In this document: in pieces, positions 1-64,000 of the stretch
How positions within the stretch are numbered: position 1 is the stretch's first letter
Layout: each line of letters begins with the position of its first letter
Assembly (NCBI RefSeq): GCF_030286045.1
Contig: NZ_CP127390.1
Span: 2,311,482-2,375,481 of the forward strand
Source: Propionimicrobium sp. PCR01-08-3
GTDB taxonomy: Bacteria > Actinomycetota > Actinomycetes > Propionibacteriales > Propionibacteriaceae
Length of the DNA: 64,000 nt
Direction: 5' to 3'
Notes under the pieces: model-generated
The model's input: only the letters and a program-made list of their open reading frames with translations
Database searches by the model: none
What the model was told of the DNA's origin: nothing
Made by a program: the position numbers and the translations under genes

Positions 1-173
1 GCCGCCACCCCAGCATCAGTCTGCTCAGCAGACACGGTCACCTCAGAACCACTCGAACTGGTCTCGACGCCTCCTCCAGATCCCGACAAAATGTCACTCT
101 CTGCCTGCGCAGGCTGGACAGGCAGTAACGTCAACACAAGCGAAATAGACAGGACTATTAGGACACGAGTCAT
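1..173 (-). CDS. Secreted protein, N-terminal part only (runs off left edge)
   Basis: The reading frame starts at an ATG that overlaps the TGA of the upstream lipoprotein gene (ATGA), so the two are probably translationally coupled. About 57 codons are visible. The first 25 residues form a clear signal peptide: MTR, a long Leu/Ile/Val core and an A-Q-A cleavage site followed by Glu. The mature start is rich in Ser, Gly and Thr, as in an extracellular linker. No domain can be recognised in this short piece. The protein is exported; its role is unknown. Confidence 0.6.
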   Translation of the reverse strand, partial: MTRVLIVLSISLVLTLLPVQPAQAESDILSGSGGGVETSSSGSEVTVSAEQTDAGVA

Positions 174-745
174 CCAACCCAGCATTCGCTCATCTCCTTG
201 CTGGTCCCGTCGAAAAGTTTCAGCTTCCCGTCGAAATGCTTAAAGAACATTTCCCAACGATGCACGTTTCCCTCGGAAACAATCTGTCCATCGCTGTTCA
301 ATGCGGGAGTGGGCCGAGTATCGATGCATGCCACCAGCGCTACTTCAGACCCTGACTTGGCCGCGCCCGGATATCGAGCAACAGCTACTACTGGCTCAGC
401 GCCTTCAGGACTGTGCCACTGCTTTTCGACGTAAAAATCGTACTGAGCCTTCGCGGCTTCAAGGTACCTATCAGCGAGCAATTCGCTCATCTCATCAGGG
501 AACGGCGCAAAATCGCCCCGTAATTCATAGGCATACCGCAACTCCATTGACCGCCAGAAGACCTGCTCGGCTTCCGCATACAGTGCGTCCATCTCAGCAT
601 CCGACGACGGCGTCGCAGACACCGAAGCCATCGGAGTAGCCGACGAAGCCTCACCTCCGCTCGGCTCCGCACCGCCCGGAGTGCACGCCCCGAAAGCGAG
701 CACAACCGATAAACCGACCGCCACTACACCCATGCGTCCACGCAT
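170..745 (-). CDS. Predicted lipoprotein of unknown function
   Basis: The 191-residue protein begins MRGRMGV, followed by a hydrophobic stretch ending in A-F-G-A-C, a usable though not ideal lipobox, and a Ser/Thr/Ala-rich linker. The start at 745 is preferred to one seven codons upstream because AGGAG lies six bases before it. The body (about residues 60-190) has aromatic and charged patches but no motif I recognise. It probably sits on the outer face of the membrane. Its stop overlaps the start of the next secreted protein, so the two may form an exported pair. Confidence 0.6.
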   Translation of the reverse strand: MRGRMGVVAVGLSVVLAFGACTPGGAEPSGGEASSATPMASVSATPSSDAEMDALYAEAEQVFWRSMELRYAYELRGDFAPFPDEMSELLADRYLEAAKAQYDFYVEKQWHSPEGAEPVVAVARYPGAAKSGSEVALVACIDTRPTPALNSDGQIVSEGNVHRWEMFFKHFDGKLKLFDGTSKEMSECWVG

Positions 746-905
746 CTGAAACTCCTGGGGTCCCACGTCGCCACTGACAGGTACCCACAGTCTCAGCTAT
801 CCGGCAGCAAGCGTCAAGCGAGCCATCGCCACCTGTGGACAACTGCGTGCATCAGGCCTCACGGCACCTTAATGAGACAGAGTGCCGTAGACAGCTACAG
901 GCCTA

Positions 906-1628
906 CTATACCCCGCAGACGCTCAGGGCGTGATCGAAGGCCTCATATTCAGCGGGCGTCGCCCATAATCCGTAGTCAACCTTGACCGAGATTTGAGCCG
1001 CCACGTAGTCGCACTGAAAGCCGGTGTTGACCGGCAGCCACTGGGATGCGTCCTTGTCTTGCTTGGACTGATTGGCCGAACCGTCGACGGCCAGCAGATT
1101 GTCGGGATCGTTGGCGAACTCTTCGCGGGTCTCGTCGTCCCACGCGAAGGCTCCGGTACGCCAGGCGTCGGCCAGCGCGACCAAGTGATCGATCTGCACC
1201 TTGGACGCATCGGCCTTGGCAAAGATCACCGTCTCGCCGGTATACGGATCGTCCAGCGTCCCGGCGACGATCACGCAGCCGGAGCCTTCCCGGTACTCCA
1301 CCTCGGTCAGGTCGCGAGCCAGGATGTCGTTGCGTGTGTCGCATCCGTTATGGTCGACATCGGCCCAGCGCTGCCCGAACAGCTCACGCTGGTAGCTATC
1401 GGCATTCTGCACGTCTTGGACGCCCAACTGCGCCAGCAGCTCGCGCGCAGCCTCAACTGAGTCGATCTTACTTGGGCTGAGAGAAACCTCCGGTCCATCG
1501 GCCGAGGGCAGGCCGCCGAGATCGCCAAAGACATCTCCCGAATACAGATAGGCGATGAACGCGATCACCGCCACGATGACTACGCCGAACCGGCCCGCAA
1601 TCGATGTGGACGACCTGCGCTTGCTCAT
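906..1628 (-). CDS. Membrane-anchored HNH-type nuclease family protein (DUF1524-like)
   Basis: The 240-residue protein has a basic N-terminus (MSKRRSS), one hydrophobic segment at about residues 12-30, then an extracytoplasmic domain. The C-terminal half has the layout of the GmrSD C-terminal/DUF1524 HNH family: DHNGCDTRND near the middle, DHLVALADAW as the core His-containing motif, and a later NLLAVDGSANQSKQD segment with the conserved Asn and Lys. Two late Cys may form a disulfide. Secreted relatives are common in Actinobacteria and are annotated as HNH endonuclease family proteins; their substrate is usually unproven. The ATG at 1628 is chosen because GGAG sits just upstream. Confidence 0.75.
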   Translation of the reverse strand: MSKRRSSTSIAGRFGVVIVAVIAFIAYLYSGDVFGDLGGLPSADGPEVSLSPSKIDSVEAARELLAQLGVQDVQNADSYQRELFGQRWADVDHNGCDTRNDILARDLTEVEYREGSGCVIVAGTLDDPYTGETVIFAKADASKVQIDHLVALADAWRTGAFAWDDETREEFANDPDNLLAVDGSANQSKQDKDASQWLPVNTGFQCDYVAAQISVKVDYGLWATPAEYEAFDHALSVCGV

Positions 1629-1763
1629 GCTCTCCAAATCCGCCTGACTCCGGCCATCGTTCAGGCCAAAATCAGGCCAGAGTCAGGCAGTCTAATCAGA
1701 GTTCGCCGGCGATGGCTCGCGCCACGCGGCGCAGGTCGTCCTCAGTCCTTGGTGGGACGAATC

Positions 1764-3140
<1,377 letters not shown>

Positions 3141-3220
3141 TCACTCTAGCTGGACGACAACTTTGCGGCCAAAGCTGCCCATTTGCTGGCACGGCTCAGT
3201 CGTCGGGTTAAACTTCCCGC

Positions 3221-3997
3221 GTGCCGGACCTCACGATACAAGCAGTGCTGCTGCTCGTCGGGGCCGCGTTTCTTGCCGGAATGGTGGACGCCGTCGTCGG
3301 CGGCGGTGGGCTGATTCAGCTGCCCGCGCTGATGGTGGCTTTCCCGGCCGCCGCACCCATGCAGCTGCTGGCTACCAACAAAGTGGGGTCGATCGCCGGG
3401 ACGAGCACCTCGAGCATCACCTACTTCCGGCGGGTGCACCCCGACCTCAAGACCGCCTGGCCGCTGGCCTGCTCCGCGTTCGCCGGATCGGCGCTGGGCG
3501 CGATCGCCGCGTCCCACATCCCGCGCGCGGCCTTCGACCCGATCGTGCTTATCGCCCTGCTGGCGGTCGGCTGCTATGTGCTCGCTAAGCCCAAGGTCGG
3601 GTTCCGTGAAAACCTCCGATACCACGGGACGAAGCACTATGTGGCAGCAGCAAGCATCGGGTTGGGGCTCGGCTTCTACGATGGCGCGCTCGGCCCGGGA
3701 ACCGGATCGTTCCTGGTCTTCGCGCTGGCCGGATGGCTCGGCTACGCGTTCTTGGAGGCGAGCGCGAAGGCCAAGATCGCCAACTTCGCCACGAACCTCG
3801 CCGCGCTGGTGATCTTCATTCCGCAAGGCGCGGTGATGTGGAGATACAGCCTGATGATCGCTGCCGCGAACCTGGCAGGCGGCTACGTCGGCGCGCGAGT
3901 CGCAGTGGCCAGGGGAGCCGGATTCATCCGCGTCGTCCTGATCGGCGTCGTTGCCGCGTTCGCCATCAAGATCAGTTGGGACATCTGGCACGCCTAG
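3221..3997 (+). CDS. TSUP-family permease (TauE/SafE sulfite-exporter type)
   Basis: This is a 258-residue polytopic membrane protein with about eight hydrophobic segments. The family signature appears at the start of each repeat half: GMVDAVVGGGGLIQLPAL near residue 20 and FYDGALGPGTGSF near residue 150. TSUP proteins move sulfur-containing or organic anions such as sulfite, sulfoacetate or thiosulfate; the substrate here cannot be read from sequence. The start codon is GTG. It stands alone, divergent from purA and convergent with the FHA gene. Confidence 0.85.
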   Translation: MPDLTIQAVLLLVGAAFLAGMVDAVVGGGGLIQLPALMVAFPAAAPMQLLATNKVGSIAGTSTSSITYFRRVHPDLKTAWPLACSAFAGSALGAIAASHIPRAAFDPIVLIALLAVGCYVLAKPKVGFRENLRYHGTKHYVAAASIGLGLGFYDGALGPGTGSFLVFALAGWLGYAFLEASAKAKIANFATNLAALVIFIPQGAVMWRYSLMIAAANLAGGYVGARVAVARGAGFIRVVLIGVVAAFAIKISWDIWHA

Positions 3998-4109
3998 CGT
4001 GGCGGCGTCATCAAGCGGGGGTTATCCCGTGCATGCCCGGCTGTAGGTCTGCGCGACCGAGGTCAGTGGACGAATAGCCCCATGGGACGAAGGATCCCGA
4101 ACCTTGTTC

Positions 4110-5618
4110 TCAGAAATCCGCCTCTTGAACCAGGGCCGGACGCACCACGATCCGCGTCCACGAGCCGACGTAGATACGGTCGTGATGCCCGAGTTCGGTG
4201 CGCCGGGTGATCGGATCGATCGGTAGCGGCTGATCGACCCTGCCGACATAGGTACCGTTGGACGACCCCAGGTCTTCGATGAACCAGCGCACGCCGTCGG
4301 TGGTCAGAGCAGCCTGCTGTCTGCTCACTCCTGTGTCGGCGACGCAGTCGAGATCGGGGTGGACGCCACCGGAGGTGCGTCCGATGACCACTCGCGGAGT
4401 GCGAAGCCCCTTGATGATCGGTTGGCCGGGTGAGGGCAGCTGTTCGGGAGCCTGCTGCAGCCGGTACCACTCCGGATCGATCCAGATCTCGGCGACCCAC
4501 CGGGCGGGACCGTGCTGAGTGGGCATCGCGGACGCTTGAGCAGGGGCGGAACCCTCCCGTCCCGATGGTCCAGCGCCCTCAGGTTGCCTGGTCCCTGCTG
4601 TTTGGATGCCCGGCCGTTGCGGCGAGGCTCCGCCGCCCGCAGGCCCGGCAGGTGAACGCGTGGCTTGCTCGGCCCGCGCAAATGGACGCAACGAGTTCGG
4701 GCTGGGCACGTCATCCCCGGCGTCGCCGAGGTCGAGAAGACTGCCCGATGGGCGATCATCCTGCGGCCCCGATGCCCCGGACGACCCGTCGCCCGACCCT
4801 TCTACGAAGGGGGCGCCAGGTGAGTGGTCCCCGCGTTGAGAGGTCGCTGAGCCAAGGTCCAGGGCGCTTGAGCGATCAGAGCCGGCCCCGCTGTCTCCCT
4901 CGCCCAGTTCCAACGAGGAGGATGGCGCAGGTTGCGGCCTGACAGGGGCGCTTGCCTCAGGAGCATCGTCGACAACCAGCGGATTATCGAGATCTTCGTG
5001 GCTCGGGGTCTCGCCGAGATCGAAATAGTTGGGCACCGGTTTCGCTGGTTCAGCCGACCTATCCGGCTCGGCGGAGGTATCGGACCCAGCAGCTGCGTCC
5101 GATTCCGCTGACGTATCTGATTCGATCGGTGCCTCAGATTCGGACACTCGGATTGCTTCATCACCGGGACCCGTGCTGTTCGCGCCGGCCTCGGCTTCAC
5201 TCGCCCAATGCCCCGCCGCGCCATGGGTTTCCTGATCAGAGGCCGTGGGATCAACCGCATCGGATGCTTCAACCACAGTTGCGGCCCGGTTGTCAGCTTC
5301 TTGTGAGCCCGTCTCACTTACACTCGGGCGTGCAGGATCCTGGAGCCCCCGGGGAAGCGCTCCGGTGAGGAAGTCGTAGCCGCAGGTTTCGCAGAAGAAG
5401 GCGTCCGCCGACGCCACCGAATGGCAGACCGGGCAGACCTGTTGTCCGGGGGGCGCTCCTTGAGCCGGACGCGCGGGTGCTCCAGACCTGCCCGGCGCCA
5501 CTGCGCCCGGCCGATCTTGCCCAGGTTGCCCCTGGCCGGCGGCCTCGATCGGGGCACCACACACCGAACAGTAATCATCGGTCAGGCTCTCGTGGCCTGC
5601 CGGACACAACGCCGCCAT
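4110..5618 (-). CDS. FHA-domain protein with N-terminal zinc ribbons
   Basis: The 502-residue protein has three parts. The N-terminus carries two zinc-ribbon half-sites: C-P-A-G-H with C-S-V-C-G at residues 5-22, and C-P-V-C-H with C-E-T-C-G near residues 60-80. A long acidic, Ser/Asp/Pro-rich disordered linker covers about residues 85-370. The C-terminus is an FHA domain with V-I-G-R, SRQQA and DLGSSNGTYV motifs (about residues 410-480), which binds phosphothreonine. It is the last gene of the operon, three bases after the VWA stop. It probably reads Thr phosphorylation set by the kinase and removed by the phosphatase encoded upstream. Confidence 0.9.
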   Translation of the reverse strand: MAALCPAGHESLTDDYCSVCGAPIEAAGQGQPGQDRPGAVAPGRSGAPARPAQGAPPGQQVCPVCHSVASADAFFCETCGYDFLTGALPRGLQDPARPSVSETGSQEADNRAATVVEASDAVDPTASDQETHGAAGHWASEAEAGANSTGPGDEAIRVSESEAPIESDTSAESDAAAGSDTSAEPDRSAEPAKPVPNYFDLGETPSHEDLDNPLVVDDAPEASAPVRPQPAPSSSLELGEGDSGAGSDRSSALDLGSATSQRGDHSPGAPFVEGSGDGSSGASGPQDDRPSGSLLDLGDAGDDVPSPNSLRPFARAEQATRSPAGPAGGGASPQRPGIQTAGTRQPEGAGPSGREGSAPAQASAMPTQHGPARWVAEIWIDPEWYRLQQAPEQLPSPGQPIIKGLRTPRVVIGRTSGGVHPDLDCVADTGVSRQQAALTTDGVRWFIEDLGSSNGTYVGRVDQPLPIDPITRRTELGHHDRIYVGSWTRIVVRPALVQEADF

Positions 5619-5621
5619 CGC

Positions 5622-6944
5622 CTAACCCGCCTGTCCGTTCGATTGGTTCCCGCTGCCGGCCTCGCTCGACTGCCGGGTACGGGTGGTCTTGGTGGACGCG
5701 GTGTCCAGCGCCATCTCGTCCGCCCGATCGACCTTCGACTTCAGCCGCACCGTTCCGGTGCCGGGATCGACCACGTCGACAACCTTGCGCAGCTTGGTGG
5801 TCGCCTCATGATTGCCGGTCTGCTCGGCCAGCTGCACGGCGCGTCCCAACTTGCTGGTCGCCGTCGACAGATCGCCGACCTTGCGGGCTGCCAGGCCTTC
5901 CTGAATGGCGGACGCCAACTCGGTCTGCCCGGTGTAGTGCGCGACCTCGTTGTTGATCTGCGCGGTCAGTGAATCGTCGCTCGACCACAGCGCCTTGACC
6001 AGGCCCTGCGTCCGGGGCTGCTCGCCGGTCACCAGCTGCACCCTGGCGGCCAGCTGCTCCTGGCCGACGGCCTTCGCCGGCAGCCTGACCGCGACGTGAT
6101 AGTCGCGTTCCTCATCGCCCCACGCGCCGGTCGCAAAATCGGTGGTCAGCGCGTTGATCGGCTTGCCCTGATGGGTCAGATCCTCGACGGTCGGCGACAC
6201 CTGCCGGACGAACAGCAGTTGCGCGCCCTGCGGCGTCCATACCCGCAGGTTCGCGGACGACACCCCGCGGCTCATCGAGGTCTGCATGATCTTGGCGAAC
6301 TCGGCGGCCATCATCGACGGGTCCGGAATGATGTCGAGCGTGCCCATCAAAGCGCGTGCGATCTTGCGCACCTCGGACACCACCCAGTAGGTGCCGACGC
6401 CTCGGCAGTCGCATTGGAAATTGCCGGCACAGGCGCGAATGGCCGCGTCCAATTGCTCGGGGGTCTCGTGCTCGTCGGCGCCGTCGGTCAGCAGCAATGC
6501 GTGACGCTGGGAGACCAGCCCGCCCATCGACTTGAACAGGGAAAGCGTCAGCTGCAGCCACTTGCCGATCGCGGTGCCGCCGTCGGCGATCAGCCGGCTG
6601 ATGGCGTCCTTGGCCTCGCGCCTGGTTCTGGCGGTCATCTCGACCATGCCCGGCCCCGACTGGACGATCGGGTAGGCCAGATAGGCCTGGTGGGTGCCCG
6701 AGACCACAGCGAAGTAGGTGCCGTCCAAAATGTTGTCGAGGGCGACCATCGCGGCCTGGCGCGCGGCCAGCATGCTTCGCTGCCCCATCGAACCGGAGCA
6801 GTCGATGATGATGATCTCTCCGGCGGCGCCGTCAGAACCGGCGGACCCGGCGTCGCTGACTCCGATCCGCACGATGGCGTTCACATCCGTGCCACCGTCG
6901 GGCAGATATTCGTTCTGGTAAACCGTGGAGTTGAACTGGGCCAC
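5622..6944 (-). CDS. VWA-domain protein (TerY-like)
   Basis: The protein is 440 residues long from the GTG at 6944, which has AAGGA seven bases upstream; the open frame continues further 5' but that part is not protein-like. An N-terminal von Willebrand A domain (about residues 40-230) carries the metal-ion MIDAS motif DCSGSMG near residue 50 and a LLLTDGADEHE strand. The remainder is a beta-rich region and a helical tail. VWA proteins of this size next to PP2C and a Ser/Thr kinase resemble the TerY-P triad described in tellurite/stress operons. It is probably cytoplasmic, as no signal peptide is present. Confidence 0.88.
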   Translation of the reverse strand: MAQFNSTVYQNEYLPDGGTDVNAIVRIGVSDAGSAGSDGAAGEIIIIDCSGSMGQRSMLAARQAAMVALDNILDGTYFAVVSGTHQAYLAYPIVQSGPGMVEMTARTRREAKDAISRLIADGGTAIGKWLQLTLSLFKSMGGLVSQRHALLLTDGADEHETPEQLDAAIRACAGNFQCDCRGVGTYWVVSEVRKIARALMGTLDIIPDPSMMAAEFAKIMQTSMSRGVSSANLRVWTPQGAQLLFVRQVSPTVEDLTHQGKPINALTTDFATGAWGDEERDYHVAVRLPAKAVGQEQLAARVQLVTGEQPRTQGLVKALWSSDDSLTAQINNEVAHYTGQTELASAIQEGLAARKVGDLSTATSKLGRAVQLAEQTGNHEATTKLRKVVDVVDPGTGTVRLKSKVDRADEMALDTASTKTTRTRQSSEAGSGNQSNGQAG

Positions 6945-6976
6945 GGAGCATCCTTTCGTCAGCAGTCGAAGCCAGG

Positions 6977-8254
6977 TTATCCTGCGTTCGGATGCAGCCG
7001 GGTGGTGGGAGTGTCCAGATCGGCTGCTTGGTCGTCCATGATCTCCGGGTCGGGTTCGGCGGGCGCCTCGATCCGGGCGAGCGCGGCGGTGATGTTGTCC
7101 TCCCCGCCTTGCTGATTCGCCCAGTCCACCAGCTTCTGGGCGAGAGTGAGCGGCCCGGATTCGGGCTGCTCGTCCGCGACCTGCTGCACGACCTGCGCCA
7201 GGGCGACCGGATCGGATGCGTAATTCCACAGACCGTCCGAGCACACCAGCAGCCAGCCGGGACCGTCGACCACCATCGAGGCGAGCGTGGGACGCACATC
7301 GGGGGCGTCCCTACCGAGCCAGCGGGTGATGACGTGCGAGTGCATGCCCGATTCCGCGATCGAACGTTCGACCCCGGCCGCGATCTGTTCCTGCGCCATC
7401 GAGTCGTCGGTGCTCAGCAACCCGGCCTCACCGGCATCGGGAATCCAATACACCCGGGAATCGCCGAGCGTCGCGGACAGTATTTGCGGCCCGTTCACCA
7501 GGGCCAGCGCCAAGGTGCAGGACGCAGGGCTTGCCTCGTCCAGATTCGAATTGGCGAGCACCGCCTCATTGGCGATCCTCGCGGTCTGATCGAGCATCTG
7601 GCGAGCGGAGCCCGCCGGGGTCAGGTCGAGCAAGTTCCAGTCCCAATCGGTACGGCTGCCGATGTAGCCGAGCACCGCATGCGCCGCGGCGAGCGACGCC
7701 CGGTCCGAATCGGTCGACATGGAGACCCCGTCGCATACCGCGAGCACGGCCTTGCCGCCGGGTTCGAGGCCGGCCTGCAACGCCATCGCGTCCTCGTTGC
7801 GAGGATGCCGCATGCCGCGGTCGCAGACCCCGCCCACCCACGATGCCGGGTGCTCTTCGAGGTGGTCGCGGGCGCTGGGCGCCTTGGCTCCGCATTGCAT
7901 GCAATAGCCGTCCCAGTCGATGTCGCCGCCACACTTCGGACAGGTGCGCACCTCGGGCATGAAAACCCTGCTCATCGCCGCTGCTGCGGCGGCCTGCTCG
8001 GCGGTGGCCTCTGCGTCCGGCTCCAGATTCGACGACACGGGTGGCTGTGGCTGTTGCTGATCGCCTGCCGCGGCCGGATCACCGACCCAATGTTCGGCCT
8101 GGGTCGATCCGACGGGCCGGCGTGGGCCCGCCGCCGGCGGCTGCGACCAATTGCCCGGGGCAGCCGAGCCTTCCGGCGGCTGCGACCATCGGGCCGGGGG
8201 TTGCTCGCCGGCAGCCGGGTTGGACATATCGGATTCGGTCACAGCAGGCTCCAT
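6977..8254 (-). CDS. PP2C-family protein serine/threonine phosphatase with zinc ribbon
   Basis: The protein is 425 residues. A Pro/Gln-rich N-terminus is followed by a zinc ribbon (CPKCGGDIDWDGYCMQCG, about residues 109-126) and a PP2C domain. Metal-binding motifs are visible: CDRGMRHPRNEDA, AVCDGVSMSTDSD, TLGDSRVYWI, LVCSDGLW and GGEDNITAAL. It hydrolyses phospho-Ser/Thr with Mn/Mg and is the expected antagonist of the kinase encoded immediately upstream. The start at 8254 overlaps the end of the kinase gene; an internal ATG at 8227 is an alternative and neither has a good ribosome site, which fits translational coupling. Confidence 0.92.
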   Translation of the reverse strand: MEPAVTESDMSNPAAGEQPPARWSQPPEGSAAPGNWSQPPAAGPRRPVGSTQAEHWVGDPAAAGDQQQPQPPVSSNLEPDAEATAEQAAAAAAMSRVFMPEVRTCPKCGGDIDWDGYCMQCGAKAPSARDHLEEHPASWVGGVCDRGMRHPRNEDAMALQAGLEPGGKAVLAVCDGVSMSTDSDRASLAAAHAVLGYIGSRTDWDWNLLDLTPAGSARQMLDQTARIANEAVLANSNLDEASPASCTLALALVNGPQILSATLGDSRVYWIPDAGEAGLLSTDDSMAQEQIAAGVERSIAESGMHSHVITRWLGRDAPDVRPTLASMVVDGPGWLLVCSDGLWNYASDPVALAQVVQQVADEQPESGPLTLAQKLVDWANQQGGEDNITAALARIEAPAEPDPEIMDDQAADLDTPTTRLHPNAG

Positions 8255-10677
8255 CTACGAGTCGAGTCGGCTTGGGTAATGAGACGGCGGCGCTCGTCAT
8301 CGTCTCTCGTCCACGTTGCCAGGTCACGATAGGCGCGCTCCAGCTTGGGACGCAGATTTCGTTCGGTCGCGGGCTGACCGTCGAAGGGTCCCACCGGACG
8401 GCCATGGGCTGCGTGCACCAGCCTCACCACTTTCTCCAGCACTTCCGCCTGCAGCGTGGTGGCGGTGATCTGATCGAGTTTCGCGGCCTGAATCGCCTGC
8501 CATGCCTGGTCGAGATCGGCGAGATTTCCGTCACGTTGCAGCATCAGGGTGGCCCGGGTGGTGCGGGCGTCCGAGTAGCCGCGGCTGGTCACCGGCACCA
8601 GATCCAAGGCATCCAGTGCGCCATCCTGATCGCCGCGGGCCAGCCTGATGCGGGCCATCGCGAACGCCGACGGGGTCACATAACCGGCACCGGTGCTCGC
8701 GCAGATCGCGAACAACTCCTCGGCCAGCCTGGGCTGTTCGCTGTGTTCGCACGTCACCGCCAGCGCGAACTTGGGCGCCAGCTCACCAGGAATCTGCGCG
8801 TAGACCGTGTTGAACGGGGCCTGCGCTTCGTGCCAGGAATGGGACGCGACCGCGGCCAGGCCCTGCATCCAGATGGCCCGCCAGTCCCAGGGGTCGGCTT
8901 TCAGCAGCTCCCGGATGATCCGCGAGGCCGTGCCATGGTCGCCCAACGAAAGCGCGATCTCGATCTGGGTGAGCATCACCTGGGCGCTGCGCTGCGGGGC
9001 GCGTTCCAGCGCACCCATCCGCTCCCGGGCGTCCTCCAAGGTGATCGAGGCTATCCAGTTGGTCATCGGATCGGCCGGATCGGCCAACAACTTCGGCAGT
9101 TGCTCCCATCCGTGTCCTTCACCGGCGGTCAGCGGCGGAGTGAACAAGGTGGACGGGGCCGATGTCGTCGCCGCGGCAGGAGTTCGCCGGGCCACCACTT
9201 CGCGCAGCACCCCCATCGCCTGGACGCGCAGGTCTTCGGCCGATTGGAAACGATCGGAGGGCACCGGAGCGCAGGCACGCTTCACCAGCCGATAGAACGA
9301 ATCGTGCTCGGCGAACAGCGGCATCTTGCTCAGCGGTGGCAAGGTGTCGACGTATTCGGTTTGATATCCGCGAAACTCCGAGCTCATCACCACCAGGCCG
9401 CGGCCCAGCGTATAGATATCGCTGGCGATCGTCGGGCCGGTGTCGGCGATTTCAGGGGCCTGATAACCGACCGTGCCGAAGATGGGTGAGGTTTGATCGT
9501 TGATCCGGCGCACCGCACCCAAATCGATCAATTTGACCGAGTCACCCACCTGCATCAGATTGTCCGGCTTGAAATCGCAGTAGAGCAGACCGTTGTCGTG
9601 CAGATAGGTGAAGGCCGGCAATATCTCGATCAGATAGGCGAGCGCCCAATCGACCGGCAGCGGATCGTGGCTGCCCTTGTTCGCCGCCATCCGCTGTTTC
9701 AATAGTTCGGTGATGGAGCGTCCCGGCACGTATTCCATGACGATATAGCGGGCATCGGCATGAGAAACGAAGTTATAGATCTCTACGATCAGCGGATTTT
9801 CGACCGCAGCCAGAAATTCCTTCTCCGATTTCGCCGCAGCGCTGGCGTCATCGTCGGCGGCATTCAGCAGACCCTTCAGCACCACCCAGCGATCCGAGAC
9901 GTTGCGGTCCTTGGCCAGGTAGATCCATCCCATACCCCCATAGGCGATGGCACCGGCGACCTCGTACTGCTGCGCCACCAGCTCACCGGGCTTGATGGCC
10001 GGATAGAAGCTGAAGGCCGCCCCACAGTTGGGGCAGGTGCCTTCGGGGTCGCCGGGCTTGCCGTCGTGCCCGCGGCCCACCGACTTGCCGCACTTGGGGC
10101 AGGTGCGCCGGGGCTCGGGCACCACCGGATCGCTCAGTACCGCCTTGGCGGGGTCGATCGCCGGGGCGGGCGGCACGGTGGTCACCCCGGCCCCGATCCG
10201 GGTGCGGCTGCGATGCGCGTCCGAGCGCACCGAGGTGCGCTCCGCGCCCGGCCCGGCCAACGCCGAACCCATCAAAACGGTGCCCAGCTCGGCCGCGGTG
10301 GCGGTGGTCGACAAGGTGGTGCCGAGCAACTCGGGCGTGGCGCTCGGCGGCTTGGCGTCGGGCGGGTTGCCGCACACATTGCAGTAGCCGTCCACGATGG
10401 TGCCCCGGCAGCCCGGCTGCGGGCACGGTCCACCACGTCTGCCCAGCGGGCCGGACGCGCGCTGCGGCGCCTGGTGCGACGACGGCGGTTGGGTACGGAT
10501 CTGGCCGGGTTCGGGTCGGATCTGGCCGGGCTCGGGTCCGGCGGCGAACCGTCGCGGCTTGTCACTGCCCGTGGACCCTCCAGACGCCCGGCCAGCCGGT
10601 GCCGACAGCGGCATGCCGCACACGTCGCAATAGCCGTCCACAATCGTCCCGGTGCATCCGGGCTGGCGGCACTTCAT
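8239..10677 (-). CDS. PknG-type serine/threonine protein kinase with zinc ribbons and TPR-like tail
   Basis: The protein is 812 residues. The N-terminus has two copies of a GTIVDGYCxVCG zinc-ribbon repeat (about residues 8-22 and 95-110), then a rubredoxin-like CPKCGKSVG...CPNCG pair near residues 193-220, as in mycobacterial PknG. The kinase domain follows at about residues 232-490: Lys in VVLKG, VMEYVPG hinge, YCDFKPDN catalytic loop (no HRD Arg) and LIDLGAV in place of DFG, both PknG traits. The last 300 residues are helical and TPR-like. PknG relatives are soluble and signal nutrient and redox state. It is coupled to the upstream coiled-coil gene by a 4-bp overlap. Confidence 0.93.
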   Translation of the reverse strand: MKCRQPGCTGTIVDGYCDVCGMPLSAPAGRASGGSTGSDKPRRFAAGPEPGQIRPEPGQIRTQPPSSHQAPQRASGPLGRRGGPCPQPGCRGTIVDGYCNVCGNPPDAKPPSATPELLGTTLSTTATAAELGTVLMGSALAGPGAERTSVRSDAHRSRTRIGAGVTTVPPAPAIDPAKAVLSDPVVPEPRRTCPKCGKSVGRGHDGKPGDPEGTCPNCGAAFSFYPAIKPGELVAQQYEVAGAIAYGGMGWIYLAKDRNVSDRWVVLKGLLNAADDDASAAAKSEKEFLAAVENPLIVEIYNFVSHADARYIVMEYVPGRSITELLKQRMAANKGSHDPLPVDWALAYLIEILPAFTYLHDNGLLYCDFKPDNLMQVGDSVKLIDLGAVRRINDQTSPIFGTVGYQAPEIADTGPTIASDIYTLGRGLVVMSSEFRGYQTEYVDTLPPLSKMPLFAEHDSFYRLVKRACAPVPSDRFQSAEDLRVQAMGVLREVVARRTPAAATTSAPSTLFTPPLTAGEGHGWEQLPKLLADPADPMTNWIASITLEDARERMGALERAPQRSAQVMLTQIEIALSLGDHGTASRIIRELLKADPWDWRAIWMQGLAAVASHSWHEAQAPFNTVYAQIPGELAPKFALAVTCEHSEQPRLAEELFAICASTGAGYVTPSAFAMARIRLARGDQDGALDALDLVPVTSRGYSDARTTRATLMLQRDGNLADLDQAWQAIQAAKLDQITATTLQAEVLEKVVRLVHAAHGRPVGPFDGQPATERNLRPKLERAYRDLATWTRDDDERRRLITQADSTRRWSLL

Positions 10678-11858
10678 TCCTCCACCGTAGCGCCGGGCCC
10701 GCGCCCGCCCGAAGCCTGCGGGCGAGATGCCAGCCAGTCGATGTAGCGCCGGCAGGTGTCCAAGAGCGCGGACAGCGTTTCGCTGGGTTGCGGTGTCGTC
10801 CGGACGAGATCGTCGGCGACCTGCAGCAAAGCGGTCAGGTTCTGGTCGGCGATCTGCTGGCGTTCGGCCTCCGACCGCAGCATGATCAGTTCGTTGGCCA
10901 GCACCTGGGATGCGCGCAGTGCATCCGAATAGGCGTGGGCGACGACATCCATCGCCTGGGCCACCTTCTGCAGCCGGACGATATAGGCCTCCAGCCCGGC
11001 CGGGTCGCCGACCGGCACCGGGCCCAGGGCGGTCACGTCGGGCACGGCATATTTGGGTGGGTTTCCGACGGTGGCGGTGACCTGGTCGACCATCTCGTCC
11101 AGCTGCTGGCCGCGCGCGATCAGGTCGGCCCGCAACCGTTGCGCGACCTCGACCCGTTCGGCGGTCTGACGCTGTGCCTGGGCATTGGCGCGGCGCTGTA
11201 CGCCGCCCACGATCAGGTCCCGTTCGAAAGTGGCGGCGTCGGCTTCCAGCGGGCCGAGCAGCCCGCCGACATCACCGCCGCGTCCGGCCTTCTCACTGAC
11301 CGACGCCAGCCGCTGCTCCAACTGCGCAAGCCTCGCCTGCGCCGAGGCCGCCGACTGAGCGGGCTCCAATGCCACCTGATCGCGCAGCCGCTCCATGCTG
11401 GCCCGAAGATCCCGCAGCCTGCCGACCGCCTCGGTACCGGCCGGGTCCAGCTGCAACCGGCTGCGCAGTTGCCCGGTCAGCGCATCCGACATCCGGCAGG
11501 CCTCGGGCAACGACAGCCCGCTGGAGGCTGTCTGGCTCCAGGCGTCATCGTCCAGCCGTCCCCAGACCAGGGACGACAGCTGTTCGCGTTCTTTCACGCC
11601 GACCCGGCCGCGATCCCACACCTGCAAACACCTGCGGTAGCGGGTTTGGATCGACTGCCACAGCTGCAATCCGAGCGCCATGTCGCGGGTCAGGTCGTCC
11701 GCCTGGTCGCTGTCCTGGACGGCCAGATCGAGGGCCTCCAGCTCGGCACGCCGGGCTTCCAGCCACTTGTCGACCTCGATCAGATACGACCGCAGGGCCG
11801 GCACATCGATCGCCTCGCCGAGGCGTCCGGGGGCTTGTGGAGCACTCACACCACTCAT
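10674..11858 (-). CDS. Helical, coiled-coil protein of the kinase operon, function unknown
   Basis: The 394-residue protein is soluble and almost all helical, rich in Ala, Leu, Gln, Arg and Asp with heptad-like runs (for example around residues 150-240) and no transmembrane segment. I recognise no catalytic motif. Its ATG overlaps the stop of the membrane-protein gene (ATGA), and its own stop overlaps the kinase start, so it is made as part of the relay. A scaffold or substrate role next to the kinase is an inference from position only. Confidence 0.75.
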   Translation of the reverse strand: MSGVSAPQAPGRLGEAIDVPALRSYLIEVDKWLEARRAELEALDLAVQDSDQADDLTRDMALGLQLWQSIQTRYRRCLQVWDRGRVGVKEREQLSSLVWGRLDDDAWSQTASSGLSLPEACRMSDALTGQLRSRLQLDPAGTEAVGRLRDLRASMERLRDQVALEPAQSAASAQARLAQLEQRLASVSEKAGRGGDVGGLLGPLEADAATFERDLIVGGVQRRANAQAQRQTAERVEVAQRLRADLIARGQQLDEMVDQVTATVGNPPKYAVPDVTALGPVPVGDPAGLEAYIVRLQKVAQAMDVVAHAYSDALRASQVLANELIMLRSEAERQQIADQNLTALLQVADDLVRTTPQPSETLSALLDTCRRYIDWLASRPQASGGRGPGATVEE

Positions 11859-13168
11859 CGGTACCTCCGCAACGAGCCGCTCAAACCGGTCGCCGAGCTG
11901 ACGGCGGCCACGACCATGACGAGCCCGACCACGACCGCCAGCCGGCCGACCGACGCCGCGTGATCACTCAGATCGGACGACACCTCGGTGCCGATCGAAT
12001 CGGATTGCCCGGCCAGCCACTCGGTCAGCCAGTCGTAGGGTGCTTGGGCCGAGGCCACCAGGTCGTCACTCGGACGATCGGTGGCCGCCATCAGTTGTTC
12101 ATGCGTCGAGATCAGCTGCCCGATCTGATCGGACGCGTCGGAGTTGCCGAGTTCGCCGATGGCCTGCGAGGCCTGATCGGTGGCGGTCGTGTAGGCCTGC
12201 GCGCCATCCGCCTGATCGGTGATGCCGAGCAGCATCCGGCCTTCGATGGCCTTCGCCTCCGTGACGCCTCCGTAGGCTTGCGCGACCGCGGTCGCCTGGC
12301 TCACCCCGCTGGTCTGCACGGCGGAGATGCTGGCGGCGCTGGTGGTCACGAGCTGCGTCACCATGCCCCACGAAGCTACCGCGCCCAGCAGCGCCAGCAC
12401 CAGGCCCAGATTGAGCACCCGTCGGGTGCGTCTGGCGATCACGATGCTCGCCACGAGCAACAGCACGACGGGCACAGCCAGCACCGCGATCAGCCATTGC
12501 TGGTTGCCTCCCTGATTCTCCAGAATGTCGGTCTGCCGTGAGATCTGCTGGTCGAGCGATGGGATGACTTGCAAGGTTAGTTGGTCACTCGCCCGTTGCA
12601 TGTCCTGTTGGCTGCCGGTGTTCATCGCCACCGCGAGCAGGCCGGAATACTTGGTGAGCTGAATGCTGATGTTCTGCAGGGCGCCGCGATCTTGGTTGTC
12701 GGACTGCGCGACATCGATCAGATCGGCTGCCGCCGAATCGAGCGAATCGAGATAGCCGGTGTCGGGTGCCGCACCCTCGGCGGCCAGCAACACCGCCTGG
12801 GTGGCGGACGCCTCGGCCGTGAGCAGTTCGCTGCGTACGTTCTCCAGACGCAGCATCTGCTGGGTGGCGGCGTTGACGCTCTGCACCGCCTGGCGGTTGT
12901 TGCTGAGTGCCAGTGGTGCCACCACGGCAGCGGCCAGGCAGATGACGACCAGTACGATCCGCCACCAGGCGAGCACGGTCGAGGTGGTCATCGAACCGGT
13001 GCCGGCCGGGTTCTCGCGGGTCTTTGCCGGTTTCGATACAGGTGCCGGACGAGTGAGTCCCGCACCATTCCATGCCGAGCCGACGGAGGTCTGCTGGCCG
13101 AATGCCTGGCGCGGGCCGCGCGGGCCCGGCGCCGGGCCGGTTGGTATCGGCGACCACGTATTGCTCAT
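11855..13168 (-). CDS. Multi-span membrane protein of the kinase operon, sensor-like
   Basis: The 437-residue protein has a Pro-rich cytoplasmic N-terminus. Hydrophobic segments lie near residues 70-90, 225-245, 250-275 and 405-430. Between the first two is a helical extracytoplasmic loop of about 130 residues, and a second helical loop precedes the last segment. This layout resembles sensory receptor ectodomains, but no HAMP or signalling domain is obvious. Overlaps of four bases with both neighbours tie it to the operon. It is a reasonable candidate for the membrane input to the kinase/phosphatase pair. Confidence 0.75.
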   Translation of the reverse strand: MSNTWSPIPTGPAPGPRGPRQAFGQQTSVGSAWNGAGLTRPAPVSKPAKTRENPAGTGSMTTSTVLAWWRIVLVVICLAAAVVAPLALSNNRQAVQSVNAATQQMLRLENVRSELLTAEASATQAVLLAAEGAAPDTGYLDSLDSAAADLIDVAQSDNQDRGALQNISIQLTKYSGLLAVAMNTGSQQDMQRASDQLTLQVIPSLDQQISRQTDILENQGGNQQWLIAVLAVPVVLLLVASIVIARRTRRVLNLGLVLALLGAVASWGMVTQLVTTSAASISAVQTSGVSQATAVAQAYGGVTEAKAIEGRMLLGITDQADGAQAYTTATDQASQAIGELGNSDASDQIGQLISTHEQLMAATDRPSDDLVASAQAPYDWLTEWLAGQSDSIGTEVSSDLSDHAASVGRLAVVVGLVMVVAAVSSATGLSGSLRRYR

Positions 13169-14793
13169 TGGGAGTTCCCCTGATTCCGGTTCTCGTCCGC
13201 GTCGGCAACCAGCTCGTCGCCGGGCGCCAGCACGGCATCGCCGAGAATATCGTCGCGGGTGAGCAGCCGCAGCTCTTCGATGCTGGGCGAGGCGTCGGTG
13301 TGCAGCCGCCAGGCCTGATGCCCGATCGCAGCCTCCAGCACGTTGCGGCAGTAGCGTCCATTGCCGAAGGTGTCGTCTCGCACCTGACGGGACAGGTCGA
13401 AGACGAAGGCGTCCAGGGCACCCTCGGCGAGGTCGTAGTCAGAATTGGTGACCATCTGCTCGAAGATCTGGATGAGTTCGTCGTCGGAGTAGTTCGCGAA
13501 CTGGATCTCTGTCCTGAAGCGGCTCGCCAGCCCGGGATTTTCGGCGATGAAGGTGCTCATCGGTGCGGGATAGCCGGCGACGATGACCACCAGATCGTCG
13601 CGATTGTCCTCCATCTCCTTGACCAGGGTGTTGATGGATTCCTCGCCGTATTGATCACCCGACAGCGAATAGGCCTCGTCGATGAACAGCACCCCACCCA
13701 GTGCGGACGCCACCACTTCGGCGGTCTTGGTGGCGGTCTGCCCGAGATAGCCGGCGACCAGTTCGGAGCGGTCCACCTCGATCAGCTGGCCCTTGCTGAG
13801 CAGCCCGACGGCCTTGTAGATGCCCGCGACCAGCCGCGCGACGGTGGTCTTGCCGGTGCCCGGGTTGCCGACGAAGACCAGGTGCCGGGTGATCGTCGGC
13901 ACCTTCAGCCCGGCCTCGGCGCGCAGCGCCTGCACGTGCAAGATGGCCGCCTGCCGTTTGATCTCGGCCTTCACCTCTTTGAGGCCGATCAGCTCGTCCA
14001 GTTCGGCGAGCAGTTCGTCGACGCTGCGCTCGGGTTCGGCCGTTTCTTCTTCGGTTTGGTGCTCGGGGCGATCATCGGACGCCGCAGCCACCTGAGGCTG
14101 CCCGGACGCATCGTCCGCGCCGGGATCCGGAAGCCCGGGGACCGGGGCGTATCCGGGAGCCTGAGGCGCGCCGCCTCCCGAGGAGTCGACCACGGGCGAG
14201 GTTCGCATGGCGTCGATGCGGGCCTGGTTGACGCGCATCTGTTCGAGGACCGATTCGAAGGCCTGATTGCCGACCCGGGTGAACTCGTCCATCGCCTTGA
14301 GACGGTCTTGGGAGGTCTGCAGTTTGGTCAGCAGGTCGGGGTCCAGCCCGCCGGGCGCGTCCAACGAGGTGAGATCGTGGGGCACGTTACCGCCGGGCAG
14401 GGCCTGCTGTTGCGCCGCGGTCGCCGACGCGGCCAGCCCGGCGACCTGCGGGGTCGGCTGCCCGAGGGTGCAGGCTGCGGCGACCACGGCCGACAATGCG
14501 GTCAGGTACTGCTGGGCCTGTTCTACCGAAGTATTGCCCAGTTGGCTCATCAGCGGTGTCGGGCCGGCCCGCCAGCGGCGTCCCTTGGAGGCTGCGGCGA
14601 AGAATTCCTGGGAGCTGGGTTCGCGTCCGAGTTCGTGCGCCCAGTCGAGATAGGCGCCGGTCGATGGTTCGCAGACCGCGGCGGCCAGCTGCTCACCTTC
14701 GATGCGCGCCTGCCCGGGGTCGACGCTCAGCCCCTGAGCGAGTGTGGTCAACTCATCCAGGGCGGTGCGAAGGGTTCTGCTCGTCATCATCAC
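13165..14793 (-). CDS. CbxX/CfqX-like AAA+ ATPase
   Basis: The protein is 542 residues. The first 250 are helical and end in a Pro/Ala/Asp-rich linker. The C-terminal AAA+ module has Walker A GNPGTGKTT at about residue 307, Walker B VLFIDEAYSL, sensor region VIVAGYPAPM and arginine-finger region NPGLASRFRTEI. This is the CbxX/CfqX (RuBisCO-activase, EccA-like) subfamily. As the first gene of the seven-gene operon it may remodel a protein complex formed by the other products. Three tandem possible starts (GTG ATG ATG) sit after GGAG. Confidence 0.88.
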   Translation of the reverse strand: MMMTSRTLRTALDELTTLAQGLSVDPGQARIEGEQLAAAVCEPSTGAYLDWAHELGREPSSQEFFAAASKGRRWRAGPTPLMSQLGNTSVEQAQQYLTALSAVVAAACTLGQPTPQVAGLAASATAAQQQALPGGNVPHDLTSLDAPGGLDPDLLTKLQTSQDRLKAMDEFTRVGNQAFESVLEQMRVNQARIDAMRTSPVVDSSGGGAPQAPGYAPVPGLPDPGADDASGQPQVAAASDDRPEHQTEEETAEPERSVDELLAELDELIGLKEVKAEIKRQAAILHVQALRAEAGLKVPTITRHLVFVGNPGTGKTTVARLVAGIYKAVGLLSKGQLIEVDRSELVAGYLGQTATKTAEVVASALGGVLFIDEAYSLSGDQYGEESINTLVKEMEDNRDDLVVIVAGYPAPMSTFIAENPGLASRFRTEIQFANYSDDELIQIFEQMVTNSDYDLAEGALDAFVFDLSRQVRDDTFGNGRYCRNVLEAAIGHQAWRLHTDASPSIEELRLLTRDDILGDAVLAPGDELVADADENRNQGNSQ

Positions 14794-14869
14794 TCCATCG
14801 AAGTGTCCGGCCGTGGCCTCGCGGTGTCATTCAACCTAGCAGCCCGGAGGTAAGGGACTGACAGAGTCC

Positions 14870-15598
14870 TCAAGGCATGCCGCTCACTTGGTGGCTGACT
14901 CCGACGAAGTCGGCGAGGAACTGAGTGGGCGGGGCCGCGCAGATGGCGTCGACCGGGCCGTCTGCCGCCACCCGGCCGCCCTCGATGACGATCAAGCGGT
15001 CGGCCAGTGTCATCACGTCGAGTAGGTCGTGGGTGACCAGCAGTGCGGTCCGTTCGCTCAGTCGATCTCGCAGCAGTCGACGCAGCTGCGGTGTGACCGA
15101 GACGTCGAGGGCCGCGAACGGCTCATCGAGCAGCAGGATCTGTGGATCGATCGCCAGCGCCCGGGCGATCGCCACTCGCTGCGCCTGGCCACCCGACAGT
15201 TGCGCCGGACGGCACTTGGCCAGCTCCGCGACACCGAGGATGCTCAGTTCGTCCATGGCACGTTGCCGGGCCGCCGCTTTGGACGCGCCGCGCGAGCGCG
15301 GGCCGAAAGCGACGTTGTCCAGCACGTCCAGATGTGGGAACAACAGCGAGCGCTGCTCGACATAGGCGAAACGGCGGCGGTGCGGAGGTATGTGCAGTCC
15401 TGGCCCGCTGAGCAGTTCCCCATGCAGGCTGATCTCACCTGAATCGGGACGAAGAGTGCCGGCGACCAGTTGCAGCAGCGTCGATTTGCCGGCCCCGTTC
15501 GGCCCCACGATCGCGACCGTCTCCCCCTCACCGACCCCGAGACCGACCTCGAAGTGGCGGGCGCTCACGGTGGCGTCCAATCGCAGCCGGTCAGCCAT
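14870..15598 (-). CDS. modC: Molybdate-type ABC transporter ATP-binding protein
   Basis: The 242-residue ATPase has Walker A GPNGAGKST, signature LSGGQAQRVAIARA, Walker B ILLLDEPFAALD and the switch His in LLVTHD. It lacks the C-terminal MOP domain often found in longer ModC proteins. It overlaps modB by 8 bp and follows the modA remnant. The role as a molybdate importer ATPase comes from its partner permease and the moaA/modA remnants beside it; sulfate or tungstate import is the alternative. Confidence 0.8.
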   Translation of the reverse strand: MADRLRLDATVSARHFEVGLGVGEGETVAIVGPNGAGKSTLLQLVAGTLRPDSGEISLHGELLSGPGLHIPPHRRRFAYVEQRSLLFPHLDVLDNVAFGPRSRGASKAAARQRAMDELSILGVAELAKCRPAQLSGGQAQRVAIARALAIDPQILLLDEPFAALDVSVTPQLRRLLRDRLSERTALLVTHDLLDVMTLADRLIVIEGGRVAADGPVDAICAAPPTQFLADFVGVSHQVSGMP

Positions 15599-16373
15599 GC
15601 TCGCCCCATGCCCTCAACCGGGTGGCGACCCCGACGATCACGACCGCCACCACGACCAGCACCAGCGACAGCGCCAAAGCGAGCTCGGAATCCGATTCAC
15701 GCAGCAGGTAGATCTCCAATGGCAAGGTGCGGGTGGTGCCCTGCAGCGATCCGGCAAAGGTCAGCGTCGCGCCGAACTCCCCGAGCGAACGCGCGAAGGC
15801 CAGCGCCGTGCCCGAGGCCAGCGCCGGGCCGGCCATCGGCAGCGTGACGCGCCAGAACACGCGCGAGGGCGAGGCACCGAGATTGCCTGCGACTTCCTCG
15901 TATGCCCCACCAGAGGCGCGCAAGGCGCCTTCCAACGACACCACCAGGAAAGGCAACGAAACGAAAGATTGCGCCAGAATCACCGCGATCGTGGTGAAAC
16001 CGATCTCGATACCCAGTGCCGACAGTGGCGCGCCGATCAGGCCCCGCCTGCCGAAGGTCACCAGCAGCGCGAGACCGGCGACCACCGGCGGCAACACCAT
16101 CGGAACGGTCACCAGGGTCCGCGCGGCGCTCGTCCAGGCACCGTGGCTGCGTGCCAGCACCAGAGCCATGGGCACGCCGAGCACCAGCACGATCCCGGTC
16201 GAAATCAGGCAGGTGACCAGGCTGAGCCGTAGCGCGTCCAGTGAACGATCGGACGCCAACAGCCCGGGTAGCCGCCCCCACGGCACCCGGGTCAGCATGC
16301 CCAGCAACGGCACCGCAAGAAGGGCGAGGCCACCGGTGAACGGCAGCCACGCCCAGCGGGGGAACCGGTTCAT
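15591..16373 (-). CDS. modB: Molybdate-type ABC transporter permease
   Basis: The 260-residue inner-membrane protein has about six hydrophobic helices and the permease EAA loop (EEVAGNLGASPSRVFWRVTLP, near residues 160-180). This matches ModB/CysT-type permeases in length and order. Its start overlaps the modA stop by ATGA, so the original operon was modABC. With modA truncated, the intact permease and ATPase have no obvious local substrate-binding protein. Confidence 0.82.
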   Translation of the reverse strand: MNRFPRWAWLPFTGGLALLAVPLLGMLTRVPWGRLPGLLASDRSLDALRLSLVTCLISTGIVLVLGVPMALVLARSHGAWTSAARTLVTVPMVLPPVVAGLALLVTFGRRGLIGAPLSALGIEIGFTTIAVILAQSFVSLPFLVVSLEGALRASGGAYEEVAGNLGASPSRVFWRVTLPMAGPALASGTALAFARSLGEFGATLTFAGSLQGTTRTLPLEIYLLRESDSELALALSLVLVVVAVVIVGVATRLRAWGEHG

Positions 16374-16849
16374 GCAGCCGGGCCGAACCCGTACTCGGCC
16401 AGCTTGTCGGCACCGGGCCCGGTGATCAGTGAGATGAACTCGTCGGCGCCCTGCGGGTTGGGAGCGTCGGTGACCTTGGCGATCCAGTAGGTGTTGGGGT
16501 CATCGGTGGCGCCGGGGATGTCGAAGGTCTTGACCTCGTCGCCCGCGCTTGCCGCGTCCGTGGCATAGACGAGGCCCGCGTCCGCCTCGCCCGCGGTGAC
16601 CTTGCCCAGCACATCGGTGACCTTGGACTCCTCGGAGACCGGGTTCAACGTGATTCCGTTCGCCTCAGCCACCTTCAGGGTCGCGGCACCGCACGGCACA
16701 TCTGCCGCGCAGATGACCAGCTTGGTGCCGTCCAAGGAGGAGTCGAATCCGGTGATGCCGGCGGGGTTGTCCGCCGGGGTGATCAGGACGAGGTAGTTGG
16801 TCGCGAACATGACCGGCTCGCCGTCGATCAACCCTTCGGACACCGCGCG
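16370..16849 (-). pseudogene. modA: modA remnant: C-terminal 160 residues of molybdate-binding protein
   Basis: From RAVSEGLIDGEP onward the frame encodes the second lobe of a molybdate-binding ModA protein: VMFATNYLVLITPADNP, an AGEADAGLVYATDA motif, and a C-terminal Phe-Gly-Pro. The signal peptide, lipobox and first lobe (about 90-100 residues) are absent. Upstream of residue 82 of the open frame the sequence is the moaA gene read out of frame, so no functional start exists. The join with moaA lies within a few bases of 16,845. This is a deletion product rather than a short family member. Confidence 0.8.
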
Positions 16850-17175
16850 AGGCCGAGACCATTGGTGGTGAGTGCCAGTTCCGGGCGTCCCGAGGCACCG
16901 CGCAATGCCGCCGCGCCATGGACGATTCGCTCCAGCCCCTTGCGCAGCAACGGCTCGCCGCCGGTGAATCTGATCCGGGTGATGCCCAGCCGTTCGACCG
17001 CCACCCGCAAGAGCCGCAGCACCTCGTCGTCGGTCAGCGTCTGATCGGTGGGCAACCAGGTGAGCCCTTCGGCGGGCATGCAGTAGCTGCACCTCAGATT
17101 GCAGCGATCGGTCAACGACACGCGCAGGTCGCGTCCGACCCTGCCGAATCGATCGACCAATTCACCAACAAACAT
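16828..17175 (-). pseudogene. moaA: moaA remnant: N-terminal 110 residues of GTP 3',8-cyclase
   Basis: The reading frame starts MFVGELVDRFGRVGRDLRVS and contains the radical-SAM cluster motif RCNLRCSYC near residue 30, then IRFTGGEPLLRKGLERIV. Complete MoaA is about 330-360 residues; here it breaks off after LALTTNGLGLAR and a few out-of-frame codons later meets a stop. The C-terminal 4Fe-4S cluster and GG tail are lost, so the protein cannot perform the first step of molybdopterin synthesis. The frame abuts the modA remnant directly, as expected from one deletion across a moaA-...-modA cluster. Confidence 0.82.
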
Positions 17176-17231
17176 GTACAAAACAGTAGCCTGCCGAGCC
17201 GCCCGAAATCGAGAGTGTAAGAATAGGGGTC

Positions 17232-17867
17232 GTGTCCCCGAGTGAAGTCGACGAGCAGCCTCACGGCTTGGGACCCACTCGCGCCAAAGTGCTTGGCCTA
17301 CTGGAGGGCACCACCCAACCCGTGACGGTCTCCGAGGTGGCGAACGAGCTCGATCTGCACAAGAATGCGGCGCGATTTCACCTGGATGCACTGGTCGAGG
17401 CCGGTTTTGCACATCGGGCACCGATTCCGACCGGGTCTCAGGGACGCCCGCCCCAGGGCTACATGGCCACCAGCGAGGCGCCCTCGGTGACCAGTACGCA
17501 CCTGCTCGAGCTCACTCAACTGCTGCTACGACATTTTGTGGCGACCAGCCCCGATGCCATCGCCGTCGCCGAGGACGCCGGGCGCGAGTGGGGAGACTCC
17601 GTCGCCGGCCGAGACACTCCTCCCGATCAGGTGCTCGATGAACTCACCAGCAGCCTTGCCGATCGCGGTTTCGGGGTGGTTCGCGAGAACTCCACGCTGC
17701 GTTTCATCCGCTGCCCGTTTCGCTCCGCCATCCCGCCCGAGCAATTGCCCTTGGTTTGCGCGATTCATCGGGGCTTCATCGAGGGCTTCGTTCGCGCCAG
17801 CCAGCGCGACATGCCGGTCGGGCAACTGAAGGTCGGCAAGCGCATCTGCACCGTCCAGATCAGTTGA
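17232..17867 (+). CDS. Winged-helix transcriptional regulator with Cys-containing C-terminal domain
   Basis: The 211-residue protein starts at GTG. An N-terminal helix-turn-helix (about residues 14-75; VSEVANELDLHKNAARFHLDAL) is of the ArsR/SufR-like type. The C-terminal part has a CPF motif, a VCAIHRGFIEGF motif and a final Cys in KRIC, a Cys/Cys/His/Cys arrangement that recalls the iron-sulfur or metal site of SufR-like regulators. It is divergent from the moaA remnant, 56 bp apart, and may once have controlled the molybdenum cofactor cluster. That regulatory link is inference. Confidence 0.75.
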   Translation: MSPSEVDEQPHGLGPTRAKVLGLLEGTTQPVTVSEVANELDLHKNAARFHLDALVEAGFAHRAPIPTGSQGRPPQGYMATSEAPSVTSTHLLELTQLLLRHFVATSPDAIAVAEDAGREWGDSVAGRDTPPDQVLDELTSSLADRGFGVVRENSTLRFIRCPFRSAIPPEQLPLVCAIHRGFIEGFVRASQRDMPVGQLKVGKRICTVQIS

Positions 17868-18104
17868 GGGCGTGCAATCAGGCTGAAACGCAAGCACTAC
17901 GACATGAGTTCGCTGAAAGCTGCAGTTAAAGCTGTCGCCGCTCAAGATACTGATTGGCTCAAGCAGCACCGAGATCATCAGCGCACCGGAAATCTCCCCA
18001 GCTATCCGGAGCTCCACATCCAAGGCGACTGGCTACTCATATACGCGATCGACGATGGCGTCCTCGTATTCACCCGAACCGGCAGCCACGACGAACTGCT
18101 CTAG
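17868..18104 (+). pseudogene. YafQ/RelE-family toxin remnant, N-terminus missing
   Basis: The frame directly after the regulator stop reads GRAIRLKRKHYDMSSL and then matches the YafQ-type mRNA interferase core and end: HIQGDWLLIYAIDD and FTRTGSHDELL, including the conserved late His. About 10-12 N-terminal residues are missing and the first in-frame ATG (17,904) falls inside the conserved helix. No antitoxin gene lies upstream. Either an inactive remnant or a shortened orphan toxin; the former is more likely. Confidence 0.65.
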
Positions 18105-18133
18105 TTTGACGGATGTATCAGCGTCGCACCGAA

Positions 18134-20053
18134 TCATGGCACCTGGATACGCGTGGTGCCTGCTGCGGTGACGGCGTACCGGTAGCCGAGTTTGGTGGTC
18201 CAAACGAATAGCCCGGGGCTGGGTTGCTCAAGGCGGAAACCGCCATGCGTCTTGGCGCGATGCGCCTTGCGTGACAGTGGTCCGAGATTCCCGGGATGAG
18301 TCTGGCCCTTCTTGCCGGATTCGTAGGCGATTGTGTGGTCCAGGTCGCATCGGCCGGCAGGCAGGATGCCGTACGGATACACGTCGACCGCATTGCGTTG
18401 CTCAATGGCGAACCGCATCCGGCCGGGTACCTGGTAGGCATCGGATGGCTGAATCTGCTCCGGATCGATGACGGGCCGGACGATCACTTTCGAGCCCTTC
18501 AAGAACTCTGGCAGCTGCTCTGCGAGCAGAGGTCCCCAGCTGTCGACGAGGGCGACACCGGGAGTCAGATCGGTGGCGTTGACGTGCACGACAAGGGTAT
18601 GCGTGGGCATGGCGGTGCCTTCGGGCGGGCGTGGGCATGCAGGCAGTGAGGAACCGTGTCGGCGCTGCTCTGGTTCCTGGCCGGTTGCCGCCTCTGATAG
18701 CTCGCGCGAGTCTGGGCCCCGCCCGTGGACGCGGTCGCCGGTCGCTGCGGCCGGTGTGGAAAGGAACTGTGGCCCGGGTGGCTCCCAGTCGGGTGGTTCT
18801 TGGGCGGGTGGTTGCAAGTTGCTCAGCTCATCAAGAAGCGCAAGGTCCCTATGGTTGAGTTTCGCTTTTCCGGCTGACCTGGGCAGACCCGTGCCTTCCT
18901 CGTTCCCACTTTGGGCATGGTCGTCCCGGAAGATTGATTCCAATCGTCGTCGCCAGGTAGGAACCCTGCGATCAGGCTCGTTGGCCTCTGCGCTCTGTTG
19001 TGCAGATCGATTCATGCCCACCGGTGCTTGGGAAGAATCACATGGTGTCTGGTCGGGCCGCCCGCCAGGGACCGGGATACCGCCGGCCCCTTCAGGAGCC
19101 ACAGGCGTGTCCGAACGGGAATCAGGGGACCCTGCGCAGCCGGATAGTTTGTCGGATTGCGGAGGCTCCCACTCGGGTGGTGGTTCCTGCTCCGGCTCGT
19201 GGTCATGAGCCGCGATAGTGGTACCGGGCAACCGGGGTTGCTGGCAGGGTTGGTCTTGGAAATGGCGACAGAGGATGCCCAGTGCGGTGGCTCGGCGCAT
19301 GTCGACATCTCGTCCGATTTCAGGATCAGGCTTCGCGGGCAGGGTGTTGGCGATCTTGCGAAGGACGAAATCGAACATCAACCCGTCCTCTGGATTGACG
19401 ATGCCGTAGATGGAGACGTGGCCGTCATCGATGGGGCTGATCTTGATGAAGCGCTGCAGCCGTTTGGCTTCGGCCCGTCGCCGTGCAGCCTCGACATCGG
19501 CGGCGATGATCTGTTCTTCGAGCAGTCTCATGGCCCGCGACATCGTCTGATATTCGAGAACATCGGCCATCTTCTCGTCCACTTGAAGACAGTCCTCCAA
19601 CGACAAGGCGGCGCAGCGTTCGCACACTTTCTTGGCCCGCCACACCTGCACCCGGCCGGCAATCACTTTCTTAAACATCTGTGGATGCCGATGCCGCAAA
19701 TCGAGAGCGAAACCGATCTGGGACAAGGCAGCCGGGGCGGTCATCTCCAGCAAGGGCCCGATCTCCAAAGCGAGGAAGTCTCCGACTTTCGGAGTGCCGT
19801 CATGGCCGGGCTCGATCAGCCGTTCCATGCCCTCGAACACAGCCCCCGAATCGATCTTCCACAAGTCAGCAGTGTGAAGGATCGCGATGAGTTCGGCGAC
19901 CTCGAACGCTCGTTTCTGCTGGTGCGCGTAATCCAGGGCTGCCACGGCCTCGGCCTCACCGGCCGGCCGCACCAAAGCACCCGCACCGCAGATCGGCTCA
20001 ACGTCGACATGAACAGTCACGTCGGTGGCCGAGGCTACGGTAGTGGTCTCCAT
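18134..20053 (-). CDS. DUF222 and HNH-endonuclease domain protein
   Basis: The 639-residue protein has an N-terminal DUF222 helical domain (about residues 30-270) with the typical KKVCERCAALSLED region, a low-complexity Pro/Gln/Glu-rich insert of about 200 residues, and a C-terminal HNH motif (CDLDHTIAYESG, then GNLGPLSRKAHRAKTHGGF). This is the REP13E12-like family abundant in Actinobacteria, often in several diverged copies; function is unproven, with a link to mobile DNA suspected. It is a single transcription unit between two decayed toxin remnants. Confidence 0.85.
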   Translation of the reverse strand: METTTVASATDVTVHVDVEPICGAGALVRPAGEAEAVAALDYAHQQKRAFEVAELIAILHTADLWKIDSGAVFEGMERLIEPGHDGTPKVGDFLALEIGPLLEMTAPAALSQIGFALDLRHRHPQMFKKVIAGRVQVWRAKKVCERCAALSLEDCLQVDEKMADVLEYQTMSRAMRLLEEQIIAADVEAARRRAEAKRLQRFIKISPIDDGHVSIYGIVNPEDGLMFDFVLRKIANTLPAKPDPEIGRDVDMRRATALGILCRHFQDQPCQQPRLPGTTIAAHDHEPEQEPPPEWEPPQSDKLSGCAGSPDSRSDTPVAPEGAGGIPVPGGRPDQTPCDSSQAPVGMNRSAQQSAEANEPDRRVPTWRRRLESIFRDDHAQSGNEEGTGLPRSAGKAKLNHRDLALLDELSNLQPPAQEPPDWEPPGPQFLSTPAAATGDRVHGRGPDSRELSEAATGQEPEQRRHGSSLPACPRPPEGTAMPTHTLVVHVNATDLTPGVALVDSWGPLLAEQLPEFLKGSKVIVRPVIDPEQIQPSDAYQVPGRMRFAIEQRNAVDVYPYGILPAGRCDLDHTIAYESGKKGQTHPGNLGPLSRKAHRAKTHGGFRLEQPSPGLFVWTTKLGYRYAVTAAGTTRIQVP

Positions 20054-20186
20054 AGCAAGAGTCTACCCGAACATAGGTGTGAATAACAGTGTCTTGAGCG
20101 GATAATTTCGAATATGATCTCGAGTTTTCAAGAGCAGAATCAAACAGCGACGCGCAATTGCGCAATTGATGAGGGACTCAGTTCCC

Positions 20187-20450
20187 TCAAGCGCTGGCAA
20201 GCACCTCGACCTGCACGCCGAGTGCCTCATACGTGGGCCGGGCACGCGCATCGCGGGTAACGAGAACCGCACCATGTGCGCGAGCGGTCAAACCCACCAA
20301 GCCGTCATAAGTTGCTCCGCCAGATACTCCATATCGCGCAAGCTCGCACCGCGTCAGCGGAACTCAACCGAGCATCTCCGGGCAGCCGTGTCAGCACTGC
20401 ATAGGTCTCTGCGAGCGAATGACCGCCCAGGCCAATCTTGGCTGCCGCAC
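20187..20450 (-). pseudogene. PIN-domain (VapC-type) toxin remnant with frameshift
   Basis: Two pieces of one PIN protein are visible in different frames. The upstream piece reads AAKIGLGGHSLAETYAVLTR and LPGDARLSSADA; the downstream piece reads RYGVSGGATYDGLVGLTARA then GAVLVTRDARARPTYEALGV and stops at 20,187. The frame changes near 20,325-20,335, where a stretch is also missing. The N-terminal strand with the first catalytic Asp is absent, replaced by the end of the gene at 20,451. The gene is dead. Confidence 0.65.
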
Positions 20451-20984
20451 CTACAGATCGAGCAGGTTCTTGGACGCCTGAGCTGGCTGATCCATCCGGG
20501 CGGGCTTCATCTGGCCGCCGAACTTCGAATCGAGGAAGGCCCCCTGAGCGACCAGGGCGGCCGCGTCCTGCCGGTTGGTGGCGTCATACATCCGTGAGAT
20601 GGTCAGGCTGAGCAGGTCGAGCTGATCGACCAGCAGCAGGAGCGACGACTTGCCATTGGCGACCGGACGAGTGTCCGCCCAGTCGCGCGGCAGGCCGAGG
20701 TACCCGGCCACCGACTCGGGCAGATAATCGGTGGCGGTCGCGACGACCGTGTACGCGTCCTGAGAATCGAGTCCGAGATTGCTGAGCCTTGGCAGAATCG
20801 CGCGCACCACGGTGATGATGCGCAGCACCCGGGCGAGCACCGGAGTCGGCGCGTGCCCATCCAGCACCATGCGCTCGGCCTTGGCCAAGGCCTTCTCGAT
20901 GTCTTCGGCAGTCGGAGCCGGCGACGCCAAGGTTTCGGGGTCGGCAGGTTTCTGGTCGCCCTTCAGCCAGCCAAAGATTCCCAT
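20451..20984 (-). CDS. Conserved hypothetical protein paired with TelA
   Basis: The 177-residue soluble protein begins MGIFGWLKGDQKP. A mixed helical region follows, with LARVLRIITVVRAILPRL near the middle and a predicted helical C-terminal half. The start at 20,984 has AGGAA six bases upstream, embedded in the telA stop region, so it is co-translated with telA. Small partners of this kind commonly follow telA in Gram-positive genomes; their biochemical role is not known to me. Confidence 0.7.
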   Translation of the reverse strand: MGIFGWLKGDQKPADPETLASPAPTAEDIEKALAKAERMVLDGHAPTPVLARVLRIITVVRAILPRLSNLGLDSQDAYTVVATATDYLPESVAGYLGLPRDWADTRPVANGKSSLLLLVDQLDLLSLTISRMYDATNRQDAAALVAQGAFLDSKFGGQMKPARMDQPAQASKNLLDL

Positions 20985-20993
20985 CAACTATTC

Positions 20994-22268
20994 CTAACCG
21001 ATGTTGTAGTCGGGCACCGTGAGCGAGTTGGTGATCGCCTGCCGGTCGTCCGATTCACGGGCCCTGTCGAGATAGGCGCGCGACTTGGCGACCTCGGTCT
21101 CCAGCGTCCCGATCGTCTGGCTCATGTTGTTGAGCGCCTCGATCTTGAAACTGTCGATCGAATCCATCGTCTCGTAGATATTCGCGAACGCCTTCTGCAG
21201 CGATTCGATCGAAATCGTCGAGCTGGCGGCCTGCTGCTGAATGGTCACCGAATTGGATTTCAGCATTTCGCTGGTGCGCTCGATCAGCCCCGAGGTGGTG
21301 GTGTTCAATGCGCTGATCTGATCGAGCACCAGCTTCTGGTTGCCGAGTGCTTGCGCGGTGATGACCGCGGTGCGCAGCGCCGAAACCGTCGTGGTGGACG
21401 CCCGGTCGACGCCCTTGATCAGTTCGGTGTTGTTCTTGATGATGACGTCGATCGCCAGGTAGCCCTGAATGGAGACCGCCAGCTGGGTGAGCAGATCCTG
21501 ATGCTTCTGCCGGACGTAGAACAGCACGTCCTTGTTGAGGGCATCCGCCTTTGCCGGGTCGGTGACCTGCAATTCGGCGATCTGTGCGGCCAGTTGGGTG
21601 TCGAGTTGCTCAGCCAGATAGATGTACTGGTTGAGCCGGTTCATGGTGTCCCACAGCTGCTGCTTTTCCATATTGAGGCTGACATTGTCTTTGGTCAGCT
21701 CATCCTGGCCGGAACGCAGCGCGTGCAGAATCGCGTTCAGATGCTGCTGGCTCGACTGGTACTTACGGAAATAGTCCTGAATCTTGTCGCCGAAGGGAAT
21801 CACCCCGAGGAACTTCTTCGGCTTGCTGACCTCGGAGGGATCAAGGCCTTCGACAGTCTTGCGCAGCTCGACCAGGGTTGCCGACACCTTGGAGACGTCG
21901 CTCAGCCCACCCTTGTTCATCTCGTTGATCGGGGTGTCGAGCAGCCGGTTACTCATCTCGGCGGCCCGGCGGATATCGCCATCGCCCATCGACCGCACCG
22001 CGTCGGCCTGTGCGCTGAACTCGGGAGAACTTGCCTGCTCAGCCATGATGGCGGTCATGAACTGATTGACCTTGGCGTCCAAGGCCGGACGCTGCTCCTC
22101 GGTGACCGGCGGAGCCATCTGCGGGGCCTGAGTCTCTGCGACGACCGGCATCGGTGCCGGAGCCTCGAGCGTCAACGCATTGGCGGTAGGCGGCGGAGCG
22201 AGCGGCTGGGTTGCCGCTGCCTGGTCGGGTGTTGCCTGGCCCTGCGGGGAAGCCGGGGTCTCGCTCAT
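20994..22268 (-). CDS. telA: TelA-family toxic anion resistance protein
   Basis: The protein is 424 residues from the ATG at 22,268, chosen for GGAGAGG about ten bases upstream; codons further 5' are not protein-like. A Pro/Ala-rich N-terminus of about 70 residues precedes a long all-helical domain typical of TelA (PF05816): SNRLLDTPIN, FGDKIQDYFRKYQSSQ, LRSGQDEL and a C-terminal SIDSFKIEALNNMSQTI. The family is linked to tellurite and envelope-stress phenotypes. Its neighbour at 20,451 and the TerY-P-like operon 6 kb away suggest a shared stress theme. Confidence 0.88.
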   Translation of the reverse strand: MSETPASPQGQATPDQAAATQPLAPPPTANALTLEAPAPMPVVAETQAPQMAPPVTEEQRPALDAKVNQFMTAIMAEQASSPEFSAQADAVRSMGDGDIRRAAEMSNRLLDTPINEMNKGGLSDVSKVSATLVELRKTVEGLDPSEVSKPKKFLGVIPFGDKIQDYFRKYQSSQQHLNAILHALRSGQDELTKDNVSLNMEKQQLWDTMNRLNQYIYLAEQLDTQLAAQIAELQVTDPAKADALNKDVLFYVRQKHQDLLTQLAVSIQGYLAIDVIIKNNTELIKGVDRASTTTVSALRTAVITAQALGNQKLVLDQISALNTTTSGLIERTSEMLKSNSVTIQQQAASSTISIESLQKAFANIYETMDSIDSFKIEALNNMSQTIGTLETEVAKSRAYLDRARESDDRQAITNSLTVPDYNIG

Positions 22269-22416
22269 CTGTTTTTCCTCTCCCATGCGGTCGACACCTG
22301 AAGTCGAGGTTACCTGGGTCGAGGCCAGGGGCACAGCGATCCTGCGGAACAGTCCGATCGTCGAGCGCCTATGCGCACTGACGAAGGTAAACTCGGCACG
22401 TCAAAAGGAGCTCAAG

Positions 22417-25143
22417 ATGACTTGGGTCACACCGCTACATGACGTCACGCGTCACGACATCGCCATCGCCGGCGGCAAGGGCGCCAATCTGGGCGAACTC
22501 GTCCGTGCCGGATTCCCGGTTCCCGACGGATTCGTGGTCACCACTACCGCCTACAACACCTTCGTCCGCCGCACCCGCATCGCCGACGAGCTGCGTCCGG
22601 GCATCAAGGGTGCCGAGGCCCGTGCCCTGTTCGAACGGACGATACCGGCCGAGCTCGCCTCGGCTATCGCCGAGGCTTATGCAGGGCTCGGCGACGAAGA
22701 GGACGACAACGTCGTGGTAGCAGTCCGCTCGTCAGCCACCGCGGAAGACCTGGCCGACGCCTCCTTCGCAGGCCAGCAGGACACCTACCTCGGCATCAGC
22801 GGACGCGACCAGGTGGTGGACGCCGTCCGCCGGTGCTGGGCCTCCCTGTGGACCGACCGGGCCATCGCCTACCGCGACAAGGCCGGCATCGACGATGCGG
22901 ACGTGAGCCTCGCCGTGGTGGTGCAGCGTCTGGTGGACGCCGACGCCGCCGGGGTCATGTTCACCGCCAACCCGGCCAATGGACGCCGCACCGAGACCGT
23001 CATCAATGCCGCCTGGGGGCTCGGTGAAGCCGTGGTCTCCGGAGAGGTCACCCCGGACGAACTGGTCGTCGCCGACCATCGCGTCCTTCACCGAACCATC
23101 GCAGACAAGGAAAAACACACCATTCGAGACGATGGCGGCACGCATGCGGAACCCTTGCCCGAGCACCGTCGGCGTGCGTCCGTGCTGAACGATGAGCAGG
23201 CGCTCGCCCTGGTCGACCTCGGACATAGGGTCGAAGAACTGTTCGGAGCACCTCAAGACATCGAATGGGCGCTCGCCGATGGCACCTTCTGGCTCACCCA
23301 GAGCCGTCCTATCACCGCGCTGCCCGAGCCGACCGGGCCGATCCCCACCAGCTGGCCGACAGAGCGCAGCGATGGCATGTATATGCGTGCCTCCATCACC
23401 GAGCAGCTGCCTGATCCGCTCTCCCCGCTGTTCGCGGACCTCGCCCGGCCTGCGGTCACCCATTCTCTGAAGAACGTACTGGACCGCTACTTCGGCTCCG
23501 ATGCTCTGCATGCCGACGACTTCGACTTCCCCACCGTCAACGGCTATGGCTACTACTTTTACAGCACGGCCGGAATGGGCCGAATGATGCGGATGGCACC
23601 CGGGGGCATGAGAACGGTATTCGGCGCCACGAACCTGAACGGCGTCACCCTGTGGCGTGATCGCGGCCTACCCGGATACCGGCATGTGGTGGACGAATGG
23701 TCCGAACGCGATCCGGGCACTCTTGAGGGCGCCGAATTGCTCCGTGGCGCATCGGAGATCACTGCCGCTGGCGCCGAGTATTACACCTATGTGCAGGCCG
23801 TTATTCCGCAGGCGGCGCTGCCCGAGATCGTGTTCACCCGGTTGTACAACGCGCTGGTGCTGGGTCGTCCGAACGTCGACAAGCCGCCGGCGCTGACCTT
23901 CTTATTGGGGTACGAGTCGACGCCGATCCGCGCCGAACGCTCGCTGTATCAATTGGCGACCTGGTGCCGCAAGACTCCCGGAGTTGCCGAGGCGGTGCTT
24001 GCGGACAGGCCAGTGCCACCCGAGCACGCCGACGAGTTCAAGCGCCGATTGGACGAGCACCTGGCCAATTTCGGTCACCTGACCTACAACCTCGATGTCA
24101 TGCAGCCGGTCGCCGCCGATGACCCTGCACCGGTGATGGCCGCCCTCAAGAACGCGGTTTCCGGGCATGCGACCAACCCCGATGCCCGATTGGAGCATCT
24201 GGCATCTGAGCGACACCGGGCCGAGGCCTGGCTCGACCGCAACGTCGGGCCGGTGCGGCGCAAGATGCTGCATAAATGGCTCGAGAAGGCGCACCGGCTG
24301 GGCCCGCTGCGCGAGGATGCGCTCGCCGACATCGGCCTTGGCTGGCCGACCGCTCGCCGGCTGCTGCGCGAACTAGGCAGCAGGCTTGCCGCGGCCTTCG
24401 TGATCGACGACGCGGACGATGTCTTCTGGCTGAGGCTGGACGAGGCCGAGCACGCCGCGGATGCGCTTGATCTGGCGCAATCCACACGGCCTGCCGAAAC
24501 GTCACCGGCCACCGGAAAACCGGATGATGGACAGCCTGACGGCGGCGAGGACACGCAGGCCGAGGCGTCGGCTGCCAAGTCCCGCAAACCTCGTGGCGAC
24601 GAAACGACTCGTCAAGATGAGAGGGCGTGCTCGGCCACGGAACAGACTCCCGATTCAAAGTGGCAAACCGGGGCACCACTGGCGAGAGAAGTCGAACAAC
24701 GCAAGCAGACCTGGCGCGGCCAGCGTCTCGCCCCGCCGCCGGGCTGGCTACCGCAATCGGGCTTCTATTACCGGCTGTTCAAGCGATTCATGCCGAGCAA
24801 CGAGACCGAGCAGACCGGACCGACGTTGAAGGGTCTCGGGGCGAGCTCCGGCCAGGCCACCGGTCCGGCGCGGCTGCTGCTCGGCCCTGAGGACTTCACG
24901 AAGATGCGCCCGGGTGATGTGCTGGTCGCTCCCATCACGACGCCCGCCTACACCCCGTTCTTCGCGATGGCGGCAGCCGTGGTGACCGATGTCGGCGGAC
25001 CGTTGTCGCACAGTTCGATCGTGGCGCGCGAGTACGGCATCCCCGCGGTGCTGGGCACGGGTTCGGCGACCCACCGGATTCACGACGGTGACATCATCAC
25101 CGTCGACGGCGAGCACGGCATCGTCCGGCTGCAAACCTTCTAG
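22417..25143 (+). CDS. PEP synthase / rifampicin phosphotransferase-like enzyme
   Basis: The protein is 908 residues from the ATG at 22,417 (AAAAGGAG seven bases upstream). An N-terminal ATP-grasp/pyruvate-phosphate-dikinase domain has GGKGANLGEL, SSATAEDLADASFAGQQDT and AWGLGEAVVSGEV. A central domain of about 370 residues follows, interrupted by a charged, low-complexity linker near residues 690-760. The C-terminal phosphohistidine domain has GGPLSHSSIVAREYGIP with the swivel His. The three-domain order and size fit rifampicin phosphotransferases as well as PEP synthase paralogues. Substrate is undecided. Confidence 0.8.
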   Translation: MTWVTPLHDVTRHDIAIAGGKGANLGELVRAGFPVPDGFVVTTTAYNTFVRRTRIADELRPGIKGAEARALFERTIPAELASAIAEAYAGLGDEEDDNVVVAVRSSATAEDLADASFAGQQDTYLGISGRDQVVDAVRRCWASLWTDRAIAYRDKAGIDDADVSLAVVVQRLVDADAAGVMFTANPANGRRTETVINAAWGLGEAVVSGEVTPDELVVADHRVLHRTIADKEKHTIRDDGGTHAEPLPEHRRRASVLNDEQALALVDLGHRVEELFGAPQDIEWALADGTFWLTQSRPITALPEPTGPIPTSWPTERSDGMYMRASITEQLPDPLSPLFADLARPAVTHSLKNVLDRYFGSDALHADDFDFPTVNGYGYYFYSTAGMGRMMRMAPGGMRTVFGATNLNGVTLWRDRGLPGYRHVVDEWSERDPGTLEGAELLRGASEITAAGAEYYTYVQAVIPQAALPEIVFTRLYNALVLGRPNVDKPPALTFLLGYESTPIRAERSLYQLATWCRKTPGVAEAVLADRPVPPEHADEFKRRLDEHLANFGHLTYNLDVMQPVAADDPAPVMAALKNAVSGHATNPDARLEHLASERHRAEAWLDRNVGPVRRKMLHKWLEKAHRLGPLREDALADIGLGWPTARRLLRELGSRLAAAFVIDDADDVFWLRLDEAEHAADALDLAQSTRPAETSPATGKPDDGQPDGGEDTQAEASAAKSRKPRGDETTRQDERACSATEQTPDSKWQTGAPLAREVEQRKQTWRGQRLAPPPGWLPQSGFYYRLFKRFMPSNETEQTGPTLKGLGASSGQATGPARLLLGPEDFTKMRPGDVLVAPITTPAYTPFFAMAAAVVTDVGGPLSHSSIVAREYGIPAVLGTGSATHRIHDGDIITVDGEHGIVRLQTF

Positions 25144-25964
25144 CCGATCGCGTACCCCTCGACGGGCCCCTCGGTCGAAGGAACCCAGCCCAGCGCCGGC
25201 GCAACCTGTTCGGCAAAGTTACGCAAGACGGCCAGGTTCGCCTCGACGCCGAGCGTGTTCGGGATGGTCAGCATCAAGGTGTCTGCCGCCGCGATGGCAG
25301 GATCCGCCTTCAGTTGTTCGATCAAGACGTCGGGTTCGGCGGCGTAGGTGCGTCCGAAGGTGGCGTTGCCGCCATCGAGATAGCCGACCTCATCGGACGA
25401 GGTCGCCTGCAGCCCGAACAACTGACGGTCGCGGTCGCTGACCAGCGGGAAGATGGACCGGGAGACCGACACCCGGGGCGTCCAATCGTGACCGGCCTGC
25501 TTCCATGCGGCGCAGTAATGAGAGATCTGCTCGGCCTGTAGTTCACCCAGCGAACTGCCGTCCGCCTCGGAGACCAGCGTCGAACTCATCAGGTTGACGC
25601 CGTCGCGGGCGGCTTGTTCGGCGGTCTTGTTCGTCCCCGAACCCCACCAGATGTGCCGCCTCAAGTCTGGCGATTGCGGGAAGACGGGCAGCGCGATGCC
25701 CGGCTTGTACATCCTGGGATATTGCTCGTCGAGCGGCGCGGACGTTGCGACACCACCTGAGGCCACCGCTGCCAGCAAAAGCTCGAACTTGCTGCGGGCC
25801 ATGTCTGCGCCGTTGGGCGCCTCGGCCTGATAGCCGAAAGCCTTCCAGCCCTGCTCGGCCGGCTCTGGAGATCCGCGGGAGATCCCCAGAGCCACGCGTC
25901 CGTCGGCGATCAGGTCCAGAGACGCGGCCTCTTCGGCCAGGTAGAGCGGGTTCTCGTAGCGCAT
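25140..25964 (-). pseudogene. Luciferase-like monooxygenase, C-terminal 274 residues (split by mobile element)
   Basis: The frame from MRYENPLYLAEEAASLD to the stop at 25,140 is the main body of an LLM-class flavin-dependent oxidoreductase (IADGRVALGISRGSPEP, WWGSGTNKTAEQAARDG). The first strand/helix repeats are missing here and are found in frame at 33,422-33,670, on the other side of the mobile element. Joined at the shared ATG-CGC they give about 354 residues, the usual family length. The ATG at the break has no ribosome site. The stop overlaps the stop of the convergent gene in CTAG. Confidence 0.9.
25957..25964. repeat. Left attachment-site core (direct repeat TAGCGCAT)
   Basis: This is the left copy of the 8-bp repeat flanking the element. 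To its left is the oxidoreductase coding sequence; to its right is element DNA containing GGTTGCAACAC (25,970-25,980), one arm of the inverted repeat seen when the element ends are joined. Confidence 0.75.
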
Positions 25965-26002
25965 ATAGTGGTTGCAACACTCGCTCGCGTAAGCTTGGTT
26001 GC

Positions 26003-27439
26003 ATGGTCGAGCTGGTAGCGCTGAGGAAGACTAACGAGGTGGCGGCGTACGTCCGTGCCTCGATGGACCGCAAGGGCGATCGCTGGACGGTCGAGACCCA
26101 GTTGCGGAAGATCAGGGCGCTGGCCGAGGCCAAGGACTGGGAGGTCGTCGAGGTCTACGACGACAACGCGGTGTCGGCGACGAAGAAGCGCCGGGCTGAC
26201 ACCCGTTGGGCCGAGATGCTAGAAGACGCCAAGGCTGGCCGGTTCTCGATGGTCGTCGCCGTGGACATGGACCGGCTCCTGCGTAGCACGAAGGACCTGA
26301 ACACACTGATCGATCTCGGCCTGCGCGTCGTCACCGTTGACGGCGAGATCGACCTCTCGACGGCGGACGGGGAGTTCCGGGCGACGATGCTCGCCGCTCT
26401 CGCCCGGTTCGAGGCACGACGCAAGGCCGAGCGACAAATCAGGTCGAACGAGCGCCGACGCGCCGAGGGCATCCCCACGTCCACCTGGAAGGCGTTCGGC
26501 TGGACGAGGGACGGCGAGTTGATCGAGGAGGAGGCCGCCGCCGTACGGCGGGCCTTCGATGCGTTCCTCGGCGAGCCGTCCCTGTCGATCCGGCGAATCC
26601 GCGAGGACCTGAACAGCGCCGGTCACTTCACCGCGCGTGGGTCGGAGTTCTCCGTCGATGCTGTGCGCTACCTGCTCGCGAACCCGCTTTACTGTGGCTA
26701 CATCAAGCACTACGCGTCGGGCGAGCTGTACCCGGTTCAGGGCGAGGCGTTCCCGCCCATCGTCGGCGAGCAGACGTGGCGGGCCGCGGTGGCGAAGCTG
26801 GAGGACAACGTGCGGAGGTCGGCGAGGCAGGGGAACCAGCCGAAGTATCTCCTGTCCACGATCGGGCTGTGCGGGAAGTGCGGCGCGACGCTCGTCTCGG
26901 GGACGAACAGCCGCAAGCAGCCGACGTACCGCTGCGGCGAGCAGTTCCATCTCACCCGCCAGCGCGAGCCCGTCGATGCGATGGTCACCGAGGCGGTGCT
27001 CACGCGTCTGTCCTCGGTGGACGTGCACGACCTCGTGATGCCACAGGAGGACGATGGGCCGGATCGCGAGGAGCTGCTGACGGAGCGGAACGCCCTGGTC
27101 GATCGGGTGAAGGAGCTGAGCCCGCTGCTGCGCGACATCCATCAGCCGGTCCTGGAGATAACGGCAGCGATCAACGACGTGAAGGCCCGCATCGACGAGA
27201 TCGACGCGGAGCTGCTCGACCGTTCGGTGTCGGCGGCGGCGAAGCTGCTCGCGGACGTCGAGGAGCCGGTCGGCACCGCGGAGCGCCGCGAGGTGGTCGA
27301 GGCGAAGTGGAAGGTGTTGGACGTGGACCGCCGCCGGATGCTCGTGGACGAGCTGGTGACGGTGACCATCGAGCCCATCACGCCCGGTCACGTGAAATTC
27401 GACCCCGACCTGATTCGGATAGAGCCGCGTCGCGACTGA
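26003..27439 (+). CDS. int: Large serine recombinase (integrase)
   Basis: The protein is 478 residues from the ATG at 26,003, 39 bp inside the left boundary. The N-terminal resolvase domain has AAYVRAS with the nucleophile Ser20, followed by VVAVDMDRLLRS and FEARRKAERQIR. The recombinase domain follows, then a zinc-ribbon (CGKCG ... YRCGEQFHLTR, about residues 291-318) and a coiled-coil region near residues 340-400. This is the standard architecture of phage/ICE large serine integrases, which act at short non-identical att sites. No separate excision factor is obvious, though either small downstream gene could serve. Confidence 0.95.
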   Translation: MVELVALRKTNEVAAYVRASMDRKGDRWTVETQLRKIRALAEAKDWEVVEVYDDNAVSATKKRRADTRWAEMLEDAKAGRFSMVVAVDMDRLLRSTKDLNTLIDLGLRVVTVDGEIDLSTADGEFRATMLAALARFEARRKAERQIRSNERRRAEGIPTSTWKAFGWTRDGELIEEEAAAVRRAFDAFLGEPSLSIRRIREDLNSAGHFTARGSEFSVDAVRYLLANPLYCGYIKHYASGELYPVQGEAFPPIVGEQTWRAAVAKLEDNVRRSARQGNQPKYLLSTIGLCGKCGATLVSGTNSRKQPTYRCGEQFHLTRQREPVDAMVTEAVLTRLSSVDVHDLVMPQEDDGPDREELLTERNALVDRVKELSPLLRDIHQPVLEITAAINDVKARIDEIDAELLDRSVSAAAKLLADVEEPVGTAERREVVEAKWKVLDVDRRRMLVDELVTVTIEPITPGHVKFDPDLIRIEPRRD

Positions 27440-27444
27440 CTCAT

Positions 27445-27480
27445 GAGTCGACTCGTCATTGCAATGGTGAGTCGACTCGT
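27445..27480. promoter_or_regulatory. Two copies of palindrome GAGTCGACTC, possible operator
   Basis: GAGTCGACTCGT occurs at 27,445-27,456 and again at 27,469-27,480, a 24-bp period. The inner ten bases are a perfect palindrome in each copy. The pair sits just after the integrase stop and about 140 bp before the next gene. Spacing of just over two helical turns puts both on one face of the DNA. A repressor or origin-binding site is possible; no protein can be assigned. Confidence 0.4.
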
Positions 27481-27620
27481 GGGAGAATGGTTGCAGACAA
27501 GAAGATCCCACCGGGGCCGCGACTTAGAAGCGCGGGGTTCTGCTCCCGGATGAGTAGCCGGTCAAACAGCCCAATTACCGTGGCGGGGAACCGGAAGATA
27601 CTCATGTCTGAGGACTTCCG

Positions 27621-27833
27621 ATGTCTGTCGTTATCGACGTTCCCCGCGCATCCGCGCTCGACCGCCCTGGCCTCGATCAGGGCTCCACTCCTTCTCCGCA
27701 GGCAGACGGCCTCGATCCCGTCATCGCCGCCGCTCGTGCTGCTGGTCGTCTGGCCGGTGAACGCCTGGCTCGCACGCCCCTGACCCCGCGACAGCGCGCC
27801 GCGGTCGCCGCCGTGATGGGTGGTGGTCACTGA
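27621..27833 (+). CDS. Small element protein, unknown
   Basis: A 70-residue protein, Ala/Arg/Pro-rich, ending in TPRQRAAVAAVMGGGH. GAGGA lies about six bases before the ATG, and its TGA overlaps the next ATG (TGATG), so it belongs to the element operon. No domain is recognised. Confidence 0.5.
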   Translation: MSVVIDVPRASALDRPGLDQGSTPSPQADGLDPVIAAARAAGRLAGERLARTPLTPRQRAAVAAVMGGGH

Positions 27834-28087
27834 TGAGCGCCAACTCCGCCGCCTTCGACCACGTGAACGGCTTCCGCTGGCGACAGGGCGACCCCTCCCT
27901 CGCCGAGTCCGAGGCACGTCTCTACGACCTCGGCGTGCTCCGCTCCGTGCTGGAGGAGTCCGTCGAGATCGCCGTCGCCGACGCCCGCGCCGAAGGCGTG
28001 ACCTGGGCGAAGATCGGCGACGCCCTCGGCGTCACGCATCAGGCCGTCATCAAGCGCTACCGCAAGGCGGTGGTCGCTGATGCGTGA
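27833..28087 (+). CDS. Small helix-turn-helix protein
   Basis: The 84-residue protein ends in a short helix-turn-helix: TWAKIGDALGVTHQAVIKRY (about residues 57-76). The N-terminal half is helical and acidic. It overlaps the upstream gene by TGATG. Its position between integrase and the origin-like region suggests a regulator of the element or a recombination directionality factor; neither is shown. Confidence 0.65.
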   Translation: MSANSAAFDHVNGFRWRQGDPSLAESEARLYDLGVLRSVLEESVEIAVADARAEGVTWAKIGDALGVTHQAVIKRYRKAVVADA

Positions 28088-28404
28088 TCGCATGCCCCGC
28101 TCCACCACCCTGACCCCCAACCGAGTGCGCGCAGCGCACGAGGGCGGGTGCCTCCAGTGTGTCGTTCCCTCGAAGAGTTCCCGGACTCTTGCTACCAGAT
28201 GGCGCGCAGCGTGTGTTCCTACGCGCGGGGGCTCAAGCTTGCCGATAGCCCCCCGTGCTACAACGTGCCTGGTCAGCAGGGGTTTCAGAGCCGTTCCGCG
28301 AGGCGTTTCGACGCCCGTCGCAGCGGCTTCAGCAGTGCTTCTGACGCGCGCCATGACGCGCGCCATTTGAGGCGCCGCCCTCGTAATGGCGCGCACTCCG
28401 GGCG
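28088..28404. other. Gene-poor, repeat-rich segment before rep: origin candidate
   Basis: No convincing gene fills this 317-bp stretch; the open frames present look like out-of-frame reading. It holds four copies of GCGCGCCAT in either orientation: ATGGCGCGC at 28,199-28,207 and 28,386-28,394, and two direct copies inside the tandem 12-mer GACGCGCGCCAT at 28,343-28,366. Repeats directly upstream of a rolling-circle Rep gene suit a double-strand origin with Rep-binding sites. This assignment is inference. Confidence 0.45.
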
Positions 28405-29883
28405 GTGGTCGCGGTGAGCGCTGCACAGAAGAAGACGAGCGGTCCCAGTGGTCGCAAGCCGTCGGCGTATGTGACGTTCACGCAGCAGCTCAAGCCGGAG
28501 TTCTGGCCGGGCTGGGACGTGGCCCTGATCCTCTCGAGCGATGTGCGAGCGATCGGCGAGGAGATCCTGCGCCGCTACGCGGTCGCGGGAGGCGACTGCC
28601 AGGGGTTCTGGATCATCAAGCACGACAAGGACGTGCTGGCGGACGGGTGCCCCAAGGACGATCACGTGCACGTGGTGATTCAGCAGAGCCCCGGGCGCAA
28701 GGTCGAGGGCAAGCTCCAGTGCACCGCGATGGATCAGGTGTTCGGGTTCGGCGACAAGAGCGTCGTCAAGGGTCCGCCCCGCGGCGGCCGGATCGAGAAC
28801 GCATGGTCGTACCTGATCCACGCGAAGGACCCGGACAAGCACCAGTACGGCGTCGAGGAGGTCGTCACCCTCCGCGGGAAGGACTACGCCGAGATCGAGG
28901 CCGAGCACCGCGACGCCTGGGCTCGCCGCGCCGTGATCGGCCGTAAGGCCGCGGTCCCGATGAAGGAGTGGAACGAGCTGGGCGACACGCTCGTGCAGAA
29001 GGTGCTCGACGGTGAGGTCGATGAGCTGGACATCCTGAGGGACAAGACCCTGATGGACATCTACACGCGCAACGAGGCCAAGGTGAACCTGGCGCTGAAG
29101 AACCGCGCCAAGCGCGAGATGCTGTTCGAGGTCGAGAAGCTCCGGGCGGGGGTCTTCCAGAAGACGGTCATCTGGGCGATGGGCGCGAGCGATCAGGGCA
29201 AGAGCTACCTTGTCGAGTCGGTCGCCGCAGAGCTGTCGGCGCGGCTGGGCTGGCCGGTCTTCCGCGCCACGGCGAAGAACGGTCCGGACGCTTACAACGG
29301 CGAGCCGATCTTCATGATGAACGAGCCCAGCTCGCGAGTCATGGAGTGGGCCGACTTCCTCCAGCTGCTCGATCCTCGGCAGGGCGGGCCGATCTCGGCG
29401 CGCTACTACAACAAGCCGGACGCGGCCCCGCGCCTGATCCTCATCGCGGTGTCGGTCGATCCGGTCGAGTTCGGGTTCTTCATCCCGGGGAAGCGCTCGA
29501 CGGGCGATTCCCTCGACCAGGTCGTGCGTCGCATCACGTTGATGATCGAGGCTCGGAAGATCGACGGCGAGCCGCACTACTCGGTCAGCCGGGTCGGTGA
29601 GGTCGAGCCGTACAAGCGCACCATCTGGCTCCCGGGTGCGGACCGGAACGGGAACGTGAACCGGGAGACGGTGTGGCTTGGCTACGACAAGGCCGAGACT
29701 GACGCCGAGTTGACGCACGCCGAGACGTTGGACGTGGTGCTCGATGCCGTCGCGGTTCGGTCGCCGGATACGGGGCTCGTGACCTCTGCGCAGCGTCGCC
29801 TCGACGACAGCACCGCGGCGCTGGCCGCGCGCGGCGTCGTCTTCAGCGCGCCGCCGGTGCCGCTCGCGGGAGGTGCGGCATGA
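28405..29883 (+). CDS. rep: Rolling-circle Rep protein: HUH nuclease plus superfamily-3-like helicase
   Basis: The protein is 492 residues. The N-terminal nuclease domain has motif I (SAYVTFTQQLKPEFW), motif II DDHVHVVIQ at about residues 85-93 with the HUH pair, and motif III AWSYLIHAKD near residue 134 with the nicking Tyr, as in pMV158/Rep_2 proteins. A P-loop follows (MGASDQGKSYL, about residue 258), with EPIFMMNEP as Walker B and LILIAVSVDP as a motif-C-like strand, which is a superfamily-3 helicase layout. Combined HUH-S3H Reps drive rolling-circle replication. Start is GTG, with a second in-frame GTG three codons later. The stop overlaps the next start. Confidence 0.88.
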   Translation: MVAVSAAQKKTSGPSGRKPSAYVTFTQQLKPEFWPGWDVALILSSDVRAIGEEILRRYAVAGGDCQGFWIIKHDKDVLADGCPKDDHVHVVIQQSPGRKVEGKLQCTAMDQVFGFGDKSVVKGPPRGGRIENAWSYLIHAKDPDKHQYGVEEVVTLRGKDYAEIEAEHRDAWARRAVIGRKAAVPMKEWNELGDTLVQKVLDGEVDELDILRDKTLMDIYTRNEAKVNLALKNRAKREMLFEVEKLRAGVFQKTVIWAMGASDQGKSYLVESVAAELSARLGWPVFRATAKNGPDAYNGEPIFMMNEPSSRVMEWADFLQLLDPRQGGPISARYYNKPDAAPRLILIAVSVDPVEFGFFIPGKRSTGDSLDQVVRRITLMIEARKIDGEPHYSVSRVGEVEPYKRTIWLPGADRNGNVNRETVWLGYDKAETDAELTHAETLDVVLDAVAVRSPDTGLVTSAQRRLDDSTAALAARGVVFSAPPVPLAGGAA

Positions 29884-30470
29884 GCACCGATCAGCACTCG
29901 CTCTCCCCGGGGGTCGAGGGGGCCGGAGGCCCCTCGCAAGCAGCCGGGGAGGACATGAGCGTCAGCGAAATGTCCGACACGGCTACTGCTTGCCACTTTG
30001 GCGTACAGGTGGAGCAGCAGGCCGACTCCCAGGTGAACACTGGTCGGGCTGATGCGGAGGCTGTGCGGCAGAGTCACGGCGGCGCGGAGCGTCGTCGTGG
30101 CAGCGGCGGGCGGCTCGATACCCGCTTCGATGACGCCACGCTCGGGGCGCTTCGCACTCGTGCGAAGCGGCTCGGGCTGGCTCCGAGCACGTGGGTGCGG
30201 AGCGTCGTGCGCGATGCCCTGCACGCCGCTCGGAGCGAGGAGCTGGACGCCGCCGTGGCCGCACACCTGCTCGGGGTCGAGACGCGCGTGCAGGCCTCGG
30301 CGGACACCCGCGAGCTGGCCGCGCAGGTGCGTCCGCTGGCGATCAACGTCAACGACCTGGACCGCCGCGCGCGGGCCGGTGAGGCGGTGTCGCTGTCGGC
30401 GGACGTGCCCGAGCTGATCGAGCTGCTGCGCGAGGTCCGCGCTCTGCTCGGGGATCGGACGGCATCGTGA
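29880..30470 (+). CDS. mobC: MobC-like relaxosome accessory protein
   Basis: The 196-residue protein has a disordered N-terminal 80 residues and then a ribbon-helix-helix-like segment (RLDTRFDDATLGALRTRAKR then GLAPSTWVRSVVRDAL) and a helical tail ending near LIELLREVRALLG, a pattern found in plasmid mobilization proteins of the MobC group. Its ATG overlaps the rep stop (ATGA) and its stop overlaps the relaxase GTG. It probably binds oriT and recruits the relaxase. Confidence 0.7.
   Translation: MSTDQHSLSPGVEGAGGPSQAAGEDMSVSEMSDTATACHFGVQVEQQADSQVNTGRADAEAVRQSHGGAERRRGSGGRLDTRFDDATLGALRTRAKRLGLAPSTWVRSVVRDALHAARSEELDAAVAAHLLGVETRVQASADTRELAAQVRPLAINVNDLDRRARAGEAVSLSADVPELIELLREVRALLGDRTAS
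29903..29951. repeat. Nested inverted repeats at the start of mobC, oriT candidate
   Basis: An outer pair CTCCCCGG (29,903-29,910) and CCGGGGAG (29,944-29,951) encloses an inner hairpin GGGGCC-GGA-GGCCCC (29,919-29,933). The structure lies inside the first codons of the MobC-like gene. Relaxase nick regions are often next to such repeats and beside mobC, so it may mark oriT; an mRNA control hairpin is the alternative. Confidence 0.35.
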
Positions 30471-31753
30471 GCACCACGCACTACAGCCCGAGCACGAGCG
30501 CCGCGGACACGGAGCGCTACATCCGTGGCAAGGAGGACGAGCGCGGGGTCGCGGTCACGTGCGACGTGCCGGGCGGCCCGGGTGCGTTCTCGGCGCGTGC
30601 CCGCGCGCTCACGCAGAACACGAAGCGCGATATCGAAGCCCTCCACTACCGGCAGAGCTTCAGCGACGAGGAGTTCGACCCGAAGAACCCGGAGGACGTG
30701 CAGCGGGTGAACGATCTGGGCTACCTGCTGGCGAAGAGGATGCACCCGGACTCGGACTGCCTCGTGGTCACCCACACCGATGGTCGCGGCGGCAAGCCGC
30801 ACAACCACATCTTGGTCATCAACCACAACAACCGCACCGGGAAGGCGCTCTCGGACTACCGCACGTTCCACGACCGCAAGGCCGGGAACCAGCGGGGCGT
30901 GCAGTCGGCGAACGACGACCTGATGCGCGAGCACGGCCTCTCGGTCGTGAAGCGGCTGGAGCACGCGCCGAAGGACTGGGAGCTGCGCCGCGAGGACTTC
31001 GCCGAGGGAGGGCTCGACCGCGAGATGGGCGACCGGATGAGCGCCGCCCTGGCTGATCCCCGTGCGGTGGACAGGGCCGGTCTCGAAGCGGTGATCGCGG
31101 AGCAGAACCAGCAGCTCGGCGACGACGACGAGCGGGTGCCGCGGATGCGCCTGCACACCGCCGTGAGCAAGCGGGGCAAGAACGTCGGCAAGGAGACGTG
31201 GACTCTCTACATCGAGGACCGCCGCGGCGAGTCCGGGCGTGCCGAGCGCCGTAAGCGCACGAGCGCCCTCTCGGCGGACTTCACCCCGGAGGGCGCGCAG
31301 GCGTTCTTCGACTACCACCAGCACCAGAAGGAGCAGGACTATGAGCGCAGCACTCGACAGGCTGAAGCAGCAGAACGCGCAGGACGAGCAGCGGCAGCAG
31401 CTCGGCAGTCCGGAGACGATGGAGGTGTTGACCTCGATCCTCGCCGCCGTCGAGGCGCAGACCGCGAGGCTCGACCGGGTGGCCGAGCAGCAGAAGAGGC
31501 TCGCGGGGTTCGTGAAGGTCATGGACGAGGAGACGACCAGGCGGCTGGAGCGGATCACGGCCCCGGCGTCGACCTCCTCGCCCTCCAGCGACGTGTCCGC
31601 GAGGATCGCGAGTATCGAGAGCAGGCAGAACGAGATCGCGAGCACGCTCGGCGAGTTCGCGCAGAGTCTCAACGGCGAGAGGCTGAACGCCGCGTCGCGG
31701 GCCTTGGTCGCGGAGGCGCAGAGGAGTCACGCGGCTACGGCCTCGGCTGTTGA
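30467..31753 (+). CDS. mobA: Relaxase (mobilization nuclease)
   Basis: This 428-residue frame begins at GTG overlapping the mobC stop. The N-terminal 290 residues look like a relaxase: TERYIRGKE near residue 15 as the Tyr motif, and the metal-binding triad region GKPHNHILVINHNNRTG near residues 106-122. The remaining ~135 residues lie entirely within the overlap with the next gene and are Arg/Gly/Glu-rich, as expected of a secondary reading frame. It should nick oriT and pilot the strand during mobilization by a helper conjugation system. Confidence 0.85.
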   Translation: MSTTHYSPSTSAADTERYIRGKEDERGVAVTCDVPGGPGAFSARARALTQNTKRDIEALHYRQSFSDEEFDPKNPEDVQRVNDLGYLLAKRMHPDSDCLVVTHTDGRGGKPHNHILVINHNNRTGKALSDYRTFHDRKAGNQRGVQSANDDLMREHGLSVVKRLEHAPKDWELRREDFAEGGLDREMGDRMSAALADPRAVDRAGLEAVIAEQNQQLGDDDERVPRMRLHTAVSKRGKNVGKETWTLYIEDRRGESGRAERRKRTSALSADFTPEGAQAFFDYHQHQKEQDYERSTRQAEAAERAGRAAAAARQSGDDGGVDLDPRRRRGADREARPGGRAAEEARGVREGHGRGDDQAAGADHGPGVDLLALQRRVREDREYREQAERDREHARRVRAESQRREAERRVAGLGRGGAEESRGYGLGC

Positions 31754-32246
31754 GGGGCTGAAGGAGCAGGCCGATGCGAACCAGAAGCTCGTCAGCCAGG
31801 TCGGCGGCGCGGTGCAACGGATCGAGAAGCGCACCGAGGAGCGGGTCAAGAAGGCCGTCGAGCAGGTCGCCGGGGAGGCTTCGTCCGTGATGACCGCGAA
31901 CCTCGACGCGTCGAACGAGCGGGCCGAGCGGATCATCGCCGCCACCGCGAGGCTGGAGGCCCGGCAGCTGTGGTCGGCCGCCGCCGCGATGTGCCTCGCC
32001 CTCCTGCCGGTGGTCGTGGTCGTCGCCGGGCTCTGGATGGGGATCGCTGGGCTCATCACGGGCGCTCAGTGGGCGCTGGACGTGGACGGGAGCGTGTGGC
32101 TCGGCGTCGGGCGCTGGCTCGTGGTCGCCGTGGGCCTCGCTGGGGCCGGCTACGGGCTCTTCGCGTCCGTCCGGTGGGCCGCCGGTCTCGTGGAGACGTG
32201 GAGGGGTCGTGGGATGCCGACGTGGCCGAGCTGGCGCAAGCGGTGA
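31341..32246 (+). CDS. Coiled-coil protein with C-terminal membrane segments (MobB-like)
   Basis: The protein is 301 residues from the ATG at 31,341, which has AAGGAG about nine bases upstream. Residues 1-215 are Gln/Glu/Arg/Ala-rich coiled coil. Two hydrophobic segments follow (about 216-240 and 252-278). The first 413 bp overlap the relaxase 3' end in another frame. Nested genes of this type, with a coiled-coil plus membrane tail, resemble mobB within mobA of ColE1-type plasmids, where MobB stabilises the relaxosome and links it to the membrane. The assignment is by analogy. Confidence 0.7.
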   Translation: MSAALDRLKQQNAQDEQRQQLGSPETMEVLTSILAAVEAQTARLDRVAEQQKRLAGFVKVMDEETTRRLERITAPASTSSPSSDVSARIASIESRQNEIASTLGEFAQSLNGERLNAASRALVAEAQRSHAATASAVEGLKEQADANQKLVSQVGGAVQRIEKRTEERVKKAVEQVAGEASSVMTANLDASNERAERIIAATARLEARQLWSAAAAMCLALLPVVVVVAGLWMGIAGLITGAQWALDVDGSVWLGVGRWLVVAVGLAGAGYGLFASVRWAAGLVETWRGRGMPTWPSWRKR

Positions 32247-32305
32247 CCACGCCTCCCGAGGGCAAGGGCGCGGAGCGCGTGCGGCAGCCCGCACAAATGG
32301 ACGAG

Positions 32306-32343
32306 TAGTCAGCTAGCACTGTATAGTCATCGTATGCTGACTA
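32306..32343. promoter_or_regulatory. Inverted repeat TAGTCAGC/GCTGACTA, candidate CmtR operator
   Basis: TAGTCAGC at 32,306-32,313 is matched by GCTGACTA at 32,336-32,343, the second arm overlapping the cmtR start codon. The 22-bp spacer is AT-rich and contains TATAGT, a possible -10. Binding by the encoded ArsR-type repressor would block its own operon. Confidence 0.5.
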
Positions 32344-32693
32344 TTGCTTCACGCCTCGACGTCATGAACCGGCTCGGCCGCGCCATGGCCGACCCGACGC
32401 GTTCCCGGATCCTGATGACCCTCCTCGGCGGCCCGAGCTACCCGGCCGTGCTCTCGCGCGAGCTGGAGCTGACCCGCTCGAACGTGTCCAACCACCTGAC
32501 CTGCCTGCGCGATTGCGGGATCGTCGTCGCCGAGCCCGAGGGCCGCCAGACGCGCTACGAGATCGCCGACCCGCACCTCGCCGCGGCGCTGACGTCCCTG
32601 ATCGACGTCACGCTCGCGGTGGACGAGGACGCGCCGTGCATCGACCCGGCATGCTCGGTGCCGGGCTGCTGTGGAACGGCGGTGGGAGCATGA
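32334..32693 (+). CDS. cmtR: CmtR-type ArsR/SmtB metal-responsive repressor (Cd/Pb)
   Basis: The 119-residue winged-helix protein has the recognition helix LTRSNVSNHLTCLRDCGIV. Cys57, Cys61 and Cys102 fall at exactly the positions of the three Cd(II)/Pb(II) ligands of mycobacterial CmtR, and the surrounding sequence is close to CmtR. The tail has three further Cys (107, 112, 113) not part of that site. It is expected to repress the operon until cadmium or lead binds. Its stop overlaps the start of the cation permease (ATGA). Confidence 0.9.
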   Translation: MLTIASRLDVMNRLGRAMADPTRSRILMTLLGGPSYPAVLSRELELTRSNVSNHLTCLRDCGIVVAEPEGRQTRYEIADPHLAAALTSLIDVTLAVDEDAPCIDPACSVPGCCGTAVGA

Positions 32694-33340
32694 GCGAGAC
32701 CCTGACCACCGCGCGCCGCGCGACGCTGCACCGGCGCGTCCGCTTCATCGTCGGCTTCACGATCACGTACAACGTGATCGAGGCGATCGTCGCAGTCTGG
32801 ACGGGCGTCCTCGCCTCGTCCGCGGCGCTCATCGGCTTCGGCCTCGACTCGGTCGTCGAGGTACTCTCGGCCGCGGCCATCGCCTGGCAGTTCACCCGCA
32901 AGGACCCTGAGCGGTGGGAGACGGTCACCGTCAAGGCCATCGGCATCGCGTTCTTCGCGCTGGCGGCCTACGTCTCGATCGACGCGGTGCTGGCCCTGGT
33001 CGGCCAGGAGGGCCCCGACCACAGCCCGCTGGGCCTCGGCATCACCGCGCTGAGCCTGGTCGTCATGCCTCTGCTGGCGTGGATCGAGGTCCGCACCGGG
33101 CGGGAGCTGGGCTCCAAGAGCGTGATGGCCGACGCCAAGCAGCTCATCCTGTGCATCTACCTCTCCGGTGCAGTGTTCATCGGCCTCGTCCTCAACAGCC
33201 TGTTCGGCTGGTGGTGGGCTGACTCGGTCACGGCGCTGGTCGTGGCGGTGCTCGCGGTGCGCGAGGGCCTGGAGGCCTGGCGCGGCGACGTCGAGTCGCC
33301 GTTCGAAGTGCTAGAGGACCTCGAAGACGAGGACGACTGA
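32690..33340 (+). CDS. Cation-efflux membrane protein, CDF-like, CmtR-controlled
   Basis: The protein is 216 residues from the ATG that overlaps the cmtR stop. It has about five to six hydrophobic segments and acidic/His-poor metal motifs such as GFGLDSVVEVLSA and WWWADSVTALVVAVLA, the D-x-x-x-E/D pattern of cation diffusion facilitators. No long cytoplasmic C-terminal domain is present; the tail is acidic (EDLEDEDD). Together with CmtR it is the likely Cd/Pb/Zn export cargo of the element. Confidence 0.82.
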   Translation: MSETLTTARRATLHRRVRFIVGFTITYNVIEAIVAVWTGVLASSAALIGFGLDSVVEVLSAAAIAWQFTRKDPERWETVTVKAIGIAFFALAAYVSIDAVLALVGQEGPDHSPLGLGITALSLVVMPLLAWIEVRTGRELGSKSVMADAKQLILCIYLSGAVFIGLVLNSLFGWWWADSVTALVVAVLAVREGLEAWRGDVESPFEVLEDLEDEDD

Positions 33341-33350
33341 CCCGTCACCC

Positions 33351-33393
33351 GACGATGAAGAGCCAGGAGGCAGCCTCCGGGCTCTTCATCGTC
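33351..33393. terminator. Long perfect hairpin at the element right end
   Basis: GACGATGAAGAGCC (33,351-33,364) pairs perfectly with GGCTCTTCATCGTC (33,380-33,393), and inside it GGAGG pairs with CCTCC around a CAG loop. It follows the last element gene by 10 bp and lies before the right boundary. No T-run follows, as is common for high-GC terminators; it may work on both strands and shield the flanking gene. Confidence 0.7.
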
Positions 33394-33421
33394 AGAGCCA
33401 GTGCTGCAACCCAGACATGTG

Positions 33422-33670
33422 CTAGCGCATGTCGATGACGCCCGTGCCCACCTCGATCCGCTTGGTGGTCGCCGCGATGGCGGCCAGCAGCGGTATCGGC
33501 GACGAGCCCTGCGGCGCGAAATGGTGGACGCGGAAGTAGGCGCCGTTGACACCGATCTGGTCGGCGAAACGGGCCAGCTCGATGGCCTGGTGCAGGGTCG
33601 CGCGCGCGTCCGGGCCCTGCTGTCCGGGAAGTGCGTAGTGGCCGAAGCTCAGGAATCCGAAGGCCTTCAT
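33422..33670 (-). pseudogene. Luciferase-like monooxygenase, N-terminal 82 residues (split by mobile element)
   Basis: The frame starts MKAFGFLSFGHYALPG and shows the first TIM-barrel elements of an LLM flavin oxidoreductase (FADQIGVNGAYFRVHHFAPQ, then KRIEVGTGVIDMR). It ends at TAG created where element DNA begins, right after ATG-CGC. The rest continues in frame at 25,964. The promoter-proximal part is retained, so a short useless peptide may be made while the element is integrated. Confidence 0.9.
33423..33430. repeat. Right attachment-site core (direct repeat TAGCGCAT)
   Basis: This is the right copy of the 8-bp core. Element DNA to its left has GTGCTGCAACC (33,401-33,411), which is a near-perfect inverted match of GGTTGCAACAC inside the left end. 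To its right is the remaining 5' part of the split oxidoreductase gene. Confidence 0.75.
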
Positions 33671-33808
33671 GCCGCAAGCTTAGGAGAATCGCCCAGAAAT
33701 CCCACAGCTATCCCTTCAACCCCTGAAGAAGCCACATTGGCAACCGCCGGGATACTCGACGATAGCGATATCGCCAGCTGCGCGTAAACTGGCCGGTGCG
33801 CGGTGTTG

Positions 33809-33835
33809 CCGGACCTCCGATGGGTTCGGTTTTTT
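33809..33835 (+). terminator. Intrinsic terminator-like hairpin in the typA leader
   Basis: CCGGACC (33,809-33,815) pairs with GGTTCGG (33,823-33,829), with one G-U pair and a seven-base loop, and is followed at once by six T. It is oriented with typA and lies 35 bp before the typA ATG, with no plus-strand gene upstream to terminate. A TAAACT -10-like hexamer lies at 33,785. This suggests transcription attenuation of typA. Confidence 0.6.
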
Positions 33836-33869
33836 CATGCGACGCCGCCCCATTACTTTCAGGAGCCCC

Positions 33870-35744
33870 ATGCCAAGTCGCTCAGATCTGCGCAATGTCG
33901 CCATCGTCGCCCACGTCGACCACGGCAAAACCACGCTCGTGGATGCCATGCTGTGGCAGTCCGGCGCCTTCCGTGAGGGCGCCGACGTCGAAAAACGGGT
34001 GATGGATTCTATGGATCTGGAGCGTGAAAAAGGCATCACGATCCTCGCCAAAAACACCGCCGTGCATCACACCATGGCCGACGACGGCTCCAACCTGCTG
34101 ATCAACATCATCGACACCCCTGGTCACGCCGATTTCGGCGGCGAGGTCGAACGTGGTCTCGAGATGGTCGACGGCGTGCTGCTGCTGGTGGACGCCTCCG
34201 AGGGACCGCTGCCGCAGACCCGCTTCGTGCTGCGCAAGGCGCTGGCCAAGAAGTTGCCGATCATTCTGGTGATCAACAAGGTCGATCGTCCGGACGCCCG
34301 GATCGATGAAGTGGTCGAAGAGACCTACGATCTGTTCCTCGACCTGTTGGAGGACGACGAGGCCGAGGTGCTCGATTTCCCGGTCATCTACGCCTCCGCC
34401 AAAGCCGGACGCGCCTCGCTGGCCAAGCCCGCCGACGGCGGCCTGCCCGAAGACACCGACCTTGAGAAGCTCTTCGAGACGATCCGAGACCACATTCCGG
34501 CGCCGACCTATCACGAAGGTGCGCCGCTGCAGGCGCACGTCACCAACCTCGACTCGTCCCCTTATCTCGGACGCCTGGCTCTGTGCCGCATCGTCGAGGG
34601 CACCATCAAGCGCGGCGAGACCGTGGCCTGGTGCCGCCGCGACGGGTCCGTGCAAAACGTGAAGCTGTCGGAGTTGCTGATCACCCAGGCACTCGACCGG
34701 GTGCAGGTCGACGAGGCCGGCCCCGGAGACATCATCGCCGTGGCGGGCATTCCCGAGATCAACATCGGCGAGACTCTCACCGACCCGAACGACCTGCGTC
34801 CGCTGCCCTTGATTCACGTGGACGAGCCATCGATCTCGATGACCATCGGCATCAACACCTCGCCGTTGGCCGGCAAGTCGGGCAAAAACCTGACCGCACG
34901 GCTGCTGAAGAACCGCCTCGATCAGGAACTGGTCGGCAACGTGTCGATCCGAGTGCTGCCGACCGATCGTCCGGACACCTGGGAGGTGCAAGGCCGCGGC
35001 GAATTGCAGCTGGCCATCCTGGTTGAGATGATGCGCCGCGAGAGCTTCGAGTTGACCGTCGGCAAGCCGGAGGTCGTCACCCAGGAGATCGACGGCAAGA
35101 CCCAGGAGCCTACCGAGCGGCTGACCGTCGACGTGCCAGAAGAGCATCTGGGCACCGTCACCGAATTGATGGGCGCCCGCAAGGGCATGCTCGAGCAGAT
35201 GACCAACCACGGTTCGGGCTGGGTGCGGATGGAATATGTGGTGCCTTCGCGCGGCCTGCTGGGTTTCCGCACCGAGTTCCTGACCGCGACCCGCGGCACC
35301 GGCATCATGAACCACGTCTTCGAGGGCTACACCCCGTGGGTTGGTGCGATGCGCATCCGCCCGACCGGGTCGATGGTCGCCGACCGGATGGGCACCGTGT
35401 CGAGCTACGCGCTGTTCAACCTGCAGGAGCGCGGCACCTTGTTCGTCTCCCCCGGTGACCAGACCTATGAGGGCATGGTCGTCGGCGAGAACTCTCGTCC
35501 GGACGATATGGATGTCAACCCGACCAAGGAGAAGCACCTGACCAACGTGCGCTCGTCGACCGGCGACGAGCTGGAGCGGCTGATTCCCCCGGTGAAGATG
35601 AGCCTGGAGCAGTCGCTCGAGTACTGTGCCCCGGACGAATGCCTGGAGGTCACCCCGGCCGCCGTCCGCGTCCGCAAGGTGCAACTCGACCAACGGGACC
35701 GCGCCAAGACCCGGATCCGTTCCAAGAACGCCGACCAGCGCTAA
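33870..35744 (+). CDS. typA: Translational GTPase TypA/BipA
   Basis: The protein is 624 residues from the ATG at 33,870 with AGGAG four bases upstream. GTPase motifs are present: G1 [10 protein letters not shown]2 region EREKGITI, G3 [14 protein letters not shown] and G4 [12 protein letters not shown]-like domains III and V and the BipA-specific C-terminal domain ([25 protein letters not shown]) follow. Length and order are those of BipA, which binds the 70S ribosome and assists 50S assembly and stress or cold adaptation. Confidence 0.97.
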
Positions 35745-35960
35745 ACCTGACGCGGGCTGAGCCCGGTTAGTTCGCGACGAACCCCGGATCTGCTGCTCCG
35801 TCTACTCGACGTAGGTGCGATGCAGGTGGATCTGGGGTTTGTTCGTTTGTATCCGCCGCAGTCAATCGGCTTCTTTGAGGGCTTCATCCGCTGCGAGTGC
35901 TACTTATCGAGTTCCTGCCGAGGTTGACGGACTCTTCCCTCCTGCGGGCATGATTGACCC

Positions 35961-36161
35961 ATGTCGTATCTGCGCCAGAATCCCTGCCAGCGAAAATGCA
36001 CCTGGGTGGCCGCGGGCGAGGTTCGCGACGGCGGACGCCTGTTTCACTGTCTGAGCTGCGGGTCGGAGTGGCTGCGTAGCGAGGCCTGGACGCCCGCGAA
36101 TGCCGACGGCGTCGTCCCGCCCGAGGTGCAAGCCGAGCGCGACCGCGGACATAAGAGCTGA
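35961..36161 (+). CDS. Small zinc-ribbon-like protein
   Basis: The 66-residue protein starts MSYLRQNPCQRKCTW and contains C-x3-C followed by HCLSCG, a four-Cys arrangement that could hold zinc. The tail is hydrophilic. The ribosome site is weak. It lies 18 bp before the next gene and may be co-transcribed with it. The Cys layout and compact length favour a real gene. Confidence 0.5.
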   Translation: MSYLRQNPCQRKCTWVAAGEVRDGGRLFHCLSCGSEWLRSEAWTPANADGVVPPEVQAERDRGHKS

Positions 36162-36179
36162 GGCCCCGTAGGGGGCGCC

Positions 36180-37304
36180 ATGCCGCACAACAAGTCGACG
36201 CTCGCTGAGATGCTGGTGAGTGGACCGCGCGGCCGCAGGATGCTGCTCGCTTTTGCACAGCTGCTCGACGACTCATTCCGCCAGACTGTTTGGTTCGCGG
36301 TGTTGGCGATTAAGCCGCCCGGCTCTTCTGGCATGTACGCGATCGCAGTGGACGACGGTGAGCCAGGACCCGAACCCGAACTTCCGGTCGTTTCACCGGA
36401 GCAGGTCGCGGCCTCACTCGATCGCGTCGACCTGCTCCCAGTGACGCACGAGTTGCTGCGTGATGCTTTGGGTATGGCGGTCGACAATGCCCGTTATTGG
36501 CAGCCACCCGACGGCGAGGACATACTCGCCGCGGCCGAGCCCGTCAGAGCGGCACTGACCCGCGTCGCCGAGCATATTGCTGCTTCGGATTGCACACAGT
36601 GGTGGCGGACACAGGTTGACCAGGAACGGCAGTGGGCAGTCGCGTGGCAGGACGATAGCCCGGCCCTTGGCCGTTTCAAGACACCACTTACCGACCCGAT
36701 CAGGCACTTCTCCCGTCTTCGGGATGAGAACATTGCCTGGGAACGCCGATCTGAGCGTAACCAGCCAAGTGATGCCGCGAAATGTGCGAGTGCGTATTGG
36801 TGGTCGACACCCGATCCGTTCGATACCCCGGTAACGGCGCGCGAGCTTTTCGATGCAAGCCCTGCCGGATTGTGGTTCGTCGAGGACTCCATGGATTGGG
36901 AAAACGCTCAAGCCCGGCATGTTGATATCTCCCCGCTGAACCGAATTTATGAGGTCGATTCAGCCGAGGCATGGGCTGATCTTTGCCGGAGGTTCCCCTT
37001 CGAGTGCACCTATCAAAAGCGCGGTGACTGGTACAGCACCACCGGACGCGACGGCCGCTGGGTGGTGCCCGATTGGGCTCAGGTCATTGAGCACTATGAC
37101 GCCATTCATCTGCAGCCTGCGGCTTACCTCCAGGCTGCGGGTACTGCCATCCCGGCCGAAGACGACGTCGCGACAGTCATCGCCGGTTGGAATCCGGACG
37201 CAACCTACTGGTTCCGTAACCTCATCGGTTACGTCGGCGATGCAGTCGAGTGCGAAATGGTGGAGCGGGACAACGGCTACGGGTGGCGGCCCGCAATGCC
37301 CTAA
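36180..37304 (+). CDS. Hypothetical protein, soluble, unrecognised
   Basis: The 374-residue acidic protein has no signal peptide or membrane segment. It is rich in Trp (about 15) and has repeated W-x-W-like positions such as CTQWWRTQVDQE, ASAYWWSTPDPF and TYWFRNLIGYVGD. The middle region reads PLNRIYEVDSAEAWADLCRR, a pattern seen in some ADP-ribosyl-type or immunity-like proteins, but I cannot assign a family. It follows the small zinc-ribbon gene closely, and a VapBC pair lies convergent after it. Confidence 0.6.
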   Translation: MPHNKSTLAEMLVSGPRGRRMLLAFAQLLDDSFRQTVWFAVLAIKPPGSSGMYAIAVDDGEPGPEPELPVVSPEQVAASLDRVDLLPVTHELLRDALGMAVDNARYWQPPDGEDILAAAEPVRAALTRVAEHIAASDCTQWWRTQVDQERQWAVAWQDDSPALGRFKTPLTDPIRHFSRLRDENIAWERRSERNQPSDAAKCASAYWWSTPDPFDTPVTARELFDASPAGLWFVEDSMDWENAQARHVDISPLNRIYEVDSAEAWADLCRRFPFECTYQKRGDWYSTTGRDGRWVVPDWAQVIEHYDAIHLQPAAYLQAAGTAIPAEDDVATVIAGWNPDATYWFRNLIGYVGDAVECEMVERDNGYGWRPAMP

Positions 37305-37330
37305 TCGAGCAAGCACGCCGATCAACAGTC

Positions 37331-37756
37331 TTACTCCGAGGGATGGGGTTTCAAGAATTCATCGGTGCTTACGACTCGCAAGCCACCCGCACTCACGAAG
37401 CGGGCATCATCGGTCACGATGGCATCAAAACCGGCCTCCAGCGCGGTCGCTGCTAGTACAGCATCGCGACCTCCGATGGGCGAATCAGCCATCAGCTCGA
37501 TCGCACGCCGAGCGATGGCTTCGTCGAATGGGTGGATAGTCACCGAATCAACAAGGTCCCGCCCCATAGCGATCGCGCTCTCCCGCTGTCCGATCCGCAT
37601 TCGGTGGAATACAAACTCTTGAACTGTCTCTGCGCCAATATGTACGACGAGGTCGTCCGCGATCCTCGTCAGTAGAGTTCGGGCGGCATCACGCATCGGG
37701 TGTTCACCGCCCACGGCGTGCAGCAACACCGAGGTATCAACAAAGGCAGCGATCAT
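37331..37756 (-). CDS. vapC: VapC-type PIN-domain ribonuclease toxin
   Basis: The 141-residue PIN protein has the first catalytic Asp in AAFVDTSVLLHA (residue 7), a Glu in GAETVQEFVFH, and later acidic positions in GGRDAVLAATAL and IVTDDARF. The acidic quartet supports an active Mg-dependent RNase. It overlaps the antitoxin gene by ATGA and is convergent with the unknown gene at 36,180. Confidence 0.88.
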   Translation of the reverse strand: MIAAFVDTSVLLHAVGGEHPMRDAARTLLTRIADDLVVHIGAETVQEFVFHRMRIGQRESAIAMGRDLVDSVTIHPFDEAIARRAIELMADSPIGGRDAVLAATALEAGFDAIVTDDARFVSAGGLRVVSTDEFLKPHPSE

Positions 37757-38031
37757 GAGAACCGCTCGATCAATTCATTCTCCATTGCCTCACGGGTCTT
37801 GGCCCATGCGCGGTCGTCAAGATCAGGGGCTTCACCGGAAGGGTCGTGCCCCAGCAACCGGCCGACTGCTTGTATCCGCAGATCCTGGTCAGGAGGAAAA
37901 GCCAGATCGATCGCATCTCTTACGACGGACGCAACACTGCCGCCCCGCCGCTCGGCCTCCGCTGCGATCCGCTGGTATCGCTGCTCATCCAGAAGAATCT
38001 GGAGTCTGCGCTCCAAGGTCGACATGCACAT
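37753..38031 (-). CDS. vapB: VapB-type antitoxin
   Basis: The 92-residue protein starts MCMSTLERRLQILLDEQRYQ, an N-terminal ribbon-helix-helix region (to about residue 45), followed by an acidic tail that would wrap the toxin. A second ATG two codons in (38,025) is an alternative start. A 9-bp inverted repeat covers the start codon, which fits autorepression by the VapBC complex. Confidence 0.82.
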   Translation of the reverse strand: MCMSTLERRLQILLDEQRYQRIAAEAERRGGSVASVVRDAIDLAFPPDQDLRIQAVGRLLGHDPSGEAPDLDDRAWAKTREAMENELIERFS

Positions 38032-38048
38032 ACATTAGCATGTGCATG
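38023..38048. promoter_or_regulatory. Operator of the vapBC pair
   Basis: CATGCACAT at 38,023-38,031 is perfectly inverted as ATGTGCATG at 38,040-38,048 with an eight-base spacer. The left arm includes both possible start codons of the antitoxin, so binding would block both transcription and initiation. Confidence 0.65.
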
Positions 38049-38552
38049 CGTCTCACTCAGAGCTTGTGCTCCTACAAGGGACCTCGCTCTCATGGCGTCT
38101 GACAGCAACTCTGGCCAGTCGATTCGACTTGACTTCTAAGACATAGTTTGAAACCGTGACGAACATAGCAAAGTTGCAAATCTGCACAGGAGAACCCCAA
38201 ATGTTGTGTAGCAGTGGAAAATATGCTAGTCCGGACGTCGATTGCTCGGCTTATCTAGCACTCAGAGCACAGTTCATTCTCCCCTTGTTCCAGTAGGATC
38301 AACAGTAACAGCGACATCATGTGGGAGTGCTGACTCGCTATCAGCGTAGCTTAGGCGACCACACCTATCGACAACCATCGAGTATTTTAATGTCGATTTG
38401 CATCCCCTCAAGACAAACTCGCTTGGCCCTATTTATTACATGCCGAGTTGCAGATTCAACTACCCCGCCAACGAACAGTGCCGCTCACCCCTTACATCGG
38501 AAGCGCGGTGCGCTCCGCATGAAAACACAACCCGGAGATTCCGATATTTCTA
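38049..38552. other. AT-richer stretch without a recognisable gene
   Basis: About 500 bp before the secreted peptide gene contain no convincing coding frame. The base composition is clearly lower in GC than the surrounding chromosome and stays so to about 39,650, a sign of recent acquisition. I see no repeat array or RNA gene in it. Confidence 0.5.
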
Positions 38553-38582
38553 TTGACATCGCGTTGCCGATGTGTTTACGGT
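38553..38582 (+). promoter_or_regulatory. Promoter of the secreted peptide gene
   Basis: TTGACA at 38,553-38,558, an 18-base spacer and TACGGT at 38,577-38,582 form a good sigma-70-type promoter. The gene starts 44 bp downstream. Confidence 0.55.
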
Positions 38583-38626
38583 GATAGCACCTCAACGAAA
38601 CCCCGACGGAAGTGAGGTAAACAAAG

Positions 38627-39256
38627 ATGTTTCGCAAGCTACTGACCACTATTGTTGGTGTCACAGCGACATTTGCTATAAGTATCACTTATGTCGCCCC
38701 GTCTCAGGCCAAGGAGTTGGCGCCCAATTGGGGGGGCCAAAGCGAGGAAGCAGTAGTTCTAGAGGAGAACCTAGAAGCCACTTATCCTTACATCTCAGAT
38801 CAAGTATTGAACCTTCCAGCCGCTGAAAAAACTATTGAAGACAGCACCTTCCTCTATGATTTCGCCGAAGGCTACTATTACGGCGGCGGCGACGTAGCCG
38901 CTGATCCGGAGGTCGTTTCTGACATAGATGCGAACGTTCAGCGGTACGTTACAGACGAGATCTCCCCTCAAGGCTGCGCAGGTACATCAGGCTTCGAGCC
39001 AGTTCCGCCGACCGTGTACCTAACCTCTTGTCAAGCAGCGAACGTCATGGCGGTCGTCGCTGCAGGCGGCTCCGCAGCCACCATTGCTGGCGTCATAGCG
39101 GCTTCGTCAGGAATCGGCGCTCCCGCGGCCGCGGTTATCGGTGCGGCACTTGCAGCCAGCGGTGGCCTGCTTGGAGCATGCACTGCCCCTGGAACTGGAA
39201 TTGTAGTAAAGGTTCAGAACCCTGTGATTCCTGTCCCGACCTGCAGTGCCCAGTGA
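38627..39256 (+). CDS. Secreted protein with Ala/Gly-rich hydrophobic, Cys-flanked C-terminal domain: possible bacteriocin precursor
   Basis: The protein is 209 residues. A signal peptide ends in S-Q-A-K near residue 29. Residues 30-115 are acidic and Tyr-rich, like a propeptide. The C-terminal 90 residues start after a Cys-Ala-Gly, carry a 55-residue Ala/Gly/Ile hydrophobic stretch (AAVIGAALAASGGLLGAC) and contain four Cys in total. This leader-acidic-hydrophobic plan recalls secreted pore-forming peptides, and the next gene could be its immunity protein. GTGAGG lies upstream of the ATG. Function is inferred from architecture only; a surface-protein role is possible. Confidence 0.55.
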   Translation: MFRKLLTTIVGVTATFAISITYVAPSQAKELAPNWGGQSEEAVVLEENLEATYPYISDQVLNLPAAEKTIEDSTFLYDFAEGYYYGGGDVAADPEVVSDIDANVQRYVTDEISPQGCAGTSGFEPVPPTVYLTSCQAANVMAVVAAGGSAATIAGVIAASSGIGAPAAAVIGAALAASGGLLGACTAPGTGIVVKVQNPVIPVPTCSAQ

Positions 39257-39285
39257 TCTGTGTGGCGCAACAGATTGGAAACGCT

Positions 39286-39489
39286 ATGACTTTTCGAGAT
39301 CCGCTAGTAATAACGGGCCTAATCTTCGGCATTGCCGGGCTCGTCTGCGCGATTCTAGGATTCCTTAACGCAACGGCAGAAGATAACGGACGACCGTTCT
39401 TAACTATTGCGATCTCACTTAACTTGGTCGCCCTCATTTGCTTGCTTGTGAAAATCACTCGAAACCAAAAGGGCCGCCCAGTACAGTAA
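39286..39489 (+). CDS. Small two-helix membrane protein, possible immunity protein
   Basis: The 67-residue protein has two hydrophobic helices (about residues 7-27 and 38-56) and a basic C-terminus (KITRNQKGR). It begins 29 bp after the secreted peptide gene and ends before a strong terminator, so the two form one transcript. Size and layout fit bacteriocin immunity proteins, but no sequence family is recognised. Confidence 0.5.
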   Translation: MTFRDPLVITGLIFGIAGLVCAILGFLNATAEDNGRPFLTIAISLNLVALICLLVKITRNQKGRPVQ

Positions 39490-39517
39490 GTGGCAGCTTT
39501 TCCCGCCCATTCTACCT

Positions 39518-39553
39518 GAGTGGTTGTCCTGGAACATGCCAGGACAACCACTC
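39518..39553. terminator. Strong terminator after the peptide/membrane gene pair
   Basis: GAGTGGTTGTCCTGG (39,518-39,532) pairs perfectly with CCAGGACAACCACTC (39,539-39,553) around a six-base loop. It closes the plus-strand unit and faces the minus-strand ygfZ-like gene. Confidence 0.8.
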
Positions 39554-39716
39554 ACCCCCTAACCCGGCATTTTTGACGCTATGCTCAGCGTCAGCTTCTA
39601 CAACTAAACGTCAAATAGATAAGCTGAAAAGCAGAGGATTGCACCATTTCAAGGCCCGAGTTGCTGGCGTTGAAAAGCTTGAGGCAAATCCACTTTTCAT
39701 GTATCTGCGAGGCCAA

Positions 39717-40649
39717 TCACAACTTCGGGCGGAAGTGCTCCCCCACTTCGGGATCGACGAGCGCTTCTTGGGCCGCCGCGATACCGTCCGCCACCAGATC
39801 GACATCGGTATCCACCGAGCGTTTCACCAGGCCCAACCCGATCGGGCCGAGCTCGTGATGCTGGGCAACGGTGCCGACTCGTCCGATCACCCGGTCATTG
39901 AGAGTGATCTCGGAACCAGGATCGGGCAGCTCACCGTCGAACAGCAATCGCACCAGCCGGCGCGGCGGACGACCTAGGGTCTGAATACGCGCCACCGTCT
40001 CCTGGCCCGGATAGCACCCCTTGTCAAGTGCTGTTCCGAAGAGCCCGATTTCGTTCGGGATCGCCTTGCCATCGGTGTCTAGGCCAATTCGGGGAATGCC
40101 TGCGTCAATGCGTAACGCCTCATGGGCCCACAGTCCGGCCTCGTCGACACCACCAAATTCATAGCCGGCGGGCAGCACGACCTCGGCCCCATCAGCAACA
40201 CCCGAGGACCGCAGGGCAAGAACCGCCCCCGGCACCGCGATCTGGCTGCCCAGCCAGTACACCTGCAAGTCTTCGCGGGCCACCAGGTCGACAGCCGTCC
40301 AGAACTTCATCGATGCCAGCCAGCCGAGCAATTCCTCGCGTGCCCCGGGCTCGGTCCAGCACCATGCGGTGGTTCCGTCGTCCACCAGGCAGAAGGCGCG
40401 AGTGATGTGCCCGTTTGCCTCCAGCACCAGCACGTCGCGTCCTTCACCTGCCGGCAGAGATTCCAAGTCCTGCGAGGCCAAGGTATGCAACCACTTCAGT
40501 CGCTCATCGCCGGTGATGGTGAACACTTCCCGGTTCGACAACCGCACCACGCCAAAGCCGGATTCCATCATCCGCTGCTCGGCGAATGGCTCGCCGAAAT
40601 GCCAGGCCATGCCCCGATCGGGCCCGTCTTCGACTTCGATGCGAGTCAT
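39717..40649 (-). CDS. ygfZ: YgfZ/GcvT-family folate-binding protein
   Basis: The protein is 310 residues from the ATG at 40,649, which overlaps the nitrobindin-like gene stop by ATGA; upstream codons in the same frame are not protein-like. It shows the YgfZ signature KGCYPGQETVAR near residue 232, with the conserved Cys, and an N-terminal GcvT-like fold (VFTITGDERLKWLHTLAS). YgfZ-like proteins bind tetrahydrofolate and support iron-sulfur enzyme maturation. Confidence 0.9.
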   Translation of the reverse strand: MTRIEVEDGPDRGMAWHFGEPFAEQRMMESGFGVVRLSNREVFTITGDERLKWLHTLASQDLESLPAGEGRDVLVLEANGHITRAFCLVDDGTTAWCWTEPGAREELLGWLASMKFWTAVDLVAREDLQVYWLGSQIAVPGAVLALRSSGVADGAEVVLPAGYEFGGVDEAGLWAHEALRIDAGIPRIGLDTDGKAIPNEIGLFGTALDKGCYPGQETVARIQTLGRPPRRLVRLLFDGELPDPGSEITLNDRVIGRVGTVAQHHELGPIGLGLVKRSVDTDVDLVADGIAAAQEALVDPEVGEHFRPKL

Positions 40650-41143
40650 GAGCGGGCCAGCCTTGCCCACATATACGGCTGCAACTCGACATCGGTGGTC
40701 GCCCGGTCGAACGCCCACAACAGGTCGCCTTCGACGTTGCCATAGAGCCGATGGCCACCGGTGTAGGGCACCTCGGCGGTCGTGGTGCGCATCACGACAT
40801 CGGTGGTGAGTTCGATCTTCGCGCCGGTCACCGAGCCCGCCCACACCTCCGACCAGCCCTCCGGGCTGCTCAGCACGACCTCGACCTCGCCGGTACCGAC
40901 CGGACGCCAGAACCCGGTCTCCATGGTCAGCGGCTTGTCCGGCTGGCCGTCGGCGTCCAGCGTCCACGTCTGAGACAGGTAGTGCAGGTAAGGGCTCTGG
41001 TTGGTCGCGAAATCGATCTGCTGGCCGAACTCGAAATCACCCACACCCGGCCAGGTGCCGTGCCCATTGCCCTGCCAGCTGCCGATCAGCCACGCCAGCG
41101 GCATCAGGGCCTCGTTGAGGTCAGGATTGATTTCGAAGGCCAC
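40646..41143 (-). CDS. Nitrobindin-like heme-binding beta-barrel protein (DUF1794/FABP-like)
   Basis: The 165-residue protein begins at GTG with AGGAG seven bases before it. It has the family start LAWLIGSWQGNGHGTWPG and internal strands ETGFWRPVGTGEVEVVLSSP. Nitrobindins bind heme b and nitric oxide and isomerise peroxynitrite. The proximal His equivalent cannot be confirmed here. Coupled to the ygfZ-like gene. Confidence 0.82.
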   Translation of the reverse strand: MAFEINPDLNEALMPLAWLIGSWQGNGHGTWPGVGDFEFGQQIDFATNQSPYLHYLSQTWTLDADGQPDKPLTMETGFWRPVGTGEVEVVLSSPEGWSEVWAGSVTGAKIELTTDVVMRTTTAEVPYTGGHRLYGNVEGDLLWAFDRATTDVELQPYMWARLARS

Positions 41144-41300
41144 GTCTGCTCCTGTCGTTTCTTCGAGTCACCTTGTTCGTTTCCCTGTCGGCCGACCTCA
41201 GGCGATCAGCGCTCCACAACACCTGCACCAATCCGAAGAGCGCCGCAACCCCGATGAGGATGGTTGCAGCGGCAAGCGCGATCACGGTGAACAGGGCCAC
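41121..41300 (-). CDS. Possible small single-span membrane protein
   Basis: A 59-residue frame from GTG at 41,300 encodes one hydrophobic helix (FTVIALAAATILIGVAALFG) and a basic tail. It overlaps the start of the nitrobindin-like gene by about 20 bp. No ribosome site is visible, so the call is weak, but the composition is membrane-protein-like. Confidence 0.3.
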   Translation of the reverse strand: MALFTVIALAAATILIGVAALFGLVQVLWSADRLRSADRETNKVTRRNDRSRRGLRNQS

Positions 41301-41478
41301 GCCGCAAGTGTAGTTGGATCTGTCAGTGGCCTTACCGAGAGCGAAAACCAGGGCCCTCGGGGACGCCCCCGAACCCAACGCGCCTATGCGCGCCAGATTG
41401 CTCCCGACCACACGGGCACGCTCTGCGGGGAAGAACCAATCGCACATTCCGCCGCAACCGTGCGCTACTACTTGAGGC

Positions 41479-41925
41479 ATGCGAGTGCTTTTACAACGAG
41501 CGAGTTCGGCGAGGGTCCTGGTCGACGGTGAGGTGACGGGCGAACTGGTCCGGCCCGGCCTGCTGGCGCTGGTCGGCGTCACCCACGACGACAGCGAACA
41601 GATCGCGTCGAAGATGGCCGCCAAGACCTGGCAGCTGCGCATCCTGGACGGCGAGTTGTCGGCAAGCGACATCGATGCCCCGATCCTGGTGGTCAGCCAG
41701 TTCACGCTCTACGCGAATACCCGCAAGGGCCGGCGTCCGTCATGGAGCAAGGCCGCCCCCGGGCCCATCAGCGAGCCGTTGGTCGATGCCTACTGCGCGG
41801 CCCTGCGTAATCTGGGGGCAGAAGTATCGACCGGCGTCTTCGGCGCAGACATGAAAGTCGAGCTTGTCAACGACGGTCCAGTTACGGTCCTGCTCGACTC
41901 GGCCGATTGGGGCTCGGTATCCTAG
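41479..41925 (+). CDS. dtd: D-aminoacyl-tRNA deacylase
   Basis: The 148-residue protein matches [22 protein letters not shown] start, [19 protein letters not shown] with the SQFTL catalytic motif, and the NxGPVT motif as [10 protein letters not shown] near the end. The enzyme removes D-amino acids and misloaded Gly from tRNA as a translation-fidelity factor. Confidence 0.95.
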
Positions 41926-41967
41926 TCGCAGTTGAAAGTGCTTCATCGGTTCGAATCTTGGGGAGTG

Positions 41968-42642
41968 ATGCGCGTGGCCGAGATCGTCTTCGTCACCCCG
42001 GCCGCCGGCCAGGCGAACGCTGCTCCTCCCCCCAGCGCTCTCGGCCTACTCAGCCACACCGTGCACCCGGTTCTCGGAGGTGACCAGGCGATCAGGATCC
42101 CGGCCGGCTCGGCCATCGCCATGGTGGATGCCCGCGCAGATCTGGCCGCGGCCCGCGCCACCTGTCAGCTGCTCGTGAACGCTACCTCGGGCTGGCCCAT
42201 TCTGCTGCTCGTTCCCGCCAGCGGGCTTTCGGTGATCTCGGCGGATTGGCGCGTCCAGGATTTCATTCTCGAAGATGCCGGCCCCGCCGAATTCGATGCC
42301 CGCATCAAATTGCTGATGGCCACGACATCGTCCGGAAACGTGCTGAGCGCCGGACCGGTGACCATCGACGAGGACGCCTATGTCGCGACGGTGGGCGGCG
42401 TGCAGCTCGACCTCACCTACACCGAATTCGAATTGCTGAAGTACCTGGTCGCGCATCCGGGCCGGGTGCTGACCCGTGAGCAACTGCTCAGCGAAGTGTG
42501 GGGCTACGACTATTTCGGTGGCACTCGCACGGTCGACGTGCACATCAGGCGGCTGCGCGCAAAACTCGGCCCCGAATATGACGCCTGCATCGGCACGGTT
42601 CGCAACGTCGGCTACAGATTCGCGGTAGACAGGCAATCATGA
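41968..42642 (+). CDS. glnR: OmpR-type winged-helix regulator, GlnR-like
   Basis: The protein is 224 residues from the ATG at 41,968 (GGGGAG upstream). The N-terminal domain resembles a degenerate receiver without an obvious phospho-acceptor loop. The C-terminal winged helix is complete: LDLTYTEFELLKYLVAHPG, GGTRTVDVHIRRLRAKLG and VRNVGYRF. GlnR, the actinobacterial nitrogen regulator, is atypical in the same way and sits directly before mshD in mycobacteria, as here. The stop overlaps the mshD start. Confidence 0.75.
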   Translation: MRVAEIVFVTPAAGQANAAPPPSALGLLSHTVHPVLGGDQAIRIPAGSAIAMVDARADLAAARATCQLLVNATSGWPILLLVPASGLSVISADWRVQDFILEDAGPAEFDARIKLLMATTSSGNVLSAGPVTIDEDAYVATVGGVQLDLTYTEFELLKYLVAHPGRVLTREQLLSEVWGYDYFGGTRTVDVHIRRLRAKLGPEYDACIGTVRNVGYRFAVDRQS

Positions 42643-43532
42643 CCCGCATTACCCGCCACGAAGATCTTCCGGACGCCGATGTCGCCGCCGTGTCGGCCCT
42701 TGCCGATAAGGCCGCGGCCGCCGACGGCAGCCATCCGCTCAACGAGGCCGCCCAGCTGGCCTTGGCAGGGCAGGGCAGCGCCGAGGTCGTCCACTGGCTG
42801 GCGTCGTTGGAGGAGTCCGCGGCAGAACTGATCGGCTACGCGCAACTCGACACCCGCGACCGCTCCGTCCAGCTGGTGGTCGATCCCGATCACCGCCACC
42901 ATGGCATCGGACGCGCGCTGGCCGAGCGCATCATTTCGGCCGATCACCCCATCAGTTGGTGGGCGTTCGGCGACCTTCCGGGTGCCCAAGCGCTGGCGTC
43001 CGCGCTGGGGCTGGAAGTGATTCGCGGCTTGCTGATCATGCGCCTCGATCTGGCGACCTCCACCCTGCAAACCCCCACGCCGCTGCCCGCGGGGTTCGTC
43101 CTCGATCACTACCGGCCGGACGACCTCGACGATCTGGTTGCGGTCAACGCCGCCGCATTCGCCCAGCATCCCGAGCAGGGCGCCCTTGCCGCCGACGACT
43201 TCCTGGCCCGGATGCACGAACCGTGGCACCTCGATACCGATCTGCTGGTGGCGCGGGAGGCCGCATCCGGCAAACTCGCCGGCTACCACTGGACGAAGGT
43301 GGAAGGCAACGAGGGCGAGGTCTATGTCATCGGAGTGCGCCCCGATCTGAACGGCCGCGGGCTTGGCAGGGCGCTGCTCGAGGCCGGTATCATTCACATG
43401 CGTGACCGGGGCGCATCGGTGATCGATCTGTATGTCGAGGCGGCGAACGACAGGGTTGTACAGATGTATCGGTCTGCCGGGTTCGAGGTCGCCCATACTG
43501 ACGTCTCGTATGGTCATGTCGAGGAGGATTGA
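42639..43532 (+). CDS. mshD: Mycothiol synthase
   Basis: The 297-residue protein is two tandem GNAT acetyltransferase domains, split near residue 145. The second carries [20 protein letters not shown], the acetyl-CoA loop. MshD acetylates Cys-GlcN-Ins, the last step of mycothiol synthesis in Actinobacteria. It overlaps glnR by ATGA and the ppk start by TGATG, so the three are co-translated. Confidence 0.93.
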
Positions 43533-45628
43533 TGTCGCTTCAGGTGGAGCAATCGGCCACAGATGATCTTCCCGACGGTCGCTATTCCGACCGCGAACTC
43601 AGTTGGCTGGCATTCAACAATCGGGTCCTCGATCTGGCCAAGGACGCCAAGCGCGTTCCGCTGCTGGAGCGCGCCAAGTTCTTGGCGATCTTCTCGTCCA
43701 ATCTCGACGAGTTCTTCATGGTGCGGGTGGCCGGACTGAAGCGGCGCATCGATGCCGGTGTGGCGGTGCCGTCGCCGGCGGGCATCATGCCGCGCGATCT
43801 GCACGACATGATTCTCTCCCGCACCGCCGAACTGGTGACCGAGCAGTCTCGGGTCTTCGCCGAAGACGTTCGTCCGGCATTGGAGTCCGAAGGCATCCGG
43901 ATCCTCGACTGGAGTGAGCTCACCGAAGACGAGCAACAGCGCATGCATGAGCTGTTCACCGAGCGGATCTTCCCGGTGCTCACCCCGCTGGCGGTCGACT
44001 CCTCGCATCCGTTCCCCTACATTTCGGGGCTTTCCATCAACCTCGCGGTGCTTTTGAACCACCCGAACTCCGACGGACGGCAGTTCGCGCGCATCAAGCT
44101 GCCGAGCATTCTCTCCCGCTTCGTGCCGCTCGGAAGTGGACGCTTCATCCCGATGGAGAAGCTCATCATCCAGCACCTGGACGAAGTCTTCTCCGGCATG
44201 CAGATCCTGCACTACACGACCTTCCGCGTCACCCGCAACGAAGACGTCGAGGTCGAAGAGGACGACGCCGAGAACCTGCTCTTCGCTCTCGAGAAAGAGC
44301 TGCTCAGCCGCAAGGTCGGACGCTCCCCGGTGCGCCTCGAGGTCGAGGAGACCATCGACGACGAGATGCTGCATCTTTTGACCAGCGAGCTGGACATCTC
44401 GGAAAAGGAAGTCTTCAAGATTCCGGCCCCGCTCGACCTGACCGGGTTGTTCTCGCTGGGCGGCATCGACCGCGAGAACCTGAACTATCCCGGCTTCCTG
44501 CCCAAGACCCATCCCGATCTGTTGATGGGTGTGGAGTCGAGCAAGCCGGCCGACATCTTCAAGGCGCTGCGCAAGAAGGACGTACTCGTCCATCACCCCT
44601 ATGACTCGTTCGCGACCAGTGTGCAGCGGCTGGTCGAGCAGGCCGCGGCCGACCCCAAGGTGCTGGCGATCAAGCAGACCCTGTATCGCACCAGCGGCGA
44701 TTCACCGATCATCGATGCCCTGATCGAGGCGGCGATGGCCGGCAAGCAGGTGCTGGCGCTGGTCGAGATCAAGGCGCGTTTCGATGAGCAGGCCAATATC
44801 GCCTGGGCCCGCAAACTGGAAAAGTACGGCGTCCATGTGGTTTATGGCATGGTCGGGTTGAAGACGCACTGCAAGCTGATGTTGGTGGTGCGCGACGAGC
44901 CCGACGGGCTGCGCCGCTACGCCCATATCGGCACCGGCAACTACAACCCGAAGACGGCCCGCATGTACGAAGACATGGGGTTGTTGACCAGCAACCCCAT
45001 CGTCACCGACGATGTCGCGCGGTTGTTCAACCATCTGTCGGGCATGACCCGCGAGACGAACTACCGCAGACTGCTGGTGGCTCCGCAGGGCATCCGCTCG
45101 GGTCTGATCGAGAACATCGATCATGAGATCGCCAATCATCGCGCCGGGCTGCCGGCCCGGATCCGCATCAAGGTGAATTCGGTTGTGGACGAGGCGGTGC
45201 TCGATGCCCTGTACCGCGCCTCGAACGCGGGGGTGCCGGTCGACATGTGGGTGCGCGGCATCTGTGCCGTGCGTCCCGAGGTGCCGGGGCTGAGCGAGAA
45301 TATCCGGGTGCGGTCGATACTCGGCAGGTTCCTCGAGCATTCCCGGCTGTTCTGGTTCGAAAACGGCGGCAAGCCATCGGTCGGCATCGGAAGCGCCGAC
45401 CTGATGCACCGTAATCTCGACCGCCGGGTGGAGGCGATCGTCTCGATCACCCATCCCGACCACATCGCCCAGATCGGCGCGCTGTTCGATCTCGCCTTCG
45501 ACGACCAGACCGTCAGCTGGCGGCTGCACGATCAGGATTGGACGCCGGTCACCACCGATGAGGACGGCGGGCCGCTGCGCGACTTGCAGGAGTATCTGAT
45601 CGAACGAGTTTCGACCCGCCGGCACTGA
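43532..45628 (+). CDS. ppk: Polyphosphate kinase 1
   Basis: The protein is 698 residues from the ATG at 43,532 with GAGGAGG upstream. All PPK1 parts are present: [16 protein letters not shown]-domain, [15 protein letters not shown], the head domain and the two phospholipase-D-like domains. The autophosphorylated His lies in [16 protein letters not shown], the second conserved His in [13 protein letters not shown]. It builds polyphosphate from ATP. Being next to mutT1 and pstSCAB makes a phosphate-storage neighbourhood. Confidence 0.96.
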
Positions 45629-45630
45629 CG

Positions 45631-46503
45631 ATGTCACGAGTGATCAATGCCAGTGGCGCGGTCGTGGTGCGCGGCGACCGGGACCATCGCGAAGTCCTGG
45701 TCGTGCATCGTCCCAGCTACAAGGACTGGAGCCTGCCCAAGGGCAAGATGCTCTCGGACGAATACCTTGCCGTCACCGCGGTTCGTGAGGTCCGCGAAGA
45801 GACCGGGCATCACATCAGACTGCTGCGTCCGCTCACCACGGCCCGCTACCCCATCAACTCGCACGTCAAGATCGTGCAGTGGTGGGTGGCCGAGCTGGCC
45901 AGCGACGACGTGCTCGACCACGACGACGAGACCGACCTCGTCGAATGGTGGCCGGCCGCCAAAGCGATCCGCGAACTCAGCTACGCCGACGACGTCAAGA
46001 CCACGGTCGAGGCGTTGCGCCGCCCCGAGCACAAGCCGCTGTTCATCGTCCGCCATACCAAGGCGATGAGCCGCAAGAAGTGGCAGGGAGACGATGCCGA
46101 CCGCAGACTGACCGAACGCGGCAGGCGGCAGGCGAAAGCACTGGCCAACCTGCTGGCGGCGTTCGGTGTGGGCGAGCTCGCCAGCTCGGATTCGACCCGG
46201 TGCATGGCCACGCTGTCGCCGTATGCGGCAAAGATCGGAGCCGAGATCAAGGGCTATCCGGCGCTCAGTGAAGAATCGGCCGAGCGGCATCCCAAACGAG
46301 TGACCAAGGCGATGGCCGAGCTCGCCAAGCGATCACGTGATGCTGCGACGCCGCTGGCGGTCTGCGGGCACCGGCCGGTGCTGCCCGCAATGTTCAACTA
46401 CTTCAATGTGGTTCCCGACCACGTGCTGAGGCCGGGCGAGGTGGCGATTCTGTACCCCGGCGCCGGAGACGGCCAGACGCTGTACATTCCGCCGAAACTG
46501 TGA
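45631..46503 (+). CDS. mutT1: Nudix hydrolase fused to histidine phosphatase (MutT1-like)
   Basis: The 290-residue protein has an N-terminal Nudix domain (residues 1-140; the box reads from GKMLSDEYLAVTAVREVREE) and a C-terminal histidine-phosphatase domain with FIVRHTKA near residue 145. Mycobacterial MutT1 has this same fusion and hydrolyses 8-oxo-(d)GTP and diadenosine polyphosphates. The start follows ppk by two bases. Confidence 0.92.
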   Translation: MSRVINASGAVVVRGDRDHREVLVVHRPSYKDWSLPKGKMLSDEYLAVTAVREVREETGHHIRLLRPLTTARYPINSHVKIVQWWVAELASDDVLDHDDETDLVEWWPAAKAIRELSYADDVKTTVEALRRPEHKPLFIVRHTKAMSRKKWQGDDADRRLTERGRRQAKALANLLAAFGVGELASSDSTRCMATLSPYAAKIGAEIKGYPALSEESAERHPKRVTKAMAELAKRSRDAATPLAVCGHRPVLPAMFNYFNVVPDHVLRPGEVAILYPGAGDGQTLYIPPKL

Positions 46504-46630
46504 CCAGGGCCCCCACTGCCTTGGCCCCGCCCATTTCGCTACCCACATAGCTGCCCGCTCCGACTCGGCTACCCTTCTGCACGGCACAACCCACATGGCC
46601 ACCCCAGTCCGGACACCAAGTCAATCATCC

Positions 46631-46648
46631 GTTCACCTGCTGTTCACC
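46631..46648 (+). promoter_or_regulatory. Pho box: two GTTCACC repeats, 11-bp period
   Basis: GTTCACC occurs at 46,631-46,637 and 46,642-46,648, a direct repeat with 11-bp spacing, the arrangement bound by PhoP in Streptomyces. It lies about 130 bp before pstS, so phosphate starvation control of the pst operon is likely. Confidence 0.75.
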
Positions 46649-46779
46649 GGGGCATGGATTACTGGTTACGGACGCGGCCTAGCTTGTGAAGCGAAGATCG
46701 TGTGCTGCGGCCAACCGGCCGAAGCGATCTTGCGCAGGTCAGGAACCTGTCGCGATGACGAACCCCGAAGGGAATCACT

Positions 46780-47877
46780 GTGAAGACTGTGCGTGCGGGT
46801 GCCGCTCTGGCCGCCGTAGCCGCTCTGGCGCTGTCGGCTTGCGCCACCAATGAGACTGATACCCCCACTTCGACGGACAGCTCCGGTGCCGCAAGCAACC
46901 TGTCCGGCACCTTGCAGGGCACCGGCGCCAGCTCCGCGAAGGCCGCCCAAGAGGTGTGGCGAGCGAACTTCCAGTCCGCCAATCCGGGCGTCACGGTCAA
47001 CTACTCCCCCGACGGCTCCGGTGCCGGACGCACCGCATTCGCCGATGGCGGCGCCGCATTCGCCGGCTCCGACCGCGCGCTGAATGACGACGAGATGAGC
47101 GGCACGTTCGCGAGCTGCGCCGCCGGCAGCACGCCGCTGAACCTGCCGATCTATGTGTCGCCCATCGCGATCACCTTCAACCTCGAAGGCATCGACGAGC
47201 TGCACCTGGACGCCGACGTGATCGCGAAGATCTTCCGCGGCGAGATCAGCAACTGGAACGATCCGGCCATTGCCGCACTGAACTCGGGCGTCTCGCTGCC
47301 CGACCTGGCGATCACCCCGGTGCACCGGTCGGACAACTCGGGCACCACCGAGAACTTCACCGCCACCCTGGCGCAGGTCGCCCCCGACGTGTGGACGGAC
47401 GAGGCGTCCGGCGACTGGCCGGCATCGCTGGCCGGTGAGGCAGCGCAGGGCACCTCCGGCGTCGTCGCTGCCGTGCAGAATGGTTCGGGCACCATCGGCT
47501 ACGCCGACGAATCGGGTCTTTCCGAAGGCATGAGCGTGGCGCTCTACAGCCAAGACGGTTCGTCCGATTTCGTCGGGCCGGAAGCCGATGCGGCGGCGGC
47601 CATCATCGAAGCGTCGGCCAAGGTCGCCGGCCGCGAAGACAACGACTGGGCGCTCGAACTCGACCGCACCGCGGCCGGCTACCCGTTCGTGCTGGTCTCG
47701 TATGCGATCGCCTGCCAGGAGTATGCGGATGCGTCGGTCGGCGAACTGGTGAACGCCTACATCGGCTACGTGGTTTCGGATCAGGGCCAACAAGACGCCA
47801 TCCCGCAGGCAGGCAACGCCCCGCTGTCGGGCGAGCTCGCGGCCGGAGTTCAGGAAGCCGCCGCGTCCATCAAGTGA
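46780..47877 (+). CDS. pstS: Phosphate-binding lipoprotein PstS
   Basis: The 365-residue lipoprotein starts at GTG. The signal peptide ends with ALSACATN, a lipobox at Cys21, followed by a Ser/Thr-rich tether. Phosphate-site motifs include GTGASSAK, GSDRALND and HRSDNSGTTENFT. It captures inorganic phosphate for the PstCAB permease. The Pho box lies upstream. Confidence 0.95.
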   Translation: MKTVRAGAALAAVAALALSACATNETDTPTSTDSSGAASNLSGTLQGTGASSAKAAQEVWRANFQSANPGVTVNYSPDGSGAGRTAFADGGAAFAGSDRALNDDEMSGTFASCAAGSTPLNLPIYVSPIAITFNLEGIDELHLDADVIAKIFRGEISNWNDPAIAALNSGVSLPDLAITPVHRSDNSGTTENFTATLAQVAPDVWTDEASGDWPASLAGEAAQGTSGVVAAVQNGSGTIGYADESGLSEGMSVALYSQDGSSDFVGPEADAAAAIIEASAKVAGREDNDWALELDRTAAGYPFVLVSYAIACQEYADASVGELVNAYIGYVVSDQGQQDAIPQAGNAPLSGELAAGVQEAAASIK

Positions 47878-48006
47878 CCAGCTACTCTTCATTCAAACGA
47901 GCGCCCCACGTGCACCGCTCGCCGTCGGCCTACCGCCGTTCGGCGAGAGGTGCATCCGGGGACGTTCTTGGTGATATCACCATTCCGACAGGCGTCCGGA
48001 GAATTC

Positions 48007-49005
48007 ATGACAGTTGAAAGCCCAGTAGCCACCCCCGGCGACCAGGAACCGGAGCAATCGCTCACGTCCGATCGCGGCCATGTCGGGGATTCCGTATTCA
48101 AGAGTATTTCCGTCGGCTCGGGTGGCCTTATTCTGGCCATTCTCGCGGCGGTTGCGCTCTTCTTGATCGTGCAGGCGATGCCGGCTTTTCTCGGCGATGA
48201 GCGCTATCAGCATTACGGCAATACCTGGAGTTATGTCGCTCCCTATCTTTTCGGCACGATTTGGGCGAGTTTTCTCGCGCTGCTGATCGCCGTGCCGATA
48301 GCTGTCGGTATCGCCCTTTACATTTCACATTATGCGCCCAAGAGGCTGAGCACTCCGATCGCGTTCGTGATCGATCTGTTGGCTGCGGTGCCTTCGGTCG
48401 TTTTCGGGCTGTGGGGAATCAACACCTTGGCGCCGATGCTCGTGCCGATCTATCAGTGGCTCAACACTCACTTGGGCTGGATCCCGATTTTCAGCGGTAC
48501 GGCGTCGGGCACCGGACGCACCATGCTGACCGCGGCGCTGGTATTGGCCATCATGATCTTGCCGATCATCACGTCGTTGACCCGCGAGGTCTTCCTGCGC
48601 ACTCCCAAGCTGCAAGAAGAGGCGTCGCTGGCATTGGGCGCGACGCGCTGGGAGATGATCAAGCAGGTGGTGTTGCCGTTCGGCAAATCGGGCATCGTCT
48701 CCGCGTCCATGCTGGGGCTCGGACGCGCACTGGGCGAAACGATGGCCGTCGCCATGGTGCTGTCGGGTGGACGCGCGATCAGCTTCGATCTGCTGACCTC
48801 GGAGAATCCGAACACCATCGCGGCGAACATTGCCCTGAGCTTCCCCGAGGCCGACAGCTTCGCCGTTCCTCAGCTGATCGCGACCGGGCTGGTGCTGTTC
48901 GTCATCACCTTCCTGGTGAACATGGCCGGACGAGCCATCACCGGGCGTCCGGCATTCGGCAGAGCCGGACGCGAAAGCAGGCGCGCGGGTAAGGAGTCGA
49001 AGTGA
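48007..49005 (+). CDS. pstC: Phosphate ABC transporter permease PstC
   Basis: The protein is 332 residues from the ATG at 48,007, with CGGAGAA upstream. A cytoplasmic N-terminal tail is followed by six hydrophobic helices and the permease loop EEASLALGATRWEMIKQVVLP near residue 210. It forms the membrane channel with PstA. Its stop overlaps the pstA GTG. Confidence 0.95.
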   Translation: MTVESPVATPGDQEPEQSLTSDRGHVGDSVFKSISVGSGGLILAILAAVALFLIVQAMPAFLGDERYQHYGNTWSYVAPYLFGTIWASFLALLIAVPIAVGIALYISHYAPKRLSTPIAFVIDLLAAVPSVVFGLWGINTLAPMLVPIYQWLNTHLGWIPIFSGTASGTGRTMLTAALVLAIMILPIITSLTREVFLRTPKLQEEASLALGATRWEMIKQVVLPFGKSGIVSASMLGLGRALGETMAVAMVLSGGRAISFDLLTSENPNTIAANIALSFPEADSFAVPQLIATGLVLFVITFLVNMAGRAITGRPAFGRAGRESRRAGKESK

Positions 49006-50123
49006 GCGGCACCGTCACCGAGCAGACAGGTCGTCCGACCGAGTCTTCACACAGCTTCAGCTCGGCCGAGACCGTGCTGACCGCGGGTCAGCTGCCAAAG
49101 TTCACCGATGTCGGCCTGTTCGTGATCGCCGTCTGCGTCAGCGCCGCAGTGCTCGCGCTGATGGGCTCGTTCAATCTCGCGGGTGCGCTCGTATTGGGTG
49201 TGGTGATCTTCCTGGTCTGCATCTATGCGCTCTCGTTCGCAGTCGAGGGCAGGCGCCGGGCCGCCAACCGGCTAGCCCGCTACATCATCTTCGGCGCCTT
49301 CGTGCTGGCCCTGATTCCGCTGGTGTCACTGCTGGTCGAGGTCACCTCGCGTGGCCTGGCGCGTTTCGACCTCGACTACTTCACCATGTCGAAACGCAAC
49401 ATCGTGGGCGACGGTGGCGGGGCCTCGCATGCCATCACCGGAACGCTGATCGTCACCGGAATCGCCACCGTGGTGTCGGTGCCGGTCGGTCTGCTGACCG
49501 CGATCTACCTGGTCGAGTACGGCAAGGGTTGGGTGAAGAGAACCATCACCTTCCTAGTCGATGTGATGACCGGTATCCCGTCGATCGTGGCCGGGTTGTT
49601 CGCCTACGGCCTGTTCGCGGTGTTGTTCTCCCCCGGCTCGAAATCGGGCTTGGCGGGTGCCGTTGCGCTGTCGGTGCTGATGATCCCCTATGTGGTGCGA
49701 AGCTCGGAAGAGATCATCCGGCTGGTGCCGAACTCGCTGCGCGAGGCCTCCTATGCGCTGGGGGTGACCCGCTGGCGGACAATCCTCAAGGTCGTGCTGC
49801 CGACGTCCATCTCGGGCATCGTATCCGGCGTCATCCTGGCGATCGCCCGGGTGATCGGCGAGACCGCCCCACTCCTGGTCACCATGGGCTTCACCGATTC
49901 ACTGGTCACCAACCCGCTGCCCGGTGGCGGAGCGAACGATGTGAATCCGATGACCTCGCTGCCGGTGTTCGTCTATTACGAATACACCAGGCCCGGCAAA
50001 CCCCAAGATGCCTTCTTCGACAGGGCCTGGACGGGCGCGCTGGTGCTGGTACTCATCGTGATGGCGTTGAACATCGTCGGACGCATCGTCGCCAAGAAGT
50101 TCGCCCCCAAACTCAATCGTTGA
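49002..50123 (+). CDS. pstA: Phosphate ABC transporter permease PstA
   Basis: The 373-residue membrane protein starts at GTG overlapping the pstC stop. It has about six to seven helices, an N-terminal extension of about 40 residues, and the permease loop [21 protein letters not shown]. It pairs with PstC. Confidence 0.95.
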
Positions 50124-50208
50124 GCTGTATTTACCTCCGCGCAGCACGCTGCGCGATTGCCGAAACCGGCTGGACGCACACCTGAAACAGAAAGCAGAAA
50201 TCCCACTC

Positions 50209-50988
50209 ATGGCCAAGCGTATGGAGTTGAAAGACCTCGACATCTACTACGGCAGTTTCCTTGCCGTGCAGGGGGTCAGCATGGTGGTCGAACCGCGCTC
50301 GGTGACCGCGTTCATCGGGCCGTCCGGCTGCGGCAAGTCGACGGTGCTGCGCAGTCTCGACCGGATGCTGGAGCTCACTCCGGGTGGCCGGGTCGAGGGC
50401 CAGGTGCTGCTCGACGAGCAGGACATCTACGCGTCCAATGTCGATCCGGTGCGGGTGCGCCAACAGATCGGCATGGTCTTTCAGCAGCCCAACCCCTTCC
50501 CCACCATGAGCATCCGCGACAATGTGCTCGCCGGCATCAAGCTGAACAACCGCAAGATGCCCAAGTCCCAACAGGACGAGGTCGTCGAGCGTTCGCTGCG
50601 TGGGTCCAATCTGTGGAACGAGGTCAAGGACCGGCTGGATGCTCCCGGCAACGGTTTGTCGGGCGGCCAGCAGCAGCGGCTGTGCATCGCCCGGGCGATC
50701 GCTATCGAGCCCGAGGTGCTGTTGATGGACGAGCCCTGCTCGGCGCTGGACCCGATCTCGACGCTGGCCATCGAGGACCTGATTCAAGAGCTCAAGGAGA
50801 ATTTCACGGTCGTCATCGTCACCCACAACATGCAGCAGGCCTCACGGGTGTCCGACAAGACCGGCTTCTTCAACATCGAGGGCACCGGCAAGCCCGGTCA
50901 CCTGATCGAGTTCGACTACACCGAGAAGATCTTCACCAACCCCTCGCTGCCCGACACCGAGCGCTACATCACCGGCCAGTTCGGGTAA
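50209..50988 (+). CDS. pstB: Phosphate ABC transporter ATP-binding protein PstB
   Basis: The 259-residue ATPase has Walker [10 protein letters not shown], signature [14 protein letters not shown], Walker [14 protein letters not shown] and [12 protein letters not shown]. An 85-bp gap after pstA contains a CGCGCAGC inverted repeat at 50,138-50,155. No phoU follows; the next gene is a toxin. Confidence 0.96.
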
Positions 50989-51031
50989 CTTGCGCAGCAA
51001 GTAGTGAGCCTTGAGGACCAAGACATTGCGC

Positions 51032-51052
51032 CTATGACGTATCACGTTATAG
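51032..51052. promoter_or_regulatory. Operator upstream of higBA
   Basis: CTATGACGT, ATC, ACGTTATAG forms an inverted repeat with one mismatch, ten bases before the higB start. This is the usual place for autorepression by the HigA antitoxin. Confidence 0.55.
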
Positions 51053-51062
51053 GCTGCTGGTT

Positions 51063-51344
51063 GTGATCAGATCGTTCGCTGACAAGCAGACCGAACGGCT
51101 GTTCATGCGCGAGACCGTTCGAACACTGGATCCGCAAATCCAACGCAACGCACTGATCAAGCTGTGGCTACTCGATGCCGCCGACACATTGCAGGATCTC
51201 AGGATCCCGCCGGGCAACCACCTCGAAGCCCTTCATGGAGATCGCACAGGACAACACAGCATCCGTATCAACAAGAAATGGCGGATCTGTTTTACATGGA
51301 CCAAGGCAGGACCCACTGAAGTCGAAATCACGGACTACCACTAG
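51063..51344 (+). CDS. higB: HigB-type mRNA interferase toxin
   Basis: The 93-residue RelE-like protein starts at GTG. Family motifs are clear: MIRSFADKQTERLF, PPGNHLEALHGDRTGQHSIR with the conserved Arg region, KKWRICFTW and EVEITDYH. Toxin before antitoxin is the standard higBA order. A 9-bp gap separates it from higA. Confidence 0.92.
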   Translation: MIRSFADKQTERLFMRETVRTLDPQIQRNALIKLWLLDAADTLQDLRIPPGNHLEALHGDRTGQHSIRINKKWRICFTWTKAGPTEVEITDYH

Positions 51345-51353
51345 GAGGATGAC

Positions 51354-51650
51354 ATGACTGAGAAAATGGCTCCTGTGCATCCTGGAGAAATACTCCAAGA
51401 GGAGTTCATGGAACCTCTCGGTATCACTCAGAACAGACTGGCGGTCTCCATCGGTGTGCCGCCACGGCGTATCAACGAGATCGTCCACGGAAAGCGCCGG
51501 ATCACGGCTGACACCGCGTTGCGGCTGGGCCGCTATTTCGGCACCACTGCGCAAATATGGCTCAATCTGCAGACGCACCATGACCTGGAGCTCGCCAAGG
51601 ATCGCGCTCGCGAAGAAATCGATGCCATCACTCCGCTGCAAGCAGCATGA
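51354..51650 (+). CDS. higA: HigA-type antitoxin
   Basis: The 98-residue Xre-family helix-turn-helix protein begins MTEKMAPVHPGEILQEEFM, with the DNA-recognition part ITQNRLAVSIGVPPRRINEI. The C-terminus (TTAQIWLNLQTHHDLELA) is typical of HigA. It neutralises HigB and represses the pair. AGGAGGA-type site precedes the ATG. Confidence 0.92.
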   Translation: MTEKMAPVHPGEILQEEFMEPLGITQNRLAVSIGVPPRRINEIVHGKRRITADTALRLGRYFGTTAQIWLNLQTHHDLELAKDRAREEIDAITPLQAA

Positions 51651-51707
51651 GCTGATCTGTCGTCGAACGGCTCGGCTTGGTCTCATACTGAATCGCAAGG
51701 AGGGCTC

Positions 51708-52445
51708 ATGACTTTGATCTGGGCGCACGCCAGGTCTGAGAAGATCACCGCGTCGAACACGTTGGAGGCGTTCGAAGCGGCCATCGAAGACGGAGCCGAC
51801 GGGCTGGAGTTCGATGTCCACCAGTCCTCGGACGGCGTCCTGGTCTGCGCGCATGACGGAACCTTGGAAGGCCCCGGCGGTGAGAAGAAGGTCATTGCCG
51901 AGACGAGCTACGCCGATCTGCGCAAGCTCGATGTGGGTGATGCCAGTACCGGCGTGGCACGCATCCCACGATTGGACGAAGTCTTCGAGCTGTTCGCGCC
52001 CACCGACCGGCTGCTGAACGTCGAGCTCAAGAACCTACCGCCGGTCTACCCCGGTTATGCCCGCAACGTGCTGCAGCACATTGCCGCCTCGGGCATGGCA
52101 GAACGAATCGTGATCAGCAGTTTCGATCACCGGCTACTCCGCGAGATCCAGCAACTCGACGCGTCGATCCAGGTCGCCGCGCTCTATCCCGACGGGATGC
52201 TCGAGCCGTGGACCTATCTGAAAGCGGTCGGCATTCCGCAAGCCCACCCACATTTCACCCAACTCCTCGAACCCGGCGGGGAAGTCTTCCGCTATCAGCA
52301 GGTAGGCATCCCGGTACGCGCCTGGACAGTGGACGACCCGCAGGTCTGGCGTGACTTGATCGCCCAGGGCATCGACGGAATCATCACCAATAGCCCGGCC
52401 TCCGCCGTCAAAGTCCGCGACGAAAGTACTCACTTTGGTCGATAG
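51708..52445 (+). CDS. Glycerophosphodiester phosphodiesterase family protein
   Basis: The 245-residue soluble protein has the GDPD barrel order: an AHA start strand, NTLEAFEAAIEDGADGLEFDVHQSSDG, CAHDGTL with catalytic His, NVELKN and GIDGIITNSP. The usual HRG start reads HAR here, and the ENT motif is SNT, so catalytic residues differ slightly from the consensus. No signal peptide; it is cytoplasmic. AAGGAGGG lies upstream. Confidence 0.85.
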   Translation: MTLIWAHARSEKITASNTLEAFEAAIEDGADGLEFDVHQSSDGVLVCAHDGTLEGPGGEKKVIAETSYADLRKLDVGDASTGVARIPRLDEVFELFAPTDRLLNVELKNLPPVYPGYARNVLQHIAASGMAERIVISSFDHRLLREIQQLDASIQVAALYPDGMLEPWTYLKAVGIPQAHPHFTQLLEPGGEVFRYQQVGIPVRAWTVDDPQVWRDLIAQGIDGIITNSPASAVKVRDESTHFGR

Positions 52446-52558
52446 GCATGACCGCTAGGTCGGACGCTCGTCCGAACGTCATTTCCGGCACCCCTACCAG
52501 GGTCGCGATTCATAGAGTCGACGACGACCGCTGAGGCGTCCGTGCGACGATCTACCCC

Positions 52559-53215
52559 ATGAAGAAGCAGTCATTTCTCACCAAAAGGCGTGTCATGTGG
52601 TGGATCGGATTGCTTCTCATGTCTCCGCTGCTTATCTTTTTGATTGCTTCAGAGCGGTTCAGCAAACAGCTTTTGAATGCAGACTCCGCATACTTGCTCG
52701 GGCGGGTAGTCGTCACACCCCATCATCTTGTCGCTATCGGATGCGGTCTCGGCTTGGCTTGCTGGACCTGGTGTGCGTTCACGGATCCCCCTCCGTGGCC
52801 AGAGACCAAAGCACGGCGCAAGCTGGCACACGCAAAGTTCGTGCTCGTCACTCTGTACAGCGTGCTCATGTTCGCTTTCATCGCACTGGCAGTCTTCCTG
52901 ATGGCGGTGTTCGCAACCCACTATCGAGTCTTGACCCCCGTAGGCCCCGAAGGCTGCCGAGTGATCCTGTCTATGAACGAGGGACTGCTGGGAGCCAGCG
53001 GCCGCGTGTATGTCGCGTCCTCGGCATTCGCCTTGCTAGAGCGAACGGACTCCGGCTGGTCGTCCGATGATCCGGGAGCAAATCCTCTGGACGAAGGCAA
53101 CTGGGATCTCTCCTGGCACGGTGACCAGGCAAGCTTGACGATTTGGATGGACTCAACGTCTCGAAACAAGTCCGACGCCTCCCACCTGGAAGCGGTTTCA
53201 TGCACGAGCCGATAG
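52559..53215 (+). CDS. Hypothetical membrane protein
   Basis: The 218-residue protein has a basic start (MKKQSFLTKRRVMWW) and three hydrophobic segments (about residues 13-30, 55-72 and 92-118), then an extracytoplasmic domain of about 95 residues with two or three Cys. No family is recognised. It stands alone on the plus strand. Confidence 0.55.
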   Translation: MKKQSFLTKRRVMWWIGLLLMSPLLIFLIASERFSKQLLNADSAYLLGRVVVTPHHLVAIGCGLGLACWTWCAFTDPPPWPETKARRKLAHAKFVLVTLYSVLMFAFIALAVFLMAVFATHYRVLTPVGPEGCRVILSMNEGLLGASGRVYVASSAFALLERTDSGWSSDDPGANPLDEGNWDLSWHGDQASLTIWMDSTSRNKSDASHLEAVSCTSR

Positions 53216-53444
53216 CTGCTCGCAAGGAGCCTCCCGAGGATTATCGCCAAGGATTCGATCTCATCGCGAAGGCCGACTTCATCACTACCGAACTGGCAGC
53301 GGCTCTCGAGCCCTCATCGGGCTGCGCAACATACTGGTTCATCAATACACCGATATCGACCTTGCCCAAGTGGCCGCCGCCGTCCCACTTGCGCTGCGTG
53401 ACTACGGTGAGTACATTCGGCAGGTTTCGCGCAAGCTGATCTGA
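53200..53444 (+). pseudogene. HepT-type (DUF86) toxin remnant with frameshift
   Basis: Two frames together spell the C-terminal half of a HepT ribonuclease. The first reads EPPEDYRQGFDLIAKADFI and breaks near 53,320; the second, one base out, reads LRNILVHQYTDIDLAQVA and ends RQVSRKLI. It includes the R-x4-6-H active motif (RNILVH). The N-terminal half and the partner MntA-type nucleotidyltransferase are missing. One lost base at the G-run near 53,320 explains the break. Confidence 0.7.
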
Positions 53445-53593
53445 TCCCCGACAGCAACACTCCACGACGTACCTCCACGTCCCACATGAAAGTCCTAATG
53501 GCCGCCCGCGTCCAGTCGAAACGTCTCGGCATGCATGCCCTGCAGCAGGACGGGCTGTGGATCATCCGGAGGATGTCTGCGAGGCTGAGGTAC

Positions 53594-54130
53594 ATGCACA
53601 TGGACGATCTCCATCTCGACAGGCCGACGCTCGACGACGTAGCGGCTATTCACACGATCTACAGCGATCCGAGAGTATGGACGCATCTGCCCTCAGGACG
53701 CCACGAGCGGCTTCAGACGACCGAAAGCATGGTGCAAGCCTGGATCGCTGGCTGGGAAGAAGACGGACTCTCGTCCTGGATAGTCCGCGATGCGAGGACG
53801 AATCAGGTCATGGGCAACGTGGGCTGTTGGGTGAAGCATGACGCATTCTGGAATCTCGGCTACCGGCTGGGCATCGAAGCGCAAGGCCGAGGAATCGCAA
53901 CCCGTGTGGCTAAACACGCGATAAGCCAGGCGCACCGGATAAATCCCGCGCTACCCGTGGTCGCCTACCTGCTGGAGCACAATCTCGCCTCGGCCCACGT
54001 CGCCGAAAAGGTGGGACTCGCGCTGCAACACCGCGGCCCCGACGCGGGAAACCCCGATCCGGCCGCGATCCGCTTGATCTACGCCGACCGCGCTCTTACC
54101 CAAAACCAAATCAAGGCGGCCATGGAATAG
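53594..54130 (+). CDS. GNAT-family acetyltransferase (RimJ/RimL-like)
   Basis: The protein is 178 residues from the ATG at 53,594, where GAGG lies upstream; the frame continues further 5' without support. GNAT motifs: VMGNVGCWVKH strand and GYRLGIEAQGRGIATRVAKHA, the acetyl-CoA loop, then NLASAHVAEKVGL. The family acetylates N-termini, small amines or toxins; substrate unknown. Confidence 0.82.
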   Translation: MHMDDLHLDRPTLDDVAAIHTIYSDPRVWTHLPSGRHERLQTTESMVQAWIAGWEEDGLSSWIVRDARTNQVMGNVGCWVKHDAFWNLGYRLGIEAQGRGIATRVAKHAISQAHRINPALPVVAYLLEHNLASAHVAEKVGLALQHRGPDAGNPDPAAIRLIYADRALTQNQIKAAME

Positions 54131-54243
54131 CACGCCGGGGTCGTCCACACCTGCCTTGCCTATGGACACAGTGACTCCAGCGGAGCGCTTGACCCAGGAT
54201 GCTAGCATTCGTGATATCAATACAAGGCTAACGGAGGCATCAG

Positions 54244-54477
54244 ATGTCGTCCATCATCGTGCGCGGACTCGACGAATCCGTGAAAGAACAACTCGCTAAT
54301 CAAGCCAAGCGCCACGGGCGTTCCATGGAAGCAGAGGCGCGCGACATCCTGGCTAAGGGTGTGAATCCCCCGCACATCGGCCTGGCCCTCATGCATGCCG
54401 CTCAGCAGATCGGCGGCATCGACGACCTCGCTGTGCCCGAAAGAACGGACACAGCGCGTGCAGTGGAGTTCGAATGA
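54244..54477 (+). CDS. FitA/VapB-type antitoxin
   Basis: The 77-residue protein starts MSSIIVRGLDESVKEQLANQ and is a ribbon-helix-helix antitoxin of the FitA type (RHGRSMEAEARDIL). GGAGG precedes the ATG. The stop overlaps the toxin start by ATGA. Confidence 0.88.
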   Translation: MSSIIVRGLDESVKEQLANQAKRHGRSMEAEARDILAKGVNPPHIGLALMHAAQQIGGIDDLAVPERTDTARAVEFE

Positions 54478-54893
54478 TCGTCCTCGACACGAACGTCATA
54501 TCTGAGACGATCAAGTCACGGCCAGATGCTCGCGTTGTCTCCTGGATGGAGACGCTGGTAGGCGAGGTCGCAATCACCGCCATCACACTCGGCGAACTAC
54601 TCGCCGGAGTGCGGCGGTTGCCCGATGGACAACGTAGATTCCAGCTGCACATGACAATTGACCTTGCAGTGGGCCCGTATCGCGACACATCGGCCATCTT
54701 GGCATTCGATGATGACGCCGCTACGCACTACGCCGACGTGTTGTTCGCCCGCGAACAAGCGGGGATGCCGATCAGCACGGCTGACGCCCAGATCGCGGCC
54801 ATCTGCAGGACACACCGCGCGATATGCGCGACACGCAACACGAAAGACTTTGCCCAGACCGGAGTAGATCTGGTCAACCCTTGGCTTGGGTAG
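54474..54893 (+). CDS. FitB/VapC-type PIN-domain toxin
   Basis: The 139-residue PIN RNase has Asp5 in IVLDTNVISE, Glu in TLGELLAGVRRL, ISTADAQIAAI with the third acidic residue, and ATRNTKDF. All catalytic positions look intact. It forms the typical FitAB pair with the upstream gene. Confidence 0.9.
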   Translation: MIVLDTNVISETIKSRPDARVVSWMETLVGEVAITAITLGELLAGVRRLPDGQRRFQLHMTIDLAVGPYRDTSAILAFDDDAATHYADVLFAREQAGMPISTADAQIAAICRTHRAICATRNTKDFAQTGVDLVNPWLG

Positions 54894-55214
54894 GAGCTCA
54901 GCACCACCGTTATACCAGCCCAGCCCACGCCGAATCCTCCAAAGTCATACCCAACGCGCTGTTCAGCGAAAGGGCGAAAGTGGCGAGAAAGGCTGGGGGA
55001 AATGACGAGCAAATGGTGGAAAAATCGGTGGAGAACGGGCGCTTTCCGCTGCCACCGGGCCGGCATCGGCTTTGTGCCGAGCGTCGAGCAGGCCCAGCAG
55101 TGGCTCCTCGACATGCACTCCTTCCACGCCTGAACACCACCGAGGGCCGGGATGTCGGAGCACCGGCACCATCGTCGACCACGGGCGACCAGATGCAGGC
55201 CACCGGCGCCGGCG
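54894..55214. other. Stretch without a recognisable gene
   Basis: These 321 bp between the PIN toxin and the convergent transporter gene show only short frames of poor quality on either strand. No repeat, RNA or terminator stands out. It marks the border of the mosaic region to the right. Confidence 0.5.
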
Positions 55215-56351
55215 CTACCGCTTTGCGGGGAGCAGCAGGGATCCGAGGACGCATCCGATGAGGAGTGCGGTGGCGAGGATGAACGCGTTGCTGTACCCGT
55301 TTCCGATCACCGGTGCGACGAGGATCGGGCCGAGGATCTGCCCAAGGCCGTAGACCGCGGTAAGGCGGGCGGGAGCGCTCTTGATGCGTAGTTCGTGGGC
55401 CTCGCTGATCGAGAGTTGCGTGATACCCATGAACGTCGCCCCGAACAGGGCGGCAGCAACGAAGGCCGCGGCGGCGCTGCCGGAGATCAGCGGCAACAGC
55501 GCGGCCCCGAGCTGGATGGTATACGCGGCGGCGAAGGTCATACGGGCGCTCGCACGAAGGCGGAGGCGTCGCCAGATCGCTGGTGAGACGATCGCAGCAA
55601 CTCCGGCGACGACCCACACACTGGTGGCGATCTCCGTGGTCGTGGTCTCCTGCACGACGGCCACGAGGTAGGTGCCGACGATGATGTAGCCGACCCCTTC
55701 GAGGAAGTAGGTGACCATCAACGCCCGACGGCTTCGCACACCCGCTCGGCCGGGCAGCTGCTCGGGCACAGCAGAGCCGGCGCCCGAGGCTGGGGCTGGC
55801 TCTACAGTGGGCAGGCGGATGGCGCAGGCCGGCACGGTGAGCACGGCAGCCAGGCCTGCCGAGACGTACCACAGCGCGTCCCAGGTGAGGGTGCCGAGGC
55901 CGAGGACAAGCAGGCCGGAGAGACAGATACCGACTCCCACTCCGCCGTAGGCCAGACCCGGCTCCCCGCCCTTGCGGCCGATGTCGATCGCGCTGTGCGA
56001 GAGGCAGACGAAGACGAAGGCCGAGGCGAGCCCGGAGAGCAGCCGAGTCGCGCAGAACCAGATCAGCCCCTCGGACCAGGGCATGACCGCGAGTGTGGCG
56101 ACGACTAGGACCAGCGAGGTCCGCAGGAGCGTGGTGCTGATCCAGGCCGGGTAGCGGGAGAGCAGGAGTGCTCCGATGAGGTACCCGAGGTAGTTCGCCG
56201 CCGCGATCCACGAGGTCCAGGCCGCCGGCAGCGCGAGGGCGGTGGCCATGATGGGCAGGATCGGGGTGTAGACGAACCTGCCGATGCCCATCGCCACGGC
56301 GAATCCGGCGGTCACCTGTGCCGTGAGCACGCGCGCGCGACCGTTGACCAT
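55215..56351 (-). CDS. MFS transporter, YbfB/YjiJ family
   Basis: The 378-residue membrane protein has about twelve helices and the YbfB/YjiJ start FAVAMGIGRFVYTPILPIMA. It is predicted to move a small organic solute; the substrate is unknown. It is the last gene of a minus-strand unit with a carboxymuconolactone-decarboxylase-like gene and the broken FAD-protein gene, so it may have handled the product or substrate of that pathway. Confidence 0.88.
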   Translation of the reverse strand: MVNGRARVLTAQVTAGFAVAMGIGRFVYTPILPIMATALALPAAWTSWIAAANYLGYLIGALLLSRYPAWISTTLLRTSLVLVVATLAVMPWSEGLIWFCATRLLSGLASAFVFVCLSHSAIDIGRKGGEPGLAYGGVGVGICLSGLLVLGLGTLTWDALWYVSAGLAAVLTVPACAIRLPTVEPAPASGAGSAVPEQLPGRAGVRSRRALMVTYFLEGVGYIIVGTYLVAVVQETTTTEIATSVWVVAGVAAIVSPAIWRRLRLRASARMTFAAAYTIQLGAALLPLISGSAAAAFVAAALFGATFMGITQLSISEAHELRIKSAPARLTAVYGLGQILGPILVAPVIGNGYSNAFILATALLIGCVLGSLLLPAKR

Positions 56352-56379
56352 GACGTGAGATTCGTTCCCTGCGTCGGGG

Positions 56380-56787
56380 TTAGTCGCGCGCGGTCGCGTC
56401 GCCGGGGTCTGCTTCTTGTTGCTCTTCTTGCGCGATCGCTTGGGCGACTTTCGCGCCTTCGACGGCGGCGGGCATGCCGGAGTAGACCCCGGCGTGGAGG
56501 ATCGCCTCGACGATCTCTTCGAACGTGCAGCCGTTGCGGCGGGCGCCGCGGATATGTGTGCGCAGCTCGTGTGTGCGGTCGAGAGCGGCGAGGATGCCCA
56601 CGGTGATCAGGCTGCGTTCGCGCAGGGTCAGCTCGTCTCGGGGCCAGAGGAACCCCCACGGGGTGTTCTCGAGCAGTTCGAGCACGGGCTCGGCAGGAGC
56701 CCAGCCTTTCAGGGTCGTGTTGACGTAGTTGTTGCCGAGTACCTGTCGCCGGATCGCGTCGGCGTCGGGTCGTTCTGCGTTGGTCAT
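56380..56787 (-). CDS. Carboxymuconolactone decarboxylase family protein
   Basis: The 135-residue helical protein has the CMD core: LTLRERSLITVGILAAL and ELRTHIRGARRNGCTFEEIV, with the conserved His and no catalytic Cys pair, so it is of the PcaC-type rather than AhpD. Its ATG overlaps the stop of the upstream FAD-protein fragment. It probably acts on a ring-cleavage-type compound. Confidence 0.88.
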   Translation of the reverse strand: MTNAERPDADAIRRQVLGNNYVNTTLKGWAPAEPVLELLENTPWGFLWPRDELTLRERSLITVGILAALDRTHELRTHIRGARRNGCTFEEIVEAILHAGVYSGMPAAVEGAKVAQAIAQEEQQEADPGDATARD

Positions 56788-57757
56788 GGCTGGCTCCCTT
56801 CGTGGTGAGTCGTCGCCGGGCTGTCGCTGTCGTCTGTGAGCATCGTATGGGCGATGGAGTTCGCGTCCTGGAAGATCACGGAGTTGACGAAGGGCCGGAT
56901 CGTGGCCGCGGTGCCCCAGTGCAGGCCTTCCGAGGGCACTCCGTAGAGGAGCACGCGGTCATCGGCTTGCCCGTGCGGGTCGAGGACGCGGAAGTCGCGC
57001 GGGTTCACGGCAACGGCACCGGAACTGGTGAAGTTGTCATCGAACCGGTGCACGCCGACCAGGCCCGCGTTGAGCAGATTCTGCAGGAGCTCGTCGGCGG
57101 TGCCGAGCGCGTCGACCCGGGGTTGGCGAGCTTCGACGACCGCCTCGACGGAGATGGGCTCGGTTGGGAAGTAGCGGCCTGTGACGGTGACGGTGCGCAT
57201 GTCCGCGTCGGGGCTGATGAACGGATCCGGCGGCAACAGGGTGACCGTTCCTGCCCGCATCGCCGCGGCGAGCTGCTCGACCCGATAGAGCGGCGGGCCG
57301 ATGGAGACGAAGGAGTTGAACGGTGTGTAGAACGAGCTGAGTTCCTCGCGGAAGGACCAGTCCGTGATGGTGCCTTCTTGGACGGCCTGGCGGACTTCGT
57401 TGCGGATGTCGCGCAGCACGTCCAGTGCCGCTTTGAAGGCGCCGCGCTTGTTGCCCCGTCGGGTCTCGGTGATATCGCGCTGCAGATAGGCGATGGCCCG
57501 TTGCTGGTACTGCGCGGTGCTCTCGACGCCGTCGGTGCTGATCCGGGGTTCGAGCACGTCTTGTCGCTCCAATGTCAGTGTGGTCGTGCCGTCTTCGTTG
57601 ACGGTGGCCGGTGAAGCGGCGGCGGGCTGACTCGTTCCCGTGCTGTCATCACGATGAGCGAGGAAGGAACGGATCGTGCTGGGCTTCGAGAATGGGAAGC
57701 GTGGTGGCGGGTTGGCTCCTTCCCTGAGGTCGCCTTCGTGGTTGACGTGGTCTTGTC
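56784..57757 (-). pseudogene. FAD/NAD(P)-binding protein, C-terminal piece
   Basis: The open frame continues back from the stop at 56,784 to about 57,757 and matches the C-terminal half of large FAD/NAD(P)-binding proteins: FKAALDVLRDIRNEVRQAV, FYTPFNSFVSIGPPLYRVEQ, DPHGQADDRVLLYGVPSEGL. The part with the nucleotide-binding folds is missing here; the preceding portion of the same protein lies at 59,904-60,452. There is no proper start codon and the 5' side runs into insertion-sequence DNA. Confidence 0.8.
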
Positions 57758-57878
57758 ATGTCGCCCGTCGCCGCTTCGCTGAGGGCCGGTGTGACTTCAT
57801 TGGAGCGTGACCCCGTAATGGGTTCTTGATTGAGGCATGTCCACCGGTCGACCCCTGAAAAGTGAGAGGAGAACAGAG

Positions 57879-58955
57879 ATGAACGAGAAGATCGTGATCG
57901 GGCTCGACCCGCATAAAGATGTCCTGGTCGCCGTCGCCGTGGACGGCAACGGCCGACAGCTCGACGTGAAAGACGCCACCGCGCGGCCCCGCGGGTATCG
58001 GGTCCTGCTGGCCTGGGCGAGGAAGCTCGGCCCTCATCGATGGGCGGTAGAGGACGTGCGTCACGTCGCTGGCGGTCTGGTGCGGTTCCTACTCGCCGAA
58101 GACGAGCAGGTCGTGTGGGTGCCGACGCATATGAGTTCGGACTACCGGCGTCGGGTGCGTGCAATCGGGAAGTCCGATCCGATCGACGCGCTGGCTTGCG
58201 CACGTGCAGCGTTGGCGGAGGACCTGCCGGTCGCGGTGCCGGAGACCGATGTCCGCGAGGTGAAGGTGCTCCTGGACCATCGGGAGGATCTGGTGGGTGA
58301 GATGGTACGGATGTGTTGCAGGCTGCGGTGGCATCTCCATGACATAGACCCGGACTTTGCCGCGACGATCCCGGCTCGCAAACTGCATCGGCCGAAGTGG
58401 AACACCATGGTCGCTGCGTTCCTAAGCGAGCGTGACGGCGGTGTCGAGGTCTCGATCTGCTTGGACCTGATCGAACGGATCAAGGAGCTCGGCGACCGCG
58501 CTGGATGCCTGGAGCGTGAACTGGAAGAACGGGTCAAGGTCGAGGCTCCGCAACTGCTGGAGTTGCCGGGGTGCGGACCGATGTCGGCGGCGCGGATCGT
58601 TGCCGAGACCGGTGATCCCTCAAGATTCAAGTCGGCGGCGGCGTTCGCGATGTTCACCGGCTGCGCGCCGATCCCAGCGTCCTCTGGAAACAGTCAGCGG
58701 GTGAGACTGAATCGTGGTGGGAACCGGCGGATGAACGCTGCGATCCATCGCATCGCAATCACGCAGAAGCGCATGTATCCGCCCGCGCAGGAATACCTTG
58801 CCGCGAGGCGGGCGCTCGGGAACTCCAACATAGAAGCAATCCGCGCGCTGAAGCGGCATCTGGCGCGGAGCGTGTTCACGGTACTGCGACGGGGCCCGGC
58901 GGCCGGGAGGGTGACGTCGTTGGGGCCGGAAATGGCAGAACTCGTCGTAGCGTGA
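57879..58955 (+). CDS. IS110-family transposase
   Basis: The 358-residue transposase starts at ATG with AGAGGA nine bases before. The N-terminal DEDD domain reads VIGLDPHKDVLV, AVEDVRHVAG and KSDPIDALACARA; the C-terminal Transposase_20 domain has LLELPGCGPMSAARIV and FAMFTGCAPIPASSG with its conserved Ser. It looks intact. IS110 elements lack usual terminal repeats, so the exact ends cannot be set, but the insert lies between two pieces of one host gene. Confidence 0.93.
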   Translation: MNEKIVIGLDPHKDVLVAVAVDGNGRQLDVKDATARPRGYRVLLAWARKLGPHRWAVEDVRHVAGGLVRFLLAEDEQVVWVPTHMSSDYRRRVRAIGKSDPIDALACARAALAEDLPVAVPETDVREVKVLLDHREDLVGEMVRMCCRLRWHLHDIDPDFAATIPARKLHRPKWNTMVAAFLSERDGGVEVSICLDLIERIKELGDRAGCLERELEERVKVEAPQLLELPGCGPMSAARIVAETGDPSRFKSAAAFAMFTGCAPIPASSGNSQRVRLNRGGNRRMNAAIHRIAITQKRMYPPAQEYLAARRALGNSNIEAIRALKRHLARSVFTVLRRGPAAGRVTSLGPEMAELVVA

Positions 58956-59045
58956 AGGTGTGAAGAACCTTCCGCGAAGGTCGGTTTCGGGTGTCTTCTG
59001 ACTCTGCGCCATGATTCTCTTGACGGTGGTTGTGGTCGAAGCCAA

Positions 59046-59522
59046 TCAGCGGCGTTCGGCGAGCGATTCGCCGGTCTCTAGGAGGGTCTTCAGGCCGCTG
59101 AGGACGAGCATCCATCCGGCGCCAAAGACCCCGGCCGCGGTGTGCGGGGACTCATCGAGTTGATCGTGGATGACGGTAACCATGCAGGTACCGTTGGCCT
59201 GATCGTCGATCTGCCATGTGACGCGGCTGGCGGGCTCGTCGACCGCATCGGGGCTGAACAGGGATCGCCAGCCAACGACGAGCCGGTGCGGGGGTTCGGA
59301 TTCGAGGACCGTCTCGTCTCCCCAGAGAGAGGTGCCGTCGGGCGAGCGATAGCGGAACGGGGTACCGACTTCGCCGCTGGTCTCCACGTGAGAGCCGTAG
59401 AAGTACTTGGCGGTAAACTCTGGCGTGACGATCGCGTCCCAGATGGCGTCGGCGGATGCCTTGATGAAGATCCGGTAGATCTGCGGTGCGGTGGCCGGTG
59501 CCCCGGCATCGGTGTTCGTCAT
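59046..59522 (-). CDS. SRPBCC/AHSA1-domain protein
   Basis: The 158-residue protein has the activator-of-Hsp90/START-like fold: IYRIFIKASADAIWDAIVTPEF, YFYGSHV, and LVVGWRSLFSP. Such small proteins next to an ArsR gene are frequent and often bind hydrophobic ligands; their function is mostly unknown. The start overlaps the ArsR stop by 4 bp. Confidence 0.85.
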   Translation of the reverse strand: MTNTDAGAPATAPQIYRIFIKASADAIWDAIVTPEFTAKYFYGSHVETSGEVGTPFRYRSPDGTSLWGDETVLESEPPHRLVVGWRSLFSPDAVDEPASRVTWQIDDQANGTCMVTVIHDQLDESPHTAAGVFGAGWMLVLSGLKTLLETGESLAERR

Positions 59523-59836
59523 GATGACTCCTCGAGTTGTGTCTTCAAATCAGTGAGCGCCGCGACGCGTGACGCGGTGTACTTGCCGATCCAGCGGTCG
59601 TGGATCTGCCGGATCGGGACGGGATTGAGGAAGTGGAGCTTGTATCGGCCCTCGCGGCGCGTGGTGATCAGCCCGGCGTCTTCGAGCACGTTCAAGTGCT
59701 TGGCGATGCCGAAACGGCTCAGCGGAAACCCCTCCTCAAGCTCTCCTTGGGTCAGGGCATCATGCATGAAGAGACGGTCCAACAGGGCGCGGCGCGTCTC
59801 GTCGGCCAGGGCCTTGAAAACAGCGTCATTGTCCAC
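59519..59836 (-). CDS. ArsR-family winged-helix repressor
   Basis: The 105-residue protein starts MDNDAVFKALADETRRALLD and has the helix-turn-helix SRFGIAKHLNVLEDAGLI. No Cys pair for metal sensing is visible. It is coupled to the SRPBCC gene. A palindrome 11 bp upstream is its probable operator. Confidence 0.88.
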   Translation of the reverse strand: MDNDAVFKALADETRRALLDRLFMHDALTQGELEEGFPLSRFGIAKHLNVLEDAGLITTRREGRYKLHFLNPVPIRQIHDRWIGKYTASRVAALTDLKTQLEESS

Positions 59837-59847
59837 ACTGAAAGATT

Positions 59848-59867
59848 ATGTGACTGATTAGTCACAT
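59848..59867. promoter_or_regulatory. Palindromic operator of the ArsR/SRPBCC pair
   Basis: ATGTGACT, GATT, AGTCACAT is a perfect 8-bp inverted repeat, 11 bp before the ArsR start. ArsR repressors bind sites of this kind. Confidence 0.65.
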
Positions 59868-59903
59868 GTCAATCTTCGCAGGAAGCAAGCAGCAGATGCG
59901 CAC

Positions 59904-60452
59904 TCAAGAGCACTTCTTGACATTGACCCACGGGAAGCCCGCAGCCGGCAGACCCGCATGCTGCCGCAACTGCCGGTAGGCCTCGGGGCCTGCCGTCAGC
60001 GCCGCATGGACGTCCTCGGTCGTCAGTCCCGCGGAGCGTTCGTTGGCCTGTGCGAGGGTGTAGGCGAGTTCGACCTCACGCACGACTGCTGGCCAGACGT
60101 CGCGGCCGAAGGACACCGGCCCGGTTTCGCGCTGTCTGCGCAGCTGCTCGGTGTAGGCGAGGGTGAGGAACTTCGGTTCCCACCGCTCGTCGGGGGCCTT
60201 CTCGTTGACCCCGCGCGCGTGGTATGGGACACCGCGGCGGGAGCTGACGTAGAGGCGGGGCTCCGTGCCCGAGGGCTCGTAGCTGAGTCCGTCCTCGGTG
60301 CGCACGTACCTGCCGCCGAGCCTGGTCGTGAGCAGTTCGATGTAGTCGAAGAATGTCAGCCCCAGACCGAGGAGGAGCACGTGCTGCTTGTCGGCCAGCT
60401 TCGCAGCCGTCCGCACCGTCGCATCACCGGTGGGCACGTAGAGGAAGTTCAT
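59904..60452 (-). pseudogene. FAD/NAD(P)-binding protein, middle piece
   Basis: The frame from MNFLYVPTGDATVRT has the nucleotide-binding GLGLTFFDYIELLTTRLGGR and SSRRGVPYHARGVNEKAPDE, hallmarks of the same family as the C-terminal piece at 56,784. It ends at a stop after PWVNVKKCS near 59,904. The N-terminal ~150 residues are missing where the IS21 remnant begins. One ancestral gene has thus lost its 5' end and been split by 2.2 kb of insertion DNA. Confidence 0.8.
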
Positions 60453-60936
60453 GTCCCCGTCCGATTTCAACCAGCAGTTCACCGATTGGCTGGCCACGGC
60501 GAACACCCGGATGGTACGCACGATCGCCGCGCGGCCTGCTGACCGGCTCGAGATCGATCGGGCTGCGATGCTCGCCCTGCCGCCGGTGCCACCTGTGGTC
60601 GGGTGGCGCAACCAGGTGCGGCTGGGCCGCGACTACTACGTGCGGATCGCGTCGAACGACTACTCCGTCGACCCGACCGCGATCGGCCGCATGGTCGAGG
60701 CCCGCGCCGACCTCGACCGAGTCCAGGTGCGGCTGGATGGCAGGCTCGTCGGCGAGCATTCCCGGCTGTGGGCCCGGGGCCTCACCCTCACCGACCCGGC
60801 CCATGTGGCCACCGCCGCCCGGCTGCGACGCGAGTTCCAACAACCCCGGCCGCGACCCACGGTTGATGACTTGGTTCGTGACCTGGCCGACTACGACAAG
60901 GCGTTCGGGATCGACACCCAGGCAGGCCCACGATGA
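60442..60936 (+). pseudogene. istA: istA remnant (IS21 transposase, C-terminal 160 residues)
   Basis: The frame FMSPSDFNQQFTDWLATANT then RDYYVRIASNDYSVDP matches the C-terminal Mu-transposase-like domain of IstA. The DDE catalytic core upstream is missing and an in-frame TAG lies at 60,439. The stop overlaps the istB start (ATGA), the usual arrangement. Confidence 0.85.
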
Positions 60937-61727
60937 CCACCGAGACCAACGACAGCACCAAGCAGCTGACCTGGCTGGCCGGCGCCCTCAAAGCGCCCCG
61001 GATCCTGGAATCGGCCACCCGGCTGGCCGATCAAGCCAGGGCTGCCGGCTGGACGTTCGAGGACTACCTGGCCGCCGTGTTAGAACGCGAATTGTCCGCC
61101 CGCAACGCTTCCGGCGCCGACATGCGGATCCGGGCCGCCGGGTTCGGCACCCGCAAGACGTTGGACGACTTCGACTTCGACACCCAACCCGCAATACGCC
61201 AGCAAGTCGCCGCGCTCGCCTCCGGCGGCTTCCTGGCCGAGGCCCGTAACGTTGTCCTGCTCGGCCCGCCCGGCACCGGCAAAACCCACCTCGCCATCGG
61301 CCTGGGTATCAAGGCGGCCCACTACGGCCATCGCGTCCTGTTCGCGACCGCGACCGACTGGGTCACCCGCCTCACCGACGCCCACCACGCCGGGAAACTG
61401 CCTGCCGAACTCACCCGGCTACGCCGCTACGGCCTGATCATCGTCGACGAGGTCGGCTACCTCCCCTTCGAACAAGACGCCGCGAACCTGTTCTTCCAGT
61501 TGGTGTCCAGCCGGTACGAACACGCCAGCCTGATCCTCACCTCCAACCTGCCATTCTCCGGCTGGGGAGGCGTCTTCGGAGACCAAGTCGTCGCTGCTGC
61601 GATGATCGACCGCATCGTCCACCACGCCGACGTCCTCACCCTCAAAGGAGCCAGCTACCGACTCCGCAACCGAGGCATCGACAGCCTCCCCAGCATCAGA
61701 ACAACAACCGACAACAACGAGGGCTAA
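60933..61727 (+). CDS. istB: IstB-like ATP-binding protein of IS21
   Basis: The 264-residue AAA+ protein has Walker A GPPGTGKTHLAIGLG and the Walker B VDEVGYLPFEQDAANLFFQL. It helps IstA in target selection. Intact, but without a full istA it is not self-sufficient. Confidence 0.93.
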   Translation: MTTETNDSTKQLTWLAGALKAPRILESATRLADQARAAGWTFEDYLAAVLERELSARNASGADMRIRAAGFGTRKTLDDFDFDTQPAIRQQVAALASGGFLAEARNVVLLGPPGTGKTHLAIGLGIKAAHYGHRVLFATATDWVTRLTDAHHAGKLPAELTRLRRYGLIIVDEVGYLPFEQDAANLFFQLVSSRYEHASLILTSNLPFSGWGGVFGDQVVAAAMIDRIVHHADVLTLKGASYRLRNRGIDSLPSIRTTTDNNEG

Positions 61728-61801
61728 ACTGCCCACAACCGTTCACTTTTCGACCAGCAAAACCGACCAGAATTCGAGCGGCACCGACATTTGGCGCGCC
61801 A

Positions 61802-62971
61802 TTGCTGGTCCTTCTGGTGTTCTTGAGGTTAGGGTGCACGTCGTTCGGTGGCCCGGTCGCTCATCTTGGATATTTTCGAGCAGAGTTCGTCGAGCGACGC
61901 AGGTGGCTGGGTGATCGCGCGTATGCGGATCTTGTCGCATTGTGCCAGTTTCTTCCCGGCCCGGCATCAAGCCAGGTCGGCATGGCGATCGGTTTGCAGA
62001 GAGCTGGAATACTCGGTCTTGTCGCGGCATGGCTCGGGTTCACACTGCCATCTGCGGTATTGCTGTTCGGGTTCGCGCTCGGCGTATCGACCCTTGGCGA
62101 CGTATCGCAGGCTGGATGGGTGCTGGGCCTGAAGGCTGCGGCGGTCGCGGTCGTGGGTCATGCTGTGCTCGGGATGGCAAAGTCACTCACGCCTGATGCG
62201 CGACGAGCGACGATTGCTGTCGGGGTGCTCACTGTCGTGCTGCTCGTACCCGGCCCGCTGACGATGCTCGGCGCGATGGCCTTGGCCGGGATCGCGGGGT
62301 TCTTCGTCTGTCGATCCCCGAGCACGGCCGAGAACGATGAACCGCGTTTCCGGGTGCGCCTGCGGCCCGCAGTCGGATGGTTGAGCCTGGCTGTGTTCGT
62401 CATGCTGCTCGCAGGGTTGCCGATTCTTGCTGCGTTCACCGGCAACGCCACGGTAGGCCTGATTGACACCTTCTATCGTGCGGGGTCGCTCGTGTTCGGC
62501 GGCGGGCATGTCGTGCTCCCGCTTTTGCAGGCTGAGACAGTGCAGACTGGACTGGTGGAGCCGGGTGCGTTCCTCGCGGGGTATGGTGCCGCGCAGGCGG
62601 TGCCAGGGCCGCTGTTCACCTTCGCCGCGTTTCTCGGAGCGGTCACCACGAGCGGCCCGAGTGGGCTGCTCGGCGCATCCATTGCGCTGCTCGCGATCTT
62701 TCTGCCGTGTGCGCTGCTCGTGATGGGGGTGCTGCCCTTCTGGGAGCGGTTGCGTCGTGCGCCGAGAGTGCAGCGTGTGCTGACGGGCGTGAACTCCGGA
62801 GTCGTCGGGCTGCTCGCCGCCGCGCTGTACGACCCCGTATTCACCGCGGGTGTCACGAACGCCGCATCACTCGTCGTCGCGGCACTCGCGTTTGTCGCAC
62901 TCACGTCCTGGAAAACACCGGCATGGGCGGTAGTGCTCGGGGCCGCAGGAGCCGGGGCATTGCTGCTCTGA
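61802..62971 (+). CDS. chrA: Chromate transporter ChrA, 5' end clipped by the IS21 remnant
   Basis: The 389-residue membrane protein has two CHR domains. The first starts GAPLLVLLVFLRLGCTSFGG and PVAHLGYFRAEFVERRRW; the second has FYRAGSLVFGGGHVVLPLLQ. The usual N-terminal tail of about 10-20 residues is absent because IS21 DNA ends at about 61,789; the best start is TTG at 61,802 with no ribosome site. It pumps chromate outwards. Function may be lost, or rescued by transcription and initiation from the IS end. Confidence 0.85.
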   Translation: MLVLLVFLRLGCTSFGGPVAHLGYFRAEFVERRRWLGDRAYADLVALCQFLPGPASSQVGMAIGLQRAGILGLVAAWLGFTLPSAVLLFGFALGVSTLGDVSQAGWVLGLKAAAVAVVGHAVLGMAKSLTPDARRATIAVGVLTVVLLVPGPLTMLGAMALAGIAGFFVCRSPSTAENDEPRFRVRLRPAVGWLSLAVFVMLLAGLPILAAFTGNATVGLIDTFYRAGSLVFGGGHVVLPLLQAETVQTGLVEPGAFLAGYGAAQAVPGPLFTFAAFLGAVTTSGPSGLLGASIALLAIFLPCALLVMGVLPFWERLRRAPRVQRVLTGVNSGVVGLLAAALYDPVFTAGVTNAASLVVAALAFVALTSWKTPAWAVVLGAAGAGALLL

Positions 62972-63043
62972 ACGCGCTACGCGGATACTCAGGCGAGGCT
63001 GGCCTGCAATGCGAGAAGCGTGCCCGCCTGGGAGGATTGAAGC

Positions 63044-64000
63044 ATGAGCCGTTTTTCATCTCTGGTCAGGGCATATCCACTCGTGATCTCAACACTGTTG
63101 GTGGCTATGATCGGGTTGGTTCTCTTAGCGACTCCGGCCAGTGAGTCGGCCAGCTGGATTGTGGGTGCGTATGCGCTCGTGATTGCCGGGTGGGAGGCGG
63201 TCGGGATGATCCGGCAGCTCATCCGAGGGCACGCCGGGCTCGACATTCTTGCGGTGACGGCAATCACCGCTGCAGTGCTCGTTGGGGAGCCGTGGGCGGC
63301 GCTCGTGGTGGTGCTGATGCTCACCGGCGGGGCGGCCCTCGAAGATTACGCTGAGAACCGTTCGAAGCGGGAACTGACCGCGCTGCTGCGTAAGGCACCC
63401 CAGCAGGCCACGCGCATCCTCGCCCCAAGCGCACCCGGCGCGGACATGCACGGGCATACTGCCGAGGTCACGACCGAGGACATACCGGTCGAAGAAGTCG
63501 AGGTGGGTGATCTGTTGTTGGTGCGGCCGGGTGCACTCGTGCCTGTGGACTCGATCCTCGTCTCCGAGCACGCCGTGTTCGATGAGTCGTCATTGACCGG
63601 TGAAAGTCTGCCCGTTGAGCGTGACGCGGGAGAGAAAGTGTCGAGCGGTGCGGTGAATGGACAAGCCGCAGTCACCATGCGGGCTGCGGCTCCGGCCGCC
63701 GAGAGCGAGTATCAGCAGATTGTTCGGCTCGTCGAACAAGCCGCGGGGAGCAAAGCCAAAGTCGTGCGGCTCGCAGATCGGTACGCGGTGCCGTTCACAG
63801 TGCTCGCGCTCGTGATCGCCGGGATCGCGTGGGCGGTCAGTGGAGAGGCTGTCCGGTTTGCCGAGGTGCTGGTGGTGGCGACCCCATGCCCGCTGCTGAT
63901 CGCCGCGCCGGTCGCGTTTCTCGGTGGCATGAGCCGTGCCGCGAGGTTCGGGCTGATCGTCAAGGGCGGCGGCACCCTCGAACAGCTTTCACGAGCCCGC
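63044..64000 (+). CDS. Heavy-metal-translocating P-type ATPase, partial
   Basis: The gene starts at ATG with GGAGG nine bases upstream and runs off the right edge after about 319 codons. Membrane helices, the actuator domain (DESSLTGESLPVERDAGEK) and the metal-site CPx motif TPCPLLIAAP are visible. The DKTGT phosphorylation site lies beyond the edge. No N-terminal CxxC metal-binding domain is present; the protein starts straight with membrane helices. Zn/Cd/Co-type export is likely from the CPL motif. Confidence 0.9.
   Translation, partial: MSRFSSLVRAYPLVISTLLVAMIGLVLLATPASESASWIVGAYALVIAGWEAVGMIRQLIRGHAGLDILAVTAITAAVLVGEPWAALVVVLMLTGGAALEDYAENRSKRELTALLRKAPQQATRILAPSAPGADMHGHTAEVTTEDIPVEEVEVGDLLLVRPGALVPVDSILVSEHAVFDESSLTGESLPVERDAGEKVSSGAVNGQAAVTMRAAAPAAESEYQQIVRLVEQAAGSKAKVVRLADRYAVPFTVLALVIAGIAWAVSGEAVRFAEVLVVATPCPLLIAAPVAFLGGMSRAARFGLIVKGGGTLEQLSRAR

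Follow-up and report, generated by a model that had tools for sequence, protein, structure and literature searches.

The window, a stretch of 64,000 nucleotides from Propionimicrobium sp. PCR01-08-3, contains a complete element of 7,466 bp, which occupies positions 25959-33424 by junction comparison (25957-33422 if TA is assigned the other way) and interrupts a gene encoding an LLM-class oxidoreductase. Very probably, this is an integrative mobilizable element (IME) of an unnamed Actinomycetota family, which enters one attB site in the LLM gene either way via a TA core. An IME with a serine integrase is of a known kind; natural orientation-blindness is the one unusual property of the family.

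The interrupted gene and the contents of the element

Fused in silico, the two LLM pieces form one 355-codon frame with a single stop, at its end. This frame is 87.5% identical, without gaps over 353 residues, to the intact genes of two genomes of the same genus (G005 and G007), and the intact orthologue of another same-genus genome (G004) also aligns gap-free (81%). These results bear out the preliminary description, which had read the pieces as in-frame halves of one gene and had suggested looking for the same gene intact in relatives. Furthermore, an uninterrupted LLM gene was aligned across the site in 20 loci from 19 genomes, picked from the LLM homologue matches (L010 and L051 in this alignment are one locus). 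Empty sites are present in same-genus genomes, and the LLM gene adjoins typA, as in the window, in four of the six same-genus genomes that were retrieved (G002, G004, G005 and G007). No tRNA genes were found in the window. The target is indeed a protein-coding gene, which the preliminary description had called less common than tRNA genes as a target, but this type of target is not in itself unusual, because serine integrases usually have sites within protein-coding genes (passages in PMC5704250 and PMC10083194).

The features of the element and its flanks are, in window coordinates:

25140-25956, minus strand: host LLM oxidoreductase, C-terminal part (PF00296; 88% identical to the intact orthologues of G005 and G007)
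25957-25958, no strand: crossover dinucleotide TA at attL (junction comparison)
25959-33424, plus strand: whole element, 7,466 bp (junction comparison)
25959-25982, plus strand: attP right arm, 24 bp beside TA, inverted repeat of the left arm
26003-27439, plus strand: large serine integrase, 478 aa (PF00239 and PF07508 above cut-off; PHROG integrase)
27440-27620, plus strand: conserved intergenic region containing inverted repeats, which may be a control region or an oriT
27621-27833, plus strand: 70-aa protein, 67-100% identical in homologous loci, candidate directionality factor
27833-28087, plus strand: 84-aa helix-turn-helix (HTH) protein (weak PF13384 below cut-off; PHROG HTH)
28405-29883, plus strand: Rep with origin-binding/HUH-type and helicase domains (PF01719 and PF00910 above cut-off) and a YLIH motif read from the sequence
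29880-30470, plus strand: 196-aa protein, RHH/MobC-like by eye, 74-92% identical in homologous loci
30467-31753, plus strand: relaxase with MobA/VirD2 nuclease domain (PF03432 above cut-off)
31341-32246, plus strand: coiled-coil protein with hydrophobic stretches; its gene shares 413 bp with the relaxase gene, in a different frame
32334-32693, plus strand: CmtR-type Cd(II)/Pb(II) sensor (NF047906 above cut-off)
32690-33340, plus strand: CDF cation exporter (PF01545 above cut-off), the export itself being predicted
33349-33395, no strand: strong hairpin between cargo and attR, read from the sequence, likely a terminator
33399-33422, plus strand: attP left arm, 24 bp beside TA, inverted repeat of the right arm
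33423-33424, no strand: crossover dinucleotide TA at attR (junction comparison)
33425-33670, minus strand: host LLM oxidoreductase, N-terminal part (84% identical to the intact orthologues of L046 and L047; joined frame)

Of the serine integrase, Rep, Mob proteins and metal-resistance cargo that had been reported inside the block, HMM matches confirmed the integrase and Rep, the relaxase, and the metal regulator with the CDF transporter. The zinc ribbon of the integrase (PF13408) scored 18.1 bits, below the cut-off of 25.3, and a PDB search with this protein gave five matches, TP901-1 and A118 domains among them. An earlier integrase start, TTG at 25745, was rejected; it lies inside the host gene, and homologue matches start at the residue of ATG 26003. 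The intergenic stretch behind the integrase gene was alignable in 13 of the 14 aligned loci, with L085 as the exception. The 70-aa protein had no family match in HMM searches and PHROG, and the HTH protein is a candidate regulator or directionality factor. A PDB search with Rep gave no match, and the 196-aa protein had no HMM match. Rfam yielded three matches, every one below the gathering score and taken as chance; miRNA matches fall on the 33349-33395 hairpin.

Within the overlap of the relaxase and coiled-coil genes, 55 of 137, 58 of 137 and 51 of 136 positions were variable at the three codon positions among 39 loci, compared with 64 of 164, 51 of 164 and 114 of 165 in the rest of the coiled-coil gene. 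Both frames look constrained across the overlap, because the third-position excess is absent there and the stop of the relaxase frame is kept at an identical offset in 31 of the 39 loci.

Distribution and exchangeable gene slots

Scanning genome contigs for the integrase revealed 52 further loci, with integrases 91-99% identical (the 91% being a partial match), in several actinobacterial genera. These include Actinomyces, Arachnia, Schaalia, Brevibacterium, Gordonia, Kocuria, Rothia, Corynebacterium, Tessaracoccus, Microbacterium, Janibacter and Nakamurella, and the named rows of the integrase tree span 14 families. Together with the window, 49 of the 53 loci adjoin half of the same LLM gene, which argues that insertion at the shared site is not due to chance. 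The earlier view of the element as complete is supported. Four loci lack an adjoining LLM half: L098, L106, and two in which the sequence ends close to the element (L074 and L103). The left flank is other than the LLM gene in L065, L098 and L106, although L065 retains the LLM 3′ half to its right.

The family is widely distributed but infrequent, because the integrase occurs in 8 of 198 genomes of the Propionibacteriaceae (own genome included; E ≤ 1e-100) and has a match in 2 of 396 genomes of an even phylum sample (own genome included; E ≤ 1e-70). The other match in the phylum sample is 45% identical, and no LLM gene was found in the 4.4 kb around it.

Comparison of the loci shows that the Rep, relaxase and cargo slots are modular. 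At least four classes of Rep are found between otherwise similar genes, i.e. the type of the window (86-98% identical in L076, L085, L086 and L090), a commoner type that is 31-32% identical to the window Rep, a 740-750-aa type and a 773-aa type. A YLxH motif is present in Rep of all ten loci inspected (YLIH in the window). Three of the four classes match PF00910 and two match PF01719, and the 773-aa class has no Pfam match. In L077, L079 and L080 a different protein precedes the coiled-coil gene, with Mob_Pre in L077. The cargo slot, which adjoins attR, is occupied by CmtR plus a cadmium-type P-ATPase (as tested in L055), by CDF (window, L072 and L079), by mercuric reductase (as tested in L071) or by MFS efflux genes (L090, and L073 with LmrA as nearest match, below cut-off).

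The TA core and the orientation of insertion

The preliminary description had placed TAGCGCAT at both joints. Both copies are present (25957-25964 and 33423-33430), but the shared site is the 2-bp TA and not the full 8 bp. The comparisons indicate that strand exchange takes place within TA, because TA alone is common to element and host across homologous elements; the other six bases match because the element arms resemble the target. Protein alignment placed 42 attR junctions without forcing TA, and a script placed 43 attL junctions by seeking TA near the expected place, so that the attL counts are not independent. In both sets TA were the only common bases, and the neighbouring bases followed host or element.

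In orientation A, which is that of the window and has the integrase next to the 3′ part of the LLM gene, the base before TA at attL was G in 18 and A in 9 of 27 loci, following the Tyr codon of the host, and the base after it was G in 20 and C in 7, following the element. At attR of this orientation the element base before TA was C in all 26, and the base after it, in the Arg codon of the host, was G in 18, C in 5, A in 2 and T in 1. In orientation B, the host base before TA at attL was C in 7, T in 5 and G in 4 of 16 loci, followed by an element base that was G in 15 and C in 1; at attR, C stood both before and after TA in 16 of 16.

The two attP arms of the window are inverted repeats at 17 of 24 positions, a score reached by none of 2000 shuffles. 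Such repeats were found in all eight elements tested, at 12-17 of 24 positions versus shuffled means of ~6, with 0 to 8 of 2000 shuffles as high. Hence, the element shows a 2-bp crossover between inverted-repeat att sites, as expected of large serine integrases. Large serine integrases usually, though not universally, have an asymmetric crossover dinucleotide that fixes orientation. Such a dinucleotide is absent here: the core is TA, and both orientations were found.

The left junction was classified in 43 of the 53 loci (27 A and 16 B), and with L043 added there were 44 classified loci, 28 in orientation A and 16 in orientation B. This excess of A was not significant (p = 0.096), although the ratio is not exactly 1:1. 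Wherever both ends were read they were concordant (24 A/A, 12 B/B and no mixed loci). Ten loci were not counted (L065, L074, L098, L099, L100, L102, L103, L104, L105 and L106); among these, the flanks of L102 are of type B, with no integrase start found, and the right end of L099 is of type A. The integrase tree requires 13 changes of orientation (at least 11 by starred branches). Shuffling gave a mean of 12.7, and 353 of 500 shuffles had a count this low, so that orientation is without phylogenetic signal.

Elements in opposite orientation in different families can be nearly identical, as computed over 8.6-9.1 kb: 99.95% for L062 (Gulosibacter, B) and L064 (Tessaracoccus, A), 99.86% for L081 (Glutamicibacter, B) and L101 (Janibacter, A), and 99.70% for L077 (Bowdeniella, A) and L080 (Nigerium, B). 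This bears on the idea that the element is a fixed, immobile remnant, and that the loci share the site because an old insertion was inherited vertically. Some relatives do have truncated or interrupted integrases (L100, L104, L105 and L043). We nevertheless find this idea highly improbable, given that elements 99.7-99.95% identical are found in families whose LLM genes are ~50-70% identical to that of the window, that sites are empty in genomes of the same genus, and that the genes of the window element are intact.

A118 att sites mutated to symmetric cores gave both deletion and inversion, with 35.5% and 47.5% inversion in the cases given (passages in PMC3556126). A palindromic core would therefore be a sufficient cause of both orientations, because these symmetric-core sites recombine in both alignments. 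Alternatively, integration may be one-way only, and the opposite orientation may stem from a later inversion in place between antiparallel attL and attR, by the integrase with a directionality factor. Given a TA core, inversion and reverse integration yield identical sequences, and sequence comparisons cannot separate them. Passages in PMC3783163 on other serine integrases, however, describe an antiparallel attL × attR arrangement of domains that differs from the productive parallel one, whereas attP × attB synapses either way. One-way integration is therefore unlikely, and entry in either orientation is the preferred reading. We give similarly little credence to a naturally orientation-blind integrase that also flips the integrated element via antiparallel attL × attR, i.e. 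an invertible IME; if true, its two states would differ in what reads into the cargo and into the split LLM gene.

Predicted mobilization, proposed mechanism and known systems

The element integrates at a specific site with its own integrase, and encodes a PF03432 relaxase without a complete conjugation apparatus, as is characteristic of IMEs. No other transfer genes were found among the element genes scanned by HMM. The relaxase suggests that the element is mobilizable, and 240 of its 263 plasmid homologues are on records typed mobilizable. In the own genome one coupling protein (PF02534) was found, but PF12846, which is one of the VirB4-type ATPase families, had no match. Rep_2-helicase proteins have been named as putative non-canonical relaxases of IMEs (passages in PMC5704250), and the helicase Rep might itself be the transfer relaxase, with the PF03432 protein as an accessory. 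Yet the window element also has the canonical relaxase, and L077 keeps a helicase-type Rep together with another canonical type, Mob_Pre, which suggests a division of labour; we consider it quite unlikely that Rep is the transfer relaxase.

No free plasmid parent was found. When the whole element was compared with plasmids by BLAST, the match in the 30 listed of 108 records was the CmtR/transporter end, the Rep-to-coiled-coil DNA had no plasmid match, and Rep had no phage match. A phage origin was not supported either. Integrase homologues on 123 plasmid and 723 phage records were all below 60% identity (at best 31.9% and 33.5%, respectively, among the matches listed), and an integrase scan of viral contigs gave no relative.

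In the mechanism that we propose, the serine integrase would act on attP of the circle, which forms an imperfect palindrome around TA, and recombine it with the single conserved attB in the LLM gene; attB falls on the Tyr codon of a VIDMRYENP-like motif. Since TA is identical to its reverse complement, attP and attB could pair in either alignment, parallel or antiparallel, and the element would enter in either orientation and split the gene either way. For excision, the integrase would act with a directionality factor encoded by the element (perhaps the 70-aa or HTH protein), leaving the gene restored and releasing a circle, which may be copied by the HUH-helicase Rep. Neither such a circle nor an empty site within a single strain was observed. 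The relaxase and the RHH-like protein would nick the circle, presumably at an oriT, for transfer through the conjugation machinery of another element.

In the literature searched, mostly without subscription journals, we found no published account of the element family or of a natural palindromic core. Among the Firmicutes, IME_SpnAP200_rumA and Tn6104 likewise combine a serine integrase, a site in a protein-coding gene and replication genes, and other IMEs of the same source carry relaxases, as the window element does (passages in PMC5704250). The Firmicutes serine-integrase IMEs differ in host phylum, in target and in having a replisome organizer or DnaC as replication genes, and those passages make no mention of orientation-blindness. 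The actinobacterial IME2287 of Rhodococcus equi, also called an IME, has a serine recombinase and replication genes as well, but it differs in having no predicted conjugation genes, ParA/RepA/RepB-type replication, other termini and other cargo (passages in PMC10669575). Integrated pCRESS elements share with the window element site-specific integration and a Rep with nuclease and helicase domains and YLxH (passages in PMC6668415); the window Rep has domains and a motif of the pCRESS YLxH supergroup (PF01719, PF00910 and YLIH). Tn5252-type ICEs of Streptococcus suis also lie inside a luciferase-like monooxygenase gene, but these are conjugative elements of another phylum, and the likeness is at the level of the broad gene class (passages in PMC7168690).

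The family offers a natural integrase whose actinobacterial target is very conserved, and shows one insertion site gathering metal- and drug-efflux cargo across genera. As in the A118 mutants, recombination in either alignment would follow from symmetric core bases. In A118, however, the symmetric core is a laboratory mutant of a native GG core (passages in PMC3556126), whereas that of the window family is natural. Laboratory symmetric cores abolish orientation control, and a widespread natural family appears to keep such a core; the reason why most serine integrases keep asymmetric cores becomes directly testable.

A coupling protein and a low-G+C stretch in Propionimicrobium

The genome of Propionimicrobium sp. 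PCR01-08-3 (G000) contained one profile match to PF02534, a VirD4/TraG-type coupling protein at G000:C1:736576-737754 (locus L115), and no match to PF12846. The L115 protein is a possible helper. Within the window, positions 37500-39999 had a G+C content of approximately 0.51-0.57, compared with 0.60-0.70 elsewhere in the window, and long open reading frames were scarce; this stretch may be separately acquired DNA.

Element ends and the LLM gene in other actinobacteria

In Schaalia odontolytica (L100, 8549-10831) and two Actinomyces oris strains (L104 and L105, both 8864-10426), an element with a truncated integrase adjoined an intact LLM gene, and an extra LLM half was still present at the opposite element end. 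Here the host seems to have regained the LLM gene, leaving the element stranded. The element of Kocuria carniphila (L065, left junction at 9955) had one end within the LLM gene; its opposite end lay in a reading frame for a repeat protein, a pattern that could reflect a rearrangement or a secondary site.

A doubled gene set in Brevibacterium

A Brevibacterium element (L095, 13844-19551) carried an additional, diverged copy of the RHH-like, relaxase and coiled-coil gene set, an arrangement that resembles a fusion of two elements.
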